A stretch of 64,000 nucleotides of DNA from Cognatishimia sp. F0-27 (GTDB lineage: Bacteria; Pseudomonadota; Alphaproteobacteria; Rhodobacterales; Rhodobacteraceae), in NCBI RefSeq assembly GCF_020667845.1, contig NZ_JAFMPQ010000006.1:62001-126000 (forward strand). Direction: 5' to 3'. This document shows, one piece after another, positions 1 through 64,000 of the stretch. The position numbers and the translations under genes were made by a program. Position 1 is the first letter of the stretch, and each line of letters begins with the position of its first letter. The notes under the pieces are model-generated. The model was not told the origin of the DNA. It was given only the letters and a program-made list of their open reading frames with translations, and did no database searches.

Positions 1-1
1 C

Positions 2-607
2 GCGCTGAGTGATGAGGAACAAGGCGCGCTTCTGGAGCCGTGGTTCGGGCCGGATCTGCCGGTGGACCGGCTCCCCGTGCCGCGGTTGATCGAGATTTCC
101 GAGACCGGGCCGGACTACGATTCCGACGGGCTGCGCCTGCGGCTGCAGGCCGAAGTGCCGGGTGCGGTGCTGGACGATCACGCGCGCTGGCGCCAACCGC
201 TTGTGGCCGCGGCGGATCGGTTGCGTTTGTTGGGCTGGCTTGCCATCGGGCTGATTGCCGCGGCCACCGGTGCCATGGTCACGCTGGCCGCCAGTGCAGC
301 GCTCGCAGCCAATGCGCCGATCATTGCAACACTGCGTCTGGTGGGGGCGACCGATGGCTATGTCGCGTCGGCCTTCGTGAGGCGGTATACAACGCGCACC
401 CTCGTCGGCGCAGCGCTGGGCACCGTTCTGGGTATGGTCGCCATCGCCCTGATGCCGGGCGGCGGTGAGGCGGGCGGGTTGCTCACGGGGCTGCGCTTTG
501 AAGGGTGGCACTGGCTGGCCCCGCTGCTCGTGCCGCCTTTGGCGTCTGTCGTGGCGTTCCTCGCCACAAGTTTTGCCGCGACGCGCGTGCTTGAGGCGCA
601 GTCGTGA
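2..607 (+). CDS. ftsX: Cell division protein FtsX, C-terminal part (cut by window edge)
   Basis: The reading frame is open from base 2, so the gene starts before the window. What remains is about 201 residues. It shows part of the periplasmic/extracytoplasmic loop followed by three hydrophobic segments, near WLAIGLIAAATGAMVTLAA, the LVGAALGTVLGMVAIAL stretch and a last one ending close to the C terminus. The cytoplasmic turn contains TLRLVGATDGYVASAF, typical of the FtsX/permease domain. FtsX forms an ABC-like complex with FtsE at the division septum and controls peptidoglycan hydrolases. plsC starts 40 bases downstream, so the two may be co-transcribed; ftsE would be expected just outside the window. 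Confidence 0.85.
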   Translation, partial: ALSDEEQGALLEPWFGPDLPVDRLPVPRLIEISETGPDYDSDGLRLRLQAEVPGAVLDDHARWRQPLVAAADRLRLLGWLAIGLIAAATGAMVTLAASAALAANAPIIATLRLVGATDGYVASAFVRRYTTRTLVGAALGTVLGMVAIALMPGGGEAGGLLTGLRFEGWHWLAPLLVPPLASVVAFLATSFAATRVLEAQS

Positions 608-647
608 TGGCGTGGGCGAAAGCCCCTGATAAGGGAAGGCGACCAAC

Positions 648-1391
648 ATGCGCTGGCTGATTTCGCTGCTGTTCAACATTCAGATGTATGTGATGATGCT
701 GGTCATCGGCTTGGTTTACCTGCCGTGGGCGCTGGTCTCTCCAAGAGGAGCGCGGGCGGGGTGCAAGGCGTATTGTCGCTGGATCCGGTTCACATTGCGC
801 TGGATGGTCGGATTGCACACCGAAGTGCGTGGTCCGATCCCGGAAGGCGAAGTGATGATCGCCGCCAAGCATCAGTCCTTTCTTGATATCATCCTGATTT
901 TTGGTGCGATCCCGGCCGGGAAGTTCATCATGAAGCGCGAGCTGATGTATGCGCCGATCATTGGCCAATACGGCTTGCGGATCGGCTGCGTTCCGGTGGA
1001 CCGGGGCAAACGCGGCGCGGCCATCACCAAGATGCTCGCAGATGTGAAAAAAGGTCTCGCGATGCCGGGTCAGTTGATCATTTACGCGCAGGGCACGCGC
1101 GTCGCGCCCGGTGTAAAGGCCCCGTACAAGGTGGGCACTGCGGTGTTGTATGAGCAGCTTGGCCAGCCTTGTGTGCCAGCGGCGACGAATGTGGGCGTGT
1201 TCTGGCCCAAGCGCGGCGTGCGCCGGGAAAAGGGGCTGGCCGTGGTCGAGTTCCTTCCGACGATCGAACCGGGGCTGTCCAAGAACGAGATGCTGGCCCG
1301 GCTTGAAGACGAGGTCGAAACCGCGTCTGACCGCCTGATGGCTGAAGCCGGGTTTCAGGGTGCGGTACCGGAAATCAAGGTCGGGTCGTGA
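648..1391 (+). CDS. plsC: 1-acyl-sn-glycerol-3-phosphate acyltransferase
   Basis: This 247-residue protein transfers an acyl chain to lysophosphatidic acid, giving phosphatidic acid in membrane lipid synthesis. The N terminus carries one hydrophobic segment (about residues 5-30). The acyltransferase signature is present as KHQSFLD, with the catalytic H75 and D80 in HX4D spacing. The second block, usually EGTR, reads QGTR here, a conservative change also seen in other alphaproteobacterial members. Length is normal for the family. Its stop codon overlaps the start of the next gene (TGATG), so translation is probably coupled. Membrane-bound, facing the cytoplasm. Confidence 0.88.
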   Translation: MRWLISLLFNIQMYVMMLVIGLVYLPWALVSPRGARAGCKAYCRWIRFTLRWMVGLHTEVRGPIPEGEVMIAAKHQSFLDIILIFGAIPAGKFIMKRELMYAPIIGQYGLRIGCVPVDRGKRGAAITKMLADVKKGLAMPGQLIIYAQGTRVAPGVKAPYKVGTAVLYEQLGQPCVPAATNVGVFWPKRGVRREKGLAVVEFLPTIEPGLSKNEMLARLEDEVETASDRLMAEAGFQGAVPEIKVGS

Positions 1392-1993
1392 TGCGCAGGA
1401 TCGAGACGGTCGGGGATCTCGAGGCGCTCTATGGCCCGCGGGTTCCGGCCGCGGTCTCGAAGGTGGCGCGGCACCTGACCCCGCTTTATCGGGCGTGGGT
1501 CGCCAATGCCCGGTTCTGTATCCTTTCGACGGTGGGCCATGGCGGTGTGCACGGGTCGCCACGCGGCGATGATGGCGCTGTCGTGCACGTGGCCGATGCC
1601 GAAACGCTCTGGTTGCCCGATTGGCGCGGCAACAATCGCATCGAAGCGCTGCGCGATATTGTCGAAGACGGGCGCGTGGCGCTGCTGTTTCTCGTGCCGG
1701 GATCCGGCACCACGGTGCGTGTCAACGGCACCGCCTTTCTGACAGATGACGAGGCCGCGCGGTCGCGCTTTGCCAAGGGCGCGCGGATGCCTGCCACGGT
1801 CGTCGTGATCCATATCGACGAGGTCTATACCCAATGTGCCAAGGCGGTGATCCGCTCTGGCTTGTGGTCGCGCGATGACCGGGACACGGTGCCCACCGTG
1901 GGCCAGATCCTCGCCGATATGACTGACGGTGAAGAAGGCGGCGCGGAGTATGACCGGACCTATGTCGAGCGGTCGAAACCGAAGCTGTGGTGA
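1391..1993 (+). CDS. Pyridoxamine 5'-phosphate oxidase-like FMN-binding protein
   Basis: A 200-residue protein of the split-barrel flavin-binding fold. It shows the pattern of the MSMEG_1061-type subgroup: ARFCILSTVGHGGVH near residue 40 (the substrate and FMN pocket), LPDWRGNNRIEALRDI in the middle and a tail with VYTQCAKAVIRSGLW. Members bind FMN or F420 and act on small molecules; the substrate here cannot be read from sequence. The ATG at 1391 overlaps the plsC stop, which fixes the start and suggests an operon with plsC. It is not the biosynthetic PdxH, which is longer at its C terminus. Confidence 0.75.
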   Translation: MRRIETVGDLEALYGPRVPAAVSKVARHLTPLYRAWVANARFCILSTVGHGGVHGSPRGDDGAVVHVADAETLWLPDWRGNNRIEALRDIVEDGRVALLFLVPGSGTTVRVNGTAFLTDDEAARSRFAKGARMPATVVVIHIDEVYTQCAKAVIRSGLWSRDDRDTVPTVGQILADMTDGEEGGAEYDRTYVERSKPKLW

Positions 1994-2071
1994 ACACCGA
2001 CGGTCATCAACTCTCGCAGGCGTCTTGCCGTATCCGCCCATGCGGGGTGCCGGGGCAGGGGCGTTGAGCGG

Positions 2072-2272
2072 ATGTTGGTAGTTGTCGGCCTGATCATTGC
2101 CTTCGTGCTGGTTGCTGTGTTTTCCAACCGTGCCACCCGCTCCTGCCGCTGGCGCGAATACCGCGAAGAGACGGAAAGCCGTTGGGTTTGCATCCACTGT
2201 GGTGTGGAATTGCACGGCCCGCGCGGTATCGCGCCGAAACACTGCCACAGGCCGAAACAGCCGGATGCATAA
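2072..2272 (+). CDS. Small membrane protein with a Cys-rich tail
   Basis: This 66-residue ORF starts with one clear membrane helix (residues 1-18, VVVGLIIAFVLVAVF) and continues into a soluble tail with CIHC in the middle and single cysteines before and after. The four cysteines plus histidines could bind a metal ion, but the spacing is not that of a standard zinc ribbon. It follows the FMN protein by about 80 bases and ends directly before a strong hairpin, which supports a real gene. Function unknown. Confidence 0.55.
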   Translation: MLVVVGLIIAFVLVAVFSNRATRSCRWREYREETESRWVCIHCGVELHGPRGIAPKHCHRPKQPDA

Positions 2273-2275
2273 ACA

Positions 2276-2310
2276 CAAGACGGCGCGCAACCGGTGCGCG
2301 CGCCGTCTTG
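2276..2310. terminator. Hairpin between convergent genes
   Basis: A 13-bp perfect inverted repeat (CAAGACGGCGCGC and its complement) with a 9-base loop. It starts 4 bases after the stop of the small membrane protein and 37 bases before the end of lldD, which converges from the other side. No long T-run follows on either strand, so efficiency is uncertain; the position suits a bidirectional terminator. Confidence 0.65.
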
Positions 2311-2346
2311 CGGTCTTCCATGAAAGCGCGTGGCCTTGCTGTCGGC

Positions 2347-3510
2347 CTAGGCCCAGTCGCCAGAGAACCCTTTCGGCACCATGAGGATATCGCGATCCAG
2401 CTTGGTGATGTCGCGATGGCCGCAAAGACCCATCGACGCGCTGAGCTCCTTGTGGATCACCTCCAGCGCTTGCGTCACACCTTTTTGTCCCATCGCGCCC
2501 AACCCGTAGACATAGGCCCGACCGATCCAACATCCCTTTGCGCCCAAAGCCGTTGCCTTCAGCACGTCCTGACCCGACCGGATCCCGCTGTCGATATGCA
2601 CTTCGATCTTGTCACCAACGGCGTCGACGATCGGCTCCAGCGCCCGGATCGAGCTCAGCGCGCCATCAAGCTGCCGTCCGCCGTGGTTCGACACGACAAT
2701 CGCATCCGCCCCGACATTGAGCGCTTCGCGCGCGTCGCGGACATCCATGATGCCCTTGATGATCAGCGGGCCGTCCCACATCTTGCGGAACTCCCGGATG
2801 CGGTCCCAGTCGAGCGATTGGTCAAAGGCCTCGGCGGTCCACGTGCTGAGCGAAGACGGGTCCGTCACTCCCTTGGCATGGCCGACGATATTGCCAAAGA
2901 ACCGGCGTTTGGTGCTCAGCATCCCAAGGCCCCACTGCACCTTGGTCATCATGTTTGCGACGGAGGCAGGGGTGAGTTTGGGCGGGGCAGACAGGCCGTT
3001 CTTGATGTCCTTGTGGCGCTGGCCCATCAGTTGCAGGTCGACCGTGATCACGGCGGCGGAGCATTTGGCCTCTTTCGCCCGATCAAACAGCCGCTGCATG
3101 AAATCGTCGTCCTTCAGCGTGTAGACCTGCATCCAGAACGGCTTGGACGTATGGGAGGCTACGTCCTCGATCGAACAGATCGACATGGTCGACAGGCAGA
3201 AGGGCACCCCGAACTTTTCGGCCGCCCGGGCCGCCATGATCTCCCCGTCATAGTGTTGCATGCCGGTCAGTCCCACAGGCGCCAGCGCAACGGGCATGGA
3301 CACATCCTGCCCGATCATCTTCGTGGCGGTATTCCGATTGGCCATATCGAGCGCCACCCGCTGACGCAGGTAGATCTTGTCGAAATCCGAGGTGTTCTCG
3401 CGAAAGGTCTGTTCCGTCCAACTGCCGGATTCGCAGTAGTCGTAAAACATCTTCGGCACGCGCCGTTTGTAGATACGCTTCAGATCCGCGATTTCGGTGA
3501 TGACGGGCAT
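2347..3510 (-). CDS. lldD: L-lactate dehydrogenase (FMN-dependent, quinone/cytochrome-linked)
   Basis: A 387-residue member of the alpha-hydroxy-acid oxidase family; it oxidises L-lactate to pyruvate and feeds electrons to the respiratory chain. Visible are the FMN-barrel motifs PVALAPVGLTGM, the active-site block VVSNHGGRQLDG with the catalytic histidine, and the phosphate-binding IDSGIRSGQDVLKA segment, in the right order. The ATG at 3510 is preceded by GAGAAAGG and gives the standard N terminus MPVITEIADLKRIYKRRVP. A longer frame upstream lacks family similarity. Sister enzymes (mandelate or glycolate oxidases) share the fold, so lactate is the most likely but not the only substrate. Confidence 0.88.
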   Translation of the reverse strand: MPVITEIADLKRIYKRRVPKMFYDYCESGSWTEQTFRENTSDFDKIYLRQRVALDMANRNTATKMIGQDVSMPVALAPVGLTGMQHYDGEIMAARAAEKFGVPFCLSTMSICSIEDVASHTSKPFWMQVYTLKDDDFMQRLFDRAKEAKCSAAVITVDLQLMGQRHKDIKNGLSAPPKLTPASVANMMTKVQWGLGMLSTKRRFFGNIVGHAKGVTDPSSLSTWTAEAFDQSLDWDRIREFRKMWDGPLIIKGIMDVRDAREALNVGADAIVVSNHGGRQLDGALSSIRALEPIVDAVGDKIEVHIDSGIRSGQDVLKATALGAKGCWIGRAYVYGLGAMGQKGVTQALEVIHKELSASMGLCGHRDITKLDRDILMVPKGFSGDWA

Positions 3511-3528
3511 GAAGAGGCCTTTCTCAAT

Positions 3529-3551
3529 ATTGGTAAGGTCACTTAACCAAT
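3529..3551. promoter_or_regulatory. Candidate operator of lldD (FadR/GntR-type palindrome)
   Basis: ATTGGT and ACCAAT arms enclose AAG...CTT inner arms, offset by one base. It lies 19 bases upstream of the lldD start codon. FadR-subfamily GntR regulators such as LldR and PdhR bind TTGGT-NNN-ACCAA type sites; the wider spacing here makes this assignment tentative. No lldR gene is in the window. Confidence 0.4.
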
Positions 3552-3751
3552 TTTTGGTCTTGCGGCAATTGTTTGATTCTGTCGAAGCCATTTTGCCGCG
3601 CTTGGGTGATCCAAACACATCTATGGACAAACCCTAGAACACCGAAGGGGCGTGGTGCCAGAGGGTGTCAGGAAAGCATGAAACCGGACAAGCGGACAGA
3701 CAGTCAGCACCGCATCAAGGAGCAGCCAACAGGGCAGGAGAAAAGCTACAC

Positions 3752-3787
3752 AGCACATACATATTCGATAATGAATATGTATGTGCT
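3752..3787. promoter_or_regulatory. 15-bp perfect palindrome upstream of cytochrome c gene
   Basis: AGCACATACATATTC and its exact complement are separated by the 6-base spacer GATAAT. The core ATTC-N6-GAAT resembles sites of sulfide/redox-responsive ArsR-family repressors (SqrR/BigR type), though those have been described with a slightly longer spacer. It sits 48 bases before the cytochrome start codon, where it would overlap or lie next to the promoter. Confidence 0.55.
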
Positions 3788-3834
3788 AGTGTTTCCAAAC
3801 CGCTCGGGTAACTGCAACTTTAGGGGAGCAAACC

Positions 3835-4266
3835 ATGACCCAATGGACAAGGAGACTCGCGCAAGCTTCCATGTGCGCGGCATTTTTCACAACGGCGACC
3901 GGGACAGCCATGGCGCAGGACTTTTCTTACGGGGCGTCCATGTTCGCCGAGAACTGCGCGGTTTGCCACGGTGTTGAAGGGGCTGGAGACGGACCTGTGG
4001 CAGAGTTGTTCGCGCAAAGGCCTAGCAATCTCAAGTTGATCGCCAAGGAAAACAACAATGTCTTTCCCTTCAGCGAAATCTATCAGTCAATAGACGGCCG
4101 CCGTGACATCACTGCGCATGGATCGACCCAGATGCCGATCTGGGGCAACCTGCTTCTCGAAGAGGCCTATCCCGCCACGATTCACCCCGGCGTGAGTGCC
4201 GAGGACCTCGTGCAAGGACGTATTCTGGCCCTGGTATACTATCTGCAATCGATCCAGGAGCGTTAA
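3835..4266 (+). CDS. Exported monohaem cytochrome c
   Basis: A 143-residue class I cytochrome c. A signal peptide (residues 1-27, cleavage after AMA) exports it to the periplasm. The haem site CAVCH is at residues 41-45, and TQMPIWG near residue 100 supplies the likely distal methionine. GGGGAG lies 5 bases before the ATG. It carries electrons; its partner is unknown. It stands divergent from lldD, but LldD is membrane- and quinone-linked in most bacteria, so a direct link is only a possibility. The strong palindrome upstream suggests tight regulation. Confidence 0.8.
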   Translation: MTQWTRRLAQASMCAAFFTTATGTAMAQDFSYGASMFAENCAVCHGVEGAGDGPVAELFAQRPSNLKLIAKENNNVFPFSEIYQSIDGRRDITAHGSTQMPIWGNLLLEEAYPATIHPGVSAEDLVQGRILALVYYLQSIQER

Positions 4267-4290
4267 GCCCGTTCAGAAAGGCCGATTGAC

Positions 4291-5082
4291 TCAAGCCCGG
4301 TGCGCGCCGTCCGCAAGGGATTTCACGAAGGCCAGCACCTCTTCGACCGGTTTGCCTGAGGCCATCTCCGCCACGATTGCGGAGCCGACCACGCAGCCAT
4401 CTGCGGTGGACGCGATGGCTTGGGCGGTGTCCGGTGTCCGGATGCCGAAGCCGACGATGACCGGAAGATCGGTTGCCGCCTTGATCCGGGCAACCTCCGG
4501 GCCGACATCGCCCGCCTGCGCGGCCGCGGCACCGGTGATCCCGGTGATGGACACGTAATAGACAAATCCAGAGGTGTTTTGCAGAACTTTCGGCAGGCGT
4601 GCGTCGTCTGTCGTGGGTGTTGCGAGACGGATGAAGTTCAGCCCGGCGGCCTGCGCGGGGATGCAGAGTTCTTCATCCTCTTCTGGTGGCAGGTCAACGA
4701 CGATCAGACCGTCGATACCGGCTTCGCGCGCATCCGTCAGGAATTGGTCGACGCCATGACTGTAAATCGGATTGTAGTAGCCCATCAGCACGATCGGGGT
4801 CGTGTTGTCGCCTTCGCGGAAGTCGCGCACCATCGCCAAGGTTTTCTTGAGCGTCATGCCACCTTCGAGCGCGCGCTGTCCCGCCAGTTGGATTGTCTCG
4901 CCATCGGCCATCGGATCGGTGAACGGCAGGCCCAGTTCGATAATGTCCACGCCCGCGGCCGGTAGCCCCTTGAGCACGGCTGTGGAGCGCTCCGTATCCG
5001 GATCGCCGGCCATGATGTACGAGACAAAAGCCTTGCGGCCTTTCTTGCGGAGTTCAGCGAATTTGGCGTCGATACGGGTCAT
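4291..5082 (-). CDS. trpA: Tryptophan synthase alpha chain
   Basis: The 263-residue alpha subunit cleaves indole-3-glycerol phosphate to indole and glyceraldehyde 3-phosphate and passes indole to TrpB. The catalytic residues are exactly at E49 (VDIIEL) and D60 (TDPMAD), numbered as in the E. coli enzyme. The C-terminal phosphate-binding loop [10 protein letters not shown] is intact. The frame is open far upstream, but the family N terminus begins at the ATG at 5082. trpB is not in the window, so trpA stands apart from the rest of the pathway or ends an operon whose upstream part lies elsewhere. Confidence 0.93.
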
Positions 5083-5241
5083 GTCAGGTCTCCGAGGGCA
5101 CTCTTCCCTGCCTCCTGCCGGATCATGCGAGGAAAAGCAATGCGCAGGGCTGCGCTTTTGACCCTTATCAAGGTGGGTTGGGTTCGGAACGTTTAATATC
5201 GGGACGACTCCAGCCACAAGACCTCGAGAGAAAGGCCTCAC

Positions 5242-6180
5242 ATGACAAATACTCCTGCTGCTGTGGAACCTGCCGCCAATGGCGCCGCTGGCGCTGCCAA
5301 GACGTCGCGCGCGACCCGTGCGCAAGCGCCAAGTCCTGACGAGATCCGCCGCGCCTTTGAAACCGGCGTGTATCCATATGGTGACAGGCTTTCGCGGCGT
5401 TCTTACGAGCGTCAGAAAGCGCAGCTTCAGGCCGAGCTTCTCAAGGTGCAGCTTTGGGCGCAGGAAACCGGTCAGAAATTCGTGCTGCTGTTTGAAGGGC
5501 GCGACGCGGCGGGCAAGGGCGGAACGATCAAACGATTTACCGAGCACCTGAATCCACGCAGCGCGCGGGTTGTCGCGCTCAACAAGCCTTCCGAAGAGGA
5601 GCGCGGGCAATGGTATTACCAGCGCTACATTCGGCATCTGCCGACCGACGGTGAAATCGTGCTCTATGATCGGTCCTGGTATAACCGCGCGGGTGTCGAG
5701 CGGGTCATGGGGTTCTGCTCGCCAAACGAATATCTCGAGTTCATGCGCCAGACCCCGGCCTTTGAGAGGATGCTTGTGCAATCGGGTATCAAGCTCTTCA
5801 AATACTGGTTCTCGGTGACACAGGATGAACAGAGGCGCCGCTTTGAAAGCCGCGAGACCGATCCGCTCAAGCAGTGGAAGCTCAGCCCGATTGACAAGGC
5901 TTCGCTGAACAAGTGGGACGATTACACAGAGGCCAAGGAGGCCATGTTCTTCTACACCGATACGGCCGATGCCCCTTGGACGGTCATCAAATCGAATGAC
6001 AAGAAGCGTGCGCGCCTCGGATGTATGCGCCATTTCCTCGCCTCGATCGACTATCCCGGCAAAGACCCGAAAATCGCAACCTTGCCGGATCCGCTGATTG
6101 TTGGTGGCGCGGGTCACGTGATCCACAAGTCGGATCATATTCTGGGCACGGCCCTGCACCCGGATACCCGCAAGAGCTGA
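5242..6180 (+). CDS. ppk2: Polyphosphate kinase 2
   Basis: A 312-residue PPK2-family enzyme, which moves phosphate between polyphosphate and nucleotides (class I members usually make GTP or ATP from NDP). The Walker A loop GRDAAGKGG is at residues 86-94, Walker B-type [10 protein letters not shown] near residue 150 and the lid [16 protein letters not shown] near 195-210. Residues 1-30 are a disordered Ala-rich extension. GAGAGAAAGG precedes the ATG. Transcribed alone, divergent from trpA. Substrate class cannot be settled from sequence alone. Confidence 0.9.
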
Positions 6181-6657
6181 AGCCGCCTCAAGACGCGGCG
6201 GCCACTTTGCGCCGCCGCGGACAAGCCGTCGCGCGGTTGATTGCGGAGATGTTCTCGGACTGATTGGCTCGTGACGGTTTTGTCCATTTGTTGCTGGCCC
6301 TCGGGTGATCCCCCTCAAGTCGTGCAGCAGTTGGATGACACTCCCGTGGGCCGCAGCACGCGGCCGAGGCCGCCCCAGACCGGCGTCCGTCCGGGTGCAG
6401 GACGACAACGCTCCGCTCGGATTGCTGCACGGATCCTTGGCGGGTTGTGAAGGTTGCGGACGGGGGCCGCTTGGTGCCGAATGACACGCTGTCCCAAGGG
6501 CGCCAGCGCAGTCGAGCGGGCGCAAGCCCTTGAAGTGCACCCGGATGCCGACACGGACGATACGAGACCAGCCACACGGTGGATTGCGCGCGGTTGGCAT
6601 CGTGGTTGCCGTCCGTGCGGGTCCTCCCGGGACGGCGGTTTTTGGAACCGTCATGCG
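6181..6657. other. Intergenic stretch between ppk2 and lysR
   Basis: Apart from the hairpin listed below I see nothing here. Several frames stay open on both strands, but their translations are Arg/Pro/Ala-rich and match no family I know, as expected from high GC. Confidence 0.5.
6194..6219 (+). terminator. Hairpin after ppk2
   Basis: A 9-bp perfect stem (CGCGGCGGC / GCCGCCGCG) with an 8-base loop, 14 bases after the ppk2 stop. No T-run follows, so this is a possible but not certain terminator. Confidence 0.45.
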
Positions 6658-7524
6658 TCAGGATGGCGTGAGCAACTGGCTCAGCAACGGATGTGGAAAA
6701 CTGCGCCGAATGGTGACGGCATAAAAGCTCTCCATGATATCCAGCGAGTAGGGCGCGCGTTGCAACAGGCCGGACCGCAACTCGTCCTGCACCACAACCG
6801 ACGGCACGATGGCCAAACCGGCGCCGGCGCGTGCCAGAACGCGGGCCATCGCCATGTCATCCACATCGAAGGCAATCCGGGGCGTCAGGGCCATCCGGGC
6901 CACAAGCGCCTCGAAACCGGTGCGCAACGCGCTTTCCGTGGGCAGGATCAAAGGTTGTGTTTGCAGCAGCGCTGCGAGGGACTCGCCTTTCAGGCGGTCT
7001 TTGCGGCCAAACAGTCCGACCGGTTGCTCGTCGATTTTCCATGCGATGAAGGCCGCTTCGTCGGTCTCCTTGGGCGGCGCGGTCGACAGCACCACGTCCA
7101 GCCGCAGATCGGTCAGCGCCCGCAACAGCACAGCTTCGCTGCCTGATTTCAGAATGACATCGGCATCGTCCGAATGCAGCAGCGGTTCGAGAAACCGCAT
7201 CTGGAAATTTCGCGACAGCGTCGACAACGCACCCACGCGCAGCGGCGCGCGCGCCGTGCCTGTGCGTTCCAGCGTATCGATTAACTCCTTGCCAGTGCCG
7301 AAGATCCTGTCTGCGTGGTTCAGCGCGATGCGCCCGGCCTCCGTAAGCACCAAGCGACGCCCGGTCCGGTCAAAAAGCGCGTGACCCAAGCGGTCTTCGA
7401 GCGTTCGGATCTGCGAGGACAGCGCGGATTGGGACAGATTGAGCCGGTCGGCGGCCCGGGTCAGGTTCCCTTCATGCGCAACCTCGCGAAAATAGCGCAG
7501 GTGATGATAGTTCAACGTCTCCAT
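6658..7524 (-). CDS. LysR-family regulator divergent from dabBA
   Basis: A 288-residue LysR-type regulator. The N-terminal winged helix-turn-helix is clear (residues 1-65: YFREVAHEGNLTRAADRL, then LSQSALSSQIRTLEDRLG), followed by an effector domain in two lobes. It stands head to head with dabB across only 93 bases; LysR proteins usually control the divergent neighbour and themselves. Inorganic-carbon genes in other bacteria are controlled by related LysR proteins (CbbR, CcmR), so a carbon-status signal is a reasonable inference. Two short inverted repeats in the shared promoter region fit LysR binding. Confidence 0.88.
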   Translation of the reverse strand: METLNYHHLRYFREVAHEGNLTRAADRLNLSQSALSSQIRTLEDRLGHALFDRTGRRLVLTEAGRIALNHADRIFGTGKELIDTLERTGTARAPLRVGALSTLSRNFQMRFLEPLLHSDDADVILKSGSEAVLLRALTDLRLDVVLSTAPPKETDEAAFIAWKIDEQPVGLFGRKDRLKGESLAALLQTQPLILPTESALRTGFEALVARMALTPRIAFDVDDMAMARVLARAGAGLAIVPSVVVQDELRSGLLQRAPYSLDIMESFYAVTIRRSFPHPLLSQLLTPS

Positions 7525-7555
7525 GTTCTTATTTATAGAACGATATCTGCGATAT
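7525..7555. promoter_or_regulatory. Candidate LysR operator between lysR and dabB
   Basis: GTTCT-N7-AGAAC at 7525-7541 is followed at once by ATATC-TGC-GATAT at 7543-7555. The first starts directly at the lysR start codon; both lie in an AT-rich island in a GC-rich genome, within 93 bases of dabB. The layout suits an autoregulating LysR protein that also activates dabBA. Confidence 0.5.
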
Positions 7556-7617
7556 TATATATTTTTCTTCAAGTTTCGCCTGCTCTAATTCAGCGGAAAC
7601 GCTTCAGGAGATCTGTC

Positions 7618-9189
7618 ATGTCGAATTTACTGTTGCTGGCCCCGCTCCTTTTGATGGCGATTGCCGGCGTTCTCTGGACCCGCCCGGTCGCCCGCGGCAG
7701 CGCGCTTCTGCGTTTGCCGGAATGGGGGGCCCTCGCCGCGACCGCTGCGGGTCTCGCGGCGGCGGGTGTCTTGGCTGTGTCGGGCCCGGCCACCGGCGCG
7801 CTGATCGGGATAAGCGGCATGGGGTTTGCCGTTCGGGTGGATCTTTTGTCGGTGGCAATGATGCTGACCGTGGCCTTCGTTGGCTGGATCGTGCTGCGCT
7901 TTTCGCGCACGGCGCTTGACGGCGAGGCGAACCAGCCCGCCTTCATGGCCAATATGTCCGCAACGCTCGCGACGGTCCTGTTGCTTGTGTCCTCGGCCAA
8001 CCTGTTGCAACTGGTGGTCGCGTGGATCGCGATTGGCGTCTTCCTGCAACGGTTGATCCTCTTTTATCCGGAGCGGCCTCGCGCCCAGCGGGCCGCCCGC
8101 AAGAAATCCGTGTCTGGCCTGATTGGCAGCGGTGCCTTGCTTGGCGCGGCCATGATCCTCGTGACGGCATTCGGCACCGGCGATATCGGGACGATTTCCG
8201 CGACCGTGTCCGGCGGCACGGTGCCGGGGTCCCTGTGGCTCGCGGCGGTCCTCATCGCGATTGCAGCGGTGTTCAAATCGGCCCTGGTGCCGACGCATGG
8301 CTGGCTGACCGAGGTGATGGAAGCGCCGACACCGGTGTCCGCCCTGTTGCATGCCGGGGTGGTGAATGCCGGTGGCTTCCTTTTGATCCGGTTTGCCGAT
8401 GTGCTCCTTGCGGCGCCTGGTGTGCTTGCGCTTCTGGCGCTGATTGGCGGGTTTTCGGCGCTGATCGGGGCTGCCGTTGCGCTGACCCAGCCTGCGGTCA
8501 AGACCTCGCTTGCGTGGTCCACCTCGGCGCAGATGGGCTTCATGGTTCTGCAATGCGGCCTCGCGCTGTTCCCGCTGGCGCTTTTGCACATCGTTGCGCA
8601 CTCGCTTTACAAGGCGCATGCCTTTCTCGCGTCAGGCGGGGCTGTGGAACAGGTGGCGTCCATCCGCAGGCCGGGCCCGGTGGCCGTTCCCGGATTGCCG
8701 GCGGTCGCCAAGGCGTTTGGTCTGTCGCTCGCCATCTATATCGGTGTGGGCCTGCTTTTCGGCATCACCGGCAAGGCTCCTCAGACCATTGCGCTTGGCG
8801 CCATCCTGATCTTCGGTGTGGCCTACCTTATCGCGCAGGGGCTGGCGGACCTCGCCCCGGCGCAGCTGACCCGGCGCACGGTGGCCATGTCGCTCGCGGC
8901 AACGCTGGCCTATTTCGCGCTGCAATGGGCGATCACGGCCGCGTCGGCCGGGATGATCCCGACGCCGCCGGCCCCGGACGGGTTGATCTGGGCGGTGATC
9001 GTGCTCGCCGTCAGCAGCTTCGGTCTCGCGGCCTTTGCACAGGCAACCTTCCCGCTCTGGGCCACGCATCCTGCGGCTGCCGGCTTGCGCGTGCACCTTA
9101 TGAACGGTCTCTATCTCAATGCGCTGACCGACCGGATGACCGGTCACTGGCAGCCGAAAAACGCCACTCCATCCGCGCGGAAAGGATAA
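7618..9189 (+). CDS. dabB: DabB, membrane subunit of the DAB inorganic carbon accumulation complex
   Basis: This 523-residue polytopic protein belongs to the NADH-quinone oxidoreductase subunit L/MrpA family. It has about a dozen hydrophobic segments and the proton-channel landmarks of ND5-like proteins: KSALVPTHGWLTEVMEAPTPVSALLHAG around residues 220-250 and a conserved HIVAHSLYKAHAFLASG near 325. It is immediately followed by dabA (3 bases apart), which sets it apart from complex I and Mrp antiporters. In the DAB complex DabB is thought to use the cation gradient to drive carbon uptake or CO2 hydration by DabA. The ATG at 7618 (after TTCAGGAGATCTGTC) is chosen over a longer upstream frame. 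Confidence 0.87.
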   Translation: MSNLLLLAPLLLMAIAGVLWTRPVARGSALLRLPEWGALAATAAGLAAAGVLAVSGPATGALIGISGMGFAVRVDLLSVAMMLTVAFVGWIVLRFSRTALDGEANQPAFMANMSATLATVLLLVSSANLLQLVVAWIAIGVFLQRLILFYPERPRAQRAARKKSVSGLIGSGALLGAAMILVTAFGTGDIGTISATVSGGTVPGSLWLAAVLIAIAAVFKSALVPTHGWLTEVMEAPTPVSALLHAGVVNAGGFLLIRFADVLLAAPGVLALLALIGGFSALIGAAVALTQPAVKTSLAWSTSAQMGFMVLQCGLALFPLALLHIVAHSLYKAHAFLASGGAVEQVASIRRPGPVAVPGLPAVAKAFGLSLAIYIGVGLLFGITGKAPQTIALGAILIFGVAYLIAQGLADLAPAQLTRRTVAMSLAATLAYFALQWAITAASAGMIPTPPAPDGLIWAVIVLAVSSFGLAAFAQATFPLWATHPAAAGLRVHLMNGLYLNALTDRMTGHWQPKNATPSARKG

Positions 9190-9192
9190 CCC

Positions 9193-11580
9193 ATGAGCCT
9201 CTCGACGCTTCATTTTCAGGGTGCCACCCTGCAGCTGTTCGCCGCGGCGGAAAACGCGATCGCACAGATCCCGCCGGCCTTTCCACTCGCGGCAACCGTG
9301 GCCGTAAACCCCTTTCTCGGTCAGGCGGGAGAGCCACGGGCCTTGACGGCGGCACGGATGGAAAAGGTCGCAGGCTTGCGGATCCTGCGCCCCCGTGCGG
9401 AACTCAAGGCCCTTTTCGAAAACGGCACGCTCACGCGGGACGATCTTGCACTTGCGATCGCGACGGATCCGGGATTGAGCGTGGAGGACTTGCTTGCAGC
9501 GCTCGACAAAACCGCTCCGGCGCCCAAGCCTTTGCCCACTGTCACCGACCTTGCCGAAGACATGACCGGCATTGGCTGGAACGAGTTTGTCGAAGACCGG
9601 ATAGGCGCGTTCTGCGCGGCCTATTTCGATGAAGGACAGGCCTTCTGGCCGGCGCCCCAGGGCGGTCTCTACGAGGCGTGGCGTGCCTTTGCGAGCCGCG
9701 ATCTGACACCGGGGATCGCCGGGCTGTCCGGCTTTGCGCAGCATGTGGCGGACCTGCCCGACAGCGCCAAAGCCGGGTTCGAAGCCGCGTCGCAATCGCT
9801 TGGCCTCGATGATCAGAATGCGCCGCTCTACTTCCACCGGCTGCTGATGAGCCTTGGTGGGTGGGCGCAATATGCGCGGCATATCGGCTGGACAGCGGAG
9901 CGCGACGGGCAACAGGATTCGACAACGCAGGAGTTGCTGACCATCCGCCTTGTGTTCGAGGCGGCGCTTCTGGAAAAGGCGCAAGCCGAGACCTTGACGG
10001 CTTGGGCCGCAGCGCGTGAGGACTATGCCACGCCGCTTGAACCGTCCTTGGACAACCGGATCGATGCCGCCTTGCAGGAAGCCGCGGATCGTTCGGCCGA
10101 GCGGCGGTTGAAGGAGACCCTTGAAGCCGACGCGGAACCGCGGACACAAACCCCGGACATCCAGGCCGCGTTCTGTATCGACGTCCGCTCCGAACCGTTC
10201 CGGCGGGCACTGGAAGCGGCAGATGCGGGGATCGCCACCAAGGGGTTTGCCGGCTTTTTCGGTCTGGCCGTGACGCACCATGCCGAAGGCTCCGACATCG
10301 CCGAGGCACGGGCGCCTGTGCTGCTCAACCCCGGTCTTGAAACGACCGTCGCAGCCGACACGCTTCAGGAAGGTGATCTGCGGATCACCCGGCGCGCGAC
10401 GCGGGCATGGGGGCGGTTCAAGATGGCCGCTGTTTCTGCCTTCGCCTTTGTCGAGGCGGCGGGGCCGCTTTATCTTGGCAAATTGCTGCGGGACAGCTTG
10501 CCGGCGCAACCCAAGACCCGGTTGGAGCCGGCCCCGCGCCTGACCCTGACGCTTGCAGATCGGATCGCTGCGGCCAAGACCGTTCTGGGGGCAATGTCGC
10601 TGACAGAAGGGTTCGGCAAGGTTGTCCTGATCGCCGGCCATGGCGCAACAGTGACCAATGCACCGCATGCCAGTGCGCTACAATGTGGTGCTTGTGGTGG
10701 CCATGCCGGCGACGTCAACGCGCGGCTTCTGGCCGGGCTGCTCAATGATGCGGAGGTTCGTGGCGGTCTGGCGTTGGAAGGGATTGCGGTTCCCGCCGAA
10801 ACGGTTTTCGTGGCAGGGCTGCATGACACGGTCACCGATGAAGTCACGCTCTACGAGGATGCGCCGATCCCGGCTGCGTCTGCCGGTTCCATGAAACGGC
10901 TCAAGGCCGCGCTTAAGACCGCGGCACGGTCGGCGCGGACAGCGCGGGCTCTGCTCCTGCCGCGCGCAAGCGGCGAAGCCGATGTCTCCGTGCGGGGCGG
11001 AGACTGGTCCGAGCTTCGCCCCGAATGGGGTCTGGCGGGCTGTCAGGCGTTCCTCGCGGCACCGCGCATGCGCAGCGTGGGTCGCGATCTGGGCGGTCGG
11101 GTGTTCTTGCACGATTACGATCACGCGAAAGATGACGGCTACGGCGTGCTCGAGTTGATCCTGACCGCGCCTGTGGTCGTTGCGAGCTGGATTTCGCTGC
11201 AATATCATGGCTCCGCGCTGGCGCCTGAGGCATTTGGTGGGGGCAACAAGCTGCTGCACAACGTGACTGCGGGGATCGGCGTGGTTGAGGGCAATGGCGG
11301 GCTGCTGCGGGCTGGCCTGCCGCGGCAGTCGGTGCATGATGGCGACACGCTGCGCCATGAGCCGGTACGGCTATCGGTGATTGTGGCCGCCCCGACCGAG
11401 GCGATCCAGGGTATTCTCGACAAGCATCCGCAGGTCCGCGCCCTCTTTGACAACGGGTGGCTTGCCCTCTCAGCGATGGATGACGAAGGGCGCGTGGCGC
11501 ATCGCTATGACGGTGGCGGTTGGGTCGTTGCCGGCGAGGCGGCCCGGGGCCGGGCCGAAGAGCAGGTCCGCGCGGCTTGA
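9193..11580 (+). CDS. dabA: DabA, zinc-dependent carbonic-anhydrase-like subunit (DUF2309/UPF0753)
   Basis: The 795-residue DabA subunit. Beta-carbonic-anhydrase-like zinc ligands can be placed: C328 and D330 in FCIDVRSE, H483 in AGHGATV and C498 in LQCGACGG. The 15-residue gap between His and second Cys is the same as in the characterised Halothiobacillus protein, and the R332 next to D330 is kept. DabA together with DabB hydrates CO2 to bicarbonate in a one-way, energy-driven manner, raising internal inorganic carbon. It is cytoplasmic and bound to DabB. All ligands being intact argues for an active complex. A strong hairpin follows 24 bases after the stop. Confidence 0.9.
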   Translation: MSLSTLHFQGATLQLFAAAENAIAQIPPAFPLAATVAVNPFLGQAGEPRALTAARMEKVAGLRILRPRAELKALFENGTLTRDDLALAIATDPGLSVEDLLAALDKTAPAPKPLPTVTDLAEDMTGIGWNEFVEDRIGAFCAAYFDEGQAFWPAPQGGLYEAWRAFASRDLTPGIAGLSGFAQHVADLPDSAKAGFEAASQSLGLDDQNAPLYFHRLLMSLGGWAQYARHIGWTAERDGQQDSTTQELLTIRLVFEAALLEKAQAETLTAWAAAREDYATPLEPSLDNRIDAALQEAADRSAERRLKETLEADAEPRTQTPDIQAAFCIDVRSEPFRRALEAADAGIATKGFAGFFGLAVTHHAEGSDIAEARAPVLLNPGLETTVAADTLQEGDLRITRRATRAWGRFKMAAVSAFAFVEAAGPLYLGKLLRDSLPAQPKTRLEPAPRLTLTLADRIAAAKTVLGAMSLTEGFGKVVLIAGHGATVTNAPHASALQCGACGGHAGDVNARLLAGLLNDAEVRGGLALEGIAVPAETVFVAGLHDTVTDEVTLYEDAPIPAASAGSMKRLKAALKTAARSARTARALLLPRASGEADVSVRGGDWSELRPEWGLAGCQAFLAAPRMRSVGRDLGGRVFLHDYDHAKDDGYGVLELILTAPVVVASWISLQYHGSALAPEAFGGGNKLLHNVTAGIGVVEGNGGLLRAGLPRQSVHDGDTLRHEPVRLSVIVAAPTEAIQGILDKHPQVRALFDNGWLALSAMDDEGRVAHRYDGGGWVVAGEAARGRAEEQVRAA

Positions 11581-11604
11581 TCCCTGCGCCCCTCCCCTGA
11601 ACGC

Positions 11605-11634
11605 CAAGGGCCGCTCTCGAGGGAGCGGCCCTTG
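11605..11634. terminator. Terminator between dabA and ureG
   Basis: A 12-bp perfect stem (CAAGGGCCGCTC and its complement) with a 6-base loop, followed on the plus strand by a T-rich stretch. It lies between the convergent ends of dabA and the urease operon and may serve both. Confidence 0.75.
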
Positions 11635-11709
11635 TTGTCTTCAATCACATGAAGGTCACGCGCCGGCAGGATGCGGTGAGCTTACAGAAGGGGTCGGGCA
11701 CAAACGCGA

Positions 11710-12321
11710 TCAGAGCCCGGAAATTCCCTTGAGATGGTCCAGCACGGCATCGACGCCCTGGTCGTTGCGGACTGACGCAAAGACGAAAGGGCGTTCGCCC
11801 CTCATCCGGCCCGCATCGCGGGACATCACGTCCAATGAGGCGCCGACATGGGGCGCCAGGTCGGTCTTGTTGATCACGAGAATATCCGAGCGGGTGATTG
11901 CCGGGCCACCCTTGCGGGGAATCTCTTCCCCGGCTGCCACGTCGATCACGTAAAGGGTCACATCGGCAAGCTCCGGCGAGAAGGTGGCCGACAGGTTGTC
12001 TCCGCCGCTTTCAATCAGCACCACGTCGAGATCGGGATGACGCGCCCGCATTTCAGCGACGGCCGCGAGGTTGATCGAGGCGTCTTCACGGATCGCGGTA
12101 TGCGGGCACCCGCCGGTCTCCACCCCGATAACCCGGTCTTCCGGCAGGATCTGCATGCGCATCAGCGCTTCGGCATCCTCCTGCGTATAGATGTCGTTGG
12201 TGATGACGCCGATGGAATGGGTGTCCTTGAGGCGTTTTGCAAGCGCTGCGGTGAGCGACGTCTTGCCCGCGCCGACCGGGCCGCCGATACCGACGCGCAA
12301 GGGGCCGTGAGGGGAGGTCAT
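11710..12321 (-). CDS. ureG: Urease accessory GTPase UreG
   Basis: A 203-residue SIMIBI-class GTPase that powers nickel delivery to urease together with UreD, UreF and UreE. The P-loop [11 protein letters not shown] begins near residue 13, the nickel-binding CPH motif is present ([13 protein letters not shown]), [17 protein letters not shown] is the switch region and [11 protein letters not shown] the base-recognition motif. The ATG at 12321 overlaps the end of ureF by 4 bases. A longer upstream frame has no similarity. Last gene of the urease operon. Confidence 0.95.
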
Positions 12322-12947
12322 GTGCGAAAAATCCTCGGTTCTTGGGTTTCGTGACGCATGGCTGCGATATCGGCTGCCATGGTTTGGCTCGTCAGATCGT
12401 CGAGCGTTGTCCCCGCACTCTCCTGCGCGATTCTCTGTGCCACGGGCGTGAGGGCCGCGACAATCCGTTGTCCCTCTGTCTGACCAAGGGGCATCAGGCG
12501 CTGAGCGCAGGCCACGGCGTTGGAAACCCAAGCCTGGAGGTACAGCGCGATGGCAAGATCAATCGGATAGCCCTGCACCCCCACGGCGTGTCCAAAGGCC
12601 ACGGGGTAGGTGAGATCTGCCACATCGATTCCCCAGGTCCGCAGCTGGGCGCAGAATGCCGATCCGAGAGCCTTGGTTTCTGCCAACCGCTCACGCGATG
12701 CACAGAAGGCCCGGGCCTCCGCATCGACTGCAGCCGGATCGTCCTGCGCGGCGGCCCGGATCAGAAGCGCCTCGCTCCGTCCGGTGCCATGGTCCAGCAT
12801 GTCGAGCAGCCAGTCCTCCAGCGTTTCCGGGGACACCAGCCCGTCGGCAACTGCGCGTTCGAGACCCGTCGAATAGGCAAAGGCACCGACCGGAAACGCA
12901 GGCGACAGCCATTGTGCGAGAGTAAGCGTTGCACTGTCACGGCACAT
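12318..12947 (-). CDS. ureF: Urease accessory protein UreF
   Basis: A 209-residue all-helical accessory protein that bridges UreD and UreG in the urease activation complex. The family start block [23 protein letters not shown] follows the chosen ATG almost at once, and the conserved [20 protein letters not shown] lies around residue 135-155. The start at 12947 overlaps the ureE end by 11 bases; an ATG at 12959 is also possible (213 residues). The frame remains open upstream only because it runs antisense-free through the repetitive His-codon tail of ureE. Confidence 0.9.
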
Positions 12948-13545
12948 GTGTGGGACCATGGCTGTGATCTTGATGCTCGTTTGTGGGGTCGTGAGGATGC
13001 CCGTGGGTGTGACTGTGCCCATGACCGTGATCCTGCGCATGGGGGTGACTGTGACCATGCGCATCGCCGTGACTGTGGCCATGAGTGCGGCCATGCCCGT
13101 ATGCGCCACCTTCCGGGGTGAAGGGCTCATGCACGTCTCTGACCAGTGCGCCGAGTTGCTGTAGCATTTTCGCGATGACATGATCCGGTTGGATCAACAA
13201 ACGATCTGCCTCGATCTGGCAGGGGGTGTGCCGGTTCCCGATATGCCAGGCAAGTCGCACAAGCGACCCCGTCGCCGGGCCCTTGGACGCGCCCGTCTCC
13301 GCATTCATCGCGCGCACTTCCAGCAGCTTTTCCGGGGCTGCGAGGATTTCAATCTCGCGCTGGTCTTCGCAGATCACCACACCGCCGTGATCAAGCGAGG
13401 TTGTCTGGGGCAGGTCCAGAAGGAACGGCATGCCGTCGTCGGTCTGCAGGACACGTCTTCGCAGGAACCGCGCCTCATAGCTGAGCGAGAGGGTGGCGAA
13501 GGGCGTTCCGTGGGCATGGGGGTGATAGCGGGTGGCTGTCAGCAT
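12937..13545 (-). CDS. ureE: Urease nickel metallochaperone UreE with long His-rich tail
   Basis: A 202-residue dimeric nickel chaperone. The N-terminal peptide-binding domain (to about residue 75) and the metal-binding domain with the conserved GNRHTPCQIE block are present. The last 50 residues, from GGAYGHGRTHGHSHGD on, are mostly His, Gly and Asp and should bind several Ni ions as a store. A TTG codon at 13551 would overlap ureC, but the ATG at 13545 gives the usual MLTATRYH start. Confidence 0.92.
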   Translation of the reverse strand: MLTATRYHPHAHGTPFATLSLSYEARFLRRRVLQTDDGMPFLLDLPQTTSLDHGGVVICEDQREIEILAAPEKLLEVRAMNAETGASKGPATGSLVRLAWHIGNRHTPCQIEADRLLIQPDHVIAKMLQQLGALVRDVHEPFTPEGGAYGHGRTHGHSHGDAHGHSHPHAQDHGHGHSHTHGHPHDPTNEHQDHSHGPTHVP

Positions 13546-13547
13546 GG

Positions 13548-15308
13548 TCAAAACAGGAAATACCGTTGCGCCATCGGAAGCTCCGCGGCAGGGTCACAGG
13601 TCAGAAGTTCGCCATCCGCGCGCACTTCATAGGTTTCGGGATGCACTTCCACGGTTGGTGTGGCCGTGTTGAGCACAAGGTCGCTTTTTCCGATGCCGCG
13701 CGTGCCTTTGACCGCAAGCGTCTGCTTGGCAAGCCCGAGCCGGTTCCCAATGCCGTCGGCCTGCGCCGCTTCCGAGACAAAAGTTACGGCGGAATGCTCA
13801 ACCGAGCGGCCATAGGCCCCAAACATCGGACGGGTATAGACCGGCTGTGGTGTCGGGATCGAGGCGTTCGGGTCACCCATCTGCGCGCAGACGATGGTGC
13901 CACCGAGCAGCACCATCTCCGGCTTGACGCCAAAGAATGCCGGGTTCCAGAGCACCAGATCCGCGCGCTTGCCCTCTTCGATGGAGCCTATCTCGTGGCT
14001 TATCCCGTGCGCGATGGCCGGGTTGATGGTGTATTTTGCCACGTAGCGCCGCACACGCAGGTTGTCGTTTTCGCCGGTTTCGTCGGATAAGCGCCCGCGC
14101 TGCTTCTTCATCTTGTCGGCGGTTTGCCAGGTGCGGATGATCACTTCGCCGACGCGGCCCATGGCCTGGCTGTCGGACGCGATGATCGAGAACGCGCCCA
14201 TGTCGTGCAGAATGTCTTCGGCGGCGATGGTCTCGCGCCGGATCCGGCTCTCGGCAAAGGCAATGTCCTCTGGCACACGCTTGTCGAGGTGGTGACAGAC
14301 CATCAGCATGTCGAGATGCTCTTCGAGCGTGTTGACGGTGAAAGGCCGCGTCGGGTTGGTCGAGGAGGGCAGCACATGCTCCTCGCCACAGATCTTGATG
14401 ATATCCGGCGCGTGTCCGCCGCCCGCGCCCTCGGTATGAAAGGCGTGGATCGTCCGGCCCTTCATGGCGTTGACCGTGTGTTCGACAAAGCCGCTCTCGT
14501 TGAGCGTGTCGGTGTGGATCATCACCTGCACGTCCATGGCGTCCGCGACGCCCAGACAACAATCGATGGCCGCCGGTGTCGTGCCCCAATCTTCGTGCAG
14601 CTTAAGCGCGCAGGCTCCGGCGCGGACCTGTTCCTCAAGCGCTGCGGGCAGCGACGCGTTGCCCTTGCCCGCAAAGGCGAGGTTCATCGGAAAGGCATCC
14701 GCGGCCTGCAACATCCGCCCGATATGCCACGGCCCTGGCGTGCAGGTCGTGGCCAGCGTCCCATGCGCCGGGCCCGTGCCGCCGCCCAGCATGGTCGTGA
14801 GCCCGGAATGCAACGCGTCCTCGATCTGTTGCGGGCAGATGAAGTGGATGTGACTGTCGAAGCCGCCTGCGGTCAGGATACGCCCCTCGCCCGCGATGGC
14901 CTCGGTTCCGGGGCCGACGATGATATCCACGCCGGGCTGGGTGTCGGGGTTGCCCGCCTTGCCGATCTTGTGGATGCGCCCGTCTCGCAGGCCGACATCG
15001 GCCTTGTAGATGCCGGAATGATCAACGATCAGCGCGTTTGTGATCACAGTGTCGACCGCGCCCTGCGCCCGCGTCGCCTGTGATTGCCCCATCCCGTCGC
15101 GGATGACCTTGCCGCCGCCGAACTTGACCTCCTCGCCGTAAAGGAGCGCGTTTTGCCCCGATCCGCCGGTCCCGGCGCTTCCGGCCCGCTCGGCGGTCAG
15201 ATCACGCTCGACCTCGATGATCAGATCGGTGTCGGCCAGCCGAACCCGGTCTCCGACGGTGGGTCCGAACATGGCGGCGTAGTCGGATCTCGAGATACGT
15301 GTTGCCAT
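13548..15308 (-). CDS. ureC: Urease catalytic subunit alpha
   Basis: The 586-residue catalytic subunit, which hydrolyses urea to ammonia and carbamate. All nickel and catalytic residues are found at a constant +19 offset from the Klebsiella numbering: H153, H155, carbamylated K236, H265, H291 and D379, with flap residues C338 and H339. The offset comes from an N-terminal insertion around residues 40-53 ([12 protein letters not shown]), so the protein is longer than the usual 567-570 residues. It starts 3 bases after the small ORF between ureB and ureC. Cytoplasmic, assembled with UreA and UreB. Confidence 0.96.
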
Positions 15309-15311
15309 GGA

Positions 15312-15626
15312 TCAGGCTCCCGGTTTGAAACTGGACAACCGATGCGCATTGGCCTTCGTGGCCTCGCGCACCGGGGCAATTGCCGCTGCCGCGACAGCGT
15401 CGGATGAGCCTCCGCGCAGGAAGGCCACATGCGCATCGGTGACCCCTTGGGTCATTGCCTCGACCTTCTCGGTCACCATCAGGCTGTGTTCGCCCGGCGC
15501 AACCGGCCAGAGGCCGAGCATGCCCAGGCCGCGCATCGCGATCACGGCCTGTGCTTCGGCGGCAAGCATGGTCATCGACACGACATTGCCCCAGACCCCC
15601 TGCGGATCCGTCAGAAAGCGCGTCAT
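15312..15626 (-). CDS. Small conserved protein inserted between ureB and ureC
   Basis: A 104-residue Ala/Met/Val-rich, helix-prone protein (for example [20 protein letters not shown], then [17 protein letters not shown]). The pattern is like short phasin or polyhydroxyalkanoate-granule proteins, but I would not claim that function. Its ATG overlaps the ureB stop (ATGA) and its stop is 3 bases before ureC, so it is translated as part of the urease operon. It is not a UreA/B/D-F/H/J homologue. A role in assembly or regulation of urease is inference from position only. Confidence 0.7.
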
Positions 15627-15931
15627 CCGAGGTCTCCCATCACCGCCTGGTTGAAGCCGACCACCCGGCGCGCGCCGGAATAGGGGATCAAGGCGACCTC
15701 GCGGCGTTGACCGGGTTCGAAGCGGACAGCGGTGCCGGACGTGATGTCGAGCCGCATGCCCCGCGCCGCGGCGCGGTCGAATTCAAGCGCGGGGTTGGTT
15801 TCCGCGAAATGGTAATGGCTGCCAACCTGCACCGGCCGGTCACCGGTATTGGCGACCATCACCGTGATCGCGGCGCGGTCCGCGTTCAGCGTGATGTCAC
15901 CCTCTGCGGGAAAGATTTCTCCGGGGATCAT
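15623..15931 (-). CDS. ureB: Urease subunit beta
   Basis: The 102-residue structural beta subunit. The hallmark block [21 protein letters not shown] is intact, followed by LDIASGT-like [14 protein letters not shown] and [12 protein letters not shown]. It packs between UreA and UreC in the trimer. AAAGGATC precedes the ATG at 15931. Normal length for separate beta subunits. Confidence 0.95.
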
Positions 15932-16018
15932 GGTCGATCCTTTCTTCGTTCAATCCGCGCGCAGCCGCTTGGGTGTGATGCGCAATGCGGGTTTCTTCTG
16001 TCCAGAAATACTCAATCT

Positions 16019-16321
16019 TCAACGGATCGGATTGTGCACCGTCACAAGCTTGGTGCCATCGGGAAAGGTGGCTTCGACCTGCACCTCGTGGATCATCTCG
16101 GGAATGCCCTCCATGCACTGGTCCCGCGTGATGACCTCGGCGCCTGCCTGCATCATTTCCGCGACCGAACGCCCGTCGCGGGCCCCTTCCACGACCGCAT
16201 CGGTGATCAGGGCAATGGCCTCCGGGTGATTCAGCTTCACGCCGCGCGCAAGGCGACGCCTCGCGACCTCGGCGGCCATCGCGACAAGCAGCTTGTCCTT
16301 TTCGCGTGGGGTCAGGTTCAT
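16019..16321 (-). CDS. ureA: Urease subunit gamma
   Basis: The 100-residue gamma subunit. It begins [23 protein letters not shown], the family N terminus, which sets the start at 16321 within a longer open frame. The C-terminal half shows [24 protein letters not shown]. It lies 4 bases after ureD, so the two are probably coupled; an 87-base gap separates it from ureB. Confidence 0.95.
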
Positions 16322-16325
16322 GGGT

Positions 16326-17150
16326 CTACAGTCTCCAGGATCGTGGCAGGGCGCCACCTGCAAGGTGTTCAAGCGCTGGGATCAGGGCGCGTCTGAGGTC
16401 GAATCCATCCGATGCAAGGAACCGCCCGACAAGGAGCCGGTCTGCAGCAAGGCTCACCCCGGCCGTTTCCGGCAGCATCGAGCGCAGACGGTCGACATGG
16501 TTGGCGGCATCCGGAGCGGCATAAACGAGCAAGGCCATCGCGCGCGCGCCGTTGGCGATGGCCGGTTTGTCGAGCTGGGTGTCGATGGCACCGCTGAGCG
16601 TGGTGGCATCGTGAAACAGCCGCGTGCCACCGCGTGTAAGGGACACACGATCCGCGAACCGGGCCTGCTGCACCTGTTCGCGCATGGCCAGTCGGCCGAA
16701 CAGCACCGGCTCCACGATCAACGCAGTGGCGTCCTCGGCCATGTCGACCCGCAACGTGCGGCGCAGCGCGGCATGGTCGAAGAGAATGGTTTCCTGTGGG
16801 AGCCAGTCGAGCCGTGCCCCCGCGTCAAGCCGCAGACTGTTGGATACGGTCGCTTCGGTGGCACCGGTCGCGCGGTAGGCTCGCTCCGCCGCCTGTGTCG
16901 TCAGTCGCAGATGGGCACCTGCCTCGGCCTTGGCGTGAATGCGGATGCTGTCGCCTCCGGTCAACCCACCGGCCGTGTTGATCAAAATGCCGTCGATACG
17001 CTTGTCATCCGGTGTCGTCAGCACGCGGGCACAGCCGTTCTGATACAGGTGAGACAAGCCCGACCGCGCGGGACCGAGACTTTTCGCGGCAATCGCAACC
17101 TGCCCGTGCGCACGCGGCGGTCGGACTGTCAGGGCTGCATGGCTGGTCAT
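16326..17150 (-). CDS. ureD: Urease accessory protein UreD
   Basis: A 274-residue scaffold that binds apo-urease and forms the tunnel for nickel with UreF and UreG. The signatures [14 protein letters not shown] (about residue 60), [11 protein letters not shown] and [15 protein letters not shown] are clear. The ATG at 17150 gives the usual start; the frame continues upstream without similarity. It is the first gene of the urease operon ureD-A-B-orf-C-E-F-G. The Shine-Dalgarno sequence is weak. Confidence 0.92.
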
Positions 17151-17757
17151 GGGCGACTGTTCATTGTGTTCTGAATTTTTGGCAACCGAATGCCCGAAGC
17201 ACCAGCAAAACAAACTCATGAAGGGCCTTTTCGCCAATCTTGTGGGCGAAAATGTGAGTTCTGCCCTGAAACTGGGCAAAAAATATATACACCTCGCGAG
17301 GATCGTGGCTCGATCGAGGGCGCGACAGAGTGCCCGACATGGGCCCGGTTTTTCACCCGGACAGCGCCGGACCTGCTCGACGGAATGCGCGTCGGGCAGG
17401 GCTCGCATCGCTGCGCTTGTGGCCATCCGCGCCCGTCTCTACGCGTCACCTCGCCCGGATCGCGCCGGAGATCTCGCGCGGCTCGGCTTCATGGGACAGA
17501 TGCTTCCGGCGATTGCGCGACGGGTCTTTGACGTCGATAAGCCAGGCCGGGTTTCGTGGCATTGCCTTGATGCGGGGTGGGGTGCGTTTGCGCAACACCG
17601 GTTGCCGCGAGGAGCGGTGACCTTGCCCCCCTGACAGAGGCGCAGCCAGCGGGCGATCCGCAAGTGAACGCGAAAAAGCAGCCCTCTCTCTGGGGGGCGC
17701 ATGCAGGCTGACGGGCATGAGCGGGTCCGGACACAACGGGCCGTGAAAGAACAGGTC
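17151..17757. other. Upstream region of the urease operon
   Basis: About 600 bases without a supported gene. An AT-rich stretch at 17278-17292 (ATATATA on either strand) stands out and may hold the -10 element of a urease promoter about 135 bases before ureD; a good -35 or sigma-54 element could not be recognised. An imperfect hairpin (TTCGCC/GGCGAA) lies at 17229-17249. The plus-strand frame 17149-17634 has no recognisable protein. Confidence 0.45.
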
Positions 17758-18384
17758 TCATGGGCCGCGTGTTCTGGGGCGGGAAAGCCGGAGGGCTGCC
17801 TTCGGAAACACCCGCCACAAGAGCACCGCGGTTGCACAGAGCGCCGCTGCGCAAAGCAGGATCTTTGACACGGTTTCCATCGTTCCCTGGATCTGCACCG
17901 CGTGGATCACAGACCCGAGGACCACGAGCACCGCCAGTGTCAGGTGGGCGCGGCGCCATGTTCGGTATCGTATCTTGAGGCGGCCGCGGAACAGGGCGAG
18001 GGCACCACCAGCGAAGACCGCCCACATGCCGATCACGCCCCAGGCGGAAAACGGCGTCGGCGAAACGAAAAGTAAGGCGTCGACAACGTCAGGCGGGCTT
18101 GTGATCCACAAGCCAACCAGATGGAGCACCACCGCAACCATCAACCCAATGCCGACCCACCGATGCGCACCCCGCGCGCGGGATCCCCGCATGCCGGGCA
18201 GGGCGCCCAGGATCAGCAGCGGCTGCACAACCAGCAAAGACAAAGCAACAACGCCGGCAAAGCCGGCCACGATATAGACCGGATCCCGCCACGCCAGCAG
18301 CGGGCTGGCCGCGGCCGCATAGAGCGGAACGAGGAGCACAGCCGTCAGGCAAATCCAGATCAGCGCCGAGCGGGTGCGGGACAT
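17758..18384 (-). CDS. Ferric-reductase-like transmembrane haem protein
   Basis: A 208-residue protein with six hydrophobic segments matching the ferric reductase-like transmembrane domain. Two pairs of histidines lie in suitable helices: AHRWVG and VLHLVG in the third helix region, RAHLTL and VIHAVQI in a later one. They could hold two b haems across the membrane, as in MsrQ and NOX-type cores. There is no FAD/NADPH domain. The upstream neighbour, 20 bases away, is a Tat-exported protein, so the pair may form a membrane-to-periplasm electron path. It is not clearly MsrQ because no MsrP is nearby. Confidence 0.72.
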   Translation of the reverse strand: MSRTRSALIWICLTAVLLVPLYAAAASPLLAWRDPVYIVAGFAGVVALSLLVVQPLLILGALPGMRGSRARGAHRWVGIGLMVAVVLHLVGLWITSPPDVVDALLFVSPTPFSAWGVIGMWAVFAGGALALFRGRLKIRYRTWRRAHLTLAVLVVLGSVIHAVQIQGTMETVSKILLCAAALCATAVLLWRVFPKAALRLSRPRTRGP

Positions 18385-18404
18385 GGTATGGCGCGGCGGT
18401 TTGC

Positions 18405-18893
18405 TCAGGCCGGTTCCAACACGAAATGGGCCTCAAGGGTCGTGTCCTGGGCCCGTGGCATGATCGGACGCAGAAACACGGTCTTGAAGGTGCCGCTGTC
18501 ATAGGCGAGATGGCCATGCGGTTGACCAAAAGCCGGGACGATCTGCGGCATCTCCAACCGGAAAACGCCGTTGGCATCGGTCAGGGTTGCGCCATGGCTT
18601 TCCGGGTCGCGTTCATGCCCTTCGGTCGTATGGGCCCATATCTGGATGCGTTGACCGGGCAGGGGCGCGCCATCGCCGGCCCGCCGAACCGTTCCAGTCA
18701 TCCAGAAGCCGCCTCCGCCAATACGCTCCACGATCGGCGCGCCGGGGCGGTAATTGTTCGATCCCCCGCGCATCGATGGCGTGGGCGCCACGCCTTGAGC
18801 CCGGGCCGGTGTGAGAAAACCGGTGGTCGCGGTTGCCAGGGCAGCGCCTCCGGTCACGAGGACGGTGCGACGATTGAGGAAAGCCTTGGTCAT
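18405..18893 (-). CDS. Tat-exported protein with intradiol-dioxygenase-like fold
   Basis: A 162-residue protein. The N terminus is a twin-arginine signal (LNRRTVLVTGG, cleavage near ARA at about residue 32). The mature part resembles the beta-sandwich of intradiol dioxygenases: TGTVRRAGDGAPLPGQRIQIWAH, then ATLTDANGVFRLEMPQI and QPHGHLAYDSGTFKTVFLRP. The usual two Tyr and two His iron ligands are not all evident, so it may be a non-catalytic or different metal-binding relative. It precedes the haem membrane protein by 20 bases, suggesting a functional pair. Confidence 0.6.
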   Translation of the reverse strand: MTKAFLNRRTVLVTGGAALATATTGFLTPARAQGVAPTPSMRGGSNNYRPGAPIVERIGGGGFWMTGTVRRAGDGAPLPGQRIQIWAHTTEGHERDPESHGATLTDANGVFRLEMPQIVPAFGQPHGHLAYDSGTFKTVFLRPIMPRAQDTTLEAHFVLEPA

Positions 18894-19138
18894 GTGGAAT
18901 CTCCTGTCTCAAGCCGATGATGCGTCCGGCGTCCGGTTAAAGAACCGCCCTTTGCTAATGCCAACCTAATGCGCCGGAACGACAATTCTAAGCGTGTTTT
19001 CCGCCTGTCATGCGGCGATGCCATGATTGTGAAGCATCATTGGTTCCCATCTGGACCGCCCGTGTCGGTGCACGGCTGATCGCGCTCCATGTTCGACGTT
19101 CATGTTGCGGTTGTCCGCGCCCGGTCTAAGCTGCGCCC

Positions 19139-20167
19139 ATGCCCTATGTGACGTCCCTCTTTGCCCGCAAGATGGTAGCCGCCGCTGGCCCGGACATCGA
19201 TGCCGTGGCGTTGCTTGCCCGGGTGGGTCTTGATGCTGCCGTGCCCTGGGATCCGAAGGTCATGATTGCCGCTGACGCCTATTATGCCATGCTCGAGAGC
19301 ATCGCCGAGCGGAAAGATGTCACGGCGCTCCCCCTTGTTTGTGGCGCCTCGATGCGGTGTGACGAGTATGGCGCGCTTGGCTTGGCATGGAAAGCTGCGC
19401 CGAACCTGCGCGGGTCGCTGTCTCGGGTAGAGCGGTATGCGCGGCTCTGGACGAGCGTGGTGGCATACAAGGTGCAAGCCGACCCGCGCGGGGTGTTGTT
19501 TGTGCTGCACCGCAGCGGCGCGCGGCGGCTTGGATTGCGGCTTTCCAATGAGGCGACCCTTGCCAGCGCCGTGTCGCTGGCCCGGCAGGTCTCTCCCGTG
19601 CCGTTTTCGCCGGTCGAGGTGTTGGTGCAGCACGACGCTCCGCGGCGGATCGATGCTCATGAGGCCTATTTCGGGTGTCCGATCCGGTTTGGGGCCGAAG
19701 TTGACGGATTGGTCGTGTCGCATGAAGCGCTCGATCGCCCCAATATTCTTGGCGATCAAGGCATCACGCAATTCCTTCTGTCTCACCTCGATGAAGCGCT
19801 GGGGGCGATCCCGGACGTGCTGACGCTGGAGGCCCGAACCAAAGAGGCCATTGCGCGCGCGCTCAGTGAGGGCGTGCCAAAAATGGAAGACGTGGCGCGG
19901 GGAATGGGGCTGAGCGCACGGTCGCTCCACCGGCGCCTCGCCGATCAGGGTGTGCGCTTTGACGCCTTGCGAGAGGCCACACGCCGTGAACTCGCGGAAG
20001 GTTTGCTTGGGGACCAATGCTATTCGCTGGCAGAAATCGCATTCCTGACCGGGTTTTCGGACCAGAGCGCGTTTTCCCGTGCCTTCAAACGTTGGGCCGG
20101 ATGCCCGCCGGCCGCCTATCGCAAGGCGCATCTGTCGCGGCGGTCGGGGCGAGAAAAAACATCATGA
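19139..20167 (+). CDS. AraC-family regulator with N-terminal Arabinose_bd-like domain
   Basis: A 342-residue regulator. Residues 1-220 match the sensor domain of the OruR/ArgR-type AraC group (CGASMRCDEYGALGLAWKAAPNLR is characteristic). The C-terminal double helix-turn-helix ends with YSLAEIAFLTGFSDQSAFSRAFKRWAG and the closing block PPAAYRKAH. Such proteins respond to small molecules, often amino acids or lipids. No operator is apparent, and the Nudix gene downstream is read in the same direction with its own ribosome site. Confidence 0.85.
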   Translation: MPYVTSLFARKMVAAAGPDIDAVALLARVGLDAAVPWDPKVMIAADAYYAMLESIAERKDVTALPLVCGASMRCDEYGALGLAWKAAPNLRGSLSRVERYARLWTSVVAYKVQADPRGVLFVLHRSGARRLGLRLSNEATLASAVSLARQVSPVPFSPVEVLVQHDAPRRIDAHEAYFGCPIRFGAEVDGLVVSHEALDRPNILGDQGITQFLLSHLDEALGAIPDVLTLEARTKEAIARALSEGVPKMEDVARGMGLSARSLHRRLADQGVRFDALREATRRELAEGLLGDQCYSLAEIAFLTGFSDQSAFSRAFKRWAGCPPAAYRKAHLSRRSGREKTS

Positions 20168-20278
20168 ATGCGCGGGCTATTGGTGCGGCGACGTCTATTT
20201 GGTCTGGAATACCGGTCCCAAGTCGATGTTTACCAAACGTTGATGAAAGCCTATATACTTGGTACCAGGAGGCCAAAG

Positions 20279-20740
20279 ATGCCCAAGATAGGCGAGCAGA
20301 TTGCAGCACTTCCCATTCGATGGGACGAAAAGGACCGGGTGAGCGTGTTGATGGTCACCTCCCGCGGATCGCGGCGTTGGGTCATGCCCAAAGGCTGGGA
20401 GATGAATGGCAAGAAACCATGGGCTGCTGCAGAGATCGAGGCGCTCGAGGAGGCGGGGGCCAAGGGCTTTATCGGCCATGTGCCGCTGGGGACGTATCGG
20501 TATCCGAAGATCCTCGATGACGGACAGATAATTCCCTGCGTTGTCAGTGTTTATCCCATGTTTGTCGAAAAGCTCAAACGCGATTGGAAAGAGCGCAAGG
20601 AGCGATCCCGTCGCTGGTTTTCACCAAAAGCCGCGGCGAAACGGGTCGATGAAGAGGAATTGGCCCAATTGCTCATGATGCTGCACAAAAAGCCGCACAA
20701 GGTCCCTGTTATTCGCGAGTTGCTGGCCGAAGCCAGCTAA
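20279..20740 (+). CDS. Nudix hydrolase
   Basis: A 153-residue Nudix-fold enzyme. The Nudix box reads PKGWEMNGKKPWAAAEIEA followed by LEEAGAKG: the metal-binding EE pair and the glycine are kept, the usual Arg at the first box position is Ile, as in many alphaproteobacterial members near diphosphoinositol/diadenosine polyphosphate hydrolases. AGGAGG at 20267-20272, six bases before the ATG, fixes this start over a longer frame that begins right after the AraC gene. Substrate unknown; nucleoside di- or polyphosphates are likely. Confidence 0.8.
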   Translation: MPKIGEQIAALPIRWDEKDRVSVLMVTSRGSRRWVMPKGWEMNGKKPWAAAEIEALEEAGAKGFIGHVPLGTYRYPKILDDGQIIPCVVSVYPMFVEKLKRDWKERKERSRRWFSPKAAAKRVDEEELAQLLMMLHKKPHKVPVIRELLAEAS

Positions 20741-20968
20741 CCCGGCGTTGGTGACCGATCGCATTCATGAGGATTGGTCGCGATATCAGCCTGTGTGTCG
20801 CCGACATTCTGGAGCGGAATTGGTAATTGCCACCAAGACACAGCCGCACGCAGCGCGTGTATCGTCCAAAGTGACAGGCTTTTCCGGTTTCATTTCGCCA
20901 AAGGGGCACCCGTGAAGCACGCCTCTGCTTCCTTTAGTGCGCCCCTTTCTGAAATAGAGCGTTTCCGA

Positions 20969-22408
20969 TCAATCAACCGGCAACCCGCTGGGCACCGCAT
21001 CGGGGCGACCAAGCGGCAGACGGTCAACGCTTGCGCCGGTCAATGACAGCAAGAACGCCTCGATATCGCCAATGTCATCCTCACTCAGCGACACCGGCGT
21101 GATATCGACATTCCGGTCTTGCCGGGCAAGCTCGATCCGGTCTTCGAGGATCGCAAAATCCACTTCTGACACCCATGCGATATCCGGCAGGCGCGCCATT
21201 TCGCGCTTCCACTCGGCGCGCGCCGTTTTGGGGTCGGCCATATGCCGGATCATGGAGCGCAGGTCGGGATATGCGCCATTGTGGCCGTAGGGCGCGGTCA
21301 AGGCGACATTTCTCAAGCTCGGCGTGCGGAAACGATACGCGTCTGTCAGGCGATCCGTGGCGCCCATGCGCCCGACGTCCCGCGGGATCGGGTCAAAGGG
21401 CCGTGTCCGGCCGGGGCCGAATTGCGGAATACCCGCCGCGTGGAACTGCTGATCGGAAAACAGGGGGCCGTTGTGGCACGTGGCGCATCGCGCCTTGCCG
21501 AAAAAGAGCTGTCGCCCGCGCTCCGCCGGACCGGGAAGCGGGATCCCCTGGGTCATATAGGCGTCATACGGGCTGTCGAAACTCCGGAATTCCGTCCCGA
21601 TAAAGGCGGCGATCGCATTGGCGATTTCCACGATTGTCACCTGTTCCGGTTTGTCGATGTGGTCAAAGCAATCCACGAACATTTCGCCATAGGCCGGGAT
21701 CGTGCGCACGCGCTTGGCAATCAGCGGCCAGCCCTTGTCGATGCGGTCCTTGAAGGCACCGGCAACTTCGTTGGAACCGGGTTCGCCCGCCATTTCCGCG
21801 TCCGATGTCATCGGGAACAGCGCTTGCGCAGCGATGATCGAATTGAGTCCTGTCGGGAGGTATTCCTCCGCCGGGCTGTCAAAGCCATTTCCGTAAAGGT
21901 CCGAGACTTCGAGTCGTCCGTCGTGAAACAGAACCGCGACATCGCGATGCGCGAGATTCCACAGCGCCGGTGCGTTGCGTGGAATGCGGGCGCGCACACG
22001 ATGCTTGCCGTCCATCGCAACCCGTTCTGGCCCGATCCCAATGCCGCCTTCGCCAATACCAAGGCTGAGCCGATCCGTGCTGCCAAGCTCGTGGTGATGG
22101 CAGGTGCCACAGGAGATGTTGCGGTTGCCCGACAGGATCTTGTCATAAAACAGCATCTGTCCAAGTCGGGCTTGCGCCGGGTCGAACTGCAGGAAATCAT
22201 CGGGATCGATGGCCTCCGCGGCCGTGGAGGTTGCGAGCCCGAGGGAGAGGAGAGCTGCGTGCGCCAGAGAAGTGAAGGCACGGCGTGGGGTGGGGCGTCC
22301 TCGCCCGACCAAAACACCGTTCGGGACCAACTGCCGAATGCGTCGTCCAAGGCTCCGGAGCAGCTGATGGGCGTTGTCTTGAGAGCGGTGTCGCATTCTG
22401 TGCATCAT
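20969..22408 (-). CDS. Dihaem cytochrome c peroxidase/MauG-family protein
   Basis: A protein of up to 479 residues with two CxxCH haem sites, SCGTCHHH near residue 98 and RCATCHNG near residue 308. The rest fits the bacterial CCP/MauG superfamily (PTGLNS..., RTPSLRNVALTAPYGHNGAY near the C terminus). It should lie in the periplasm. The signal peptide hydrophobic core is RAFTSLAHAALLSLGLATSTAAEA. The start is uncertain: the ATG at 22408 gives an unusually long basic N terminus and overlaps the divergent Sel1 gene; a TTG near 22308 in front of the RR-hydrophobic stretch is an alternative. Either a peroxidase or a protein-modifying MauG-like enzyme. Confidence 0.75.
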   Translation of the reverse strand: MMHRMRHRSQDNAHQLLRSLGRRIRQLVPNGVLVGRGRPTPRRAFTSLAHAALLSLGLATSTAAEAIDPDDFLQFDPAQARLGQMLFYDKILSGNRNISCGTCHHHELGSTDRLSLGIGEGGIGIGPERVAMDGKHRVRARIPRNAPALWNLAHRDVAVLFHDGRLEVSDLYGNGFDSPAEEYLPTGLNSIIAAQALFPMTSDAEMAGEPGSNEVAGAFKDRIDKGWPLIAKRVRTIPAYGEMFVDCFDHIDKPEQVTIVEIANAIAAFIGTEFRSFDSPYDAYMTQGIPLPGPAERGRQLFFGKARCATCHNGPLFSDQQFHAAGIPQFGPGRTRPFDPIPRDVGRMGATDRLTDAYRFRTPSLRNVALTAPYGHNGAYPDLRSMIRHMADPKTARAEWKREMARLPDIAWVSEVDFAILEDRIELARQDRNVDITPVSLSEDDIGDIEAFLLSLTGASVDRLPLGRPDAVPSGLPVD

Positions 22409-22891
22409 GTCATCTTCCGATCGGTGGGAGCGATGGTGATCGCGGTTTGGGGAAGCCTTGGCCAGGCCCAGACGCTGGAGCATGCGCGTGACCTTATGGA
22501 GGCGCATCGGTTCGAAGAAGCCTATGCGGCGATGTGGCCGCTGGCGCGCTCCGGAAATGCGGATGCCGAGGAACTCATCGGTGTGATGTATGCCCTTGGC
22601 CTTGGTGTCGAACAGGATCATGTCCGGGCCTTCGACTGGTATCTGCGCTCTGCGATGAAAGGGCATCCCGGCGCGCAATCCGGGGTCGGGTGGTACTACG
22701 AGACCGGCTTGGGCCTGCCGACACCGGACCTCGTTCGGGCATTTCTGTGGTATCAACTCTCGACCATTGGCGGCGATCCGGACGCCGCCATTTCGGTCGA
22801 GGAGGTCATCAAGAAGATGACAAAAGACGAAATCGAGAAAGCGCATCAATTGGTCAATGACTATCGGGTGTGGATGTATCCATTTCGTTGA
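22367..22891 (+). CDS. Exported Sel1-repeat protein
   Basis: A 174-residue protein with a predicted signal peptide (hydrophobic core GAMVIAVWGSLGQAQ) and two Sel1-type repeats (AEELIGVMYALGLGVEQDH and AQSGVGWYYETGLGL plus flanking helices). Sel1 repeats form solenoids that bind other proteins. An alternative ATG at 22433 would give 153 residues with a shortened signal. The gene runs divergently from the dihaem protein, and with the longest starts their 5' ends overlap by about 40 bases, so at least one of the two starts is probably further in. Confidence 0.65.
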   Translation: MGVVLRAVSHSVHHVIFRSVGAMVIAVWGSLGQAQTLEHARDLMEAHRFEEAYAAMWPLARSGNADAEELIGVMYALGLGVEQDHVRAFDWYLRSAMKGHPGAQSGVGWYYETGLGLPTPDLVRAFLWYQLSTIGGDPDAAISVEEVIKKMTKDEIEKAHQLVNDYRVWMYPFR

Positions 22892-23503
22892 TCTTGGCGC
22901 AGTCGAAGCGGTTTTGGCAAATTTTCTCAGTGTCAGACCAGGTTTACAGGAATTTTTCTCGATTCAATGACGATATGTTGAGGGCCCTGGACCGCTGCCG
23001 GAAGATATTTCCGATAGTGGTCTGAGCATTGGAGTTGCGCACCATGATCACGCGGTTGTGATTCGCAGTTGATCAGACGCATGACGTGACCATCCGACCC
23101 AACACGCGCGAGTGCCCGGTGACCACCGGCATCAGGGTGCCGTCGCAAGGCCCTCGTGCGTCATGGGATGGCCGTGTGTGACATCCCTGGCTGTCGGGAA
23201 ATGAAACCCGCGCTTTCAGGCTCCAACCCCAGAGTCTCACCCGAAGCGAGGCCTGGGCCGGGATCTGCGCCGCGGGCGCCTCAAACGCATACCGGTAACG
23301 CAGCGGGCTGTCTGAGAGCGCAGTGCCAGCCCTCGGGCCGGCCGGGGTCGTTCCGCACCGTGGGTTTTGGACGGCCTCAGATACGGCCTGCGCGGCCTTC
23401 GCCTGTGCCAAACCCTGCGGTTCTTGGTAGACTCGAAATTTGGTTGTGTGAAAATTGAAGCGCGCCCAAGGCGGATTGGGCGCGCTTCAATGAGCTGGAG
23501 AGA
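22892..23503. other. Intergenic stretch after Sel1 gene
   Basis: About 600 bases. It contains the terminator of the minus-strand acidic protein at 23455-23490. Apart from that I recognise no gene; open frames on both strands lack family similarity. Confidence 0.5.
23455..23490 (-). terminator. Rho-independent terminator of the acidic protein gene
   Basis: A 15-bp perfect stem (TTGAAGCGCGCCCAA and its complement), 6-base loop, followed on the minus strand by TTTT. It starts 14 bases after the stop of the acidic protein gene. Confidence 0.85.
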
Positions 23504-24400
23504 TCAGGCGAATTCGACATCATCTTCGATGTCGTCACCTGTTTCGTCGGAAAACTCGGCTTCGGTATCGTCTGGGAGGCTTAACGCCGCAATCAGATCC
23601 TCACCATCGTAATCGTCAAGCGCGCCCGCTTCAATCGCGGCATCATAGGCTGCAAGAACCTCCTCGGTATCCGCAAAACCCCCGTCTGGCGCCTCGATGC
23701 TGAAGATCTCGACCGGGTAGTCTACCGCGTCGGAATATTCATAGAATACGATCTCTTCGAGGGCCGGAACACCACCCAAGTCGGTTTCATTCTCGTAATA
23801 CGCGAGGTAGTTTTCAAAGGTGGGTTCAACACCTTCATCCAGCACGTCCACAACGCCTTCGCGGGGTTCCGCTGCAATCGCGACGCCGACGACCTGGTCG
23901 CCGGTTTGGGTCCCGAAGTAAACCTTTTCGAAAAGCGGCTCTTGTGGTTCTTCAGGATCTTCTGGCTCTTCCGGAATTTCGGGGTCGTGGGAGACACCCT
24001 TGATCGAACCTTCGTCGTTCGATGTCGATGTGGCGCGGATGCCGAAAACATCGATGTCGTCGATTGAGACATCGTCGAGGGCGATCGTCAGCGTGTCGCC
24101 TTCCGAAACAAAGGTTTCCTTCTCCGTACCGTCAGGACCGAGTCCCGGATCGCTGAGCGCCTCGGCGTCGTCCCATTGGACCCTGTCACCATCCAGCCTG
24201 GAACCGTTCATGTTCAACGGGCCGGCGAGGGATTCACTCGATCCGGAAAAGTCATCATCTCCGAAGTAGACGGCGTTTACGTCCATGCTGCCTTCGGTCA
24301 CCTGAATATCGGCAAGCACCTGACCCTCGATCTCGTAGAGAGAGACCGTATAAGACAAACCTTCGGTTTGATACGAAAACACTTTCGAATAATCCGGCAC
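23504..24400 (-). CDS. Strongly acidic orphan protein
   Basis: A 298-residue protein I cannot assign. It starts at a GTG (24400) with AAAGGG six bases upstream, giving MPDYSKVFSYQTEGLSYTVSL. The N-terminal third looks like a beta-rich domain; a Glu/Pro linker (EIPEEPEDPEEPQEP, about residue 150) separates it from a second domain; the last 40 residues are almost all Asp, Glu and Ala. There is no signal peptide. High acidity and lack of basic residues suit a calcium-binding or type I-secreted protein, but no RTX repeats are seen. It is monocistronic, with its own strong terminator. Confidence 0.6.
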   Translation of the reverse strand: MPDYSKVFSYQTEGLSYTVSLYEIEGQVLADIQVTEGSMDVNAVYFGDDDFSGSSESLAGPLNMNGSRLDGDRVQWDDAEALSDPGLGPDGTEKETFVSEGDTLTIALDDVSIDDIDVFGIRATSTSNDEGSIKGVSHDPEIPEEPEDPEEPQEPLFEKVYFGTQTGDQVVGVAIAAEPREGVVDVLDEGVEPTFENYLAYYENETDLGGVPALEEIVFYEYSDAVDYPVEIFSIEAPDGGFADTEEVLAAYDAAIEAGALDDYDGEDLIAALSLPDDTEAEFSDETGDDIEDDVEFA

Positions 24401-24708
24401 AACAAACCCTTTCCCTGTTCCGCGTGGGCGCAGCAATGTGAAGATATCTTGTCAGTGATGTGTTTGAGAGCAATTTTTCATAAACGATACGTTTCCAATT
24501 CAGCATCATGCGCGCGGGGCGTGCCCAGCGAATGCTGCGGATGTTGCGGAATTCGGTCCAGGTCTCACCGGCGATTGCATTTTTGGACTTGCGCACAAGT
24601 TGCTCGGTGCACGGGGCTGGTCGCGATCGTACGATAGGTTTTGCAAGATACATCAGAAAAGCCGCCCGGTTTCCCGGACGGCTTCATGATCATCACGCGC
24701 GGCGAAGA
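24401..24708. other. Gap between acidic protein and dctP
   Basis: About 300 bases. It holds the dctP terminator (24659-24684). The AT-rich part near 24440-24500 is probably the promoter of the acidic protein gene. No gene seen. Confidence 0.5.
24659..24684 (-). terminator. Terminator of the monooxygenase-TRAP operon
   Basis: Stem AAGCCG-x-CCGG / CCGG-x-CGGCTT with one internal mismatch and a short T-rich loop, followed on the minus strand by TTTT. It lies 25 bases after the dctP stop. Confidence 0.8.
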
Positions 24709-25767
24709 TCAGTTCAGGTCAGCCTCATAGCCCGAGGCGAGGTCGGCTTCCGCTTCCTCGACGGCTTGCATCAGCGCTTCGAAGATTTCCGGGCCGCCAT
24801 CGACATTGTCCTGGAACCACTGGAACACCGGCTGTGCGGCATCCCGGAACGCGGCCTTTTCATCCGGCGTCGGCACATAGAGATCACCCCCGCCCGCGAC
24901 AAAGTCTTGGTAAGCCTGGATCGACTTGCGCTTTGGCGAGGCAAATGTCGCCTGCTGAAGCGCCGCGAAGCCATCGACCACCACGCGGCGCATGTCCTCA
25001 TCCATGCCGAGGAACTTTTCGTTGTTCATCACCCAGATCGCGCCCATGTAGGCGTGCCCGTCGAGCGTCACGTATTGAAGGCCCGCATCGGGGAACTTCA
25101 TGCCCATGATGTCGGTGATGCCGTTCTTGGACCCGTCGACAACGCCGGTCTGGAAGGAGGTGAAGAGCTCCGGCCAGCTGATCGGGGTCGGGGCGGCGCC
25201 CATGGCCTTCACGACTTCCTGCGGCAGGTCTGCGACCACGGTGCGGATCTTGAGGCCTTCGAGGTCGGAGGGTTGCGTCACGCGGCGCTGCGTGTTGGCG
25301 AAGTTGCGCCATCCGCCGGTGTTGCCGATGGTCATGATGCGGATCGTGTCGCCGGAATCTTCAAGCGCCATCGCGCGCATCTTGCGGGTGAAATCGCCCG
25401 AAAGCACATGCTCCGCGACCCGGTCATCGGACATCAGGTAGGGCAGGTCGAGCACCTGCACATAGGGGAAGATGCCCGCCGCACCGCCCGAGGTGGTCAC
25501 AAACACGTCGATCGAGCCGTCAGCCACACCCTGGAGGCACTCCGCCCCCCCCGAGCAGAGCTGCGTGCCGATGAAGAGCTCGACGGCGATGCGCCCGTTC
25601 GAGGCATTCTCGACATGGTTCTTGAACACCACGAGACCGTCATAGTCCTCGTCGTTTTCGTTGGAGTTGGCTGTGGCACGGATCGTGATGTCCTGTGCCG
25701 CGGCGGACAGCGCGCTGCCTGCCAGGAGGGCGGCGGTGAGCGCCACCTTGGTAAGACCTTTGAGCAT
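24709..25767 (-). CDS. TRAP transporter substrate-binding protein (DctP family)
   Basis: A 352-residue periplasmic binding protein. Signal peptide at residues 1-24 (cleavage after SAAAQ). The mature protein shows the DctP pattern: GRIAVELFIGTQLCSGGAECLQGVADGSIDVF, the conserved NTGGWRNFANTQRRVTQPSDLEGLKIR with the ligand-binding arginine, and FTSFQTGVVDGSKNG. The second cysteine pair around CSGGAEC is less usual. It comes last in the operon, after dctQ and dctM. The ligand is unknown from sequence; operon context suggests a sulfonated sugar or other anionic compound whose charged group would face the conserved arginine. Confidence 0.88.
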   Translation of the reverse strand: MLKGLTKVALTAALLAGSALSAAAQDITIRATANSNENDEDYDGLVVFKNHVENASNGRIAVELFIGTQLCSGGAECLQGVADGSIDVFVTTSGGAAGIFPYVQVLDLPYLMSDDRVAEHVLSGDFTRKMRAMALEDSGDTIRIMTIGNTGGWRNFANTQRRVTQPSDLEGLKIRTVVADLPQEVVKAMGAAPTPISWPELFTSFQTGVVDGSKNGITDIMGMKFPDAGLQYVTLDGHAYMGAIWVMNNEKFLGMDEDMRRVVVDGFAALQQATFASPKRKSIQAYQDFVAGGGDLYVPTPDEKAAFRDAAQPVFQWFQDNVDGGPEIFEALMQAVEEAEADLASGYEADLN

Positions 25768-25889
25768 GAGTTTTCTCCCTGTTGCTTTCTTTGGTCCGGG
25801 TCGAGGCCCCGAAGGGCCCGGTGAAATCGGAGCGCGGCGGATGGCCCGTCGCGGCCCGGCAATGGTGAGCGGGTTCGCCCCGCGTCCTG

Positions 25890-27179
25890 TCAGTCCGCGA
25901 ACCCCGTCAGGCGCGGGATCGTCATGGAAATCTCGGGAACGAAGGTGATCAGGAAGATCACGAAAATCTCGACCGCGAGAAAGGGCAGGATGGCCCGTGA
26001 AATCGTTTCGACCCGTTCGCCTGACACGGAGCTTGCCACAAACAGCACGAGACCCATTGGCGGGGTCGCCAGCCCGACGGTGAGATTGACCGACATGATG
26101 ATCGCGAAATGGATCGGGTCGATACCGAGATCCACAAAGATCGGCCCGAGGATCGGTCCGAGGATGATGATCGCCGGGCCCGCGTCGAGGAACATGCCAA
26201 CAAGAAACAGCAGCAGGTTGATCAGGAACAGAAGGACCAGCGGGTTTTGGCTCAGCCCAAGGATGAAGTCGGCAAGGATCTGAGGCGCATAAGACAGCGA
26301 CACCACCGTTTTGAACGCCATTGCCGCGCCCACGAGCAAGAGCACCGTGGCCGAGGTCAGCGCCGCACGCATCAGCACATCGGGCAGATCGGAGACCTTG
26401 AGCGTGCGCAGAACAAAAAGGCCAATGATGATGGCGTAGGCCACGGCGACCGCGGCGGCCTCTGTCGGGGTAAAGACCCCCAGAAGGATGCCGCCGAGGA
26501 TGATGACCGGGGTCAGAAGCGGGAAGAACGCCTTCAGCGACGCCTGCCCGCGCTCGCCCCAGCTTGCCTTCTGGCGTGACGCCGGGAAGTCGTAGCGGTC
26601 GGCCATGATCTTGACCATGACCATCAGACCCACCCCAACCAGAATACCGGGGACGATGCCTGCAAGAAACAGCGCGGCGACGCTTTCACCCATGACATAG
26701 GCATAGATGATCATGATGCCCGAAGGCGGGATGATCGGGCCAATGACGGACGATGCCGCTGTGATCGCGGCGGCGAATTTGCGCGAATAGCCCTCTTTCT
26801 CCATGGCGGGGATCAGCATCGAGCCAAGCGCGGAGGTATCCGCCACGGCAGAGCCCGACAGCCCCGCGAACAGCATCGAGCTGAGCACGTTCACATGCGC
26901 CAGGCCGCCGCGAAAATGGCCCATCATCGCCTGCGAGAACTCTACGAGGCGCATGGTGATGCCGCCACGGTTCATCAGCTCGCCCGCCAACATGAAGAAC
27001 GGAATCGCCATGAGCGGGAAGCTTGCCATGCCGTTATAGACGTTGCGGTAGAGCAGGATCAGATCCCGCTCCTGACCATTGAGCCACAGCATGATGCCCG
27101 GTGCGGCCAGCATGCCGAAAAACACTGGCAAGCCGATCATCAGGAAGAGCAGGAACAGCGGTAAGAACCAAACCAACAT
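25890..27179 (-). CDS. TRAP transporter large permease (DctM)
   Basis: A 429-residue membrane protein with about 12 hydrophobic segments. Family landmarks are present: PLMAIPFFMLAGELMNRGGI, GLSGSAVADTSALGSMLIPAMEKEGYS, IGPIIPPSGIMIIYAY and GLATPPMGLVLF. It carries substrate across the inner membrane using the sodium gradient. The start lies 6 bases after the dctQ stop. A 122-base gap separates it from dctP. Confidence 0.92.
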   Translation of the reverse strand: MLVWFLPLFLLFLMIGLPVFFGMLAAPGIMLWLNGQERDLILLYRNVYNGMASFPLMAIPFFMLAGELMNRGGITMRLVEFSQAMMGHFRGGLAHVNVLSSMLFAGLSGSAVADTSALGSMLIPAMEKEGYSRKFAAAITAASSVIGPIIPPSGIMIIYAYVMGESVAALFLAGIVPGILVGVGLMVMVKIMADRYDFPASRQKASWGERGQASLKAFFPLLTPVIILGGILLGVFTPTEAAAVAVAYAIIIGLFVLRTLKVSDLPDVLMRAALTSATVLLLVGAAMAFKTVVSLSYAPQILADFILGLSQNPLVLLFLINLLLFLVGMFLDAGPAIIILGPILGPIFVDLGIDPIHFAIIMSVNLTVGLATPPMGLVLFVASSVSGERVETISRAILPFLAVEIFVIFLITFVPEISMTIPRLTGFAD

Positions 27180-27185
27180 CGCGCC

Positions 27186-27764
27186 TTACTCCCCTGTGAG
27201 TTCTTCATGGAGCAGTGGGCGCAACCGTTCGCCCCCGCCTGCAAGTGTCACCAGAGCCCGAAGGATCAGCTCGATATTGACCGCCAGCAGCAAGGCAAGC
27301 CCCGTGACAAGCGATGCGATCTGCCAGCTGTTGGGCATTTTTTCCCATCCGTCGGCAGTGGGATATTTCAACGACGCCGATTTGAACTTGCCGGCGAGGC
27401 TGGTCATTTCACCAAGGCCCATGTCGAGCCCGATCATCAGCACCAGCCCCGACAGGATCAGAAGCACCAGGGCGAGCAGCGCCGCGGCACGGGGTGCAAG
27501 CGCTGCGGTCACGATTTCCAGCGCAACGAAACCGCCTCGCCGATAAGCGGTGGGTGCAATGAGGCCGGTCATCCAGAGCATGAGGAAAATGGCGAGTTCT
27601 TCGGGCCAGGGCAGCGCGTTGCCGAGGATATATCGGAAAAACACCTGCAAGAGGATCGCAACGACCATGATCGCAATCGCAAGAGTTGCAATCCAGCGCC
27701 CGACCCGCAGGACAATGTCGAGAACAGACTGCAACGGGCGCAGAAGCGCCAGCAAAATGGCCAT
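27186..27764 (-). CDS. TRAP transporter small permease (DctQ)
   Basis: A 192-residue protein with four membrane segments and the family block NALPWPEELAIFLMLWMTGLIAPTAYRRGG. The ATG at 27764 follows GGGAGGGATC. It lies 58 bases after the flavin reductase gene, in the same direction, and belongs to the same operon. The loop between the third and fourth helix (FKSASLKYPTADGWEKMPNSWQ) is longer than in many DctQ proteins. Confidence 0.87.
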   Translation of the reverse strand: MAILLALLRPLQSVLDIVLRVGRWIATLAIAIMVVAILLQVFFRYILGNALPWPEELAIFLMLWMTGLIAPTAYRRGGFVALEIVTAALAPRAAALLALVLLILSGLVLMIGLDMGLGEMTSLAGKFKSASLKYPTADGWEKMPNSWQIASLVTGLALLLAVNIELILRALVTLAGGGERLRPLLHEELTGE

Positions 27765-27822
27765 AGGCCGATCCCTCCCTTTCGCGCGCCCGTTTCGCGT
27801 TTCTTGTCTTTTTGGGCGCGGT

Positions 27823-28359
27823 TTATGACGCGTCGGCAAACCCTCCGTATCGGCCTGCATGAAACAGAAGGGGCGCCCCTTCTGACGTGGTCACGCGCGT
27901 CACCCGTGCCACGATGATGGTATGGTCGCCTGCATCATGCAACGCTTCTTGTGCACATTCGAACCGCGCCAGAGATCCCGACAGCAACGGCACTCCGTCG
28001 GTGTTCGCCTCCCAGTCGCATTTGGCAAAAGCGCCCGACCCGTCTCGGGCGAAATTCACGCAAAGCTCTGATTGGTCTGCGCCGATGACGTGAATGCCGA
28101 ACCGTTTTGCCGCGATGAAGGGTCCGTAGCGCCGCGAAGCCTTTGCCGGGGACCACAGAACCAGTGGCGGGTCCAGTGATACAGAGGCAAAGCTGTTGGC
28201 GGTCATGCCAAGCGGGCCGTCCGGCGTCTGGCAGGTCACGATCGTGACGCCGGTGCCGAACTGTCCCAAAGCGTCCCGGAAGGCGCGAGAATGGTCGGCA
28301 TGGGCCGGATCGAAGCTGGGAAGGGTCGGAATCGACATGGTGGTCATGGTGTCCTTCAT
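27823..28359 (-). CDS. NAD(P)H:FMN reductase, candidate SmoA
   Basis: A 178-residue split-barrel flavin reductase (DIM6/NTAB group). The motifs FGTGVTIVTCQTPDGPLGMTANSF and SLDPPLVLWSPAKASRRYGPF bind FMN; GDHTIIVARVTRV lies near the C terminus. Such enzymes supply FMNH2 to a partner monooxygenase. The SsuD-like monooxygenase gene is two genes upstream in the same operon, so these two should form a two-component system. In the sulfo-SMO pathway the counterpart is SmoA. The start ATG at 28359 could be replaced by one a few codons on. Confidence 0.87.
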   Translation of the reverse strand: MKDTMTTMSIPTLPSFDPAHADHSRAFRDALGQFGTGVTIVTCQTPDGPLGMTANSFASVSLDPPLVLWSPAKASRRYGPFIAAKRFGIHVIGADQSELCVNFARDGSGAFAKCDWEANTDGVPLLSGSLARFECAQEALHDAGDHTIIVARVTRVTTSEGAPLLFHAGRYGGFADAS

Positions 28360-28377
28360 GGGCGAAATGCTCTTGCG

Positions 28378-29265
28378 TCAGGCGACTTCCCGCCCGAGCG
28401 CGTCAGTGTAGAGCTCGAACCATGTCTGTCGATCCATAGAGACCTTTGCCGCGTCGCCGATCTTCTTGATGCGGTCGAGATTGTTTGTGCCCAACACCGG
28501 CAGGATGCGCGCAGGATGTGCCAGAAGCCAGGCAATCGCGACCGCTGCCTCGTCGACTCCCTGCTCGGAGGCGATGGCACTCAGGCGCTGGCGCAAAGCC
28601 GTGTTGCTGTCGCCGAAAAGCGCACCACCTCCGAGTGGGGACCACGCCATGATCGGGGTTCCCTTCATCTGGTGGAATGCCACGTCTCCATTCACCAGCG
28701 GTTCGTTATGCAGCAGCGACAGTTCGATCTGGTTGGTGACAAGCCGTGTATCCATCCCGGATTGCAGCAGTCGCCAGTCATGGGGTCGGAAGTTGGAGAC
28801 CCCCACCGCGCGGACCTTGCCCGAGGCAACGACCGCATCGAGCGCCGCGCCGGTTTCGCGGTGATCCATGAGCGGGTCCGGTCGGTGAATCAACAGAAGG
28901 TCGATATGGTCGATCTTCATCAGCCGAAGCGAGTGGTCCACCGATGCAAGGATGTGCGCGCGGGACGTATCGTAATGCTTGACGCGCGCGTCGCTGTAGC
29001 GCCCCGCGGGTGCCACGATATCGCATTTGGTGACGATCTCGATCTGGGCGCGGATGTCAGGCGTGAGTGCGTTGCCCATGACCTCCTCGGCTTCGTATCC
29101 GCCATAGATGTCGGCCTGGTCCATCGTGGTGATGCCCTGATCGACACAGGCGGCGATCTTGTTGCGGACATGCTCGGGCGAGGTGTCCTTGTCGTCGGAG
29201 AGGCGCCACATCCCGTAGACAAGGCGGCTCATGGTCAGGGCGTCGTTGAGGGGAATGCGGTCCAT
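28378..29265 (-). CDS. Aldo-keto reductase, candidate SmoB (6-oxo-glucose reductase)
   Basis: A 295-residue AKR of the YdhF-like group. The catalytic tetrad can be placed at D49, Y54, K80 and H127 (TTMDQADIYGGY, IVTKCDI, LLIHRPD). The NADPH-binding end PVLGTNNLDRIKK is present. It lies between the monooxygenase and the flavin reductase genes, 85 and 18 bases from them. In sulfo-SMO clusters an AKR, SmoB, reduces the 6-oxo-glucose released by the monooxygenase to glucose. That role is inferred from the gene set; AKRs are broad in substrate and sequence alone does not prove it. Confidence 0.8.
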   Translation of the reverse strand: MDRIPLNDALTMSRLVYGMWRLSDDKDTSPEHVRNKIAACVDQGITTMDQADIYGGYEAEEVMGNALTPDIRAQIEIVTKCDIVAPAGRYSDARVKHYDTSRAHILASVDHSLRLMKIDHIDLLLIHRPDPLMDHRETGAALDAVVASGKVRAVGVSNFRPHDWRLLQSGMDTRLVTNQIELSLLHNEPLVNGDVAFHQMKGTPIMAWSPLGGGALFGDSNTALRQRLSAIASEQGVDEAAVAIAWLLAHPARILPVLGTNNLDRIKKIGDAAKVSMDRQTWFELYTDALGREVA

Positions 29266-29349
29266 CGGGGCGTCTTTCTGGGAGTGTCGGGAAACGTGTG
29301 TTGTTGAAGTGGCGAGGCGGCCCGGCGTCCGGGCCGAAGAGCGGAATGC

Positions 29350-30504
29350 TCAGCGGCGCGGGCCGGCGCCAAGCGGTGTTTGCGGGGGTGATGAAGGCAC
29401 GCGGCCATAGGCTTCGGGCAGCGAGCAGGTCTTCATCTGCGGCAGCACCCGGCTGCCGAAGTGCCGGCATTCGTCGATATGCGGATAGCCCGACAGGATG
29501 AAAGCCCGGATGCCCATCTTCTGGTATTGCTCCAGTTCGGAGAGCACCTGGTCGGTTGAGCCGACCAGCGCCGCGCCACAGCCGGAACGCGCCCGGCCGA
29601 TCCCGGTCCAGAGATGCGGTTCGATGAAGCCTTCGAGGTCGGCCTTCTCGCGGTTCGCGGCCTGGTGAGAAACGCCAAGACTCCCCGCATCGAGCGCGCG
29701 TTCGCGGATCGCCGTGCCTTGCGCATCGTCGAGCTTGGAGGTGATGTGCTCGGCCCATTCGCGCGCTTCGGCCTCGGTGTCGCGCACGATCACATGGACG
29801 CGCAGCCCGTAATCGAGCGTGCGGTCATGGGTTTCCGCCACCGCATGCACGGCTTTCATCCGCTCGGCCAGCACATCGCGGGTTTCCGGCCACATCAGGT
29901 ACACGTCGCAATGTTGGCCGCAGAGTTCGAGAGCGGCGGGCGAATAGCCACCGAAATAGAGCAGCGGTCCACCCGTTTGGTAGGGTTTCGCGGGATCGGT
30001 CGTCAGCCCCTCGAAATCGTAGACCTCGCCCTTGTAGGTGATCTCGTCCCGCGTCCATGCCTGTTTCAGGATCTCCACCACCTCGCGCGAACGCTGGTAG
30101 CGGTAGCCGCTTTCGGCCTTTTCGCCGGGGAAGTCGGAAGAGATGATGTTGACGGTCAGGCGCCCCTTCATCATGTGATCGAGCGTCGCAATGGTCCGTG
30201 CAAGCATGATCGGCTGCATCTCGCCGCAGCGGACCGCGGCCAGCATGTTGATGCGCTCGGTGATCGCCGCGCCTCCGGCCACGAAACTCAGGGTGTCTTG
30301 CCCGACCTGATAGGATGACGGGCACAGGATGTTGCGGAAGCCTTGGGATTCCGCCTCCTTGAGAATTGCCGAGCAATGCTCCCACGAAGACCGCAGGTGC
30401 CCTTCGGGATGGCCGAGATATTCGTAGTCATCCGAGCACAGCGCGGCAAACCACGACACCTCTGCAGCGTCGAGATCGGGGGATGTTATGGGCACGATGG
30501 TCAT
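29350..30504 (-). CDS. SsuD-like FMNH2-dependent monooxygenase, candidate SmoC
   Basis: A 384-residue bacterial-luciferase-like (LLM) monooxygenase closest to the alkanesulfonate monooxygenase branch, as shown by AAVRCGEMQPIMLARTIATLDHMMKGRLTVNIISSD cut into known blocks and by the C-terminal FILSGYPHIDECRHFGSRVLP. The enzyme class uses FMNH2 and O2 to cut a C-S bond, giving an aldehyde and sulfite. The start at 30504 (MTIVPITSPDLDAAEVSWF) is the first ATG after which similarity begins. It is the first gene of the operon with an aldo-keto reductase, flavin reductase and TRAP transporter; the set suggests sulfoquinovose as substrate. Confidence 0.85.
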   Translation of the reverse strand: MTIVPITSPDLDAAEVSWFAALCSDDYEYLGHPEGHLRSSWEHCSAILKEAESQGFRNILCPSSYQVGQDTLSFVAGGAAITERINMLAAVRCGEMQPIMLARTIATLDHMMKGRLTVNIISSDFPGEKAESGYRYQRSREVVEILKQAWTRDEITYKGEVYDFEGLTTDPAKPYQTGGPLLYFGGYSPAALELCGQHCDVYLMWPETRDVLAERMKAVHAVAETHDRTLDYGLRVHVIVRDTEAEAREWAEHITSKLDDAQGTAIRERALDAGSLGVSHQAANREKADLEGFIEPHLWTGIGRARSGCGAALVGSTDQVLSELEQYQKMGIRAFILSGYPHIDECRHFGSRVLPQMKTCSLPEAYGRVPSSPPQTPLGAGPRR

Positions 30505-30585
30505 GGCGGGCCTTTGTGTGGAGCATGCGCAAGAAGCGGAAAAGGTGCCTGCATGGGGCACATTTTTTATTGCGTAGCACCGTAT

Positions 30586-30599
30586 TTGATGTAGATCAA
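30586..30599. promoter_or_regulatory. Candidate GntR operator between the divergent operons
   Basis: TTGAT-GTAG-ATCAA, a perfect 5-bp inverted repeat with 4-base spacer, sits in an AT-rich island 82 bases upstream of the monooxygenase start, with a further ATCAA half-site at 30606-30610. The divergent GntR/UTRA gene starts 190 bases away. Position and symmetry fit a shared operator. Confidence 0.5.
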
Positions 30600-30789
30600 T
30601 AGTGTATCAATTTGGGGCGCGCGATGTCTGAAGGCCATGTTCCGGACCGACCGTTTTTGCAATGCCGGGCGGGTTTCCTCCCGCGGCAAGGCGGTGTTCT
30701 GGGTGCGGGGCCTTTTTTCGGGGGCGGCGTCTTTTTGGTCGTCCGTGATTGCGCGCCGGTGACCGCGTGCTCTGGCCGGACCGCGAGTC

Positions 30790-31524
30790 ATGGTTGAGCC
30801 CGGCGCGGGAGGTGGTCGTGCGGGGCACGATGCCTATGCGCTGCCGCTTCATGTTCAGATCTCGGAAATGCTGATCCGTGACATCAATGCGGGTCGTCTG
30901 AGCGATGGTGAGCGTCTGCCGCCGGAGCGCAATATGGCGCGAAATCTTGGCATTTCGGTGGGCACATTGCGCCGCGCTTTGGCGGACCTTGCCGAAAAGG
31001 GCATGCTCGAACGCATCCAGGGCTCGGGCAATTACATCCGCGCCACGCAGGACGTGAAGTCGGTCTACGCGTTTTTCCGGGTCGAGTTGCTGGAGGGCGG
31101 TGGCCTGCCGCAGGCGGAGCTTCTGTCGGTCGATCGCGTCGCCAAACCCGATGCCTTGCCGGAGTTCGGCACATCCGGGGAGGCGCATCGCATCCGGCGC
31201 TTGCGGCGTCTTGGCGGCGTCCCGGCGGTTCTCGAGGAAATCTGGCTCGACGGCGATTACGCAGACAGGCTCGATGACGGGGCGCTATCGGAGTCGCTGT
31301 ACCTGTTTTACCGAGAAACTCTGGGGCTTTGGATCAGTCGGGCCGAGGACCGGTTGGGGATGGGTTTTGTGCCAGATTGGGCACCGGAGACTTTTGGCCC
31401 GCGCCCGGGAGAGGCGCGTGTGATGGCGACGCGGATCGGCTGGGCGCAGGACGGTGCGCGCGCCGAGGTTTCGCGCAACTGGATTGATACGGACGTGGCC
31501 ACCTATGTGGCGCGGATCGGATAG
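30790..31524 (+). CDS. GntR-family (HutC/UTRA) regulator, candidate SmoD
   Basis: A 244-residue regulator. Residues 15-80 are the GntR winged helix (PLHVQISEMLIRDINAGRL, then LPPERNMARNLGISVGTLRRAL). The remainder is a UTRA effector domain (about 90-240) that binds small sugar-like or amino-acid-like ligands. It is divergent from the monooxygenase-TRAP operon and co-directional with the Gfo/Idh gene 92 bases downstream. The sulfo-SMO regulator SmoD also belongs to the GntR family, and a sulfosugar would fit a UTRA pocket. Confidence 0.88.
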   Translation: MVEPGAGGGRAGHDAYALPLHVQISEMLIRDINAGRLSDGERLPPERNMARNLGISVGTLRRALADLAEKGMLERIQGSGNYIRATQDVKSVYAFFRVELLEGGGLPQAELLSVDRVAKPDALPEFGTSGEAHRIRRLRRLGGVPAVLEEIWLDGDYADRLDDGALSESLYLFYRETLGLWISRAEDRLGMGFVPDWAPETFGPRPGEARVMATRIGWAQDGARAEVSRNWIDTDVATYVARIG

Positions 31525-31616
31525 AGGAGGGCGCGGGGGCAGACCCGCCAGCCCGGTATGTGGCCCGGGCTGAACAGTGGGGATTGCCCGGGCAGCCAAG
31601 CAAAGGACAGGACCCA

Positions 31617-32756
31617 ATGGACGGTCACGAGACGGACAAGAGCGGCCGCGCCGCGGGGCAGGCAGGAACGAAGATCATCCAGTATGGCGTGATCGGCTGC
31701 GGCATGATGGGCCAGGAGCATCTGCGCAACATCGCCCTTTTGCCGGGCGCGCGGGTGGCGGCAATCTATGAGCCGAACGAGATCATGGCGAATGCAGCCA
31801 AGGCGATTGCGCCCAATGCGCGGCTTTGCCCGTCACTGGACGAATTGCTGCGCGACGAGACCCTCGATTGTCTTCTGGTGGTGAGTCCGAACCACCTGCA
31901 TGTGGATCAGCTCGAGGAGATTGCCCGGCTGCGTCCCTTGCCGCTGCTGATGGAAAAGCCGTTGTACACGGCGCCGGAACAGGAAGCCCGGCTTGCGGCG
32001 CTGCGCGAAAGCTATCCGGCACCGGTCTGGGTTGCCATGGAGTATCGCTACATGCCGCCCATTGCGACGTTCCTCGAAGAGCTGGAGCGCGCGACCGAGC
32101 GGGTGACGATGTTCACCATCCGAGAGCACCGTTTTCCCTTCCTGCCCAAGGTCGGCGACTGGAACCGTTTCAACCGCAACACGGGCGGCACGCTGGTTGA
32201 GAAATGCTGTCACTTTTTCGACCTGATGCGGCTCGTGCTCAAATCCGATCCGGTTCGGGTCATGGCGAGCGCCGGGCAGGAGGTGAACCATCTCGACGAG
32301 GAATATGGCGGCGAGCGCCCTGATATCTGGGACACCGGTTATGTTCTGGTGGACTTCGCCTCTGGCGCACGGGCGATGCTGGAGCTTTGCATGTATGCCG
32401 AGGGGGCGCGCTATCAGGAGGAGCTCTCTGCCGTCGGGCCGCGCGGCAAGATCGAGGCCTATGTGCCGGGGCCCGGTCGGTTCTGGCCAACGCATCTGGG
32501 GCTGCCGCCGACCGCGCAGGTGATTGTGTCGCCCCGTCAGCCCAAGGGGCCGCAAACGGTCGAGATTCCCGTCGATCCGACTTTGCTGGAGGCGGGGGAC
32601 CATAACGGCTCCACCTTCTACCAGCATCAACGCTTCCTTGAGGTCGTGCGCAGCGGCGGCACGCCGGAGGTCACGCTCGAGGATGGCGCCTGGGCTGTCC
32701 GGATCGGCCTTGCAGCCCAGCAAAGCGCACGCGCCGGTGAAGCGGTGCGGCTTTGA
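31617..32756 (+). CDS. Gfo/Idh/MocA-fold protein, candidate NAD+-dependent sulfoquinovosidase
   Basis: A 379-residue protein. The NAD-binding GCGMMG loop is at residues 27-32 and the EKP motif with its catalytic lysine at 113-115. A His (H199) lies in GGTLVEKCCHFFDLMR, where this superfamily has its active-site histidine. Family members are sugar dehydrogenases or NAD+-dependent glycosidases that oxidise C3 for a moment (GH109, GH188 and relatives). The neighbours contain no classical sulfoquinovosidase, and NAD+-dependent sulfoquinovosidases are known from Roseobacter sulfoquinovose clusters, so this is the likeliest function. A sugar dehydrogenase is the alternative. The start at 31617 follows AGGACAGG. 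Confidence 0.72.
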   Translation: MDGHETDKSGRAAGQAGTKIIQYGVIGCGMMGQEHLRNIALLPGARVAAIYEPNEIMANAAKAIAPNARLCPSLDELLRDETLDCLLVVSPNHLHVDQLEEIARLRPLPLLMEKPLYTAPEQEARLAALRESYPAPVWVAMEYRYMPPIATFLEELERATERVTMFTIREHRFPFLPKVGDWNRFNRNTGGTLVEKCCHFFDLMRLVLKSDPVRVMASAGQEVNHLDEEYGGERPDIWDTGYVLVDFASGARAMLELCMYAEGARYQEELSAVGPRGKIEAYVPGPGRFWPTHLGLPPTAQVIVSPRQPKGPQTVEIPVDPTLLEAGDHNGSTFYQHQRFLEVVRSGGTPEVTLEDGAWAVRIGLAAQQSARAGEAVRL

Positions 32757-33246
32757 GAAGCGCCGGCGCGGCGCCCGCACGCGGAGCTGCGCTGCGGAGT
32801 GTCGCGAGAAGGACGTGTAACGGGGAGCTGCCGGGCGGATAAAGTCGGGCCTCCGAGTTTATGGTCCGCATTCAGAAGCGCGCTTTCGGACCATTGGCAC
32901 ATTTCGGTCTAGCTTTGGCAGCCACACAATATGCTGCGGCTGCACAATCGCAGACGTAATTGAGGGTTGTCCGGACAGAGTGGTCCGCTCCGCCAATGGT
33001 TGCAGAAAGTCGTATGTGACCGTCATGCAATGGAAATCTTCCGGAGGTTTCCCTCTGCGGCGCAATTGTCACATTCTGGCCGCAATTCCGCAGCTCATCC
33101 GGAAAACCATGCATAAAATACGCTTCCTCCCGCCCGCTTGATGAAAAACATCTAGAGCCGTAGGCGGTTTTGCGCTAATCACAGCGGTAATAAACGCGGG
33201 TGTTCGCCATTGAAGCGGCCCCCAAGAGGCAAAGCGGTGTTATATC
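32757..33246. other. Upstream region of the adhesin gene
   Basis: About 490 bases with no supported gene. An inverted repeat ATGGTCCG...CGGACCAT at 32861-32894 (18-base loop) may end the Gfo/Idh transcript. AT-rich patches near 33105-33200 are likely promoter sequence for the adhesin. A CACATTC / GCAATTCCG pair at 33070-33090 resembles repeats upstream of the carboxypeptidase gene at 59.7 kb. Confidence 0.5.
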
Positions 33247-36200
33247 ATGAGCGCGATTGATTTCGTGATCCGTACCAGTGCGGGTTCACTTCAGAGTGGG
33301 TCCGTTGGTGGCGAGGATCAGAATTTTGTAATTCCGGCCGGGACCGGTAACGACATTTCTCTCAACATCGCGCAGGTCAACCTGCGCGGGTATGATCGAG
33401 CGGGAGAAGATCTGCTGATCACACTGGCCGATGGCCGGGTCATCGTGCTGCAGGGCTACTTCGCGATGGGTCCGGAAGGTGTCGCCAACGACCTGTATAT
33501 CAGCTCCGACGGCCTGCTTTTCGAAGTGGATCTCACCGGCGTCGACAGCGGCGCGATCTTTGCCCAGTATTCGCTTGCGGATGGAACCGGCGACAGCGGA
33601 AAATTCGGCGCCTTTGGCAAGCCGACCACGGGCGGGCCTCTGACCTTCAATGACGATCCGCATGTTCTCATGGGGGAGCCGGTCGACGATGTGTCGATGT
33701 TCGGCGGTGGTCTTCTTGGGCTTGGCGGTCTGGGTGCCGGAGCGGCGGGGCTTGCCGCAACCGGCGCGGTCATCGCGGGCATCGGAAGCGGCGGCGGCGA
33801 TGGCGGCGGCGGCGGAAACGGCTCTGGTGCCGGCAATAACGGCGGCTTCGGCTGGCGTGCGCCGACAGTGAACAACCCCGACGCGGATGACCGCATCGGT
33901 GGGGGTGACGACCCCTCCTGGACGATTTCCGGCACCGCGAATGAAGGCTCGGTCGTCGAGATGGAGATCGACGGCAGAACCCATACGGTCACGGCTGGCG
34001 AGGATAACACCTGGGAATTCGTGCTGATTGGCGATAATTTTCCCTCGGATGGCGATTATGACGATGTGGGCATCACGGTCACCGATCCAGATGGCACGGT
34101 GACGGATCTGACGGGGCCTTCGGTTGAAATCGATACGATCCCCCCGGTGCTCGAAGTGTATGGCGGCACGGTGTCTGTCGGAGATTTGTTCAACGCCGAG
34201 AGCTATACGAGCGGTGTGACGGTGTCCGGCACGTCTGAAATCGGCGCAACCGTGACGATCGTCATCGACACCTATACCGATACGGTCGTCGTGGGCGATG
34301 ATGGCACATGGTCCTTCACCATCAGCTCGGACGTGCTGATCGAAGGCGAGTATACCAGCGAGATCCAGATCACGGCCTCGGATGATTTCGGGAACACAAC
34401 GGTCGTCTCTGATCAGGTGCAAATCGACACGGTGCCGCATCCGATCACCATCGACGCGGTGACCGAGGACAATATCGTTGCCGCAGTGGAATCCAACAGC
34501 GGGTTCGAGATCACGGGCACGTCCACCGCGGGCGCCATCATTGTTGTGACACTGGGTGACGTGCTGACACAGGACGTGCTTGTGGCCGCAGACGGCACCT
34601 GGTCGCTCACCGTGGACGCCAACCTTCTGGTCTCCGGCGAGTACAACCTCGACATCACGGCGTCGACCACTGACATGGCGGGCAACCCGTCTTCGGTAAC
34701 ATCGACCTTCGCCGTGGACACCGAGGCCACCGTTTCGTTGACAAACGCGCCGTTGACCGGAGACGACATGATCTCGGCCACCGAGCTTGATGGCGGTCTC
34801 GTGCTGGAAGGCACCACGGAGATGGGATCCACCGTCACCGTGACCATTGAGGGTGTCACGCGCGAAGCGACAGTCAGCGCCGATGGCACATGGACCGTGA
34901 CCTTCGAAGCGACCGCGCTGAGCCAGGGCACCTATGCGACAAGCGCTGCGATCACGGCGATCGATGCGGTCGGTAACAGCACCACGATCACGCACAGCTT
35001 CTCCGTCGACACCGAGACAACGCTGACGATCACCGATGACGGTGGCGTGATCAATGCGGATATGCGCAACGCGGGCGTCGAGATCTCCGGGACCGGCGAA
35101 GCGGGCGCCACCGTGACACTGAATGTCGGCGATCAGAGCTTTGATGCCACTGTGAGCGCGTCTGGTACTTGGTCGGTCATGCTCCCGGCGGGCGCTTTGC
35201 CGGATGGCGAAACCAGCCAGTCCATGACAGCCGTTTCCACCGATGCGTATGGCAACACGGCCACGGCCAGCCACGTTGTTCAGATCGACACAATCACCGA
35301 TGTCACAGTAGACGCCGGCGATGGCGGCGGCGACAACGTCATCAACGCCGCCGAGCGGGCCGGGGGTCTGATGCTGGACGGCACGGCAGAACCCGGCGCC
35401 ACCGTCGAGGTGACGCTTGGCGATACAACGGTCTCCGCAACGGTCACCTCCACGGGCACATGGACCGCGTTTTTCGCGGCCGGTGCCCTGCCGGACGGCG
35501 AGGCGATGGCCGAGGTGGTTGCAGTGTCCACCGATGCCGCAGGCAACAGCGCGACCGCAACCGCGATGCTCGACATCGACACGATCGTGCGCAACTTCGC
35601 CGTAACCAGCACTCCGGGCGGCACCGATGGCGTGGTCAACGCAGAAGAGGCCGCCGCTGGCCTGACGCTCACCGGCACGGTCGAACAGGGTGGCTCCGTG
35701 CGCCTTGAGCTTGACGGCATCTCGGTGGATGCCGACGTGGCCGCAGATGGCGCGTGGACCGCGACATTCAGCGCGGATCAGCTGCCGAGCGGCGAACGCA
35801 GCGTGACGCTCACCGCTCATGCGACCGATGCGGCGGGCAACACCGACAGCCTGACCCAGTCGGTGATGATCGATACCGATGCCGGCATCCTGACCATCGA
35901 CCCGGAGCCCGTCGAAACCGATGACGTGGTCAATGCGGCCGAAGCCTCTGACGGGGTGGTTCTGACGGGCACGTCGAACCCGGGTCAGCTTGTCGATGTG
36001 ACCATGAACGGTGTCACGCATACGGTGCAGACAAACAGCGCGGGCCGCTGGGAGGCGCCTTTCGCGGCGTCCGAAATCGCACCCGGAACCTACACGGCCG
36101 ATATCTCGGCCACGATCACGGACAGCGCGGGCAACACCCTTCTGCGCACCGACAGTGTCGCCGTCGATACCGAGGTTCTGAATTTCGCGGTCTCCGGCGA

Positions 36201-37344
36201 TCCGGTCACGGCAGACAACGTGGTCAACGCGGTCGAACGGATGGGCGGCGTCACGCTGTCCGGCACCACCGAAGCCGGCGGCAGCACGGTCGAGCTTGTC
36301 ATCGGCAGCGAGGTGATCACCGCTACAGTCAACGCCGATGGCGACTGGAGCGCCGTCATCCCGGCATCCGCGATCCCGGAGGGCACCGGTGACGTGTCCG
36401 TGGCGGTCAAGACAGTCGACCCGGCCGGCAACCCTGCGGAAACGACGGCAGTGCTGGCCTACGATACGGAAGTCGAGATCCTCACGGGCAACCCGACAGG
36501 TGGCGACGACGGCGTGATCAACGCGGCAGAAGCCGCCGCCGGTCTCGTTCTGACGGGAGATGTGGAAGTCGGTTCTGCCGTTTCGGTCACTTTCGGCGGC
36601 ATGGCCCATGTGGCGAGTGTTGCCGCAGATGGAAGCTGGAGCGTCAATATCCCGCCGGAGGCGATCCCGGCTGGCGATCACGCACCGGAAGCGATCATCG
36701 AAGCCACCGACGCGGCAGGCAACGTGCGTGAAATCGTGCAACCCATCGCCATCGACACCGAAGCGCCAGGCACTCCGGCCTGGGTCGGCTACGGGCGGAA
36801 TACCGAAGGGGTCGACGAGATCCGCACCGAGATCACCGACGATACGGTCTATATCGGCCACGTGGTCGGCACGGACGCCGCGCCGTCCATCACGGAAGTG
36901 GCGTTGGAAAACTCGGTCGATATCGGCGCGCTCGATACCACGTATCACACCTTTGCAGAGGATGTGCCGGACGGCTCGCACCTTGTCCTGACCGCGACCG
37001 ACGCGGCGGGCAATACCTCGGGTGCCTATCTCGTGACAGACGATCCGGCGGGGTCCGAAGTCGAGATGAGTGACCAGTTGGCCTCGGCCCTGTCGTTGTT
37101 CCAGATCGAGACCATCGACCTGCAATTCGCGGAAGACAGCCATCTGACAATCACCGAAGCGCAGATCGCGGCGCTGTCGTCGAACAGCGACACCCTGATC
37201 GTCGAAGGCGGATCGGATGACAGCGTGACCATCACGGGCGCGACGCCACAAGGCTCCAACGGAGCGGGCTACAACGCCTTCTCGCTTGGGGATGCGACGG
37301 TTCTGATCGATGACGACATCACGCAGGTGAACCCGGTCGTGTAA
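33247..37344 (+). CDS. BapA-like surface adhesin with Ig-like repeats
   Basis: A 1365-residue very acidic protein. Residues 1-125 match the BapA prefix-like domain (NFVIPAGTGNDISLNIAQVN, then LQGYFAMGPEGVAND). A Gly-rich hydrophobic segment (about 155-205) follows. From about 224 to 1175 there are ten Ig-like repeats of about 95 residues, each with GTWS/GTWT-like beta turns and ending DTE or DTI. The C-terminal 190 residues contain a further domain and end in ATVLIDDDITQVNPVV, as in type I secretion substrates. There is no Sec signal and no RTX nonapeptide. The secretion genes follow directly. Probable role: cell-surface attachment and biofilm. Confidence 0.85.
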   Translation: MSAIDFVIRTSAGSLQSGSVGGEDQNFVIPAGTGNDISLNIAQVNLRGYDRAGEDLLITLADGRVIVLQGYFAMGPEGVANDLYISSDGLLFEVDLTGVDSGAIFAQYSLADGTGDSGKFGAFGKPTTGGPLTFNDDPHVLMGEPVDDVSMFGGGLLGLGGLGAGAAGLAATGAVIAGIGSGGGDGGGGGNGSGAGNNGGFGWRAPTVNNPDADDRIGGGDDPSWTISGTANEGSVVEMEIDGRTHTVTAGEDNTWEFVLIGDNFPSDGDYDDVGITVTDPDGTVTDLTGPSVEIDTIPPVLEVYGGTVSVGDLFNAESYTSGVTVSGTSEIGATVTIVIDTYTDTVVVGDDGTWSFTISSDVLIEGEYTSEIQITASDDFGNTTVVSDQVQIDTVPHPITIDAVTEDNIVAAVESNSGFEITGTSTAGAIIVVTLGDVLTQDVLVAADGTWSLTVDANLLVSGEYNLDITASTTDMAGNPSSVTSTFAVDTEATVSLTNAPLTGDDMISATELDGGLVLEGTTEMGSTVTVTIEGVTREATVSADGTWTVTFEATALSQGTYATSAAITAIDAVGNSTTITHSFSVDTETTLTITDDGGVINADMRNAGVEISGTGEAGATVTLNVGDQSFDATVSASGTWSVMLPAGALPDGETSQSMTAVSTDAYGNTATASHVVQIDTITDVTVDAGDGGGDNVINAAERAGGLMLDGTAEPGATVEVTLGDTTVSATVTSTGTWTAFFAAGALPDGEAMAEVVAVSTDAAGNSATATAMLDIDTIVRNFAVTSTPGGTDGVVNAEEAAAGLTLTGTVEQGGSVRLELDGISVDADVAADGAWTATFSADQLPSGERSVTLTAHATDAAGNTDSLTQSVMIDTDAGILTIDPEPVETDDVVNAAEASDGVVLTGTSNPGQLVDVTMNGVTHTVQTNSAGRWEAPFAASEIAPGTYTADISATITDSAGNTLLRTDSVAVDTEVLNFAVSGDPVTADNVVNAVERMGGVTLSGTTEAGGSTVELVIGSEVITATVNADGDWSAVIPASAIPEGTGDVSVAVKTVDPAGNPAETTAVLAYDTEVEILTGNPTGGDDGVINAAEAAAGLVLTGDVEVGSAVSVTFGGMAHVASVAADGSWSVNIPPEAIPAGDHAPEAIIEATDAAGNVREIVQPIAIDTEAPGTPAWVGYGRNTEGVDEIRTEITDDTVYIGHVVGTDAAPSITEVALENSVDIGALDTTYHTFAEDVPDGSHLVLTATDAAGNTSGAYLVTDDPAGSEVEMSDQLASALSLFQIETIDLQFAEDSHLTITEAQIAALSSNSDTLIVEGGSDDSVTITGATPQGSNGAGYNAFSLGDATVLIDDDITQVNPVV
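33919..36770 (+). repeat. About ten tandem Ig-like repeat units inside the adhesin
   Basis: Units of roughly 285-300 bases encode VNAAE..GLVLTGT-like starts, a central ADGTWS turn and TDAAGN..DTE ends. Later units (6-10) are more alike than earlier ones, which suggests expansion at the 3' part. Protein-level repetition is clear; DNA identity between neighbours is moderate. Confidence 0.8.
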
Positions 37345-37361
37345 CCGCACAGAAGACTGAT

Positions 37362-37389
37362 CGGCCCGATGCAATTCCGTGTCGGGCCG
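37362..37389 (+). terminator. Hairpin between adhesin and secretion genes
   Basis: An 8-bp stem (CGGCCCGA/TCGGGCCG) with 12-base loop, 17 bases after the adhesin stop, without T-run. It may be a partial terminator or protect the adhesin mRNA, allowing more adhesin than transporter. Confidence 0.4.
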
Positions 37390-37458
37390 GGCTCGGAGCC
37401 GCCGGTCAAGAGCGGCCCGAAAAGACACGAAAACAAGACCCTGAAGCGGGGCGGTGTA

Positions 37459-38832
37459 ATGAAGGCAGGCAGGACTGCATGGGGCGTGGTGGCAATACTG
37501 GCACTGCTGCCCGGCTGCATGAAGACCAGCGGACTGACTGAGTCCGCCGCGCGCTTCCTTGACGGCGGCAACCCTGCGGATGCAGCCGCACAAGAGACAG
37601 CTTCCCCCGATACCGCAGTGGATCCGGTCGTGGCCCGCGCGTCCGGCGGTGCACCGGTAAACGACCACAACCTGCGCAACGCGGGCGATGTCTCGCCGGT
37701 GATCGCCGCCCTGCAACACCGCGACAGCGCCATTGCGCCGGGCACGCCCTATGCCAAGGTGGCCGATGCCGTCATGGCCTCCGATACGCGTGTCGCGGCG
37801 GCGGAATTGCGTGTTGCGCAGCTGCGGGCGGAGGCGGCAAAGCGAAACTGGCTGCCGCGGATCGGGCCGCGGATCTCTCTCAACTCGCTGGGGGATTTCG
37901 TCACTGACCTGTTCATTCAACAGGTGCTGTTCGACAATGGCCGCAAAAAGGCCGAACGCGATCTGGCCAAGGCCAATGTCGAGCTTGCAGCGGTGGCGCT
38001 GGTCGAAGACGGAAACAAGCGGGTCTATGAGGCACTCGATCTTTACCTGACAGCACAACAGCAAACCGCGCTGGCCCGTCATCTCTCCGGGGCGGGCGCA
38101 GAGATGGCGCAGTTCGAACATGTGATGCGGCGACGGGTCGAGGGCGGCGTTTCAGACATGTCTGACCTCAACATCCTGCGTCAGAAAACCGCCTCCATCC
38201 GCGCACGCATGACCGAGGCACAGGAAGCGGCACAGACCGCGATGGCGGAATTGAACGCCATGGCGGGGTGGTCGCTCAACGATGTCAGCGGTCTTGGCGG
38301 GCTCAGCGGACCGACGGGCGCACGCGCGCTCGGCGTTCTGCGCGCAGAGGTCGAGCGCGATATCCATCTGGCCGAGGCGCGGATCGCACGCGCCAGCCAT
38401 TTGCCCGGTCTGACCGCAACGGCTTCGACGGATGGCACATCGGGTCTTGAAGTCACCACGGACCAGCTGTTCGGCTTCGGAACCGGGGCGGCGCTGTCGG
38501 CCCTGGAGGCGGGAAAAGAGGCCGCCGAACGCAAGATCGGTGAGGCTGCGGAGCGCGCCGCACGGCAGCGGGCCTCTGCGGAGCGCCAGCAAACCGCTTT
38601 CCAACGGCAAGCCAAGGAGGCCAGCGTGCTGCGCAAGCAGGCAAAGGCCAATCTCGACCTCTTCCGCCGCCAATACGAGGGTGGGCAGCGTCAGGTGATG
38701 GATGTGGTTGGCACCTATGAGACCTACGCCACGGCGTTGGAGACCGAAATCGAATTGAAATACAAGGCCGCCCGCGCTGCTCTGAGCCTCGCTCGGATCG
38801 AGGGCAGCCTCGCGGAGGGGGCAAGGATTTGA
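37459..38832 (+). CDS. TolC-family outer membrane lipoprotein of a type I secretion system
   Basis: A 457-residue outer membrane factor. The lipobox LLPGC puts the acylated cysteine at residue 20. Long helical hairpins rich in Ala, Glu and Arg follow, with NWLPRIGPRISLNSLG in the barrel part and GQRQVMDVVGTYETYATALETEIE near the end. It forms the outer membrane channel for the adhesin. The start at 37459 is chosen because the lipobox comes at the right distance; the frame is open upstream. Its stop overlaps the next start (ATTTGA). Confidence 0.82.
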   Translation: MKAGRTAWGVVAILALLPGCMKTSGLTESAARFLDGGNPADAAAQETASPDTAVDPVVARASGGAPVNDHNLRNAGDVSPVIAALQHRDSAIAPGTPYAKVADAVMASDTRVAAAELRVAQLRAEAAKRNWLPRIGPRISLNSLGDFVTDLFIQQVLFDNGRKKAERDLAKANVELAAVALVEDGNKRVYEALDLYLTAQQQTALARHLSGAGAEMAQFEHVMRRRVEGGVSDMSDLNILRQKTASIRARMTEAQEAAQTAMAELNAMAGWSLNDVSGLGGLSGPTGARALGVLRAEVERDIHLAEARIARASHLPGLTATASTDGTSGLEVTTDQLFGFGTGAALSALEAGKEAAERKIGEAAERAARQRASAERQQTAFQRQAKEASVLRKQAKANLDLFRRQYEGGQRQVMDVVGTYETYATALETEIELKYKAARAALSLARIEGSLAEGARI

Positions 38833-41105
38833 GCGACGCGGGTGGGATCAACGGATTGTTCGGGCAGAACATAAAGGCGCAGCTGCGTGGCGGTCTGGCA
38901 GTGGCCGGCCAGAAGGGCCGAGCCATCCTGCGCGCTGTCCCCGCGCCAACTCAGGCACCGGCCAACAAGCCCGGTCGTGTCTCCAGCGAATTGCAGGGCC
39001 GTATCGCGCGGCGGGTCGATGCCATTTCGGTGCTTGCCGGGCGCCTTGGTGTGACCGCGCGCAAGGCGGATGTTTCCGAGGCGCTTCTCAAGCATATGGA
39101 CCATGATGAGCGGATCGGCATCGACGCGCTGCGTGCCGCATGTGAGGCCGCGGGTCTCAACGCCGAGATCGAATCCGCCGACCTGCTGCGTCCGGACCAC
39201 TGGCCGGCGCTGGCCCTCATGCGCGGTGGACAGGCCGTCCTCGTGCTGTCGCAGAACACCGACGGTGTGACCGTCTATGATGCGGAAGCGCCAGACCGGC
39301 GCACCGATGTGCCGATGAAGGAATTCGGCCCCTATTTTGCAGGCGCTCTTGTGCGTGTCGAGGCACCGATCGCGGTGCTGTCCGACAGCCACACCGATGC
39401 GCAGGCAGAGGGGCATTGGTTCTGGGGGTCTTTTGCGAAATTCCGTCGGCATTTCGCGGAGGTGGCGCTTGGTTCCTTTGTTGCGAACCTTCTTGCAGTC
39501 TCGGTCGCGCTGTTTTCCCTGCAGGTCTATGACCGGGTGATCCCGCATCAATCGGAGGCAACGCTGTGGGTGCTGGCCATTGGCGCGGCTCTGGCGCTGA
39601 TGCTCGAAGGGTTTCTCAAGATTGCACGCGCACAGCTTCTTGACGGGACAGGCCGTCAGATCGAGCTGGGCGTGCAGCAGACCTTGATGAACAGACTGCT
39701 TGGCATGCGGTCCGACCTCAAGGATCGCTCGCCCTCGCAGCTTTTTGCCGCGATGCGCGAATTCGGGTCGGTCCGCGAATTCTTCACGGCCTCCACGGTG
39801 GGGGCGCTGGCGGACATTCCGTTCATCTTCCTGTTTCTTGCGTTGGTCTGGTCAATCGCGGGCTCGGTTGTCTGGGTGCTGGTGGCCGGGGCCGTTCTGA
39901 TGGTGATCCCCGGCTTCCTGTTGCAGAAGAAGATGATCCGTCTCACGCAGGAGATGCAGGGCGCCTCGACCCGGCAATCGCGCCTTCTTCAGGAGACCGT
40001 GACCGAGTTGGACACGATCAAGACGCAACGCGCCGAGGACCGTTTCGCCCGGCTCTGGGAAGAGCTCACAACCGTGCAGGCGGTCAAGGCTTCGTCGCAG
40101 CGCAAGCTCGCGGCCGCGTTGATGTTCTGGAGCCAGGGCGTGCAGCAAGCGACCTATGTGGGCGCCGTGATCATGGGGACGTATCTCGTCTTTGCCGGGG
40201 AGTTCACCGTCGGGTCGATCATCGCGGTGGGCATCCTGACATCGCGCACGCTGGCGCCGCTGACACAGCTTTCCGGCATCATGGCGCGCTGGGGCAACGT
40301 CAAATCCGCGCTTGATGCGCTGGACGGGATTGCGCAGGTCGAACAGGATCGGTCCGCCGCGCGCACGTATTTGCGGCGTGACCGGCTCGAAGGGCATTAC
40401 GCCCTGCGCGATGTGACCTTCCGATACGACCCTGAGGGCGCAGCCGTGCTCGACCTGTCGGGTCTTGCGATCAAGCCGGGACAGGTTCTTGCGGTCCTTG
40501 GATCCAACGGATCCGGCAAATCGACCTTCCTCAAGCTGCTGTCGGGGCTCTACACGCCGTCCACGGGGCAGATCCTTCTCGACGGGGCGGAGATGGCCCA
40601 GATCGAACCGCGGGATTTGCGCCGTTCCATCGGCTATCTGGGGCAGGACGTCCGGCTGTTCCATGGGACCCTGCGCGAGAACCTCAACCTGAGCCTGTTG
40701 GAGCGTGACGACGACCGGATCTTCGAGGCGCTCGATTTTGCCGGTCTCGGCCAGTTCGTGAAGGGCCATCCCAAGGGGCTCGACCTGCCAATCTCGGATG
40801 GCGGCGAGGGTTTGTCGGTCGGACAGAGGCAGTCCATCGGATGGGCACGCCTGTGGCTGCAGGATCCCGATATCTGTCTTCTCGACGAGCCGACCGCGGC
40901 GCTTGACCAGACCTTGGAAAAGACACTCATGTCGCGCCTGGAGCATTGGCTGAAGGGGCGCACTGCGGTGATTGCAACGCACCGCGTGCCGATCCTTGCA
41001 TTGGCGGATCGGACGATGATCCTTGCCAATGGCCGTATGGCTGTCGACGGGCCGCGCGATCAGGTCCTTGACCATTTGCGCGGACGGGGAACAGGGACAC
41101 GGTAA
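38829..41105 (+). CDS. Type I secretion ABC transporter (LapB-like)
   Basis: A 758-residue fused permease-ATPase. It starts at a TTG that overlaps the tolC stop, with GAGGGGG upstream. Residues 60-185 form a C39-like domain without the catalytic cysteine, typical of transporters for large adhesins. The membrane part spans about 200-470. The ATPase shows Walker A GSNGSGKST (near 560), signature LSVGQRQS and Walker B ICLLDEPTA. It recognises the adhesin C terminus and drives export through the TolC-like channel. Confidence 0.9.
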   Translation: MSDAGGINGLFGQNIKAQLRGGLAVAGQKGRAILRAVPAPTQAPANKPGRVSSELQGRIARRVDAISVLAGRLGVTARKADVSEALLKHMDHDERIGIDALRAACEAAGLNAEIESADLLRPDHWPALALMRGGQAVLVLSQNTDGVTVYDAEAPDRRTDVPMKEFGPYFAGALVRVEAPIAVLSDSHTDAQAEGHWFWGSFAKFRRHFAEVALGSFVANLLAVSVALFSLQVYDRVIPHQSEATLWVLAIGAALALMLEGFLKIARAQLLDGTGRQIELGVQQTLMNRLLGMRSDLKDRSPSQLFAAMREFGSVREFFTASTVGALADIPFIFLFLALVWSIAGSVVWVLVAGAVLMVIPGFLLQKKMIRLTQEMQGASTRQSRLLQETVTELDTIKTQRAEDRFARLWEELTTVQAVKASSQRKLAAALMFWSQGVQQATYVGAVIMGTYLVFAGEFTVGSIIAVGILTSRTLAPLTQLSGIMARWGNVKSALDALDGIAQVEQDRSAARTYLRRDRLEGHYALRDVTFRYDPEGAAVLDLSGLAIKPGQVLAVLGSNGSGKSTFLKLLSGLYTPSTGQILLDGAEMAQIEPRDLRRSIGYLGQDVRLFHGTLRENLNLSLLERDDDRIFEALDFAGLGQFVKGHPKGLDLPISDGGEGLSVGQRQSIGWARLWLQDPDICLLDEPTAALDQTLEKTLMSRLEHWLKGRTAVIATHRVPILALADRTMILANGRMAVDGPRDQVLDHLRGRGTGTR

Positions 41106-42286
41106 TGGCAGTGAGCTCGACCTCCCTGGCCGGACAGGCCAAAGCCGATCTGCGCGGGCCGTCAAAGATCATTTGGCTCGTGGCTGCGGCGGTCTGGATT
41201 TTCGTGCTTTGGGCGAGCTTTGCCTTCGTGGACGAGATCGTGCGTGGTGAGGGCGAGATCATTTCTTCGTCGCGCCCCCAGATCATTCAGAACCTCGAAG
41301 GCGGCATCCTGACCGAACTTGCCGTGAAGGAAGGGGACGAGGTGATGCGTGGCGAGGTGCTGGCGCGGCTGCACGGCACGCAATTCCGCTCGTCGGTCGA
41401 CGATCTCGAAGATCAGATCGCAGCCCTTGAAATCAGGCGTCTTCGGCTCGAGGCGGAGCTTGCGGGTCAGGACACGTTTGAGACGCCTCCCGATCTGGCA
41501 CAGCGCAGCCCGGAAATCGTGGCGTCCGAGCGCGCCCTTCTCGCGGCGCGACAGCTCGATTTCCTGTCACGGCGCGATGGCGCACGGCGTATTCTGAACC
41601 AGGCGGCGCAGGAAAAGGCACTGATGGAGGATCTGCTCGACGAGAAGGTTGTCGCATTGATCGAGGTGACACGGGCGCGCAAGGCTCATGCGGATGCTCT
41701 TAAGGCCTATGAAGAGGTGGTGACCCGTGTCGAGCTTGACCGTGCAGAAGCGTATTCCGATACGCTCAAGGAGCTTGCGACGCTGCGGCAGAACCTCAAG
41801 GCCAGCCAGGACCAGCTCGACCGGACCATTCTGACTGCACCCATGAACGGGATCATCAACGGTCTGACGGTCACCACAATCGGAGGGGTGGTGCGGCCCG
41901 GTCAGGAAATCATGCAGATCATCCCGATCGACGAAGACCTGTATGTCGAGGCCCGTGTCGCGCCCGAAAACATCGCCAACATCCGTCCCGGACAAACGGC
42001 GACGATCAAGCTGTCGGCTTATGATTACACGATCTATGGCACGCTCAAAGGCATCGTGACGGTGATCTCCGCCGATACGGTCGAAGATGAACGCCGCCCG
42101 GATGCGCCGCCACATTACAAGGTCACCGTGCGCGTGGACATGGACAACCTTGAAGAGCGCCAGCGCAACATCGAAATCCGTCCCGGCATGATGGCGCAAA
42201 CAGAGCTGCACACCGGGCGCAAGACGGTTCTGCAATATCTCCTCAAACCACTCTACAAATCGCGCGAGGCGTTTCGCGAGCCCTGA
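41105..42286 (+). CDS. HlyD-family membrane fusion protein (LapC-like)
   Basis: A 393-residue adaptor. One membrane helix at about 20-42 (IIWLVAAAVWIFVLWASFAFV), then the lipoyl-like half (EGEIISSSRPQIIQNLEGGILTELAVKEGD cut in blocks), a long coiled coil (about 100-230) and the C-terminal beta domain ending RPGMMAQTELHTGRKTVLQYLLKPL. It joins the ABC transporter to the TolC-like channel. ATG overlaps the transporter stop (TAATG). Last gene of the secretion operon. Confidence 0.9.
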   Translation: MAVSSTSLAGQAKADLRGPSKIIWLVAAAVWIFVLWASFAFVDEIVRGEGEIISSSRPQIIQNLEGGILTELAVKEGDEVMRGEVLARLHGTQFRSSVDDLEDQIAALEIRRLRLEAELAGQDTFETPPDLAQRSPEIVASERALLAARQLDFLSRRDGARRILNQAAQEKALMEDLLDEKVVALIEVTRARKAHADALKAYEEVVTRVELDRAEAYSDTLKELATLRQNLKASQDQLDRTILTAPMNGIINGLTVTTIGGVVRPGQEIMQIIPIDEDLYVEARVAPENIANIRPGQTATIKLSAYDYTIYGTLKGIVTVISADTVEDERRPDAPPHYKVTVRVDMDNLEERQRNIEIRPGMMAQTELHTGRKTVLQYLLKPLYKSREAFREP

Positions 42287-42606
42287 TCAACGGCGCGCTT
42301 TTGGCCGCCGAGTTCTGGTCGGTGAAGTAATCGAGCAGTGCTGCATGAGCCGGCCGGATCGGGCATCGCCCTTGCGTTCGCTGTGCCAAGCGCGGGCAGG
42401 TTTGGCACAGGCCTCACACCGGGAACCGATCAGCGTGTCTTTCGCCTTTGAGCGTGCTCTCAAAGATGATGGCGCAAGGCACATGGCCGCAGTGGTTTTG
42501 CGACGGCATTGGGCTTTCCCGATCCAATATCCTCGCGAAACCGGGCGCAGAGAACCAACAGCCCGGTTTTTGCCGCCATTCAGGGCGAAGGCCACGGCCC
42601 GAGGCT
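42287..42606. other. Gap between secretion operon and dtd
   Basis: About 320 bases. Minus-strand frame 42287-42595 encodes 102 Arg/Lys/Cys-containing residues with one CEAC motif but no family match; I do not call it a gene. No convincing terminator was found. Confidence 0.4.
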
Positions 42607-43050
42607 TCAGCCTTCGCTATCGATCCAGATCGTCACCGGCCCATCGTTGACAAGGTGTACTTGCATATCTGCGCCAAACCGCCCCGTGGCGACAGGGATC
42701 CCAAGCGTTTGCAGCGCCTCGGCGAACGAAAGGTAAAGACGCTCGCCGTCGTCGGGCGGTGCCGCAGCGGAGAACCCCGGGCGATTGCCGCGCCGGGTGT
42801 CTGCGGCGAGCGTGAACTGGCTGACCACAAGCGCAGAGCCGCCCGTGTCGACGAGCGAGCGGTTCATCCGCCCATCCTCATCCTTGAAGATCCGCAGCTT
42901 GGCGATTTTTGAGGCCAGCCTCTCTACGGTGTCGTCCTTGTCACCACCCATGGCACAGACGAGGACAAGCAGCCCCGGCCCAATCGCGCCGACCGTCTCA
43001 CCCGCGATGTCGACACGCGCCTGTGTAACCCGCTGGACCAGTGCTCTCAA
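42607..43050 (-). CDS. dtd: D-aminoacyl-tRNA deacylase
   Basis: A 147-residue enzyme that removes D-amino acids (and glycine from tRNA-Ala) from mischarged tRNA. The two signature blocks are intact: [17 protein letters not shown] around residue 78-94 and NDGPVTIWI near the C terminus (cross-subunit Gly-cisPro motif). The start is a TTG that overlaps the stop of the kinase gene (TTGA), giving the normal MRALVQRV N terminus. Translation is probably coupled to the kinase. Confidence 0.93.
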
Positions 43051-43958
43051 AGTTCGCTATCCCATGGTGGGTTTGCGCCGGCGCGGCTGACCGTCACCGC
43101 CGCGGCCTGAATCCCCAGATCGACCGCCTCAGACAGGGCCGCCGCATCGGCACCGCGCAGCGCTGCGCGCGACAGCAGCGATTGGCGCGACAGACCGGCA
43201 AGAAACCCGGCGTTGAACGTGTCGCCCGCGCCCACCGTGTCGACCACCGTCACCCTGCGTGCCGGGCGCATCGTCACGCCAGATGCGAGGTGCAGCGCAA
43301 CGCCTTCCGAGCCTCGGGTTTCCAGAACCACATGCGCGCCTTCTGCGATCAGGGTTGCGGCGTCTGTGCCCAGCCAGGCCATGTCTTCGTCTGACAATTT
43401 GATGATATCGGCGCGTGCCATCATTGCAGCGAGACGGGCGCGGTAGCGCGTTTCATCGGTGATGAAGCCGGGGCGAATATTGGGATCCATCATGACCAGC
43501 CGCTCTCCGGATTGTGCGCAAAGCGCGGCATAGCTGTCGGCAGCCGGTTCGGACACTAGGCTGATTCCACCGAAAAACAGCGCGTCCGTTGCGTCTGTCA
43601 GGGCAGGGAGGTCTGCTTCGGAGAGCATGCGGCCCGCCGTGTTCTCATCGTAGAACGCGTAGCGCGCCTGACCGTCGGTCAGGGTCACGAAGGCCAAAGT
43701 CGTCGGCCGCCCCGAGCGCGCGGCAAGGGCGTGATCCACGCGACTGGCCGAAAGCGCGTCTGCCAGCTGGGTGCCGAACAGATCGTCCGATAATCCGCCA
43801 AACCAGCCCACATCCGCGCCAAGCCGGCCAAGCGCGATGGCGGTGTTGAACACGGCGCCACCGGCGAAGGGCGCAAACGCGCGCTCACCCGCCACCGTCT
43901 CGCGGGGCAACATATCGATCAGCGCTTCGCCACAGCAGAGGATTTGTGGTGCGGTCAT
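43047..43958 (-). CDS. PfkB-family carbohydrate kinase (fructokinase-like)
   Basis: A 303-residue ribokinase-fold enzyme. N-terminal [12 protein letters not shown], the sugar-binding [29 protein letters not shown] and the C-terminal anion-hole/catalytic block [18 protein letters not shown] with the catalytic Asp are present. Phosphorylates a sugar, most likely fructose; other hexoses cannot be excluded. It overlaps dtd by 4 bases. No sugar transporter is adjacent. Confidence 0.83.
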
Positions 43959-44172
43959 GGTCGGTCTCCTGTCGATGTTAGCGCTCTCATGGCGCAAACA
44001 GCCTCTTGCGGCAACCCCCTGCCGCCGTTTTTGAGGGGCGGCAAGGTCGGTTGTGCATCAGCCCGGTTCGCGGTGATCCCGTGACGCGCCGCCTGTGGCC
44101 GAGGCTGCGCCAACGGCCTCGCGCGCCTCACGCGGTGCGCAAAGAGCGGGGCAGGCGGGCGGTCGATTCGGG

Positions 44173-45279
44173 TCATTGCGTCATCGCCACGACATAGCCG
44201 ACGCCCGCTGCAACGATCAGCCCGAGTATCACCGCAAATGTGATTTTCCACACGGACCATGGCCGTTCGCCCTGCACCCGCCCGGTCCGCCCGTTGACCA
44301 CAAACCGATAGCTCTTGCCGCGATATTTGTAGGCCGCAAGCCAGACCGGCAGCAGGACGTGTTTGAAGGTCACATCTTTGACGTCAGTGTCGATGCGATG
44401 CACGCGCTGCCGGTCTCCGCCGATGTCGAACTTCACGTCGCGGTGGATCTGGCGGTCCATCACCGCGCGGGCTTCGACAAAGCCCTCGTCGAGGTCGACC
44501 CGGTAGGCTTCGGCGCGAAACCCGGCGAGGAACTCCGGGCGATAGGGCTCCAGCGCAGAGAGATCCCACGGCTCCAATGCATCGGTATAGCGTTTGGGAA
44601 GCGACGTGGACGCCAGAACCAGAACATCATCGAAAAACCGCGCGACCTTGCCCGAAACGGGCCGCCATCGGACTTTCTGAACCCGTTGGGTGACCATCTT
44701 GCCATCGCGCATCACGCGCCGTGTCTCGTAGTAGACTGTCCCGCGTTCGCCGGCATAGGCGGTGCGTGTATCGGCGTCATAAGTCCAATACGGCACGTAG
44801 ATGCCCGTCATCTTGCGGCCGTTTCGAGCGTATTCCTGCAAGCCGTTGGGCGCGAACCAGAGGCTGCCCAGCCAGGCGTTCATGGCCTTGTGCGCGGTCG
44901 GCTCGTCCAGCGCGAAGGGTAAGACGCCCTTGGGTTTGATGTGCCGGTCGGTGCCGGTATCGGTAACAACCGGCGTCGCACAAAACGGGCATTCCTTTGC
45001 ATGAACAGCGGCATCGAACTCGACGCGTGCGCCACAGTTCGGGCATTGCGAAACGCGTTTTTCCTCCATCTCCTGCAAGGGCAGGAGGTCGGCCACGGCT
45101 GCGCGAAAATCGAGCTCGCGCAGCGCGCCGTCCCAAGGTCCGGCTTCGGCGATCTGTTCGGAATTGCCGCAATAATCGCAGATCATCAGGCCGGCTTCCG
45201 GCTCAAAACGGTAATCCGAGCCGCATTGCGGACAGGGGAAACGATGTTCTTCGAGAGGGGCGGTCTGGTCGGATGTCAT
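44173..45279 (-). CDS. Zinc-ribbon membrane-anchored protein of the TelA/SPFH locus
   Basis: A 368-residue protein. Two zinc ribbons lie at the N terminus (CPQCGSDY...ICDYCG and CPNCGARV...CPFCA, about residues 16-110). A middle domain with YVPYWTYDADTRTAYAGERG and a region around PVWLAAYKYRGKSYRFVVNGRTG follow, and one membrane helix lies near the end (ITFAVILGLIVAAGVGYVVA). It is often misnamed primosomal protein N'. Genes of this type accompany SPFH, XpaC and TelA genes, as here. The exact role is unknown; possibly recognition or recruitment at the membrane. Confidence 0.75.
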   Translation of the reverse strand: MTSDQTAPLEEHRFPCPQCGSDYRFEPEAGLMICDYCGNSEQIAEAGPWDGALRELDFRAAVADLLPLQEMEEKRVSQCPNCGARVEFDAAVHAKECPFCATPVVTDTGTDRHIKPKGVLPFALDEPTAHKAMNAWLGSLWFAPNGLQEYARNGRKMTGIYVPYWTYDADTRTAYAGERGTVYYETRRVMRDGKMVTQRVQKVRWRPVSGKVARFFDDVLVLASTSLPKRYTDALEPWDLSALEPYRPEFLAGFRAEAYRVDLDEGFVEARAVMDRQIHRDVKFDIGGDRQRVHRIDTDVKDVTFKHVLLPVWLAAYKYRGKSYRFVVNGRTGRVQGERPWSVWKITFAVILGLIVAAGVGYVVAMTQ

Positions 45280-45384
45280 GCCCAGACCCTAACCAGCACG
45301 CGCGCAAAGGCAAAGCCGGTTTGCGGCGATAACACCCTCGGGTTAGGTTTTATCGGGCAGGGCAAATCATCCGGGGAGATTGGC

Positions 45385-46122
45385 ATGCGCCAGATCTTGC
45401 TATCACGTGTCGTTCGGGTCGCGGTCTGCGCGGTCGCAGTCTGTGCCCCGGCACTTGCCAAGGCTCAGGACGCGCGTTTTGCGTTTCGCTGGGAAGGGGC
45501 CGGCGGATACACGATGACCGGTGTCATGGCGTTTGATGCGGGGCTTGTCCCGGGGCGCATCATTCGCGAAACGGACATCCGTTGTTTTGCCATTGAAGGG
45601 TTTCGCGACGGTGAGGCAATCGGGCGATGGGCGCTCACCGACCTGAACGAAGAAACCACCTGGCGACTGTTCTTCGATGCGGGTGACGAGCGGTTTTTTG
45701 TCGAGGGTGAAGGGGTTCGGATGCCGCAGGCGTGGAACATGAACGGGCGTGGGGACAATTGCGGACAGGGCGGTTTCGGGTTCAACCTTGGCAATCTCGG
45801 TCAGGATCTCTGTGTTGATAACCGCATTCTCACCGAAAGCCGGGTGCCGCCACCGCAGGTCTTTGCAAGCGTGGAGCGCAACGACGATCTGCCGATGCCG
45901 GCGGATGCCTGTTTCGGGCCAGACATGCTCAGCGGTGATCCCTTGGGGTCATTCTCCAAGGATCGCTTTGGGAAGCATGTTGCGCAACGCGCCATCGCCC
46001 AGAACGCTGTGTCGCCACAGGTTGAAGATGCCGTGCAACGCCCCGAAGCCAAGCACGGCCAGGAGCACGCGGCGGCCGAATTGCGCATCCCCGAAGAGAA
46101 TGACTCCGGTCGCGGCGGCTGA
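45385..46122 (+). CDS. Exported protein of unknown function
   Basis: A protein of up to 245 residues with a signal peptide (1-27, cleavage after AKAQ). The mature part is beta-rich (FRWEGAGGYTMTGVMAFD, GRWALTDLNEETTWRLFFDAG). Similarity-like texture ends near residue 188; the last 57 residues are antisense to the cytochrome b561-like gene and look like read-through of a shadow frame. GGGGAGA precedes the ATG. Divergent from the zinc-ribbon gene 105 bases away. I do not recognise the family. Confidence 0.6.
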   Translation: MRQILLSRVVRVAVCAVAVCAPALAKAQDARFAFRWEGAGGYTMTGVMAFDAGLVPGRIIRETDIRCFAIEGFRDGEAIGRWALTDLNEETTWRLFFDAGDERFFVEGEGVRMPQAWNMNGRGDNCGQGGFGFNLGNLGQDLCVDNRILTESRVPPPQVFASVERNDDLPMPADACFGPDMLSGDPLGSFSKDRFGKHVAQRAIAQNAVSPQVEDAVQRPEAKHGQEHAAAELRIPEENDSGRGG

Positions 46123-46344
46123 CAGCGCGAGCAGACCCATATGGGAATACCGATGGAGCGGCCTCAGCCATCCCTTGAGCGCCGGTCCGGGGCGATTAAG
46201 ACCTGCCAGACCCGTGATCGCGATCCAGACGACGAGGGTCGCGGCCAGAAGGATGGGCCAAACCGTCTGGTCTGGTCGCGCCAATGTGCCGATCGCCACC
46301 AGCGGAACTGACCAGTGAATGAGCATCTTGAGACTGCGTGTCAT
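45949..46344 (-). CDS. Cytochrome b561-like membrane protein
   Basis: A 131-residue protein with four hydrophobic segments. Histidines that could bind haem lie in MLIHWSVP, LHRYSHMG and LHGIFNLWRH. This fits a short cytochrome b561/NiFe-hydrogenase b-type subunit. The ATG at 46344 is followed directly by the first helix; a second ATG 24 bases upstream gives MLWQGAHI first. Its 3' end overlaps the convergent exported-protein gene by 174 bases. Electron partner unknown. Confidence 0.65.
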   Translation of the reverse strand: MTRSLKMLIHWSVPLVAIGTLARPDQTVWPILLAATLVVWIAITGLAGLNRPGPALKGWLRPLHRYSHMGLLALSAAATGVILFGDAQFGRRVLLAVLGFGALHGIFNLWRHSVLGDGALRNMLPKAILGE

Positions 46345-46745
46345 TATGTGCGCCCCTTGCCAAAGCACGGATTACGAAAAACCCTGAATCCGGTTCGCTC
46401 CGCAAGTCCGAATCGACCCCTCGGCTGGACAGCGCGCGACAGGGTGGGGAGCGACATCCCCGCCACGATCTGGCAAACGCCCCGTGGGGCAATCCCGTGT
46501 ATCGGCGGGCGCTTAGGTTTCTGATGCAGGCACCGTGTTTCGGGTGTGGACGCCTGCGGACGCGATCCAATGCCCCCGAGTTTCCTTAAAACTGCGGAAA
46601 TCTCGCTGTATTTCGTGCGCAATCGGTCCCTGCGGCTCCGCAGTGCACTTTTGCGCCTTGTCGTGATTAACCGCGGGTTAACCATTCTTAACAATTCCCG
46701 ACGCTTGCCCGATTCCTGCCCCGTTTGCACGACACATTCACTCGC
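46345..46745. other. Upstream region of the XpaC/TelA operon
   Basis: About 400 bases with no gene. It contains the CtrA-like boxes at 46667-46692, about 55-80 bases upstream of the first small membrane protein. Confidence 0.5.
46667..46692. promoter_or_regulatory. Two overlapping CtrA-type boxes
   Basis: TTAA-N7-TTAAC (46667-46682) matches the CtrA consensus exactly. It shares its right half with a second, TTAA-N6-TTAAC, ending at 46692. They lie 54 bases before the start of the first small membrane protein. CtrA is the alphaproteobacterial cell-cycle/motility regulator, so this operon may be under its control. Confidence 0.6.
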
Positions 46746-46943
46746 ATGGCTTATGTGTTGATCGCCCTTTCCATCGCTGTGACCTCCATCCTTCTCATGA
46801 TGGTCGGGTTGCGCCTCGCGATTCTGGACAGTTACCGCATGGTGTCGAAATCCGCGCAACGTGCGTGGGAAGAGCGGGAGGTTGCCGCTCGGCTGGCGTT
46901 TGTCACGTTGTGGATCATGATCTTCGTATTGGGGTATTTCTGA
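46746..46943 (+). CDS. Small two-helix membrane protein before the first XpaC-like gene
   Basis: A 65-residue protein with a hydrophobic segment at each end (YVLIALSIAVTSILLMMVG and LAFVTLWIMIFVLGYF) and a charged middle (SKSAQRAWEEREVAAR). It ends 1 base before the XpaC-like gene and so is its translational partner. Function unknown; size and position suggest a membrane anchor or regulator of the XpaC-like protein. Confidence 0.6.
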   Translation: MAYVLIALSIAVTSILLMMVGLRLAILDSYRMVSKSAQRAWEEREVAARLAFVTLWIMIFVLGYF

Positions 46944-46944
46944 T

Positions 46945-47826
46945 ATGGCAGACATCGGCATGAACGCGGGATTCGACTGGCGCGTGATTTGGCGGCGCAA
47001 CCCGGCGCGACCCGGGCCCGTCAAGCGGCGCAGGGTCTGTGCACCCGCCGGCGCAGACTTTCTCTTCATGTCTTCGGCCCCGCTTGTCTTGTGGTTCTTT
47101 GACGGGAGTGCCACGCGCGCCGCCACCGCCGCTGTCCTGCTCGTATTCATGGGACTGGCGGTCAAGCTCATCAGCCGTGGGCAACAGTTGCATCGCGCCT
47201 TCGATGCGTCAGCGATTGCGCAGCGCCCGAGACTCCCGCGAAAAGCGTTGGGCTCTGCGATGCTGGGCATCGTTGTGTTCCTTCTTGCAGGGCATCAGTT
47301 TGACGGCGTCGGCATTCCAACCCTTCTTGCGCTGACGGCGATTGCGCTCTGCCTTGTGGCATTCGGCCCCGATCCGCATGTGGACAAGGGCACGGACCAT
47401 CCCGTCGTTGTGGCGCGCGCGCGGGCACGTGTCATGCTGGCGGAAACCGAGGCGCGTCTGAACGAGGCCGCCGCGCGCGTCTCGGCTATTGGCGACGAGC
47501 GGATCGACCGGGTCACTGCCAGCGTATCCAGCGCGGCGCTCAGCCTTTTGCGCGCCAGCGCCGACGCTCCGGAAAGGCTCGACGAGATTGCGGGTCCGTT
47601 GCGGTCATTCACCAATATCGTGGTGCGTGAAGCCGACAGGCTTGTCGCCGCTGACGATGACGAGCACTGGCGCTTTGCACGCCGTCGCTACCTCGCCAAG
47701 TTGCGGGTGCTGAGCGAAAGCTTCGAGAGCCGGGTGCGCGGGGTCGCGGTCGGGCAGGGGCGCGATGCGTTCGACCTCGAGGCGGATCTTCTGATAGACC
47801 GGATGCCGCATCAACGGGCGGCCTGA
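46945..47826 (+). CDS. XpaC-like membrane protein, copy 1
   Basis: A 293-residue protein with a basic N terminus, two pairs of membrane helices (about 40-75 and 95-130) and a cytoplasmic helical domain (about 150-285). It shares the junction motif AFGPDPHVDKGTDH with AFGLDPLKDKGMEG of the next XpaC-like protein, so the two are paralogues, although the rest has diverged and this copy is less typical. XpaC-family proteins occur with TelA in tellurite/toxic-anion and membrane stress loci; molecular role unknown. Confidence 0.65.
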   Translation: MADIGMNAGFDWRVIWRRNPARPGPVKRRRVCAPAGADFLFMSSAPLVLWFFDGSATRAATAAVLLVFMGLAVKLISRGQQLHRAFDASAIAQRPRLPRKALGSAMLGIVVFLLAGHQFDGVGIPTLLALTAIALCLVAFGPDPHVDKGTDHPVVVARARARVMLAETEARLNEAAARVSAIGDERIDRVTASVSSAALSLLRASADAPERLDEIAGPLRSFTNIVVREADRLVAADDDEHWRFARRRYLAKLRVLSESFESRVRGVAVGQGRDAFDLEADLLIDRMPHQRAA

Positions 47827-48100
47827 GCCGGTCCGGCGCCGGTCCGCGCCGCTACGGTTGCCGAAAAGCCCTCCGGGCCCATGGCAACCCCCTCCCGACC
47901 TCCAGGACGCTCGGCACGACCGAATGCGGACGGCCCGCCATCCCCAAATCAGACCTTAACTCCGGTTGGCTTGTGCCCTTGCGGTCCGAAGCCGGACAGA
48001 AACATACCGGAATGAGCCATGCGCGTCCCTGTTCCCCCTAGCAAGCTCCGGTTGTTCTGCATAAGTTAACCGCATGAACGGACCACGCCGGGAGTGCACC

Positions 48101-48190
48101 ATGTCCACAACCGCCTTGCAAAAGGTGACTTATGTCCTGCTCATCATCCTGCTGTTTGGAGTGACCACCGGCTGGATCGGGGGGCTTTGA
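48101..48190 (+). CDS. 29-residue membrane miniprotein before the second XpaC-like gene
   Basis: Starts at ATG 48101 and ends TGA 48190; one membrane helix (YVLLIILLFGVTTGWIGG) after a short polar N terminus (MSTTALQKVT). The next gene starts 3 bases later. The same layout, a tiny membrane protein directly before an XpaC-like gene, is seen 1.3 kb upstream. TTAAC half-sites lie shortly before. Too short for routine gene callers. Confidence 0.55.
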   Translation: MSTTALQKVTYVLLIILLFGVTTGWIGGL

Positions 48191-48193
48191 GGC

Positions 48194-49099
48194 ATGGCGC
48201 AGCGTTTTGGTGGGAAATACAGCCCGGATTCTGATGTGCGTGACGACGAGACGCGCGACATCCCGCGGGCAACGCCGGGTGCCTACACCGGCGCCAAGGT
48301 GGATCCCGTCGGCGCGCGCTCGAACCTCATGTTTCTTCCGCCAATCGTTCTGGCCTTCACCTCGCTGGGCGCGGGAGCCGCCACCCTTGGCCTTGCACTG
48401 GCCGGGGCGGGGTCGCTGGCGCTGGGCGCTTGGCTTCTGCGGGACGGCTTGCGGGCCGAGGCCGCCTATGAAGAGCGCCGTGTCGCGCGCCGCCCGGCGA
48501 TCCCGCGCAAGATCTTTGCAGCCGCCGCATGTGGCGTGGGCACGGTTATCGCCGCGTTCACGGCGGAGCCGGACCTGGCCCCGGCGTTGATCTTTGGCGG
48601 TGTGGCGGGCGCGCTGCATCTGGGCGCCTTCGGGCTCGACCCGCTCAAGGACAAGGGTATGGAAGGCATCGACACGCATCAGCAGGATCGTGTGGCGCGC
48701 GTGGTGGACGAGGCCGAAAAGCATCTCGATGCGATGGAGGACGCCGTCAAGCGTGCCGGCGACCGGCAGGTGGAAGCCCGCGTCGAGCGTTTTCAGGTCA
48801 AGGTGCGCGAGATGATCCGCACCGTCGAAGAAGACCCGCGCGACCTCTCCGCCGCACGCCGCTATCTTGGGGTGTATCTGATGGGCGCGCGCGACGCGGC
48901 GATCAAATACGCCGATATCTACAGCCGCACGCAGGATCGCAGCGCGCGATCCGATTTCATGATGCTGCTCACCGATCTTGAAGAGAGCTTTGACGCCAAG
49001 ACCCGCAAGCTCATGCTCGACAACAATGCGGATCTGACCATCGAAATCGACGTGCTGCGCGAACGGCTGCAGCGCGAAGGTGTCCGGTTGGATCGCTAG
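48194..49099 (+). CDS. XpaC-like 5-bromo-4-chloroindolyl phosphate hydrolysis family protein, copy 2
   Basis: A 301-residue protein. After a polar N terminus (1-45) come two pairs of membrane helices (about 46-85 and 98-140), then AFGLDPLKDKGMEG and a coiled-coil-like cytoplasmic domain (RVVDEAEKHLDAMEDAVKRAG, YLGVYLMGARDAAIKYADIY) typical of the XpaC family. The name stems from an old Bacillus phenotype; enzymatic activity is not established. telA follows 26 bases downstream, so they form one operon, and XpaC and TelA probably work together at the membrane. Confidence 0.82.
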   Translation: MAQRFGGKYSPDSDVRDDETRDIPRATPGAYTGAKVDPVGARSNLMFLPPIVLAFTSLGAGAATLGLALAGAGSLALGAWLLRDGLRAEAAYEERRVARRPAIPRKIFAAAACGVGTVIAAFTAEPDLAPALIFGGVAGALHLGAFGLDPLKDKGMEGIDTHQQDRVARVVDEAEKHLDAMEDAVKRAGDRQVEARVERFQVKVREMIRTVEEDPRDLSAARRYLGVYLMGARDAAIKYADIYSRTQDRSARSDFMMLLTDLEESFDAKTRKLMLDNNADLTIEIDVLRERLQREGVRLDR

Positions 49100-49125
49100 G
49101 TAGTTTTCAAACAGGGACCCATTTT

Positions 49126-50328
49126 ATGTCGGAAAAAACACGCAAGGAAGCCGAACAGACCGTTGCCTTGGTCGAGGAACTGAATGCCGTGGTGCTGCCA
49201 GAGGTTGCCCCGGCGCATGCCATCGTCCCGCTGAACGAGGCGCCGGCGGATACGGGTGCGGAAATCCGCGCGCGGATGGACGAGATCGACATGGCGAACA
49301 CCAATTCGATCGTGTCCTTTGGTTCCGCGGCTCAATCGGAATTGCAGGAAATCAGCCAGGCCATGCTGACAGACGTGCGCAACAAGGATGTCGGTCCTGC
49401 GGGCGATTCCCTGCGTGATATCGTGACCACGATCCGCGGGTTTTCGGTCTCGGAACTGGATGTGCGGCGCGAACGGTCCTGGTGGGAAAAGCTGCTTGGC
49501 CGGGCGGCCCCTTTCGCGCAGTTCACCGCGCGCTTTGAAGAGGTGCAGGATCAGATAGACCGGGTGACCGATAACCTGCTGGAGCACGAACACAAGCTGC
49601 TCAAGGATATCAAATCGCTTGACCTGCTCTATGACAAGACATTGCAGTTTTACGACGAACTGGCGCTTTACATTGCGGCGGGTCAGGCCAAGCTCGAAGA
49701 GCTGGACGGCACCGTCATTCCCGCCAAGGAGGCCGAGGTGCAGGCCGCACCGGAAGAAGAGGGCGTGATGAAGGCGCAGGAACTGCGTGACCTGCGCGCC
49801 GCCCGCGATGATCTTGAGCGCCGCGTGCACGACCTCAAGCTTACCCGCCAGGTCACCATGCAAAGCCTGCCGTCGATCCGTCTCGTGCAAGAGAATGACA
49901 AGAGCCTCGTGACCAAGATCAACTCGACATTGGTCAACACCGTCCCGCTCTGGGAGACCCAGCTCGCCCAGGCGGTGACGATGCAGCGGTCGGCCGAAGC
50001 CGCCGCGGCTGTACGGGACGCCAACGATTTGACCAATGAACTCCTGACGGCGAATGCAAAGAACCTGCGCGACAGCAACCGGATGATCCGCACTGAAATG
50101 GAGCGTGGCGTGTTCGACATCGAGGCCGTCAAGCAGGCGAACGCGGATCTGATTGGCACGATTCAGGAGAGCCTCGAAATCGCGGATGAAGGCAAGCGTC
50201 GCCGCGCCGAGGCCGAAGAAGAGCTGCGCAAGATGGAGACCGAGCTGCGCGATACGCTGGCCTCCGCCAAGGCGCGCCGCGACGGTGTGGGAGACACGTC
50301 CGGCACGGCGGTTCCTGCCGGGTCGTGA
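49126..50328 (+). CDS. telA: TelA/KlaA-family toxic anion resistance protein
   Basis: A 400-residue, mostly alpha-helical cytoplasmic protein with the TelA signatures DSLRDIVTTIRGFSV, QDQIDRVTDNLLEHEHKLLKDIKSLDLLYDKT and SLPSIRLVQENDKSLVTKINSTLVNTVPLWETQL read in separate blocks. Members are linked to tellurite, lantibiotic and cell-envelope stress resistance. GTGA overlap joins it to the DUF2927 gene. The C-terminal 60 residues are a charged coiled coil. Mechanism unknown; association with membrane stress is established for the family. Confidence 0.9.
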   Translation: MSEKTRKEAEQTVALVEELNAVVLPEVAPAHAIVPLNEAPADTGAEIRARMDEIDMANTNSIVSFGSAAQSELQEISQAMLTDVRNKDVGPAGDSLRDIVTTIRGFSVSELDVRRERSWWEKLLGRAAPFAQFTARFEEVQDQIDRVTDNLLEHEHKLLKDIKSLDLLYDKTLQFYDELALYIAAGQAKLEELDGTVIPAKEAEVQAAPEEEGVMKAQELRDLRAARDDLERRVHDLKLTRQVTMQSLPSIRLVQENDKSLVTKINSTLVNTVPLWETQLAQAVTMQRSAEAAAAVRDANDLTNELLTANAKNLRDSNRMIRTEMERGVFDIEAVKQANADLIGTIQESLEIADEGKRRRAEAEEELRKMETELRDTLASAKARRDGVGDTSGTAVPAGS

Positions 50329-51314
50329 CCACACCCGCGCGGATAGCGGCCCTGATGGGCCTTCTTGGACTCGTGGGCCTTGCGGCCTGCGAGACCTCGA
50401 GTTTGGCGCCGCGACAGACAACCGTGTCACCGGAGGCGCGTCCCGATGGGCTCCGCCCTGTGGCCGCAGCCCCCGTTGAACCGGTGGTCCGCCGACCCTC
50501 ACGCGCAAGCCGGGAGCTCGCGGCCTATTACCAGCGCTTGCAGAATGACCTTCTTGTGCGCGGGTTGCTGCGCACGGATGGCGGCGGGCCGGACACGGTG
50601 TTCACCGACACCATGCTTGCGCGCAACTTCGAGAATATTGCGCTCTCTACCGAACATGACCTTGCGAGCGGATTTGATGCCCGGTCGAGCGTTGCGGAGA
50701 ATATCCGCAAATGGATCACGCCCGTCCGCATCACCGTGGATTTCTCGGAAAACGTGCCGGAGGAGCAGCGCGGCGAAGATCTGCGCTGGGTCGATGCCTA
50801 TGCGGCGAAGCTCGGCCGCGTCACGGGCCACCCTGTTTCGATGGCCAATACGGATGCAAATTTCCTTGTGTTGTTTGTGGCCACCGATGACACCGCGACC
50901 ATACCCGAGCGCATCAAGCAATTCGTCCCCGAGGCCGATCTGGCGGCGTTGAGCGTGCTGCGGGATCTGCCGCGCACCGTGCATTGCTTCGTGTTGGCCT
51001 TTGCCACCTCGCGCACGGGATATGATTACGGTCGCGCGGTTGCGGTGGTGCGCTCCGAGCACCCGGACCTGATGCGGCGGGCCTGCATCCACGAGGAAAT
51101 CGCGCAGGGTTTCGGTCTCAGCAATGACAATCCACGCGCGCGCCCGTCGATCTTCAATGACGATGATGAATTTGCGCTACTGACGCGACATGACGAGCTT
51201 TTGTTGAAGATCCTCTATGATGACGCGCTGCGTCCGGGGATGACGGCCGACGAGGCGCGGTCGATCGTGCGCCGCAAGGCTGCTGCGCTTCTCGGGACGG
51301 ATTTGCCGGGATGA
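50325..51314 (+). CDS. DUF2927 lipoprotein
   Basis: A 329-residue lipoprotein. GTG start overlaps the telA stop; lipobox LAAC with acylated Cys22. The DUF2927 domain (about 115-300) includes RITVDFSENVPEEQRGEDLRW in parts and the closing HEEIAQGFGLSNDN...HDELLLKILYD, where HExxxQ-like residues recall metalloproteases without the full HExxH motif. Located in the periplasm at a membrane. Fourth gene of the XpaC-TelA operon; it could be the outer partner of the cytoplasmic and membrane components. Confidence 0.82.
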   Translation: MTTPARIAALMGLLGLVGLAACETSSLAPRQTTVSPEARPDGLRPVAAAPVEPVVRRPSRASRELAAYYQRLQNDLLVRGLLRTDGGGPDTVFTDTMLARNFENIALSTEHDLASGFDARSSVAENIRKWITPVRITVDFSENVPEEQRGEDLRWVDAYAAKLGRVTGHPVSMANTDANFLVLFVATDDTATIPERIKQFVPEADLAALSVLRDLPRTVHCFVLAFATSRTGYDYGRAVAVVRSEHPDLMRRACIHEEIAQGFGLSNDNPRARPSIFNDDDEFALLTRHDELLLKILYDDALRPGMTADEARSIVRRKAAALLGTDLPG

Positions 51315-51428
51315 GAATCTGCCGCGCGCTCCGCGCCAAGGCGCGATCGGGCCCGTCATGCGCCCGGCCCGGCTACGACCCCATGCGGCTCCGAAAAAGA
51401 GCCCGCTTCGAACAAGGAGAGATTTGAT

Positions 51429-52547
51429 ATGGGTATTTTCGATTTCCTGTCCGGACAGTTCATTGATGTCATTCACTGGACCGACGACAGCCGCGATACC
51501 ATGGTCTGGCGTTTCGAGCGCGAAGGCCATGAGATCAAATACGGGGCCAAATTGACCGTGCGCGAAGGACAGGCCGCCGTCTTTGTGCACGAAGGACAGT
51601 TGGCCGATGTGTTTACACCCGGGCTTTACATGCTCGAAACGAACAACATGCCCATCATGACGAGCCTTCAGCACTGGGATCATGCGTTTCAGTCGCCGTT
51701 CAAGTCCGAGATCTACTTTGTGAACACCAATCGCTTCACGGATCTGAAATGGGGCACCAAGAATCCGATCATGCTGCGCGATCCGGAATTCGGCCCGACC
51801 CGCATCCGGGCGTTCGGGACGTATGCCACAAAGGTTGTCGACCCGGCGAAGTTCCTCACCGAGATCGTGGGCACGGATGGCGAGTTCACCAAGGACGAAA
51901 TCACCTATCAGATCCGCAACATCATCGTACAGGAATTCAGCCGGGCGATTGCATCGTCGGGGATCCCGGTGCTCGACATGGCTGCGAATACGGGCGACGT
52001 GGGCAAGCTGATCGCGGATGCAATCAATCCGACGATTGCGCAATACGGCTTGTCCTTGCCCGAGCTCTATATCGAAAACATCTCGCTGCCGCCCGCCGTT
52101 GAAAAGGCACTTGATGAACGCACGTCCCGCGGCATCACCGGCAATCTTGACGAGCATCTGAAATACAAGGCCGCCGAAGCCATGGGGAAGGGCGGCGCGC
52201 TCGACGATTCCATGGGTATGGGCATGGGGGCCGGGTTCGGTATGCAGATGGGCCATGCCATGGGGCAGGCTATGCAGCCCCAGGCAGGCCCTTGGGGCGC
52301 GTCTCCTGCGCAGGCCGCTGTGGCGCCGCCGCCGCCGCCGGTAGAGCATGTCTGGCACATCGCGGAAAACGGACAGACCAAAGGACCGTTCTCAAAAGCG
52401 GATCTTGGGCGCATGGCGAGTTCGGGCGAACTCACCCGCGAAACCCATGTCTGGACCGCTGGTCAGGATGGCTGGATGCGGGCGGGCCAGGTGCAGGAAC
52501 TGGCGCAGCTCTTCACTGTGATGCCGCCACCACCACCGCCGATGTGA
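51429..52547 (+). CDS. SPFH-domain protein with C-terminal GYF_2 domain
   Basis: A 372-residue protein of the virion-core-like/YdjI SPFH group. Residues 1-230 are the SPFH-like part (QAAVFVHEGQLADVFTPGLYML is typical). A Met/Gly-rich linker (about 255-290) and Pro-rich segment follow. Residues 310-362 are a GYF_2 domain (VWHIAENGQTKGPFS...GWMRAGQVQEL) for peptide binding. The last residues are poly-Pro. No membrane helix is seen; it likely joins membrane microdomains through partners. AAGGAGAG precedes the ATG. It completes the zinc-ribbon/XpaC/TelA set. Confidence 0.87.
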   Translation: MGIFDFLSGQFIDVIHWTDDSRDTMVWRFEREGHEIKYGAKLTVREGQAAVFVHEGQLADVFTPGLYMLETNNMPIMTSLQHWDHAFQSPFKSEIYFVNTNRFTDLKWGTKNPIMLRDPEFGPTRIRAFGTYATKVVDPAKFLTEIVGTDGEFTKDEITYQIRNIIVQEFSRAIASSGIPVLDMAANTGDVGKLIADAINPTIAQYGLSLPELYIENISLPPAVEKALDERTSRGITGNLDEHLKYKAAEAMGKGGALDDSMGMGMGAGFGMQMGHAMGQAMQPQAGPWGASPAQAAVAPPPPPVEHVWHIAENGQTKGPFSKADLGRMASSGELTRETHVWTAGQDGWMRAGQVQELAQLFTVMPPPPPPM

Positions 52548-52608
52548 TCGGCGTGGAGCGCCCGGTCTGAAGTCAGGCGGGACGCCTAGCCACTCCCAAT
52601 TCACGACC

Positions 52609-52638
52609 AAAGGGGCCGACGTTTCGCGCGGCCCCTTT
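52609..52638. terminator. Bidirectional terminator between SPFH gene and rluB
   Basis: A 10-bp perfect stem (AAAGGGGCCG/CGGCCCCTTT) with a 10-base loop between convergent genes. Confidence 0.75.
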
Positions 52639-52667
52639 GCCTGCGGTCTCGGGAAAGTTGCCCGGGG

Positions 52668-54023
52668 CTATCGTGTTCGGTCGGGCTTGCCGGATCCACC
52701 GCCTTTGCGTGGTCCCTTGCCAAAGCCCTGCGGGCCGCCGCGCGAAGACTTGTTGTCCGCGCCCCTGCGCCCGTCCGGCTTGCCACCGGGACCGGGGCGG
52801 CGCTTGTCTCCATAGCCGCCGCCCTTTTGCGCGCCGGGGCCTTTTGCGCCGGGTTTGCCGTCGCGTGTTCCATCGGCCGTTTTGTCACGCCACGGTTTCC
52901 CTGCGGGTTTTCCATCCCGCGCAGCATCCGGGCCATGGCTTTTCCATGGTTTCCCGGCGGGCTTCCCGTCTCGCGCTGTGTCTGGGTTATGGCTTTTCCA
53001 TGGTTTTCCGGCAGGCTTGCCCCCCGGTTTGCCGCGTGAGACGCCGTCCCGCTCTGGTCGGTCCATGCGCGCGGGGCGGCCCTTGGCACGGAAGGGGCGG
53101 CCATCGTCATCCCGCCGGGCGGGTTCTTCGGGTCGTGTGGTGCGCCCACGGCCACCGGTCTTGAGCACGCTGCTTTCCGGTTTGGGCTTGACCGGTTTGC
53201 GCATCCTGTCGACCCGCTTGCGGGCGGGGGCGTCCGGATCGGCCGGCAGGCCCAGCTGATCCTGCATGACCCGACGGCGCACTTCGAGCACCCCGCCCGG
53301 TTCGAGATCGCCGAGCTGGAAGGGCCCGTACGAGATCCGGATCAGGCGGTTCACCGTCAGACCGATATCGGCCATGGCGCGGCGGATCTCGCGGTTCTTG
53401 CCTTCGCGCAGTCCAATCGTCAGCCACGCATTTGCCCCTTGCTGTCGATCGATATCGACGATCATCGGGAGGAAGCGCTGACCGTCCACCTCGATCCCGC
53501 GACGCAGGGGCTCGAGCGTTTCGTCATCGGGACGCCCGTTGACGCGCACGCGGTAGCGGCGCAACCATCCCGTAGACGGGAGCTCCAGTTTTCGCTTGAT
53601 GCCGCCATCATTGGTCAGCAACAACAAGCCTTCAGAGTTGAGGTCAAGCCGGCCGACGGACATCACGCGCGGCAGCTCCTCGGGCAGATCGTCATAGATC
53701 GTCGGGCGGCCCTGCTCGTCCTTGGTTGTCGTGACCAATCCTGTGGGCTTGTGATACAGCCAGAGCTTCGCCTCGTCCGGCGCGCCGAGCAGCTTGCCGT
53801 CCACCAGAACCTTGTCACGACGGGTCACGTTAAGGGCGGCGCGATAGATCACGGCGCCATTCACGCTGACGCGGCCTTCCGTGATCATGCGTTCGGCTTC
53901 TCGACGGGAGGCGAGTCCCGCGCGGGCGATCACCTTTGCAATACGCTCCCCCTTTGCGGCGGAGGCGTCGGCGGACCCGGGTGCGGGCCGGTCTTCGGGA
54001 GAGGAGGGGGGCGTTTTGGTCAT
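52668..54023 (-). CDS. rluB: Pseudouridine synthase RluB-like with long repetitive basic tail
   Basis: A 451-residue RsuA/RluB-family enzyme that makes pseudouridine in 23S rRNA. S4 RNA-binding domain near residues 28-75 (ERIAKVIARAGLASRREAER), catalytic Asp in SVGRLDLNSEGLLLLTND, and GREGKNREIRR-like REGKNREIRRAMADIG. The catalytic part ends near 245. The last 200 residues are basic and of low complexity, with about three GKPAGKPWKSH-type repeats. Such tails bind RNA without sequence specificity. Start at 54023 is the first ATG after which similarity begins; the frame is open upstream. Confidence 0.88.
   Translation of the reverse strand: MTKTPPSSPEDRPAPGSADASAAKGERIAKVIARAGLASRREAERMITEGRVSVNGAVIYRAALNVTRRDKVLVDGKLLGAPDEAKLWLYHKPTGLVTTTKDEQGRPTIYDDLPEELPRVMSVGRLDLNSEGLLLLTNDGGIKRKLELPSTGWLRRYRVRVNGRPDDETLEPLRRGIEVDGQRFLPMIVDIDRQQGANAWLTIGLREGKNREIRRAMADIGLTVNRLIRISYGPFQLGDLEPGGVLEVRRRVMQDQLGLPADPDAPARKRVDRMRKPVKPKPESSVLKTGGRGRTTRPEEPARRDDDGRPFRAKGRPARMDRPERDGVSRGKPGGKPAGKPWKSHNPDTARDGKPAGKPWKSHGPDAARDGKPAGKPWRDKTADGTRDGKPGAKGPGAQKGGGYGDKRRPGPGGKPDGRRGADNKSSRGGPQGFGKGPRKGGGSGKPDRTR
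52850..53045 (-). repeat. Short tandem repeats coding the RluB tail
   Basis: About three copies of a 54-base unit coding DGKPAGKPWKSHGPDAAR-like peptides. Copies differ at a few bases, so the array could vary in length between strains. Confidence 0.7.
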
Positions 54024-54161
54024 GGCGCTCTGTATCCCATCCGCTTCTGGCCGGAAAGGGGAGGAATGCATGCGGGCGCGTCTGTGGTGCCCCGCCCCGG
54101 ATTTCGGGCGCGTGACGCGTCATTGCTTTGCGTCATGCGCTAGGGCGCGATAAAGGGCGGC

Positions 54162-54614
54162 ATGGGATTTCGGAGTTTCATGGATATCGCACTGTCCGAG
54201 GCGCAGGCCGCGGCCGCACTGGGCGAGGTGCCGGTCGGGGCCGTGGTCGTGGCCCCAGATGGCACGGTGGTCGCGAAAGCGGGCAATCGCACACGGATGC
54301 TCTGTGATCCGACGGCGCATGCGGAGATGCTCGCCATCCGCGCTGCCTGCGCTGCGGCGGGGGCTGACCGGTTGGTGGATCACGACATCTATGTCACGCT
54401 CGAGCCTTGTGCGATGTGCGCTGCGGCGCTGTCGCATGCGCGGGTGCGGCGGCTTTATTTCGGCGCGCCAGACCCGAAATCTGGGGGCACTCTGCACGGG
54501 GCGCGGGTCTTTTCGCATGCGCAGTGCCATCATGCGCCGGAGGTGTATGACGGGATCGACGAAGCGCGCGCCGCGGCCCTTCTGCGCGCGTTTTTTGCGG
54601 AACGTCGTTCATGA
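54162..54614 (+). CDS. tadA: tRNA-specific adenosine deaminase
   Basis: A 150-residue zinc deaminase that converts A34 to inosine in tRNA-Arg(ACG). Zinc and catalytic motifs are intact: [10 protein letters not shown] (His ligand and catalytic Glu) and [11 protein letters not shown] (two Cys ligands). Normal length. It overlaps rluE by 4 bases and lies divergent from rluB, forming a group of RNA-modification genes. Confidence 0.93.
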
Positions 54615-55153
54615 GTGTGATCCTGTTCAACAAACCGATGGGTGTGCTGTCGCAATTCACCGACAAGGGAACGGCTGGCAGCCCGCGTGCCACCTTGTCG
54701 GATTATATCGACAGGCCCGGCGTGTATCCGGCCGGACGTCTGGATCGGGACAGCGAGGGGCTGCTGATCCTGACGGATGACGGACGGCTTCAGGCCCAGA
54801 TTTCCCATCCCCGGTTCCGCAAGCCAAAAACGTATCTGGTTCAGGTCGAAGGTATGCCGAACGAGGGGCAGCTTGAGGCTTTGCGCCGCGGCGTGCACCT
54901 CAAGGATGGTCCGACGCGACCTGCAAAGGTCGAGGAGGTGTCCGCGCCCGATCTCTGGCCGCGCATGCCCCCCGTACGGGTGCGCAAATCCGTCCCGGAT
55001 GCGTGGTTGCGGATGACCATCACCGAAGGCCGCAACCGACAGGTGCGCCGGATGACGGCCCATGTGGGGCTGCCCTGCCTGAGGTTGGTGCGCTGGCGCG
55101 TGGGGGACTGGACGCTGGACGGGCTTGCCCCGGGGGAATGGCGCAGCCTGTGA
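54611..55153 (+). CDS. rluE: Pseudouridine synthase RluE-like
   Basis: A 180-residue member without S4 domain, as in RluE (23S rRNA position 2457 in E. coli). Signatures: [15 protein letters not shown], catalytic Asp in [19 protein letters not shown], and [21 protein letters not shown] overlaps the tadA stop (ATGA). A short hairpin follows the gene. Confidence 0.9.
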
Positions 55154-55182
55154 TGCAGGGGGCGTGACGGAGGGCCGCTTGC

Positions 55183-55200
55183 TCCGGCCAGAAGGCCGGA
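55183..55200 (+). terminator. Hairpin after rluE
   Basis: A 7-bp stem TCCGGCC/GGCCGGA with AGAA loop, 30 bases after the rluE stop, no T-run. Confidence 0.4.
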
Positions 55201-55312
55201 CCGTCGCCCCGCCCACCGTCCCGCGTGACCGGGACGGCACAGGAACCGCGCCAAGCGTCGGATCCTGTGGATCCCCGGTGATGAATGGATCAAACCGTCT
55301 GGGCGGATTCGG

Positions 55313-56203
55313 TCAGACCCACTTGGCGAATGGCGGCAGCGACATCAGGACCGCGTTGGCATCATGCCCTGTGGCCAGGCCGAATTTCGTGCCGCGGTCG
55401 TAAACGAGGTTATATTCCGCATAAAGCCCACGGTGAACCAGTTGGGCGTCCTTGTGGGTCTCGTCAAAGGCCGTTTCCCTCCTTTTTTCAACCAAGGGCA
55501 CAAAGGCGGGCAGGAACGCGCGGCCGATATCCTGCGTCAGCGCGAAATCGGCTTCCCAATCGCCCGTGTTGCGATCGTCCATGAAGATCCCGCCGACGCC
55601 GCGCGCCCGATTGCGATGCGGGATGTAGAAATACTCATCGGCCCACGCTTTCAGCCTGTCGTACAGGTCCGACCCGTGCGGGTCGAGATGCGCCTTCTGG
55701 GTGCTGTGAAAATGCGCCGTGTCCTCATCGTATTCGAGACAGGGGTTGAGATCCGAGCCGCCCCCGAACCACCACGCATGCGGGGTCCAGAACATACGGG
55801 TGTTCATGTGGACGGCGGGACAATGCGGGTTTTGCATATGCGCCACGAGGCTGATCCCCGATGCCCAGAACCGCGGGTCGCTTTCCATGCCGGGAATGCC
55901 GCGGGCGGCCATGGCGCGCTGTGCCTGCTCGCCGAGTGAGCCATAGACCGTGGAGACATTGACCCCGACCTTTTCGAACACGCGCCCGCCGCGCATCACG
56001 CTCATCAGACCGCCGCCTGCATCGGAACCATCGTCGGACTGGCGCTTGGTCTCCGTGACTTCGAACCGGCCGGGAGCCATATCGCTGAACGGGCCGCTGG
56101 CATGGCTGTCCTCCAGCCCTTCGAAGGAGGCTACGATGTCATCCCGCAATTGGCGGAACCAAGCGCTCGCGCGGGTTTTTTCATCGTCAAGCATGTCTTT
56201 CAT
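55313..56203 (-). CDS. hemF: Oxygen-dependent coproporphyrinogen III oxidase
   Basis: A 296-residue enzyme converting coproporphyrinogen III to protoporphyrinogen IX with O2, in haem and (bacterio)chlorophyll synthesis. Family blocks: GGGLMSVMRGGRVFEKVGVNVS, HMNTRMFWTPHAWWFGGGSDLNP in two parts, FYIPHRNRARGVGGIF and EYNLVYDRGTKFGLATG. Start at 56203 is after TGAGGACACC. The enzyme is cytoplasmic and indicates aerobic haem synthesis. Confidence 0.95.
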   Translation of the reverse strand: MKDMLDDEKTRASAWFRQLRDDIVASFEGLEDSHASGPFSDMAPGRFEVTETKRQSDDGSDAGGGLMSVMRGGRVFEKVGVNVSTVYGSLGEQAQRAMAARGIPGMESDPRFWASGISLVAHMQNPHCPAVHMNTRMFWTPHAWWFGGGSDLNPCLEYDEDTAHFHSTQKAHLDPHGSDLYDRLKAWADEYFYIPHRNRARGVGGIFMDDRNTGDWEADFALTQDIGRAFLPAFVPLVEKRRETAFDETHKDAQLVHRGLYAEYNLVYDRGTKFGLATGHDANAVLMSLPPFAKWV

Positions 56204-56465
56204 GGTGGTGTCCTCATTTATTGACAGCCACCCTAGACCGAAGAAGGCAGCGCTCACAAGACGGGCCCGTGCGGCATGGCGTCAAGGCCGGGCTATCTCG
56301 GCATGGGGGCAAACCGTCGAGGCCGCATGCAACAGGGGGGGGCGCTGCCCCCGTCGCGGCGAGCCGCGACTCCCCCGGAGTATTTCCGGACAGAAGAAGC
56401 CAGGCGAAGGGGAGCTGAGCGCGTCTGGTGCATGGTGCAACCGGGTGGGGCGGTGGTGTTCCCGA

Positions 56466-57266
56466 TCAGTGTGCAGGGGCGGCGACCGGATCCAGCAGCG
56501 TTCGTCCACCATCGACCGTTATGATCTGCCCGGTGACAAAGCCGGAGCCTTCGCCAGACAGGAACTGCACGGTCTGGGCCAGCTCATCGGGGGCCGCGAT
56601 GCGCCCGAGCGGGGTATGGTCCTCGATATCTTCACGGTAGTTTTTGTGCTCTCTGAGCGTGTCCTTGAGCGACGTCGACATCACGGATCCGAATGCCACG
56701 GCATTGACCCGGATCCGTTCGGGGGCCAAAGCCACGGCCATTGAGCGGGTCATCTGGTCGAGGGCCGCGGACGACACCGAATATCCCAGCAATGACGGAT
56801 GCGTGCGCCGCGCCGCGATGGAGGACAGGTTGACGATCGCGCCGACCTGACCGTCCTCGCGATCTTCGGCCTGCTTGATCATGCGGCGCGCCACAAGCTG
56901 TGTCATTCGCAACGCCGTCATCACGTTCTGGGTCAGCATCTGTTCGACCGACTGGTCATCAAGATCGAGCGGATCCGAGGTGATCATCTGGCGCGACCCG
57001 TTCACGAGGATATCGACCCTGTCGAAAGCATCGAGGGTCGCGGACAGAAGGTTTGCCATGGTCAGGCGTTCTCGGAGGTCGCCGGCAAAGTAGCGCATGT
57101 TGCCGTCATCCGGGCGTTCGCCACATTCCTTGATCAGTTTGGCCTCGTCCATGTCGGCGAACATGACATTGGCGCCCTTGTCGGCGAAGTGCCGGGCGAT
57201 GGCGAGACCGACGCCGTTTGCGGCACCGGTGATGATGGCAGTGCGGCCTTCGATGGAAAAACCCAT
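56466..57266 (-). CDS. SDR-family protein lacking the catalytic lysine
   Basis: A 266-residue short-chain dehydrogenase/reductase fold protein. The cofactor loop TGAANGVGLAI is intact, as is the C-terminal part (RIRVNAVAFGSVMS, GQIITVDGGRTLLDP). The active site is changed: the usual YxxxK reads YSVSS, so the lysine is Ser, and the NNAG motif reads NGSR. The catalytic Ser/Tyr pair (NLSSIAA and Y) remains. It is likely a divergent or non-catalytic member. The DNA is unambiguous at this spot, so it is not an ORF-calling artefact. Substrate unknown. Confidence 0.8.
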   Translation of the reverse strand: MGFSIEGRTAIITGAANGVGLAIARHFADKGANVMFADMDEAKLIKECGERPDDGNMRYFAGDLRERLTMANLLSATLDAFDRVDILVNGSRQMITSDPLDLDDQSVEQMLTQNVMTALRMTQLVARRMIKQAEDREDGQVGAIVNLSSIAARRTHPSLLGYSVSSAALDQMTRSMAVALAPERIRVNAVAFGSVMSTSLKDTLREHKNYREDIEDHTPLGRIAAPDELAQTVQFLSGEGSGFVTGQIITVDGGRTLLDPVAAPAH

Positions 57267-57302
57267 GGGTGCGCCTTTCAGACTGCGTGTGTCGGGAGAG
57301 GA

Positions 57303-58307
57303 TCAGCGCCCCGCGCGTGAAGAGGAAGGGCGCTGGGCATGAAGGATCTTGAACCTGTTGTTGCCGGCGATCTCGCCATGATCGCGGAACAAGGTGGCAA
57401 GGCGCGTCTCATAAGGCAAGTGCCGGTTCGACACAAGCCAGAGCTGTCCTTGCGGTTTGAGAACCCGCGCGGCGGCGTCGATGAAGGCAAGCCCGAGAGC
57501 GGGGTCTGCGGCGCGCCCGGTGTGAAAAGGCGGATTCATGACCAGAGCATCGAGCGGCTCGGGCGGCAACCAATCGCGGGCATCGGCCCAGTGGAACTCC
57601 GCACGGCCCATTGCCTGTTCTGCGCAGTTGCGTTCGGCGCAGGCGAGCGCGGCCTTGTCGGCCTCGACAAGATGCAAAGACGTGACCGTGTCCTGACGCA
57701 GGATCTCGCGCGAGAGCCATCCCCAGCCAGCGCCAAGATCCGCGACACGGCCCTTGAGGCGCGGCAGGGATTCGGCCAGCAATACGGAGCCCGCATCAGC
57801 CCCATCAGCGCTGAACACGCCGGGCGCCGTCAGGTCGCCTTCGACATTGCGCGACATGGCAGGGCGCAGCCAGTCAGCCAGCGCATCGCCTGCTTCGAAC
57901 CATGCGATCTTGCCATGCGCCTTCGAGGTCTGGCCGAGCAGTGTGACGCGGCTTTTCAGAGCCTTGAGAAGCGAATCGATCCCGTCGGTCTTGGCCCCGT
58001 CGACCACGATCAGCCCTCCGGGTGTGGCTTGTTCTGCCTCCGCCAGCCGCGTCTCCGCAAGGTCGCGGGCCCGAGGCATTGTGACGATGCTGGCGGCATA
58101 GGGCCCTTCCGGCGAGGACGTCACGGGAACCCCGCGCAGGTCCCATGCACGAAAATCCGGGGCGAACCGCTGGATCACCCTCACACGCGCAGGATCCAGC
58201 GCGTCCAGCGGCGCGTCTCCGGGCGCGCCCCACAGTGCGATGGCACCGCTTTCAGGCAGATCCAGCGCGCCGTGGTCGATGGCGAATCTCAAACGGGGGG
58301 AGGACAT
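57303..58307 (-). CDS. RsmC-like class I rRNA methyltransferase
   Basis: A 334-residue protein with an N-terminal pseudo-methyltransferase half and a C-terminal catalytic half, as in RsmC (16S rRNA m2G1207). SAM-binding DLGAGWGWLSREIL near residue 192 and the catalytic NPPFHTGRAAD near 260 are clear. N2-guanine specificity follows from the NPPF motif; the rRNA position is by analogy. Minus strand, upstream of the SDR gene. Confidence 0.85.
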   Translation of the reverse strand: MSSPRLRFAIDHGALDLPESGAIALWGAPGDAPLDALDPARVRVIQRFAPDFRAWDLRGVPVTSSPEGPYAASIVTMPRARDLAETRLAEAEQATPGGLIVVDGAKTDGIDSLLKALKSRVTLLGQTSKAHGKIAWFEAGDALADWLRPAMSRNVEGDLTAPGVFSADGADAGSVLLAESLPRLKGRVADLGAGWGWLSREILRQDTVTSLHLVEADKAALACAERNCAEQAMGRAEFHWADARDWLPPEPLDALVMNPPFHTGRAADPALGLAFIDAAARVLKPQGQLWLVSNRHLPYETRLATLFRDHGEIAGNNRFKILHAQRPSSSRAGR

Positions 58308-58330
58308 CGTTCAGGCGCCGCGCGAGGCGG

Positions 58331-58696
58331 CTATTCCTTTTCCATGGTGCACTGCAACGGGTGCTGATGGCGGCGCGCGAAATCCATCACCTGGCCCACC
58401 TTCGTCTCGGCGATTTCGTGGCTGAACACGCCAACGACGGCAACGCCTTTCTTGTGAACGGTAAGCATCACTTCGAAAGCCTGTGCATGGGTCATGCCAA
58501 AGAACCGCTCCAATACATGCACGACGAATTCCATTGGCGTGTAGTCGTCGTTCAGCAGAAGGACCTTGTAGAGCGGTGGCCGCTTGGTCTTTGGCTTGGT
58601 CTGCAGCGCAACTCCCGCGTCGCCACCGCCGCCACCGGGGGTGTCGTCCTCGTCGCTGGCGCGAAGCGGAATGATGAAGGGACGCGGTTGACGCAT
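58331..58696 (-). CDS. clpS: ClpS adaptor of the ClpAP protease
   Basis: A 121-residue adaptor that delivers N-end-rule substrates to ClpAP. The core (about 40-121) has [27 protein letters not shown], the ligand-binding region and the end [17 protein letters not shown] disordered N-terminal extension (1-38) is longer than in E. coli. clpA is not in the window. 23 bases separate its stop from the rsmC-like gene start, so the two are likely co-transcribed. Confidence 0.93.
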
Positions 58697-58792
58697 TGTG
58701 GCGGGCTTTCGATACGGGTGTTCTTGACGGCGGGACTTTTTCCGGATCAGTGCCTCTATATAACGCCACAGCGCTCAGCGAAAAGGGGTTGA

Positions 58793-59494
58793 ATGGCACG
58801 GAATCTGCAAACAGTCGGCTTTGATGCTGATGATACACTCTGGCATAACGAACGATTTTTCCGCCTGACGCAGGGGAAATTTGCCGATCTGTTGGCCGAC
58901 CACATGGATCCCGACCCGCTGCACGCCCGGCTTCTGGAGGCCGAAAAGCGCAATATCGGCCATTATGGCTTTGGCGTGAAAGGCTTCGTTCTGTCGATGA
59001 TCGAAACCGCGGTGGAGGTGACGGACGGGCGTGTTCCGGGTGCCGTGATTTCAGAGCTCCTTGAGGCCGGGCGCGAAATGCTGGCGCATCCGATCGAGCT
59101 CCTGCCGCATGCCCGCGAGGCGGTCGAAGCTGTCGCGGACACGCATCGGGTGGTTCTCATCACCAAGGGCGATCTGCTGCATCAGGAACGCAAGCTGGCG
59201 CAATCGGGCCTTGGTGACCTGTTCGATGGAATCGAAATCGTGTCCGACAAGAATCCTGACACCTATGCGCGCATCTTTGGTGCGTTTCCCGGTGGGGCAG
59301 AAGCGGCGATGATGGTCGGAAACTCGATGAAATCCGATGTGCGTCCGGCCATCGACGTGGGCGGGTGGGGCGTTTACGTCCCGCACGGCATCGCTTGGGA
59401 GATCGAGCACGCCGAGCCTCCTGCAACGCATCCGCGCTATCGCGAGTTGGATGATCTCGGTGGCCTGGCGCAGCTTGTGGACGAGATCGCCTGA
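58793..59494 (+). CDS. HAD-superfamily hydrolase
   Basis: A 233-residue phosphatase-like protein. Motif I FDADDTLW (nucleophile and acid Asp), motif II VLITKGD (Thr), motif III Lys in KNPD and motif IV MVGNSMKSDVRPA are present. The helical cap sits between motif I and II (C1 type). Substrate unknown; phosphoglycolate- or nucleotidase-like. Divergent from clpS. Confidence 0.83.
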   Translation: MARNLQTVGFDADDTLWHNERFFRLTQGKFADLLADHMDPDPLHARLLEAEKRNIGHYGFGVKGFVLSMIETAVEVTDGRVPGAVISELLEAGREMLAHPIELLPHAREAVEAVADTHRVVLITKGDLLHQERKLAQSGLGDLFDGIEIVSDKNPDTYARIFGAFPGGAEAAMMVGNSMKSDVRPAIDVGGWGVYVPHGIAWEIEHAEPPATHPRYRELDDLGGLAQLVDEIA

Positions 59495-59899
59495 CCTTTG
59501 CTGCGCCATGTCCCTGAAACATGTCACGCGACCGGGCCGCCATGTGGCTGTTGCGCCGCACCGCCTCAATGCCTTTGTGATGGCAATGCCCGTTAAGCGT
59601 GTATCTCTGGCCCGAACGGGGAGCTGCGAAGACCACGCAAAGCCACGCGGCATCCCCGAACAGGCTGTCAAATAAGGCGCCACAATTCCGCCACATTCTG
59701 CCCAAGTCTTGTCACATTCGCCTGTCTTGGGGTTGGTTGCGCCCGAGCCCCAAGATGTGCCAAGGCCATGCTGAACAAAAGGGCAGAAAATCAACGCTTT
59801 GCGGGCTTCTCTGAATGTAATTTCCATGTTACGCTCAGGCCAATAAAACAAAAAGGCTCACCGGGAAAACCCGGGAGCAGAGGCAGATTCGAGGCAGAT
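59495..59899. other. Upstream region of the D,D-carboxypeptidase gene
   Basis: About 400 bases. No gene is supported. It contains three CACA(A)TTC elements at 59681-59719, likely regulatory. AT-rich sequence at 59838-59855 may be promoter or leader. Confidence 0.5.
59681..59719. promoter_or_regulatory. Cluster of CACATTC-like direct repeats
   Basis: CACAATTC (59681), CACATTC (59692) and CACATTC (59713), spaced about one and two helical turns. The regular spacing suits a direct-repeat-binding regulator. Nearest downstream gene: the carboxypeptidase, 180 bases on. Confidence 0.4.
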
Positions 59900-61435
59900 A
59901 TGGTGACGGGACGTCGCAGGCAAACAGGCCGTTTGGGCCTGCTCCTTCTGACATTTGTGTGGCTTGTAATCGCGGTGCCGATCAGTGCGATCGCGGCACC
60001 CTATGCCGCCATGGTGATGGATGCACGCACGGGAAAGGTGTTGCATTCGCGGAACGCTGACACGCGGCTGCATCCGGCATCGCTCACCAAGATGATGACG
60101 CTCTACATCGCCTTCGAGGCGGTCGAGCGCGGTGAACTGAGCATGGATACGGTGGTGACGATCTCGCGCAAGGCCGCAGCGGAGCCGCCATCGAAGCTCG
60201 GATTGCGCCCCGGTTCCAAGATCAAGCTGCGCTACCTTGTGCGCGCCTCGGCAGTCAAATCGGCAAACGATGCGGCTCACGCCATCGCAGAGGCGATATC
60301 CGGGTCCGAGGCCGCTTTTGCCCGGCGGATGAACCGCACCGCGAAGGCGCTGGGCATGACGCGCACGACCTTCAAGAACCCGCATGGCCTCACCGAGAAG
60401 GGGCATCTGTCCACCGCGCGAGACATGACGATTCTCGGGCGCCACATGCTGTATGACTATCCGCAGTATTATAACCTCTTCTCTCGACGTTCCGCGGACG
60501 CGGGGATCAAGACGGTCCCGAACACGAACCGGCGTTTGCTGGCCGCCTACAAGGGCGCTGACGGGATCAAGACGGGTTACACCCGTGCCGCAGGGTTCAA
60601 CCTTGTCGCATCGGCGGAGCGGGGCAGCGAGCGGATCATCGCGACGGTGTTCGGAGGCAACTCCACCGCATCGCGCAATGCCCGTGTCGCAGAACTGCTG
60701 GATCTGGGTTTCAAACGGGCGCCAAGCCGCGTTGCCTTCCGCAAACCCAAGATGCCGCCCTATCTTGGCAATCAGGGCCTCGGGGTCCAGGTAACCCAGA
60801 GCGTAAACCCGGAGACGACAACCCGGGCCAAGTCGGTGCGTGTTGCGCGCGCGGCCGTGACGCGCTCTCTGCGCCCGGTGGCGCGCGGGGCGCGCGCGAC
60901 AGCGCAGGACGTGGCGCCGTTGATCGCGGGGGTTCAGGACGACATCGCCGATATCATTGCGGAGGTTGCCGCCGGCGCGGATTCGGTGCCGGAGGCCGAG
61001 ATCGAAGTCGCGCAGGCTGCGGTCGTGGCGCAGAGCGCCGTGATGCCGCAAGGCGCGGCGGCAGTGGCGCGTGCGCCGGTCACGTCGGTCAAGCCGGCGT
61101 TGCGGCCCTCCGCCTTGCAGCAAGCCGCCATCGTGGCACGCGACCGGCCCACGCCCGCGCGCGAGGCGGAAGTGGTGACACGCCTGTCCACCTCGGGCGG
61201 GCGCCATTGGGGCATCAATGTCGGGCGGTTCCCGAACAGCTTCGCCGCGGAAAAAATGCTGCTCAAGACGGCACTTGCCGAGACCGCGACACTGGATGGC
61301 GCCTTGCGCAAGGTGGTGCGGGGCAAGCGCGGCTTCGATGCCAATTTCATGGGTTTGACCCGCGATACAGCGGAGCTGGCCTGTCGCCGACTTCAGGCGC
61401 GACAAGTCACCTGCTTCATGGTTGGGCCAAGCTGA
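59900..61435 (+). CDS. D-alanyl-D-alanine carboxypeptidase with C-terminal SPOR domain
   Basis: A 511-residue low-molecular-mass penicillin-binding protein (DacA/DacF type). Signal/anchor helix near residues 12-33. Active-site motifs: SLTK, KSAND and GIKTGYT at the family spacing. A long Ala/Val-rich linker (about 290-430) is followed by a SPOR domain (about 435-511, WGINVGRFPNSFAAEKMLL) that binds denuded septal glycan. It trims pentapeptides in the periplasm; SPOR suggests septum localisation. Start at 59900 after GAGGCAG; the frame is open upstream. Confidence 0.9.
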   Translation: MVTGRRRQTGRLGLLLLTFVWLVIAVPISAIAAPYAAMVMDARTGKVLHSRNADTRLHPASLTKMMTLYIAFEAVERGELSMDTVVTISRKAAAEPPSKLGLRPGSKIKLRYLVRASAVKSANDAAHAIAEAISGSEAAFARRMNRTAKALGMTRTTFKNPHGLTEKGHLSTARDMTILGRHMLYDYPQYYNLFSRRSADAGIKTVPNTNRRLLAAYKGADGIKTGYTRAAGFNLVASAERGSERIIATVFGGNSTASRNARVAELLDLGFKRAPSRVAFRKPKMPPYLGNQGLGVQVTQSVNPETTTRAKSVRVARAAVTRSLRPVARGARATAQDVAPLIAGVQDDIADIIAEVAAGADSVPEAEIEVAQAAVVAQSAVMPQGAAAVARAPVTSVKPALRPSALQQAAIVARDRPTPAREAEVVTRLSTSGGRHWGINVGRFPNSFAAEKMLLKTALAETATLDGALRKVVRGKRGFDANFMGLTRDTAELACRRLQARQVTCFMVGPS

Positions 61436-61462
61436 TCTGTTGCAAGTGCCCGGACTGATGCG

Positions 61463-61480
61463 CGCCAGCGTTCTGGCGCT
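61463..61480 (+). terminator. Hairpin after the carboxypeptidase gene
   Basis: A 7-bp stem GCGCCAG/CTGGCGC with CGTT loop, 27 bases after the stop, followed by TT only. Confidence 0.5.
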
Positions 61481-61584
61481 TCAACCGGCCTTCTGCTGCG
61501 ACTCCACCCCGCTTGAGCGACAGTGACGTTTCGACCGGCGCGGCCGATACCACACCCATCGCAGTGCGCTTCGCAGACATGCAA

Positions 61585-61614
61585 AACCCCCGGAGGTCAG
61601 ACCGTCCGGGGGTT
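61585..61614 (-). terminator. Terminator of rpsU
   Basis: A 10-bp stem AACCCCCGGA/TCCGGGGGTT with 10-base loop, followed on the minus strand by TTTT in phase; 42 bases after the rpsU stop. Confidence 0.8.
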
Positions 61615-61656
61615 CGCTGATTTTTGTGTGTTCAGGCTGTCAGCCCGAGCGCGGTC

Positions 61657-61863
61657 TCAGAGGAGACCTTCGCGTTGCGCTTTCTTGCGCGCGAGCTTGC
61701 GGGCACGGCGAATGGCCTCCGCTTTCTCGCGGGCACGCTTTTCCGACGGCTTTTCGAAGTGCTGACGCAGCTTCATCTCGCGGAAAACGCCTTCGCGCTG
61801 CAGCTTTTTCTTCAGAGCGCGGAGCGCCTGATCGACATTGTTGTCGCGAACACTGACCTGCAT
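61657..61863 (-). CDS. rpsU: 30S ribosomal protein S21
   Basis: A 68-residue basic protein of the small subunit, with the family start [25 protein letters not shown] and the basic helical tail [25 protein letters not shown]-type ribosome site before the ATG. Divergent from COQ9, own terminator, so monocistronic. Confidence 0.96.
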
Positions 61864-61977
61864 GTGGTTGTCACCACCTTTCTAGGTTAGATTTGCAAGG
61901 ATTGCAGGAAGTGGCGCTATAGCAAGCGCCCCCTAGTTTGTCCAGTCATGGACCAAACACGTGAAAGGAGGTTGCCG

Positions 61978-62679
61978 ATGCGTGACCCGATTGCCGACCG
62001 TCTGCTTGATGCTGCGTTGATGCATGTGCCCTTCGACGGCTGGTCGGAAACAACATTCCGCGCGGCCGTCGCCGATATTGACATGAACATGACGGTTGCG
62101 CGCGGGCTGTTTCCACGCGGAGCCGTTGATCTGGCGGTGGCCTATCACCGGCGCGGCGACGCGGCGATGATTGCCCGGATCGAAGCGACGGACCTGACCG
62201 GGATGCGCTTTCGCGACAAGGTGATCTTTGCTGTGCGGGCGCGTCTCGAGGCGGTGAGCGACCGCGAGGCGGTAAGGCGTGGCACCACGCTCTTTGCCCT
62301 GCCGCTCTACGCGCCCGATGGAGCAAAGCTCGTATGGGGGACCGCGGATGCGATCTGGACCGCGTTGGGCGATACCTCGCAGGACTTCAACTGGTATTCG
62401 AAGCGCGCCACCCTGTCGGCGGTCTATTCGGCTACCGTGCTGTATTGGCTGGGTGATGATTCGCTCGACAACCAGGCCACATGGGGCTTTCTCGACCGCA
62501 GGATCGAGGATGTGATGCGTTTTGAGAAGGTGAAGGCCGGTGTCGCAAAGAACCCGGTCCTTGCCAAGTTGATGGCGGGGCCTGCCAAGGTTCTGTCGCG
62601 GATGCAGGCGCCGCCTGCGGACAAGGGGGGCTTGCCGGGACGCTGGTCCACGCCCACGCCGCCGACCGGCGAGCCATAA
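61978..62679 (+). CDS. COQ9-family ubiquinone biosynthesis protein
   Basis: A 233-residue TetR-fold lipid-binding protein related to mitochondrial COQ9, which presents quinone intermediates to COQ7. Blocks: LLDAALMHVPFDGWSETTFRAA near the N terminus and the COQ9 domain DTSQDFNWYSKRATLSAVYSATVLYWLGDDS. AGGAGG six bases upstream fixes the ATG at 61978 over one 30 bases earlier. It has no DNA-binding role despite the fold. Confidence 0.9.
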   Translation: MRDPIADRLLDAALMHVPFDGWSETTFRAAVADIDMNMTVARGLFPRGAVDLAVAYHRRGDAAMIARIEATDLTGMRFRDKVIFAVRARLEAVSDREAVRRGTTLFALPLYAPDGAKLVWGTADAIWTALGDTSQDFNWYSKRATLSAVYSATVLYWLGDDSLDNQATWGFLDRRIEDVMRFEKVKAGVAKNPVLAKLMAGPAKVLSRMQAPPADKGGLPGRWSTPTPPTGEP

Positions 62680-62733
62680 TCGCGTCCCGAACCCTCAACT
62701 CAATCTCTGAATATTAAGTGAGCCAAGGCCCTG

Positions 62734-63723
62734 ATGACTTCGACCATGCGCGCCATCGAGATTTCCGAACCCGGCGGACCGGACGTTCTGAAAGAAACCA
62801 ACCGCCCCGTGCCCGAGCCAAAGGTCGGACATGTCGTGATACGGGTGGCCTATGCAGGCGTGAACCGCCCGGATGCCTTACAGCGCGCCGGGGCTTATGA
62901 CCCGCCGCCCGGGGCGTCGGACCTTCCGGGGCTGGAGGCGTCCGGGGAGGTGGTGGCCATCGGGGAGGGGGTGGATTGGCCCTCTGTCGGCACGCGGGTC
63001 TGCGCGCTTTTGCCGGGGGGCGGTTATGCCGAATACGTCGCCACACCCGCCGCACATTGTCTGCCGATCCCCGATCGCATGGGCCTGAAGGAAGCGGCCT
63101 GTCTGCCGGAGACCTATTTCACCGTGTGGAGCAATGTGTTCGACAGGGGACGTCTGCGATCGGGCGAGACGTTCCTTGTGCATGGGGGGGCGTCAGGGAT
63201 TGGCACAACCGCGATCCAGCTTGCGAAGCATTTTGGAGCAACCGTGTTCGCCACGGCGGGATCGGCGGAGAAATGCGCAGCCTGCGAACGGCTTGGGGCT
63301 GATCGGGCCATCAATTACCGGGAGGAGGATTTCGTCGAGATCCTCAAGGCCGCCGGGGGCGCGGACCTTATTCTCGACATGGTGGGCGGCGACTACCTGC
63401 CCCGGAACGTGCGGGCGCTCGCCATGGATGGGCGGCTCGTGCAGATCGCGTTTCTGCAAGGGCCAAAGGTCACGCTGAATTTTGCGCAGGTGATGGTCCG
63501 ACGCCTGACAATCACTGGCTCGACCCTGCGTCCGCAGAGCGACGAGGCCAAGGCCGGGATTGCTGATGCCCTGCGCGGCCATGTCTGGCCCTTGCTGAGC
63601 GACGGCACCGTTGGGCCTGTCATGGACAGCAGTTTTGCGTTGTCGGACGCGGTTGCGGCGCATCAGCGGCTGGAAAGCTCGGGCCATATCGGAAAGATCG
63701 TGCTCGAAGTCTTTGGCGATTGA
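62734..63723 (+). CDS. NAD(P)H quinone oxidoreductase, PIG3-like (MDR family)
   Basis: A 329-residue medium-chain, zinc-free reductase of the TP53I3/PIG3 branch. NADPH loop GGASGIGTTAIQLAK near residue 152; substrate part GVNRPDALQRAGAYDPPPGASDLPGLEASG at 42-70 read in blocks; end SSGHIGKIVLEV. Reduces quinones or similar enones. A second MDR gene follows 110 bases on, so two relatives stand in tandem. Confidence 0.88.
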   Translation: MTSTMRAIEISEPGGPDVLKETNRPVPEPKVGHVVIRVAYAGVNRPDALQRAGAYDPPPGASDLPGLEASGEVVAIGEGVDWPSVGTRVCALLPGGGYAEYVATPAAHCLPIPDRMGLKEAACLPETYFTVWSNVFDRGRLRSGETFLVHGGASGIGTTAIQLAKHFGATVFATAGSAEKCAACERLGADRAINYREEDFVEILKAAGGADLILDMVGGDYLPRNVRALAMDGRLVQIAFLQGPKVTLNFAQVMVRRLTITGSTLRPQSDEAKAGIADALRGHVWPLLSDGTVGPVMDSSFALSDAVAAHQRLESSGHIGKIVLEVFGD

Positions 63724-63834
63724 GCCGCGAATGGATCGCCGCGCGTATGCGGAATGGCGCCAGAGGCTTGTCGGAGAAATGCCCTGAGCCATCTCCGTCA
63801 TAATCCACAGTGTGCGAAATGAGGAACAGACAGC

Positions 63835-64000
63835 ATGGCCGAAGACATGGCAAAAACCGTCATCATCGAAGAGACCGGTGGCCCTGAGGTGCTCAAGGTC
63901 GTGGAGCGGCCCGTCGGCGCCCCCGGACCGGGCGAGATCCGCATTCGGCACAAGGCCTGCGGATTGAATTTCATCGACACCTATCAACGATCCGGGCTCT
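63835..64000 (+). CDS. Quinone oxidoreductase (MDR family), N-terminal part, cut by window edge
   Basis: Only the first 55 residues are in the window. They show IEETGGPEVLKVVERPVGAPGPGEI and the hallmark GLNFIDTYQRSGL of NADPH:quinone oxidoreductase (QorA type). GAGG lies 10 bases before the ATG at 63835; a second in-frame ATG at 63847 is a possible start. Confidence 0.8.
   Translation, partial: MAEDMAKTVIIEETGGPEVLKVVERPVGAPGPGEIRIRHKACGLNFIDTYQRSGL

Follow-up and report, generated by a model that had tools for sequence, protein, structure and literature searches.

The window (the whole stretch of DNA that was analysed, 64,000 nucleotides from Cognatishimia sp. F0-27) contains a predicted sulfoquinovose utilization locus in which sqgA, an open frame of 379 amino acids at 31617-32756 on the forward strand, is accompanied by a gene for a regulator of the GntR/UTRA type, three genes related to the sulfo-SMO pathway and the three genes of a TRAP transporter (Table 1). 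The regulatory gene is located 92 bases upstream of sqgA and is co-directional with it, in agreement with the sequence-only reading, which had placed sqgA next to the regulator of the sulfonate locus; these two plus-strand genes are divergent from the minus-strand monooxygenase/TRAP block.

Table 1. Features of the sqgA locus and the predicted substrate contacts of SqgA
Feature	Position	Strand	Basis or remark
dctP: TRAP solute-binding protein, candidate sulfoquinovose/sulfoquinovosyl glycerol binder	24709..25767	-	PF03480, 3.2e-52
dctM: TRAP large permease	25890..27179	-	TIGR00786, 428.8 bits, over the cut-off of 268.45
dctQ: TRAP small permease	27186..27860	-	PF04290, 2.9e-18; start uncertain, overlaps smoA as called
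smoA: flavin reductase, predicted to supply reduced flavin to SmoC	27823..28359	-	Flavin_Reduct, 9.4e-40; adjoins smoB in most smo loci
smoB: aldo-keto reductase, predicted to convert 6-dehydroglucose to glucose	28378..29265	-	Aldo_ket_red, 6.8e-52; matches to 7bby/7bbz
smoC: predicted FMNH2-dependent sulfoquinovose monooxygenase	29350..30561	-	Bac_luciferase, 1.6e-51; matches to 7olf and 7oh2
Candidate operator TTGATGTAGATCAATAGTGTATCAA	30586..30610		between smoC and the GntR/UTRA gene; recurs in relatives
GntR/UTRA (HutC-type) regulator	30790..31524	+	PF00392, 2.4e-16; PF07702, 6.9e-19; 69 of the 89 fetched loci around sqgA have a homologue
sqgA: predicted GH188 NAD+-dependent sulfoquinovosidase, Gfo/Idh/MocA fold	31617..32756	+	PDB phmmer, active-site residues, structure Z of 52.6 to 8zn9
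C3-OH contacts	SqgA K114, H199		alignment to ArSqgA
C2-OH contact	SqgA Y143		alignment to ArSqgA
C1-OH contact	SqgA H329		alignment to ArSqgA
C4-OH contact	SqgA E195		alignment to ArSqgA
Sulfonate site	SqgA R172, L176, K178		alignment to ArSqgA

The motifs from which the sqgA product had been read as a sulfoquinovosidase are all in place, namely the GCGMMG loop (residues 27-32), the EKP motif with K114 and GGTLVEKCCHFFD with H199, both of the latter correctly numbered. An alternative GTG codon upstream, at 31560, would extend the product to 398 amino acids. In most relatives of sqgA the alignment begins at about residue 8-23 (an exception is L190, which aligns from residue 1), and the ATG has an AAGGA-like ribosome site in front of it, so that a start at 31617 is plausible; in the structure model, residues 1-17 are poorly supported (pLDDT below 50). 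The relatives of SmoC mostly align from about residue 14-20, so that the true start of smoC probably lies near 30507.

A phmmer search of SqgA against all PDB chains identifies 8zn9 as the best match (539 bits, E of 3.8e-161; 234 of 369 aligned residues, or 63%, identical), followed by the two founding enzymes of the GH188 family, ArSqgA from Arthrobacter sp. U41 (8qc3, 355 bits, 4.1e-105; 171 of 361 aligned residues, or 47%, identical) and FlSqgA from Flavobacterium sp. K172 (8qc2, 351 bits, 6.2e-104). The best other Gfo/Idh protein in the PDB reaches 63 bits, about 290 bits below the sulfoquinovosidases. The predicted structure (mean pLDDT of 88.3) gives the same order, with a Z score of 52.6 to 8zn9 (rmsd 1.5 A over 361 residues), 48.8-49.9 to the five 8qc entries, and 36.3 to the next structure. 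The title of the 8zn9 entry is "A vast marine sulfonate-based carbon cycle fueled by novel sulfoquinovosidases", and its name in the sequence file is "Oxidoreductase, putative"; the paper behind this entry is probably Ma et al. 2025, as cited in the accessible part of PMC12890257. SqgA shares with 8zn9 the fold and every mapped active-site and sulfonate residue, whereas the 37% of aligned residues that differ include no mapped site residue; with ArSqgA and FlSqgA (8qc2, 8qc3, 8qc5, 8qc6, 8qc8) it shares the fold, the site and about 45-48% identity. Best matches to inositol or glucose-fructose dehydrogenases, with no sulfonate-binding residues, would have spoken against the sequence-only reading; the opposite is observed, the sulfoquinovosidases being the best matches and the sulfonate triad being present.

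In ArSqgA, the contacts of sulfoquinovose are Lys107, Tyr136, Glu189, His193 and His321, together with Arg166, Leu170 (through the backbone) and Lys172 for the sulfonate group, as given in the accessible text of PMC10755693. All eight are matched in the alignment with SqgA (Table 1), and all eight are retained in 88 of the 88 readable relatives among the 89 rows compared; the unreadable row is that of L103 (genome G184), where a relative of sqgA, interrupted by a TGA stop inside the frame, lies beside homologues of smoABC and the regulator. For the glutamate at the position of GH109 Tyr226, the same text gives Glu163, whereas with the numbering offset derived from the eight contacts, ArSqgA has Val at 163 and Glu at 164; the corresponding residues of SqgA are R169 and E170, so a glutamate is present, but the published number does not match the offset. 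The structure model, proposed earlier as a check of the C3-oxidation site and the sulfonate pocket, bears out a GH188-like fold; its sulfonate loop (residues 175-181) has a pLDDT below 50, and the geometry of the pocket therefore rests on the alignment to the crystal structures. The leucine at position 176 places SqgA outside the Tyr variants described in the accessible part of PMC11465081.

For FlSqgA and ArSqgA, the available portion of PMC10755693 reports NAD+ dependence, deuterium incorporation at C2 and complexes with sulfoquinovose. By analogy, NAD+ in the Rossmann domain of SqgA would stay bound and accept a hydride from C3 of the sulfoquinovoside, with K114 and H199 contacting the C3 hydroxyl, while Y143 would shift the C2 proton and the 6-sulfonate would be held by R172, the backbone amide of L176 and K178. 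The aglycone (glycerol in the case of sulfoquinovosyl glycerol) would then depart with the help of H329, water would add to the enone, and re-reduction of the C3 ketone by the same NADH would yield free sulfoquinovose with zero net redox change. Further down the predicted pathway, SmoC, using flavin from SmoA, would cleave the C-S bond to give sulfite and 6-dehydroglucose, which SmoB would convert to glucose.

The neighboring genes are compatible with this route. A search of the PDB with SmoC detects 7olf (1.5e-203) and 7oh2 (4.4e-202), with the next best match at 9.1e-54, and SmoB similarly matches 7bby/7bbz (about 1e-124; next best, 9.8e-65); the PDB names of these entries are generic, and we take them to be SmoC and SmoB, respectively, of the published pathway. 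For SmoA, no close SmoA-specific relative is found among the solved structures. The window cluster thus encodes SmoB and SmoC, named through these presumed PDB identities, plus the flavin reductase SmoA. The sulfoquinovosidase of Agrobacterium belongs to GH31; the sequence-only reading had noted no GH31-type sulfoquinovosidase, and no GH31 domain (PF01055) is found in the whole genome (the same search is positive in 6 of 14 control genomes). Hence sqgA lies in a sulfoquinovose cluster, adjoining smoABC, that lacks a GH31 sulfoquinovosidase. The joint presence of SmoB and SmoC is what defines a sulfo-SMO-positive genome in the accessible part of PMC13372026, and an importer is not part of that definition. 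According to the available text of PMC10755693, GH188 is near-universal in Roseobacter sulfo-SMO clusters, where GH31 is absent, in line with the sequence-only reading, which placed this family in such clusters, Roseobacters included. SqgA is thus typical of this recently published family and of the setting described for it, with no essential difference seen from the Roseobacter sulfo-SMO clusters described there (including those of Dinoroseobacter shibae, A8LIZ7, and Phaeobacter inhibens). Arthrobacter sp. AK01, in which the family was discovered according to the same text, has it in a sulfo-EMP cluster, whereas SqgA is found in a sulfo-SMO cluster. The sulfo-SMO (sulfo-ASMO) cluster of Agrobacterium tumefaciens, as described in the accessible part of PMC9594981, shares the flavin reductase, the monooxygenase and the aldo-keto reductase with the window cluster, but combines them with a sulfoquinovosyl-glycerol ABC transporter and a characterised sulfoquinovosidase, in place of which the window cluster has the TRAP transporter and the GH188 protein.

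Taken together, sequence, structure and context make it almost certain that 31617-32756 encodes SqgA, a GH188 enzyme predicted to act as an NAD+-dependent sulfoquinovosidase; the sequence-only reading to this effect is supported by the identity of the best solved relatives, the conserved sulfonate triad and the sulfo-SMO context without GH31. An ordinary Gfo/Idh dehydrogenase of the inositol, glucose-fructose or 3-dehydro-sugar-forming kind, with net NAD(P)H turnover and no glycosidase activity, would have an identical fold, and levoglucosan and inositol dehydrogenases reach Z scores of about 34-36 against the SqgA model. The best NCBIfam match is indeed inositol 2-dehydrogenase (TIGR04380, 2.6e-26), but its 92.3 bits fall below the curated cut-off of 355, the sulfoquinovosidases are ahead by about 290 bits or more and by 12 to 16 Z units, and the triad R172/L176/K178 is present in all 88 readable relatives; such an enzyme is thus very improbable. 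Inositol and other ordinary dehydrogenases, considered as candidates for SqgA, were discarded on the sequence and structure scores. Even less credible is a GH109-type NAD+-dependent N-acetylgalactosaminidase, notwithstanding the oxidoreductive chemistry in common and the histidine positions that ArSqgA shares with AmGH109A in the available text of PMC10755693: SqgA has the residues of the sulfonate loop, and no chain named GH109 occurs among the 37 PDB sequences matched at E<=1e-3. Nor do such chains occur among the matches in two further lists (the best 50 in each), an absence that in itself excludes nothing, membership of GH109 being judged by sequence together with the longer loop of AmGH109A (228-242).

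The specificity within GH188 leaves somewhat more latitude. The actual substrate could be another sulfosugar glycoside, such as beta-linked sulfoquinovose of glycans or a different 6-sulfo-sugar, with sulfoquinovosyl glycerol as a side substrate: FlSqgA cleaves both alpha- and beta-sulfoquinovosides (PMC10755693, accessible part), SqgA is 47% identical to ArSqgA, and the relatives in smoC loci are 60-83% identical to SqgA of the window, compared with 44-54% for those in L106-L122 that lack smoC. Against this stand the eight unchanged sulfoquinovose contacts, the adjoining cluster for degradation of sulfoquinovose itself, and the 63% identity to a protein whose PDB entry bears a sulfoquinovosidase title, so that a different preferred substrate appears improbable, and sulfoquinovosyl glycerol is retained as the predicted one.

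Of 198 genomes examined in the family, 105 (the present one included) encode a homologue of sqgA at E<=1e-60, which is more than chance; these genomes were taken one per genus, yet are related, so P values for gene co-occurrence overstate the evidence. Stretches of up to 18.5 kb around sqgA were fetched from 89 of the 104 other genomes. Both smoB and smoC are found in 66 of these 89 loci (42 with the TRAP genes and 24 without), smoC with no smoB over the threshold in 2, and no smoC in 21, of which 15 have the TRAP genes. Across the 198 genomes, smoC (E<=1e-120) occurs in 88, and 87 of these also have sqgA. The nearest sqgA loci among the best 80 of 587 named ones, a list that may omit the present genome and its closest kin, belong to Rhodobacteraceae (Marivita, Boseongicola, Silicimonas), with rhizobia lower down.

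An isomerase homologous to that of locus L107 occurs together with dctP in 13 smoC-free sqgA loci, 12 of which also encode a LacD-like aldolase, and this type of isomerase is found in none of the 68 smoC loci at E<=1e-20. The L107 isomerase matches NF048012, sulfoquinovose isomerase, with E of 2.9e-77 and 260 bits, below the cut-off of 700, and the locus also contains genes for a tagatose-bisphosphate-type aldolase, a succinate-semialdehyde-type dehydrogenase and a DeoR regulator; accordingly, L107 looks like a sulfo-EMP-type cluster. In four further loci (L049, L104, L119 and L122), the fetched stretch contains sqgA with neither smoC nor genes of the sulfo-EMP type, and all four genomes (G151, G112, G146 and G090, respectively) carry smoC elsewhere. 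Two other loci, L062 and L070, have the regulator and the TRAP genes, with no smoC in the fetched stretch.

The same type of DctPQM accompanies sqgA in the sulfo-SMO clusters and in the smoC-free clusters of the sulfo-EMP type, and DctP is 68-87% identical to that of the window across both settings. Of 72 genomes with dctP (E<=1e-120) among the 198, 70 also have sqgA. Where smoC is absent (110 genomes), sqgA and dctP are concordant in 108: both are present in 17 and neither in 91, sqgA alone occurs in 1 and dctP alone in 1. Because the TRAP transporter is found across two pathways, its substrate should be what these have in common, so that DctPQM most likely imports sulfoquinovose or its glycoside. 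A sulfonate ligand has a precedent in this superfamily, the isethionate-binding TRAP protein 8t9t being the sixth among the solved relatives of DctP (3.9e-28). It is rather unlikely, though less so than any of the other readings of SqgA, that the transporter handles another sulfonate or an acid and is a neighbor by chance or through shared regulation only. Compatible with this are the presence of the isethionate-binding protein among the solved relatives of DctP, though not as the closest one, the absence of dctP at E<=1e-120 from 34 of the 88 smoC-bearing genomes, which disfavors a universal role of the TRAP transporter, and the case of G048, where the TRAP genes adjoin a flavin reductase in a genome with neither smoC nor sqgA; the association with sqgA in two different degradation pathways and the ratio of 17 genomes together to 2 apart among those negative for smoC argue against it and for uptake of sulfoquinovose or its glycoside. 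In the G048 locus (L205, 4113-8778), the genes for the same type of TRAP transporter have neighbors that encode a SmoA-like flavin reductase and a cupin protein, and the genome has no sqgA or smoC at the cut-offs used; either the link to sulfoquinovose has an exception here, or the locus serves a different sulfonate route. In G094, smoC, the regulator and the TRAP genes are present and sqgA is absent at E<=1e-60.

The Agrobacterium-type ABC importer of sulfoquinovosyl glycerol is not in the window cluster, which has DctPQM instead; the own genome contains 16 general PF01547 matches, none of them on the contig of the window. In L044, a smoC locus lacking TRAP genes, the part scanned (5 open frames) reveals no clear importer, and an ABC ATPase is encoded about 4 kb from smoA. 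The uptake systems described in the accessible part of PMC12421959 are ABC transporters, both for sulfo-ED and for the characterised SQ-binding proteins. A text search of the main body of PMC10755693 for "transporter" gives no occurrence, and no description of a TRAP importer for sulfoquinovose is found among the papers listed in a literature search whose reach did not include the three most relevant ones.

The spacer between smoC and the regulatory gene contains a motif, TTGATN4ATCAA, which is exact in 27 of 66 such spacers (the window plus 65 loci in which both genes are present and divergent, extended by 60 bases into each match) and occurs with at most one mismatch in 38 of 66; shuffling the bases of each spacer 20 times yields 8 of 1320 sequences within one mismatch. 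In the whole window, the motif is observed once, with 0.02 occurrences expected. Its extended form, TTGATNNNNATCAATNNTNNATCAA, is exact at 30586-30610 and, at up to 3 mismatches, is detected in 57 of 69 regulator-bearing loci, compared with 1 of 20 regulator-lacking loci; in 56 of the 69 its distance from the 5' end of the match to gntR or smoC is at most 250 bases. One shuffle for each of the 89 loci gives 1 match. In the own genome, this 25-bp element is the sole match at up to 2 mismatches, and a reversed control pattern gives one match. Among the best 80 of 587 named loci, with 3 kb flanks, the element is found anywhere in 66, the regulator in 78 and smoC in 75. Where a locus is rearranged, the element has moved along with the genes: in L052 one copy lies before smoC and another at the regulator, and in L083 the element precedes smoC, some 6.7 kb from the regulatory gene. 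The element is missing, at up to 3 mismatches, from 12 of the 69 regulator-bearing loci; in L078 it occurs solely at another place in the fetched stretch, and L203 (G151), which contains the regulator, smoC and the TRAP genes, has none. In the same genome, the sqgA of L049 (8412-9619) is located apart from the smo/TRAP cluster L203, with a weak copy of the element (3 mismatches) directly upstream.

On these observations, the regulator of the cluster is most likely the GntR/UTRA protein, acting via the 25-bp element, to which it would bind. The accessible text of PMC10755693 names no operator. The wider proposal, that DctPQM (24709-27860) is a TRAP system for the uptake of sulfoquinovose or sulfoquinovosyl glycerol, that it forms with sqgA a module common to the sulfo-SMO and sulfo-EMP-type routes of the family, and that in the sulfo-SMO clusters it is co-controlled with sqgA and smoABC by the GntR/UTRA regulator via the conserved TTGATNNNNATCAATNNTNNATCAA, appears moderately probable. 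Should it hold, the TRAP genes and the operator would provide a genomic marker of sulfoquinovose uptake that is independent of the degradation pathway. GH188 in Roseobacter sulfo-SMO clusters being already published, the less familiar parts of the locus are the TRAP importer and the candidate operator; with respect to SqgA, the present genome is one more from a bacterium that should be able to open the remains of plant and algal sulfolipids by itself, beyond using free sulfoquinovose, a point made in the available text of PMC10755693.

Two other regions of the window contain genes of different character. Downstream of sqgA, the plus-strand region 33247-42286 encodes a repeat protein of 1365 residues that contains ten adhesin stretches of the Ca_tandemer type and, after it, an outer-membrane efflux protein, an ABC exporter and a HlyD-type adaptor; this is probably an adhesin together with a dedicated type I secretion system. 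On the minus strand, 20969-22849 encodes a di-haem cytochrome c peroxidase (MauG-like) protein.
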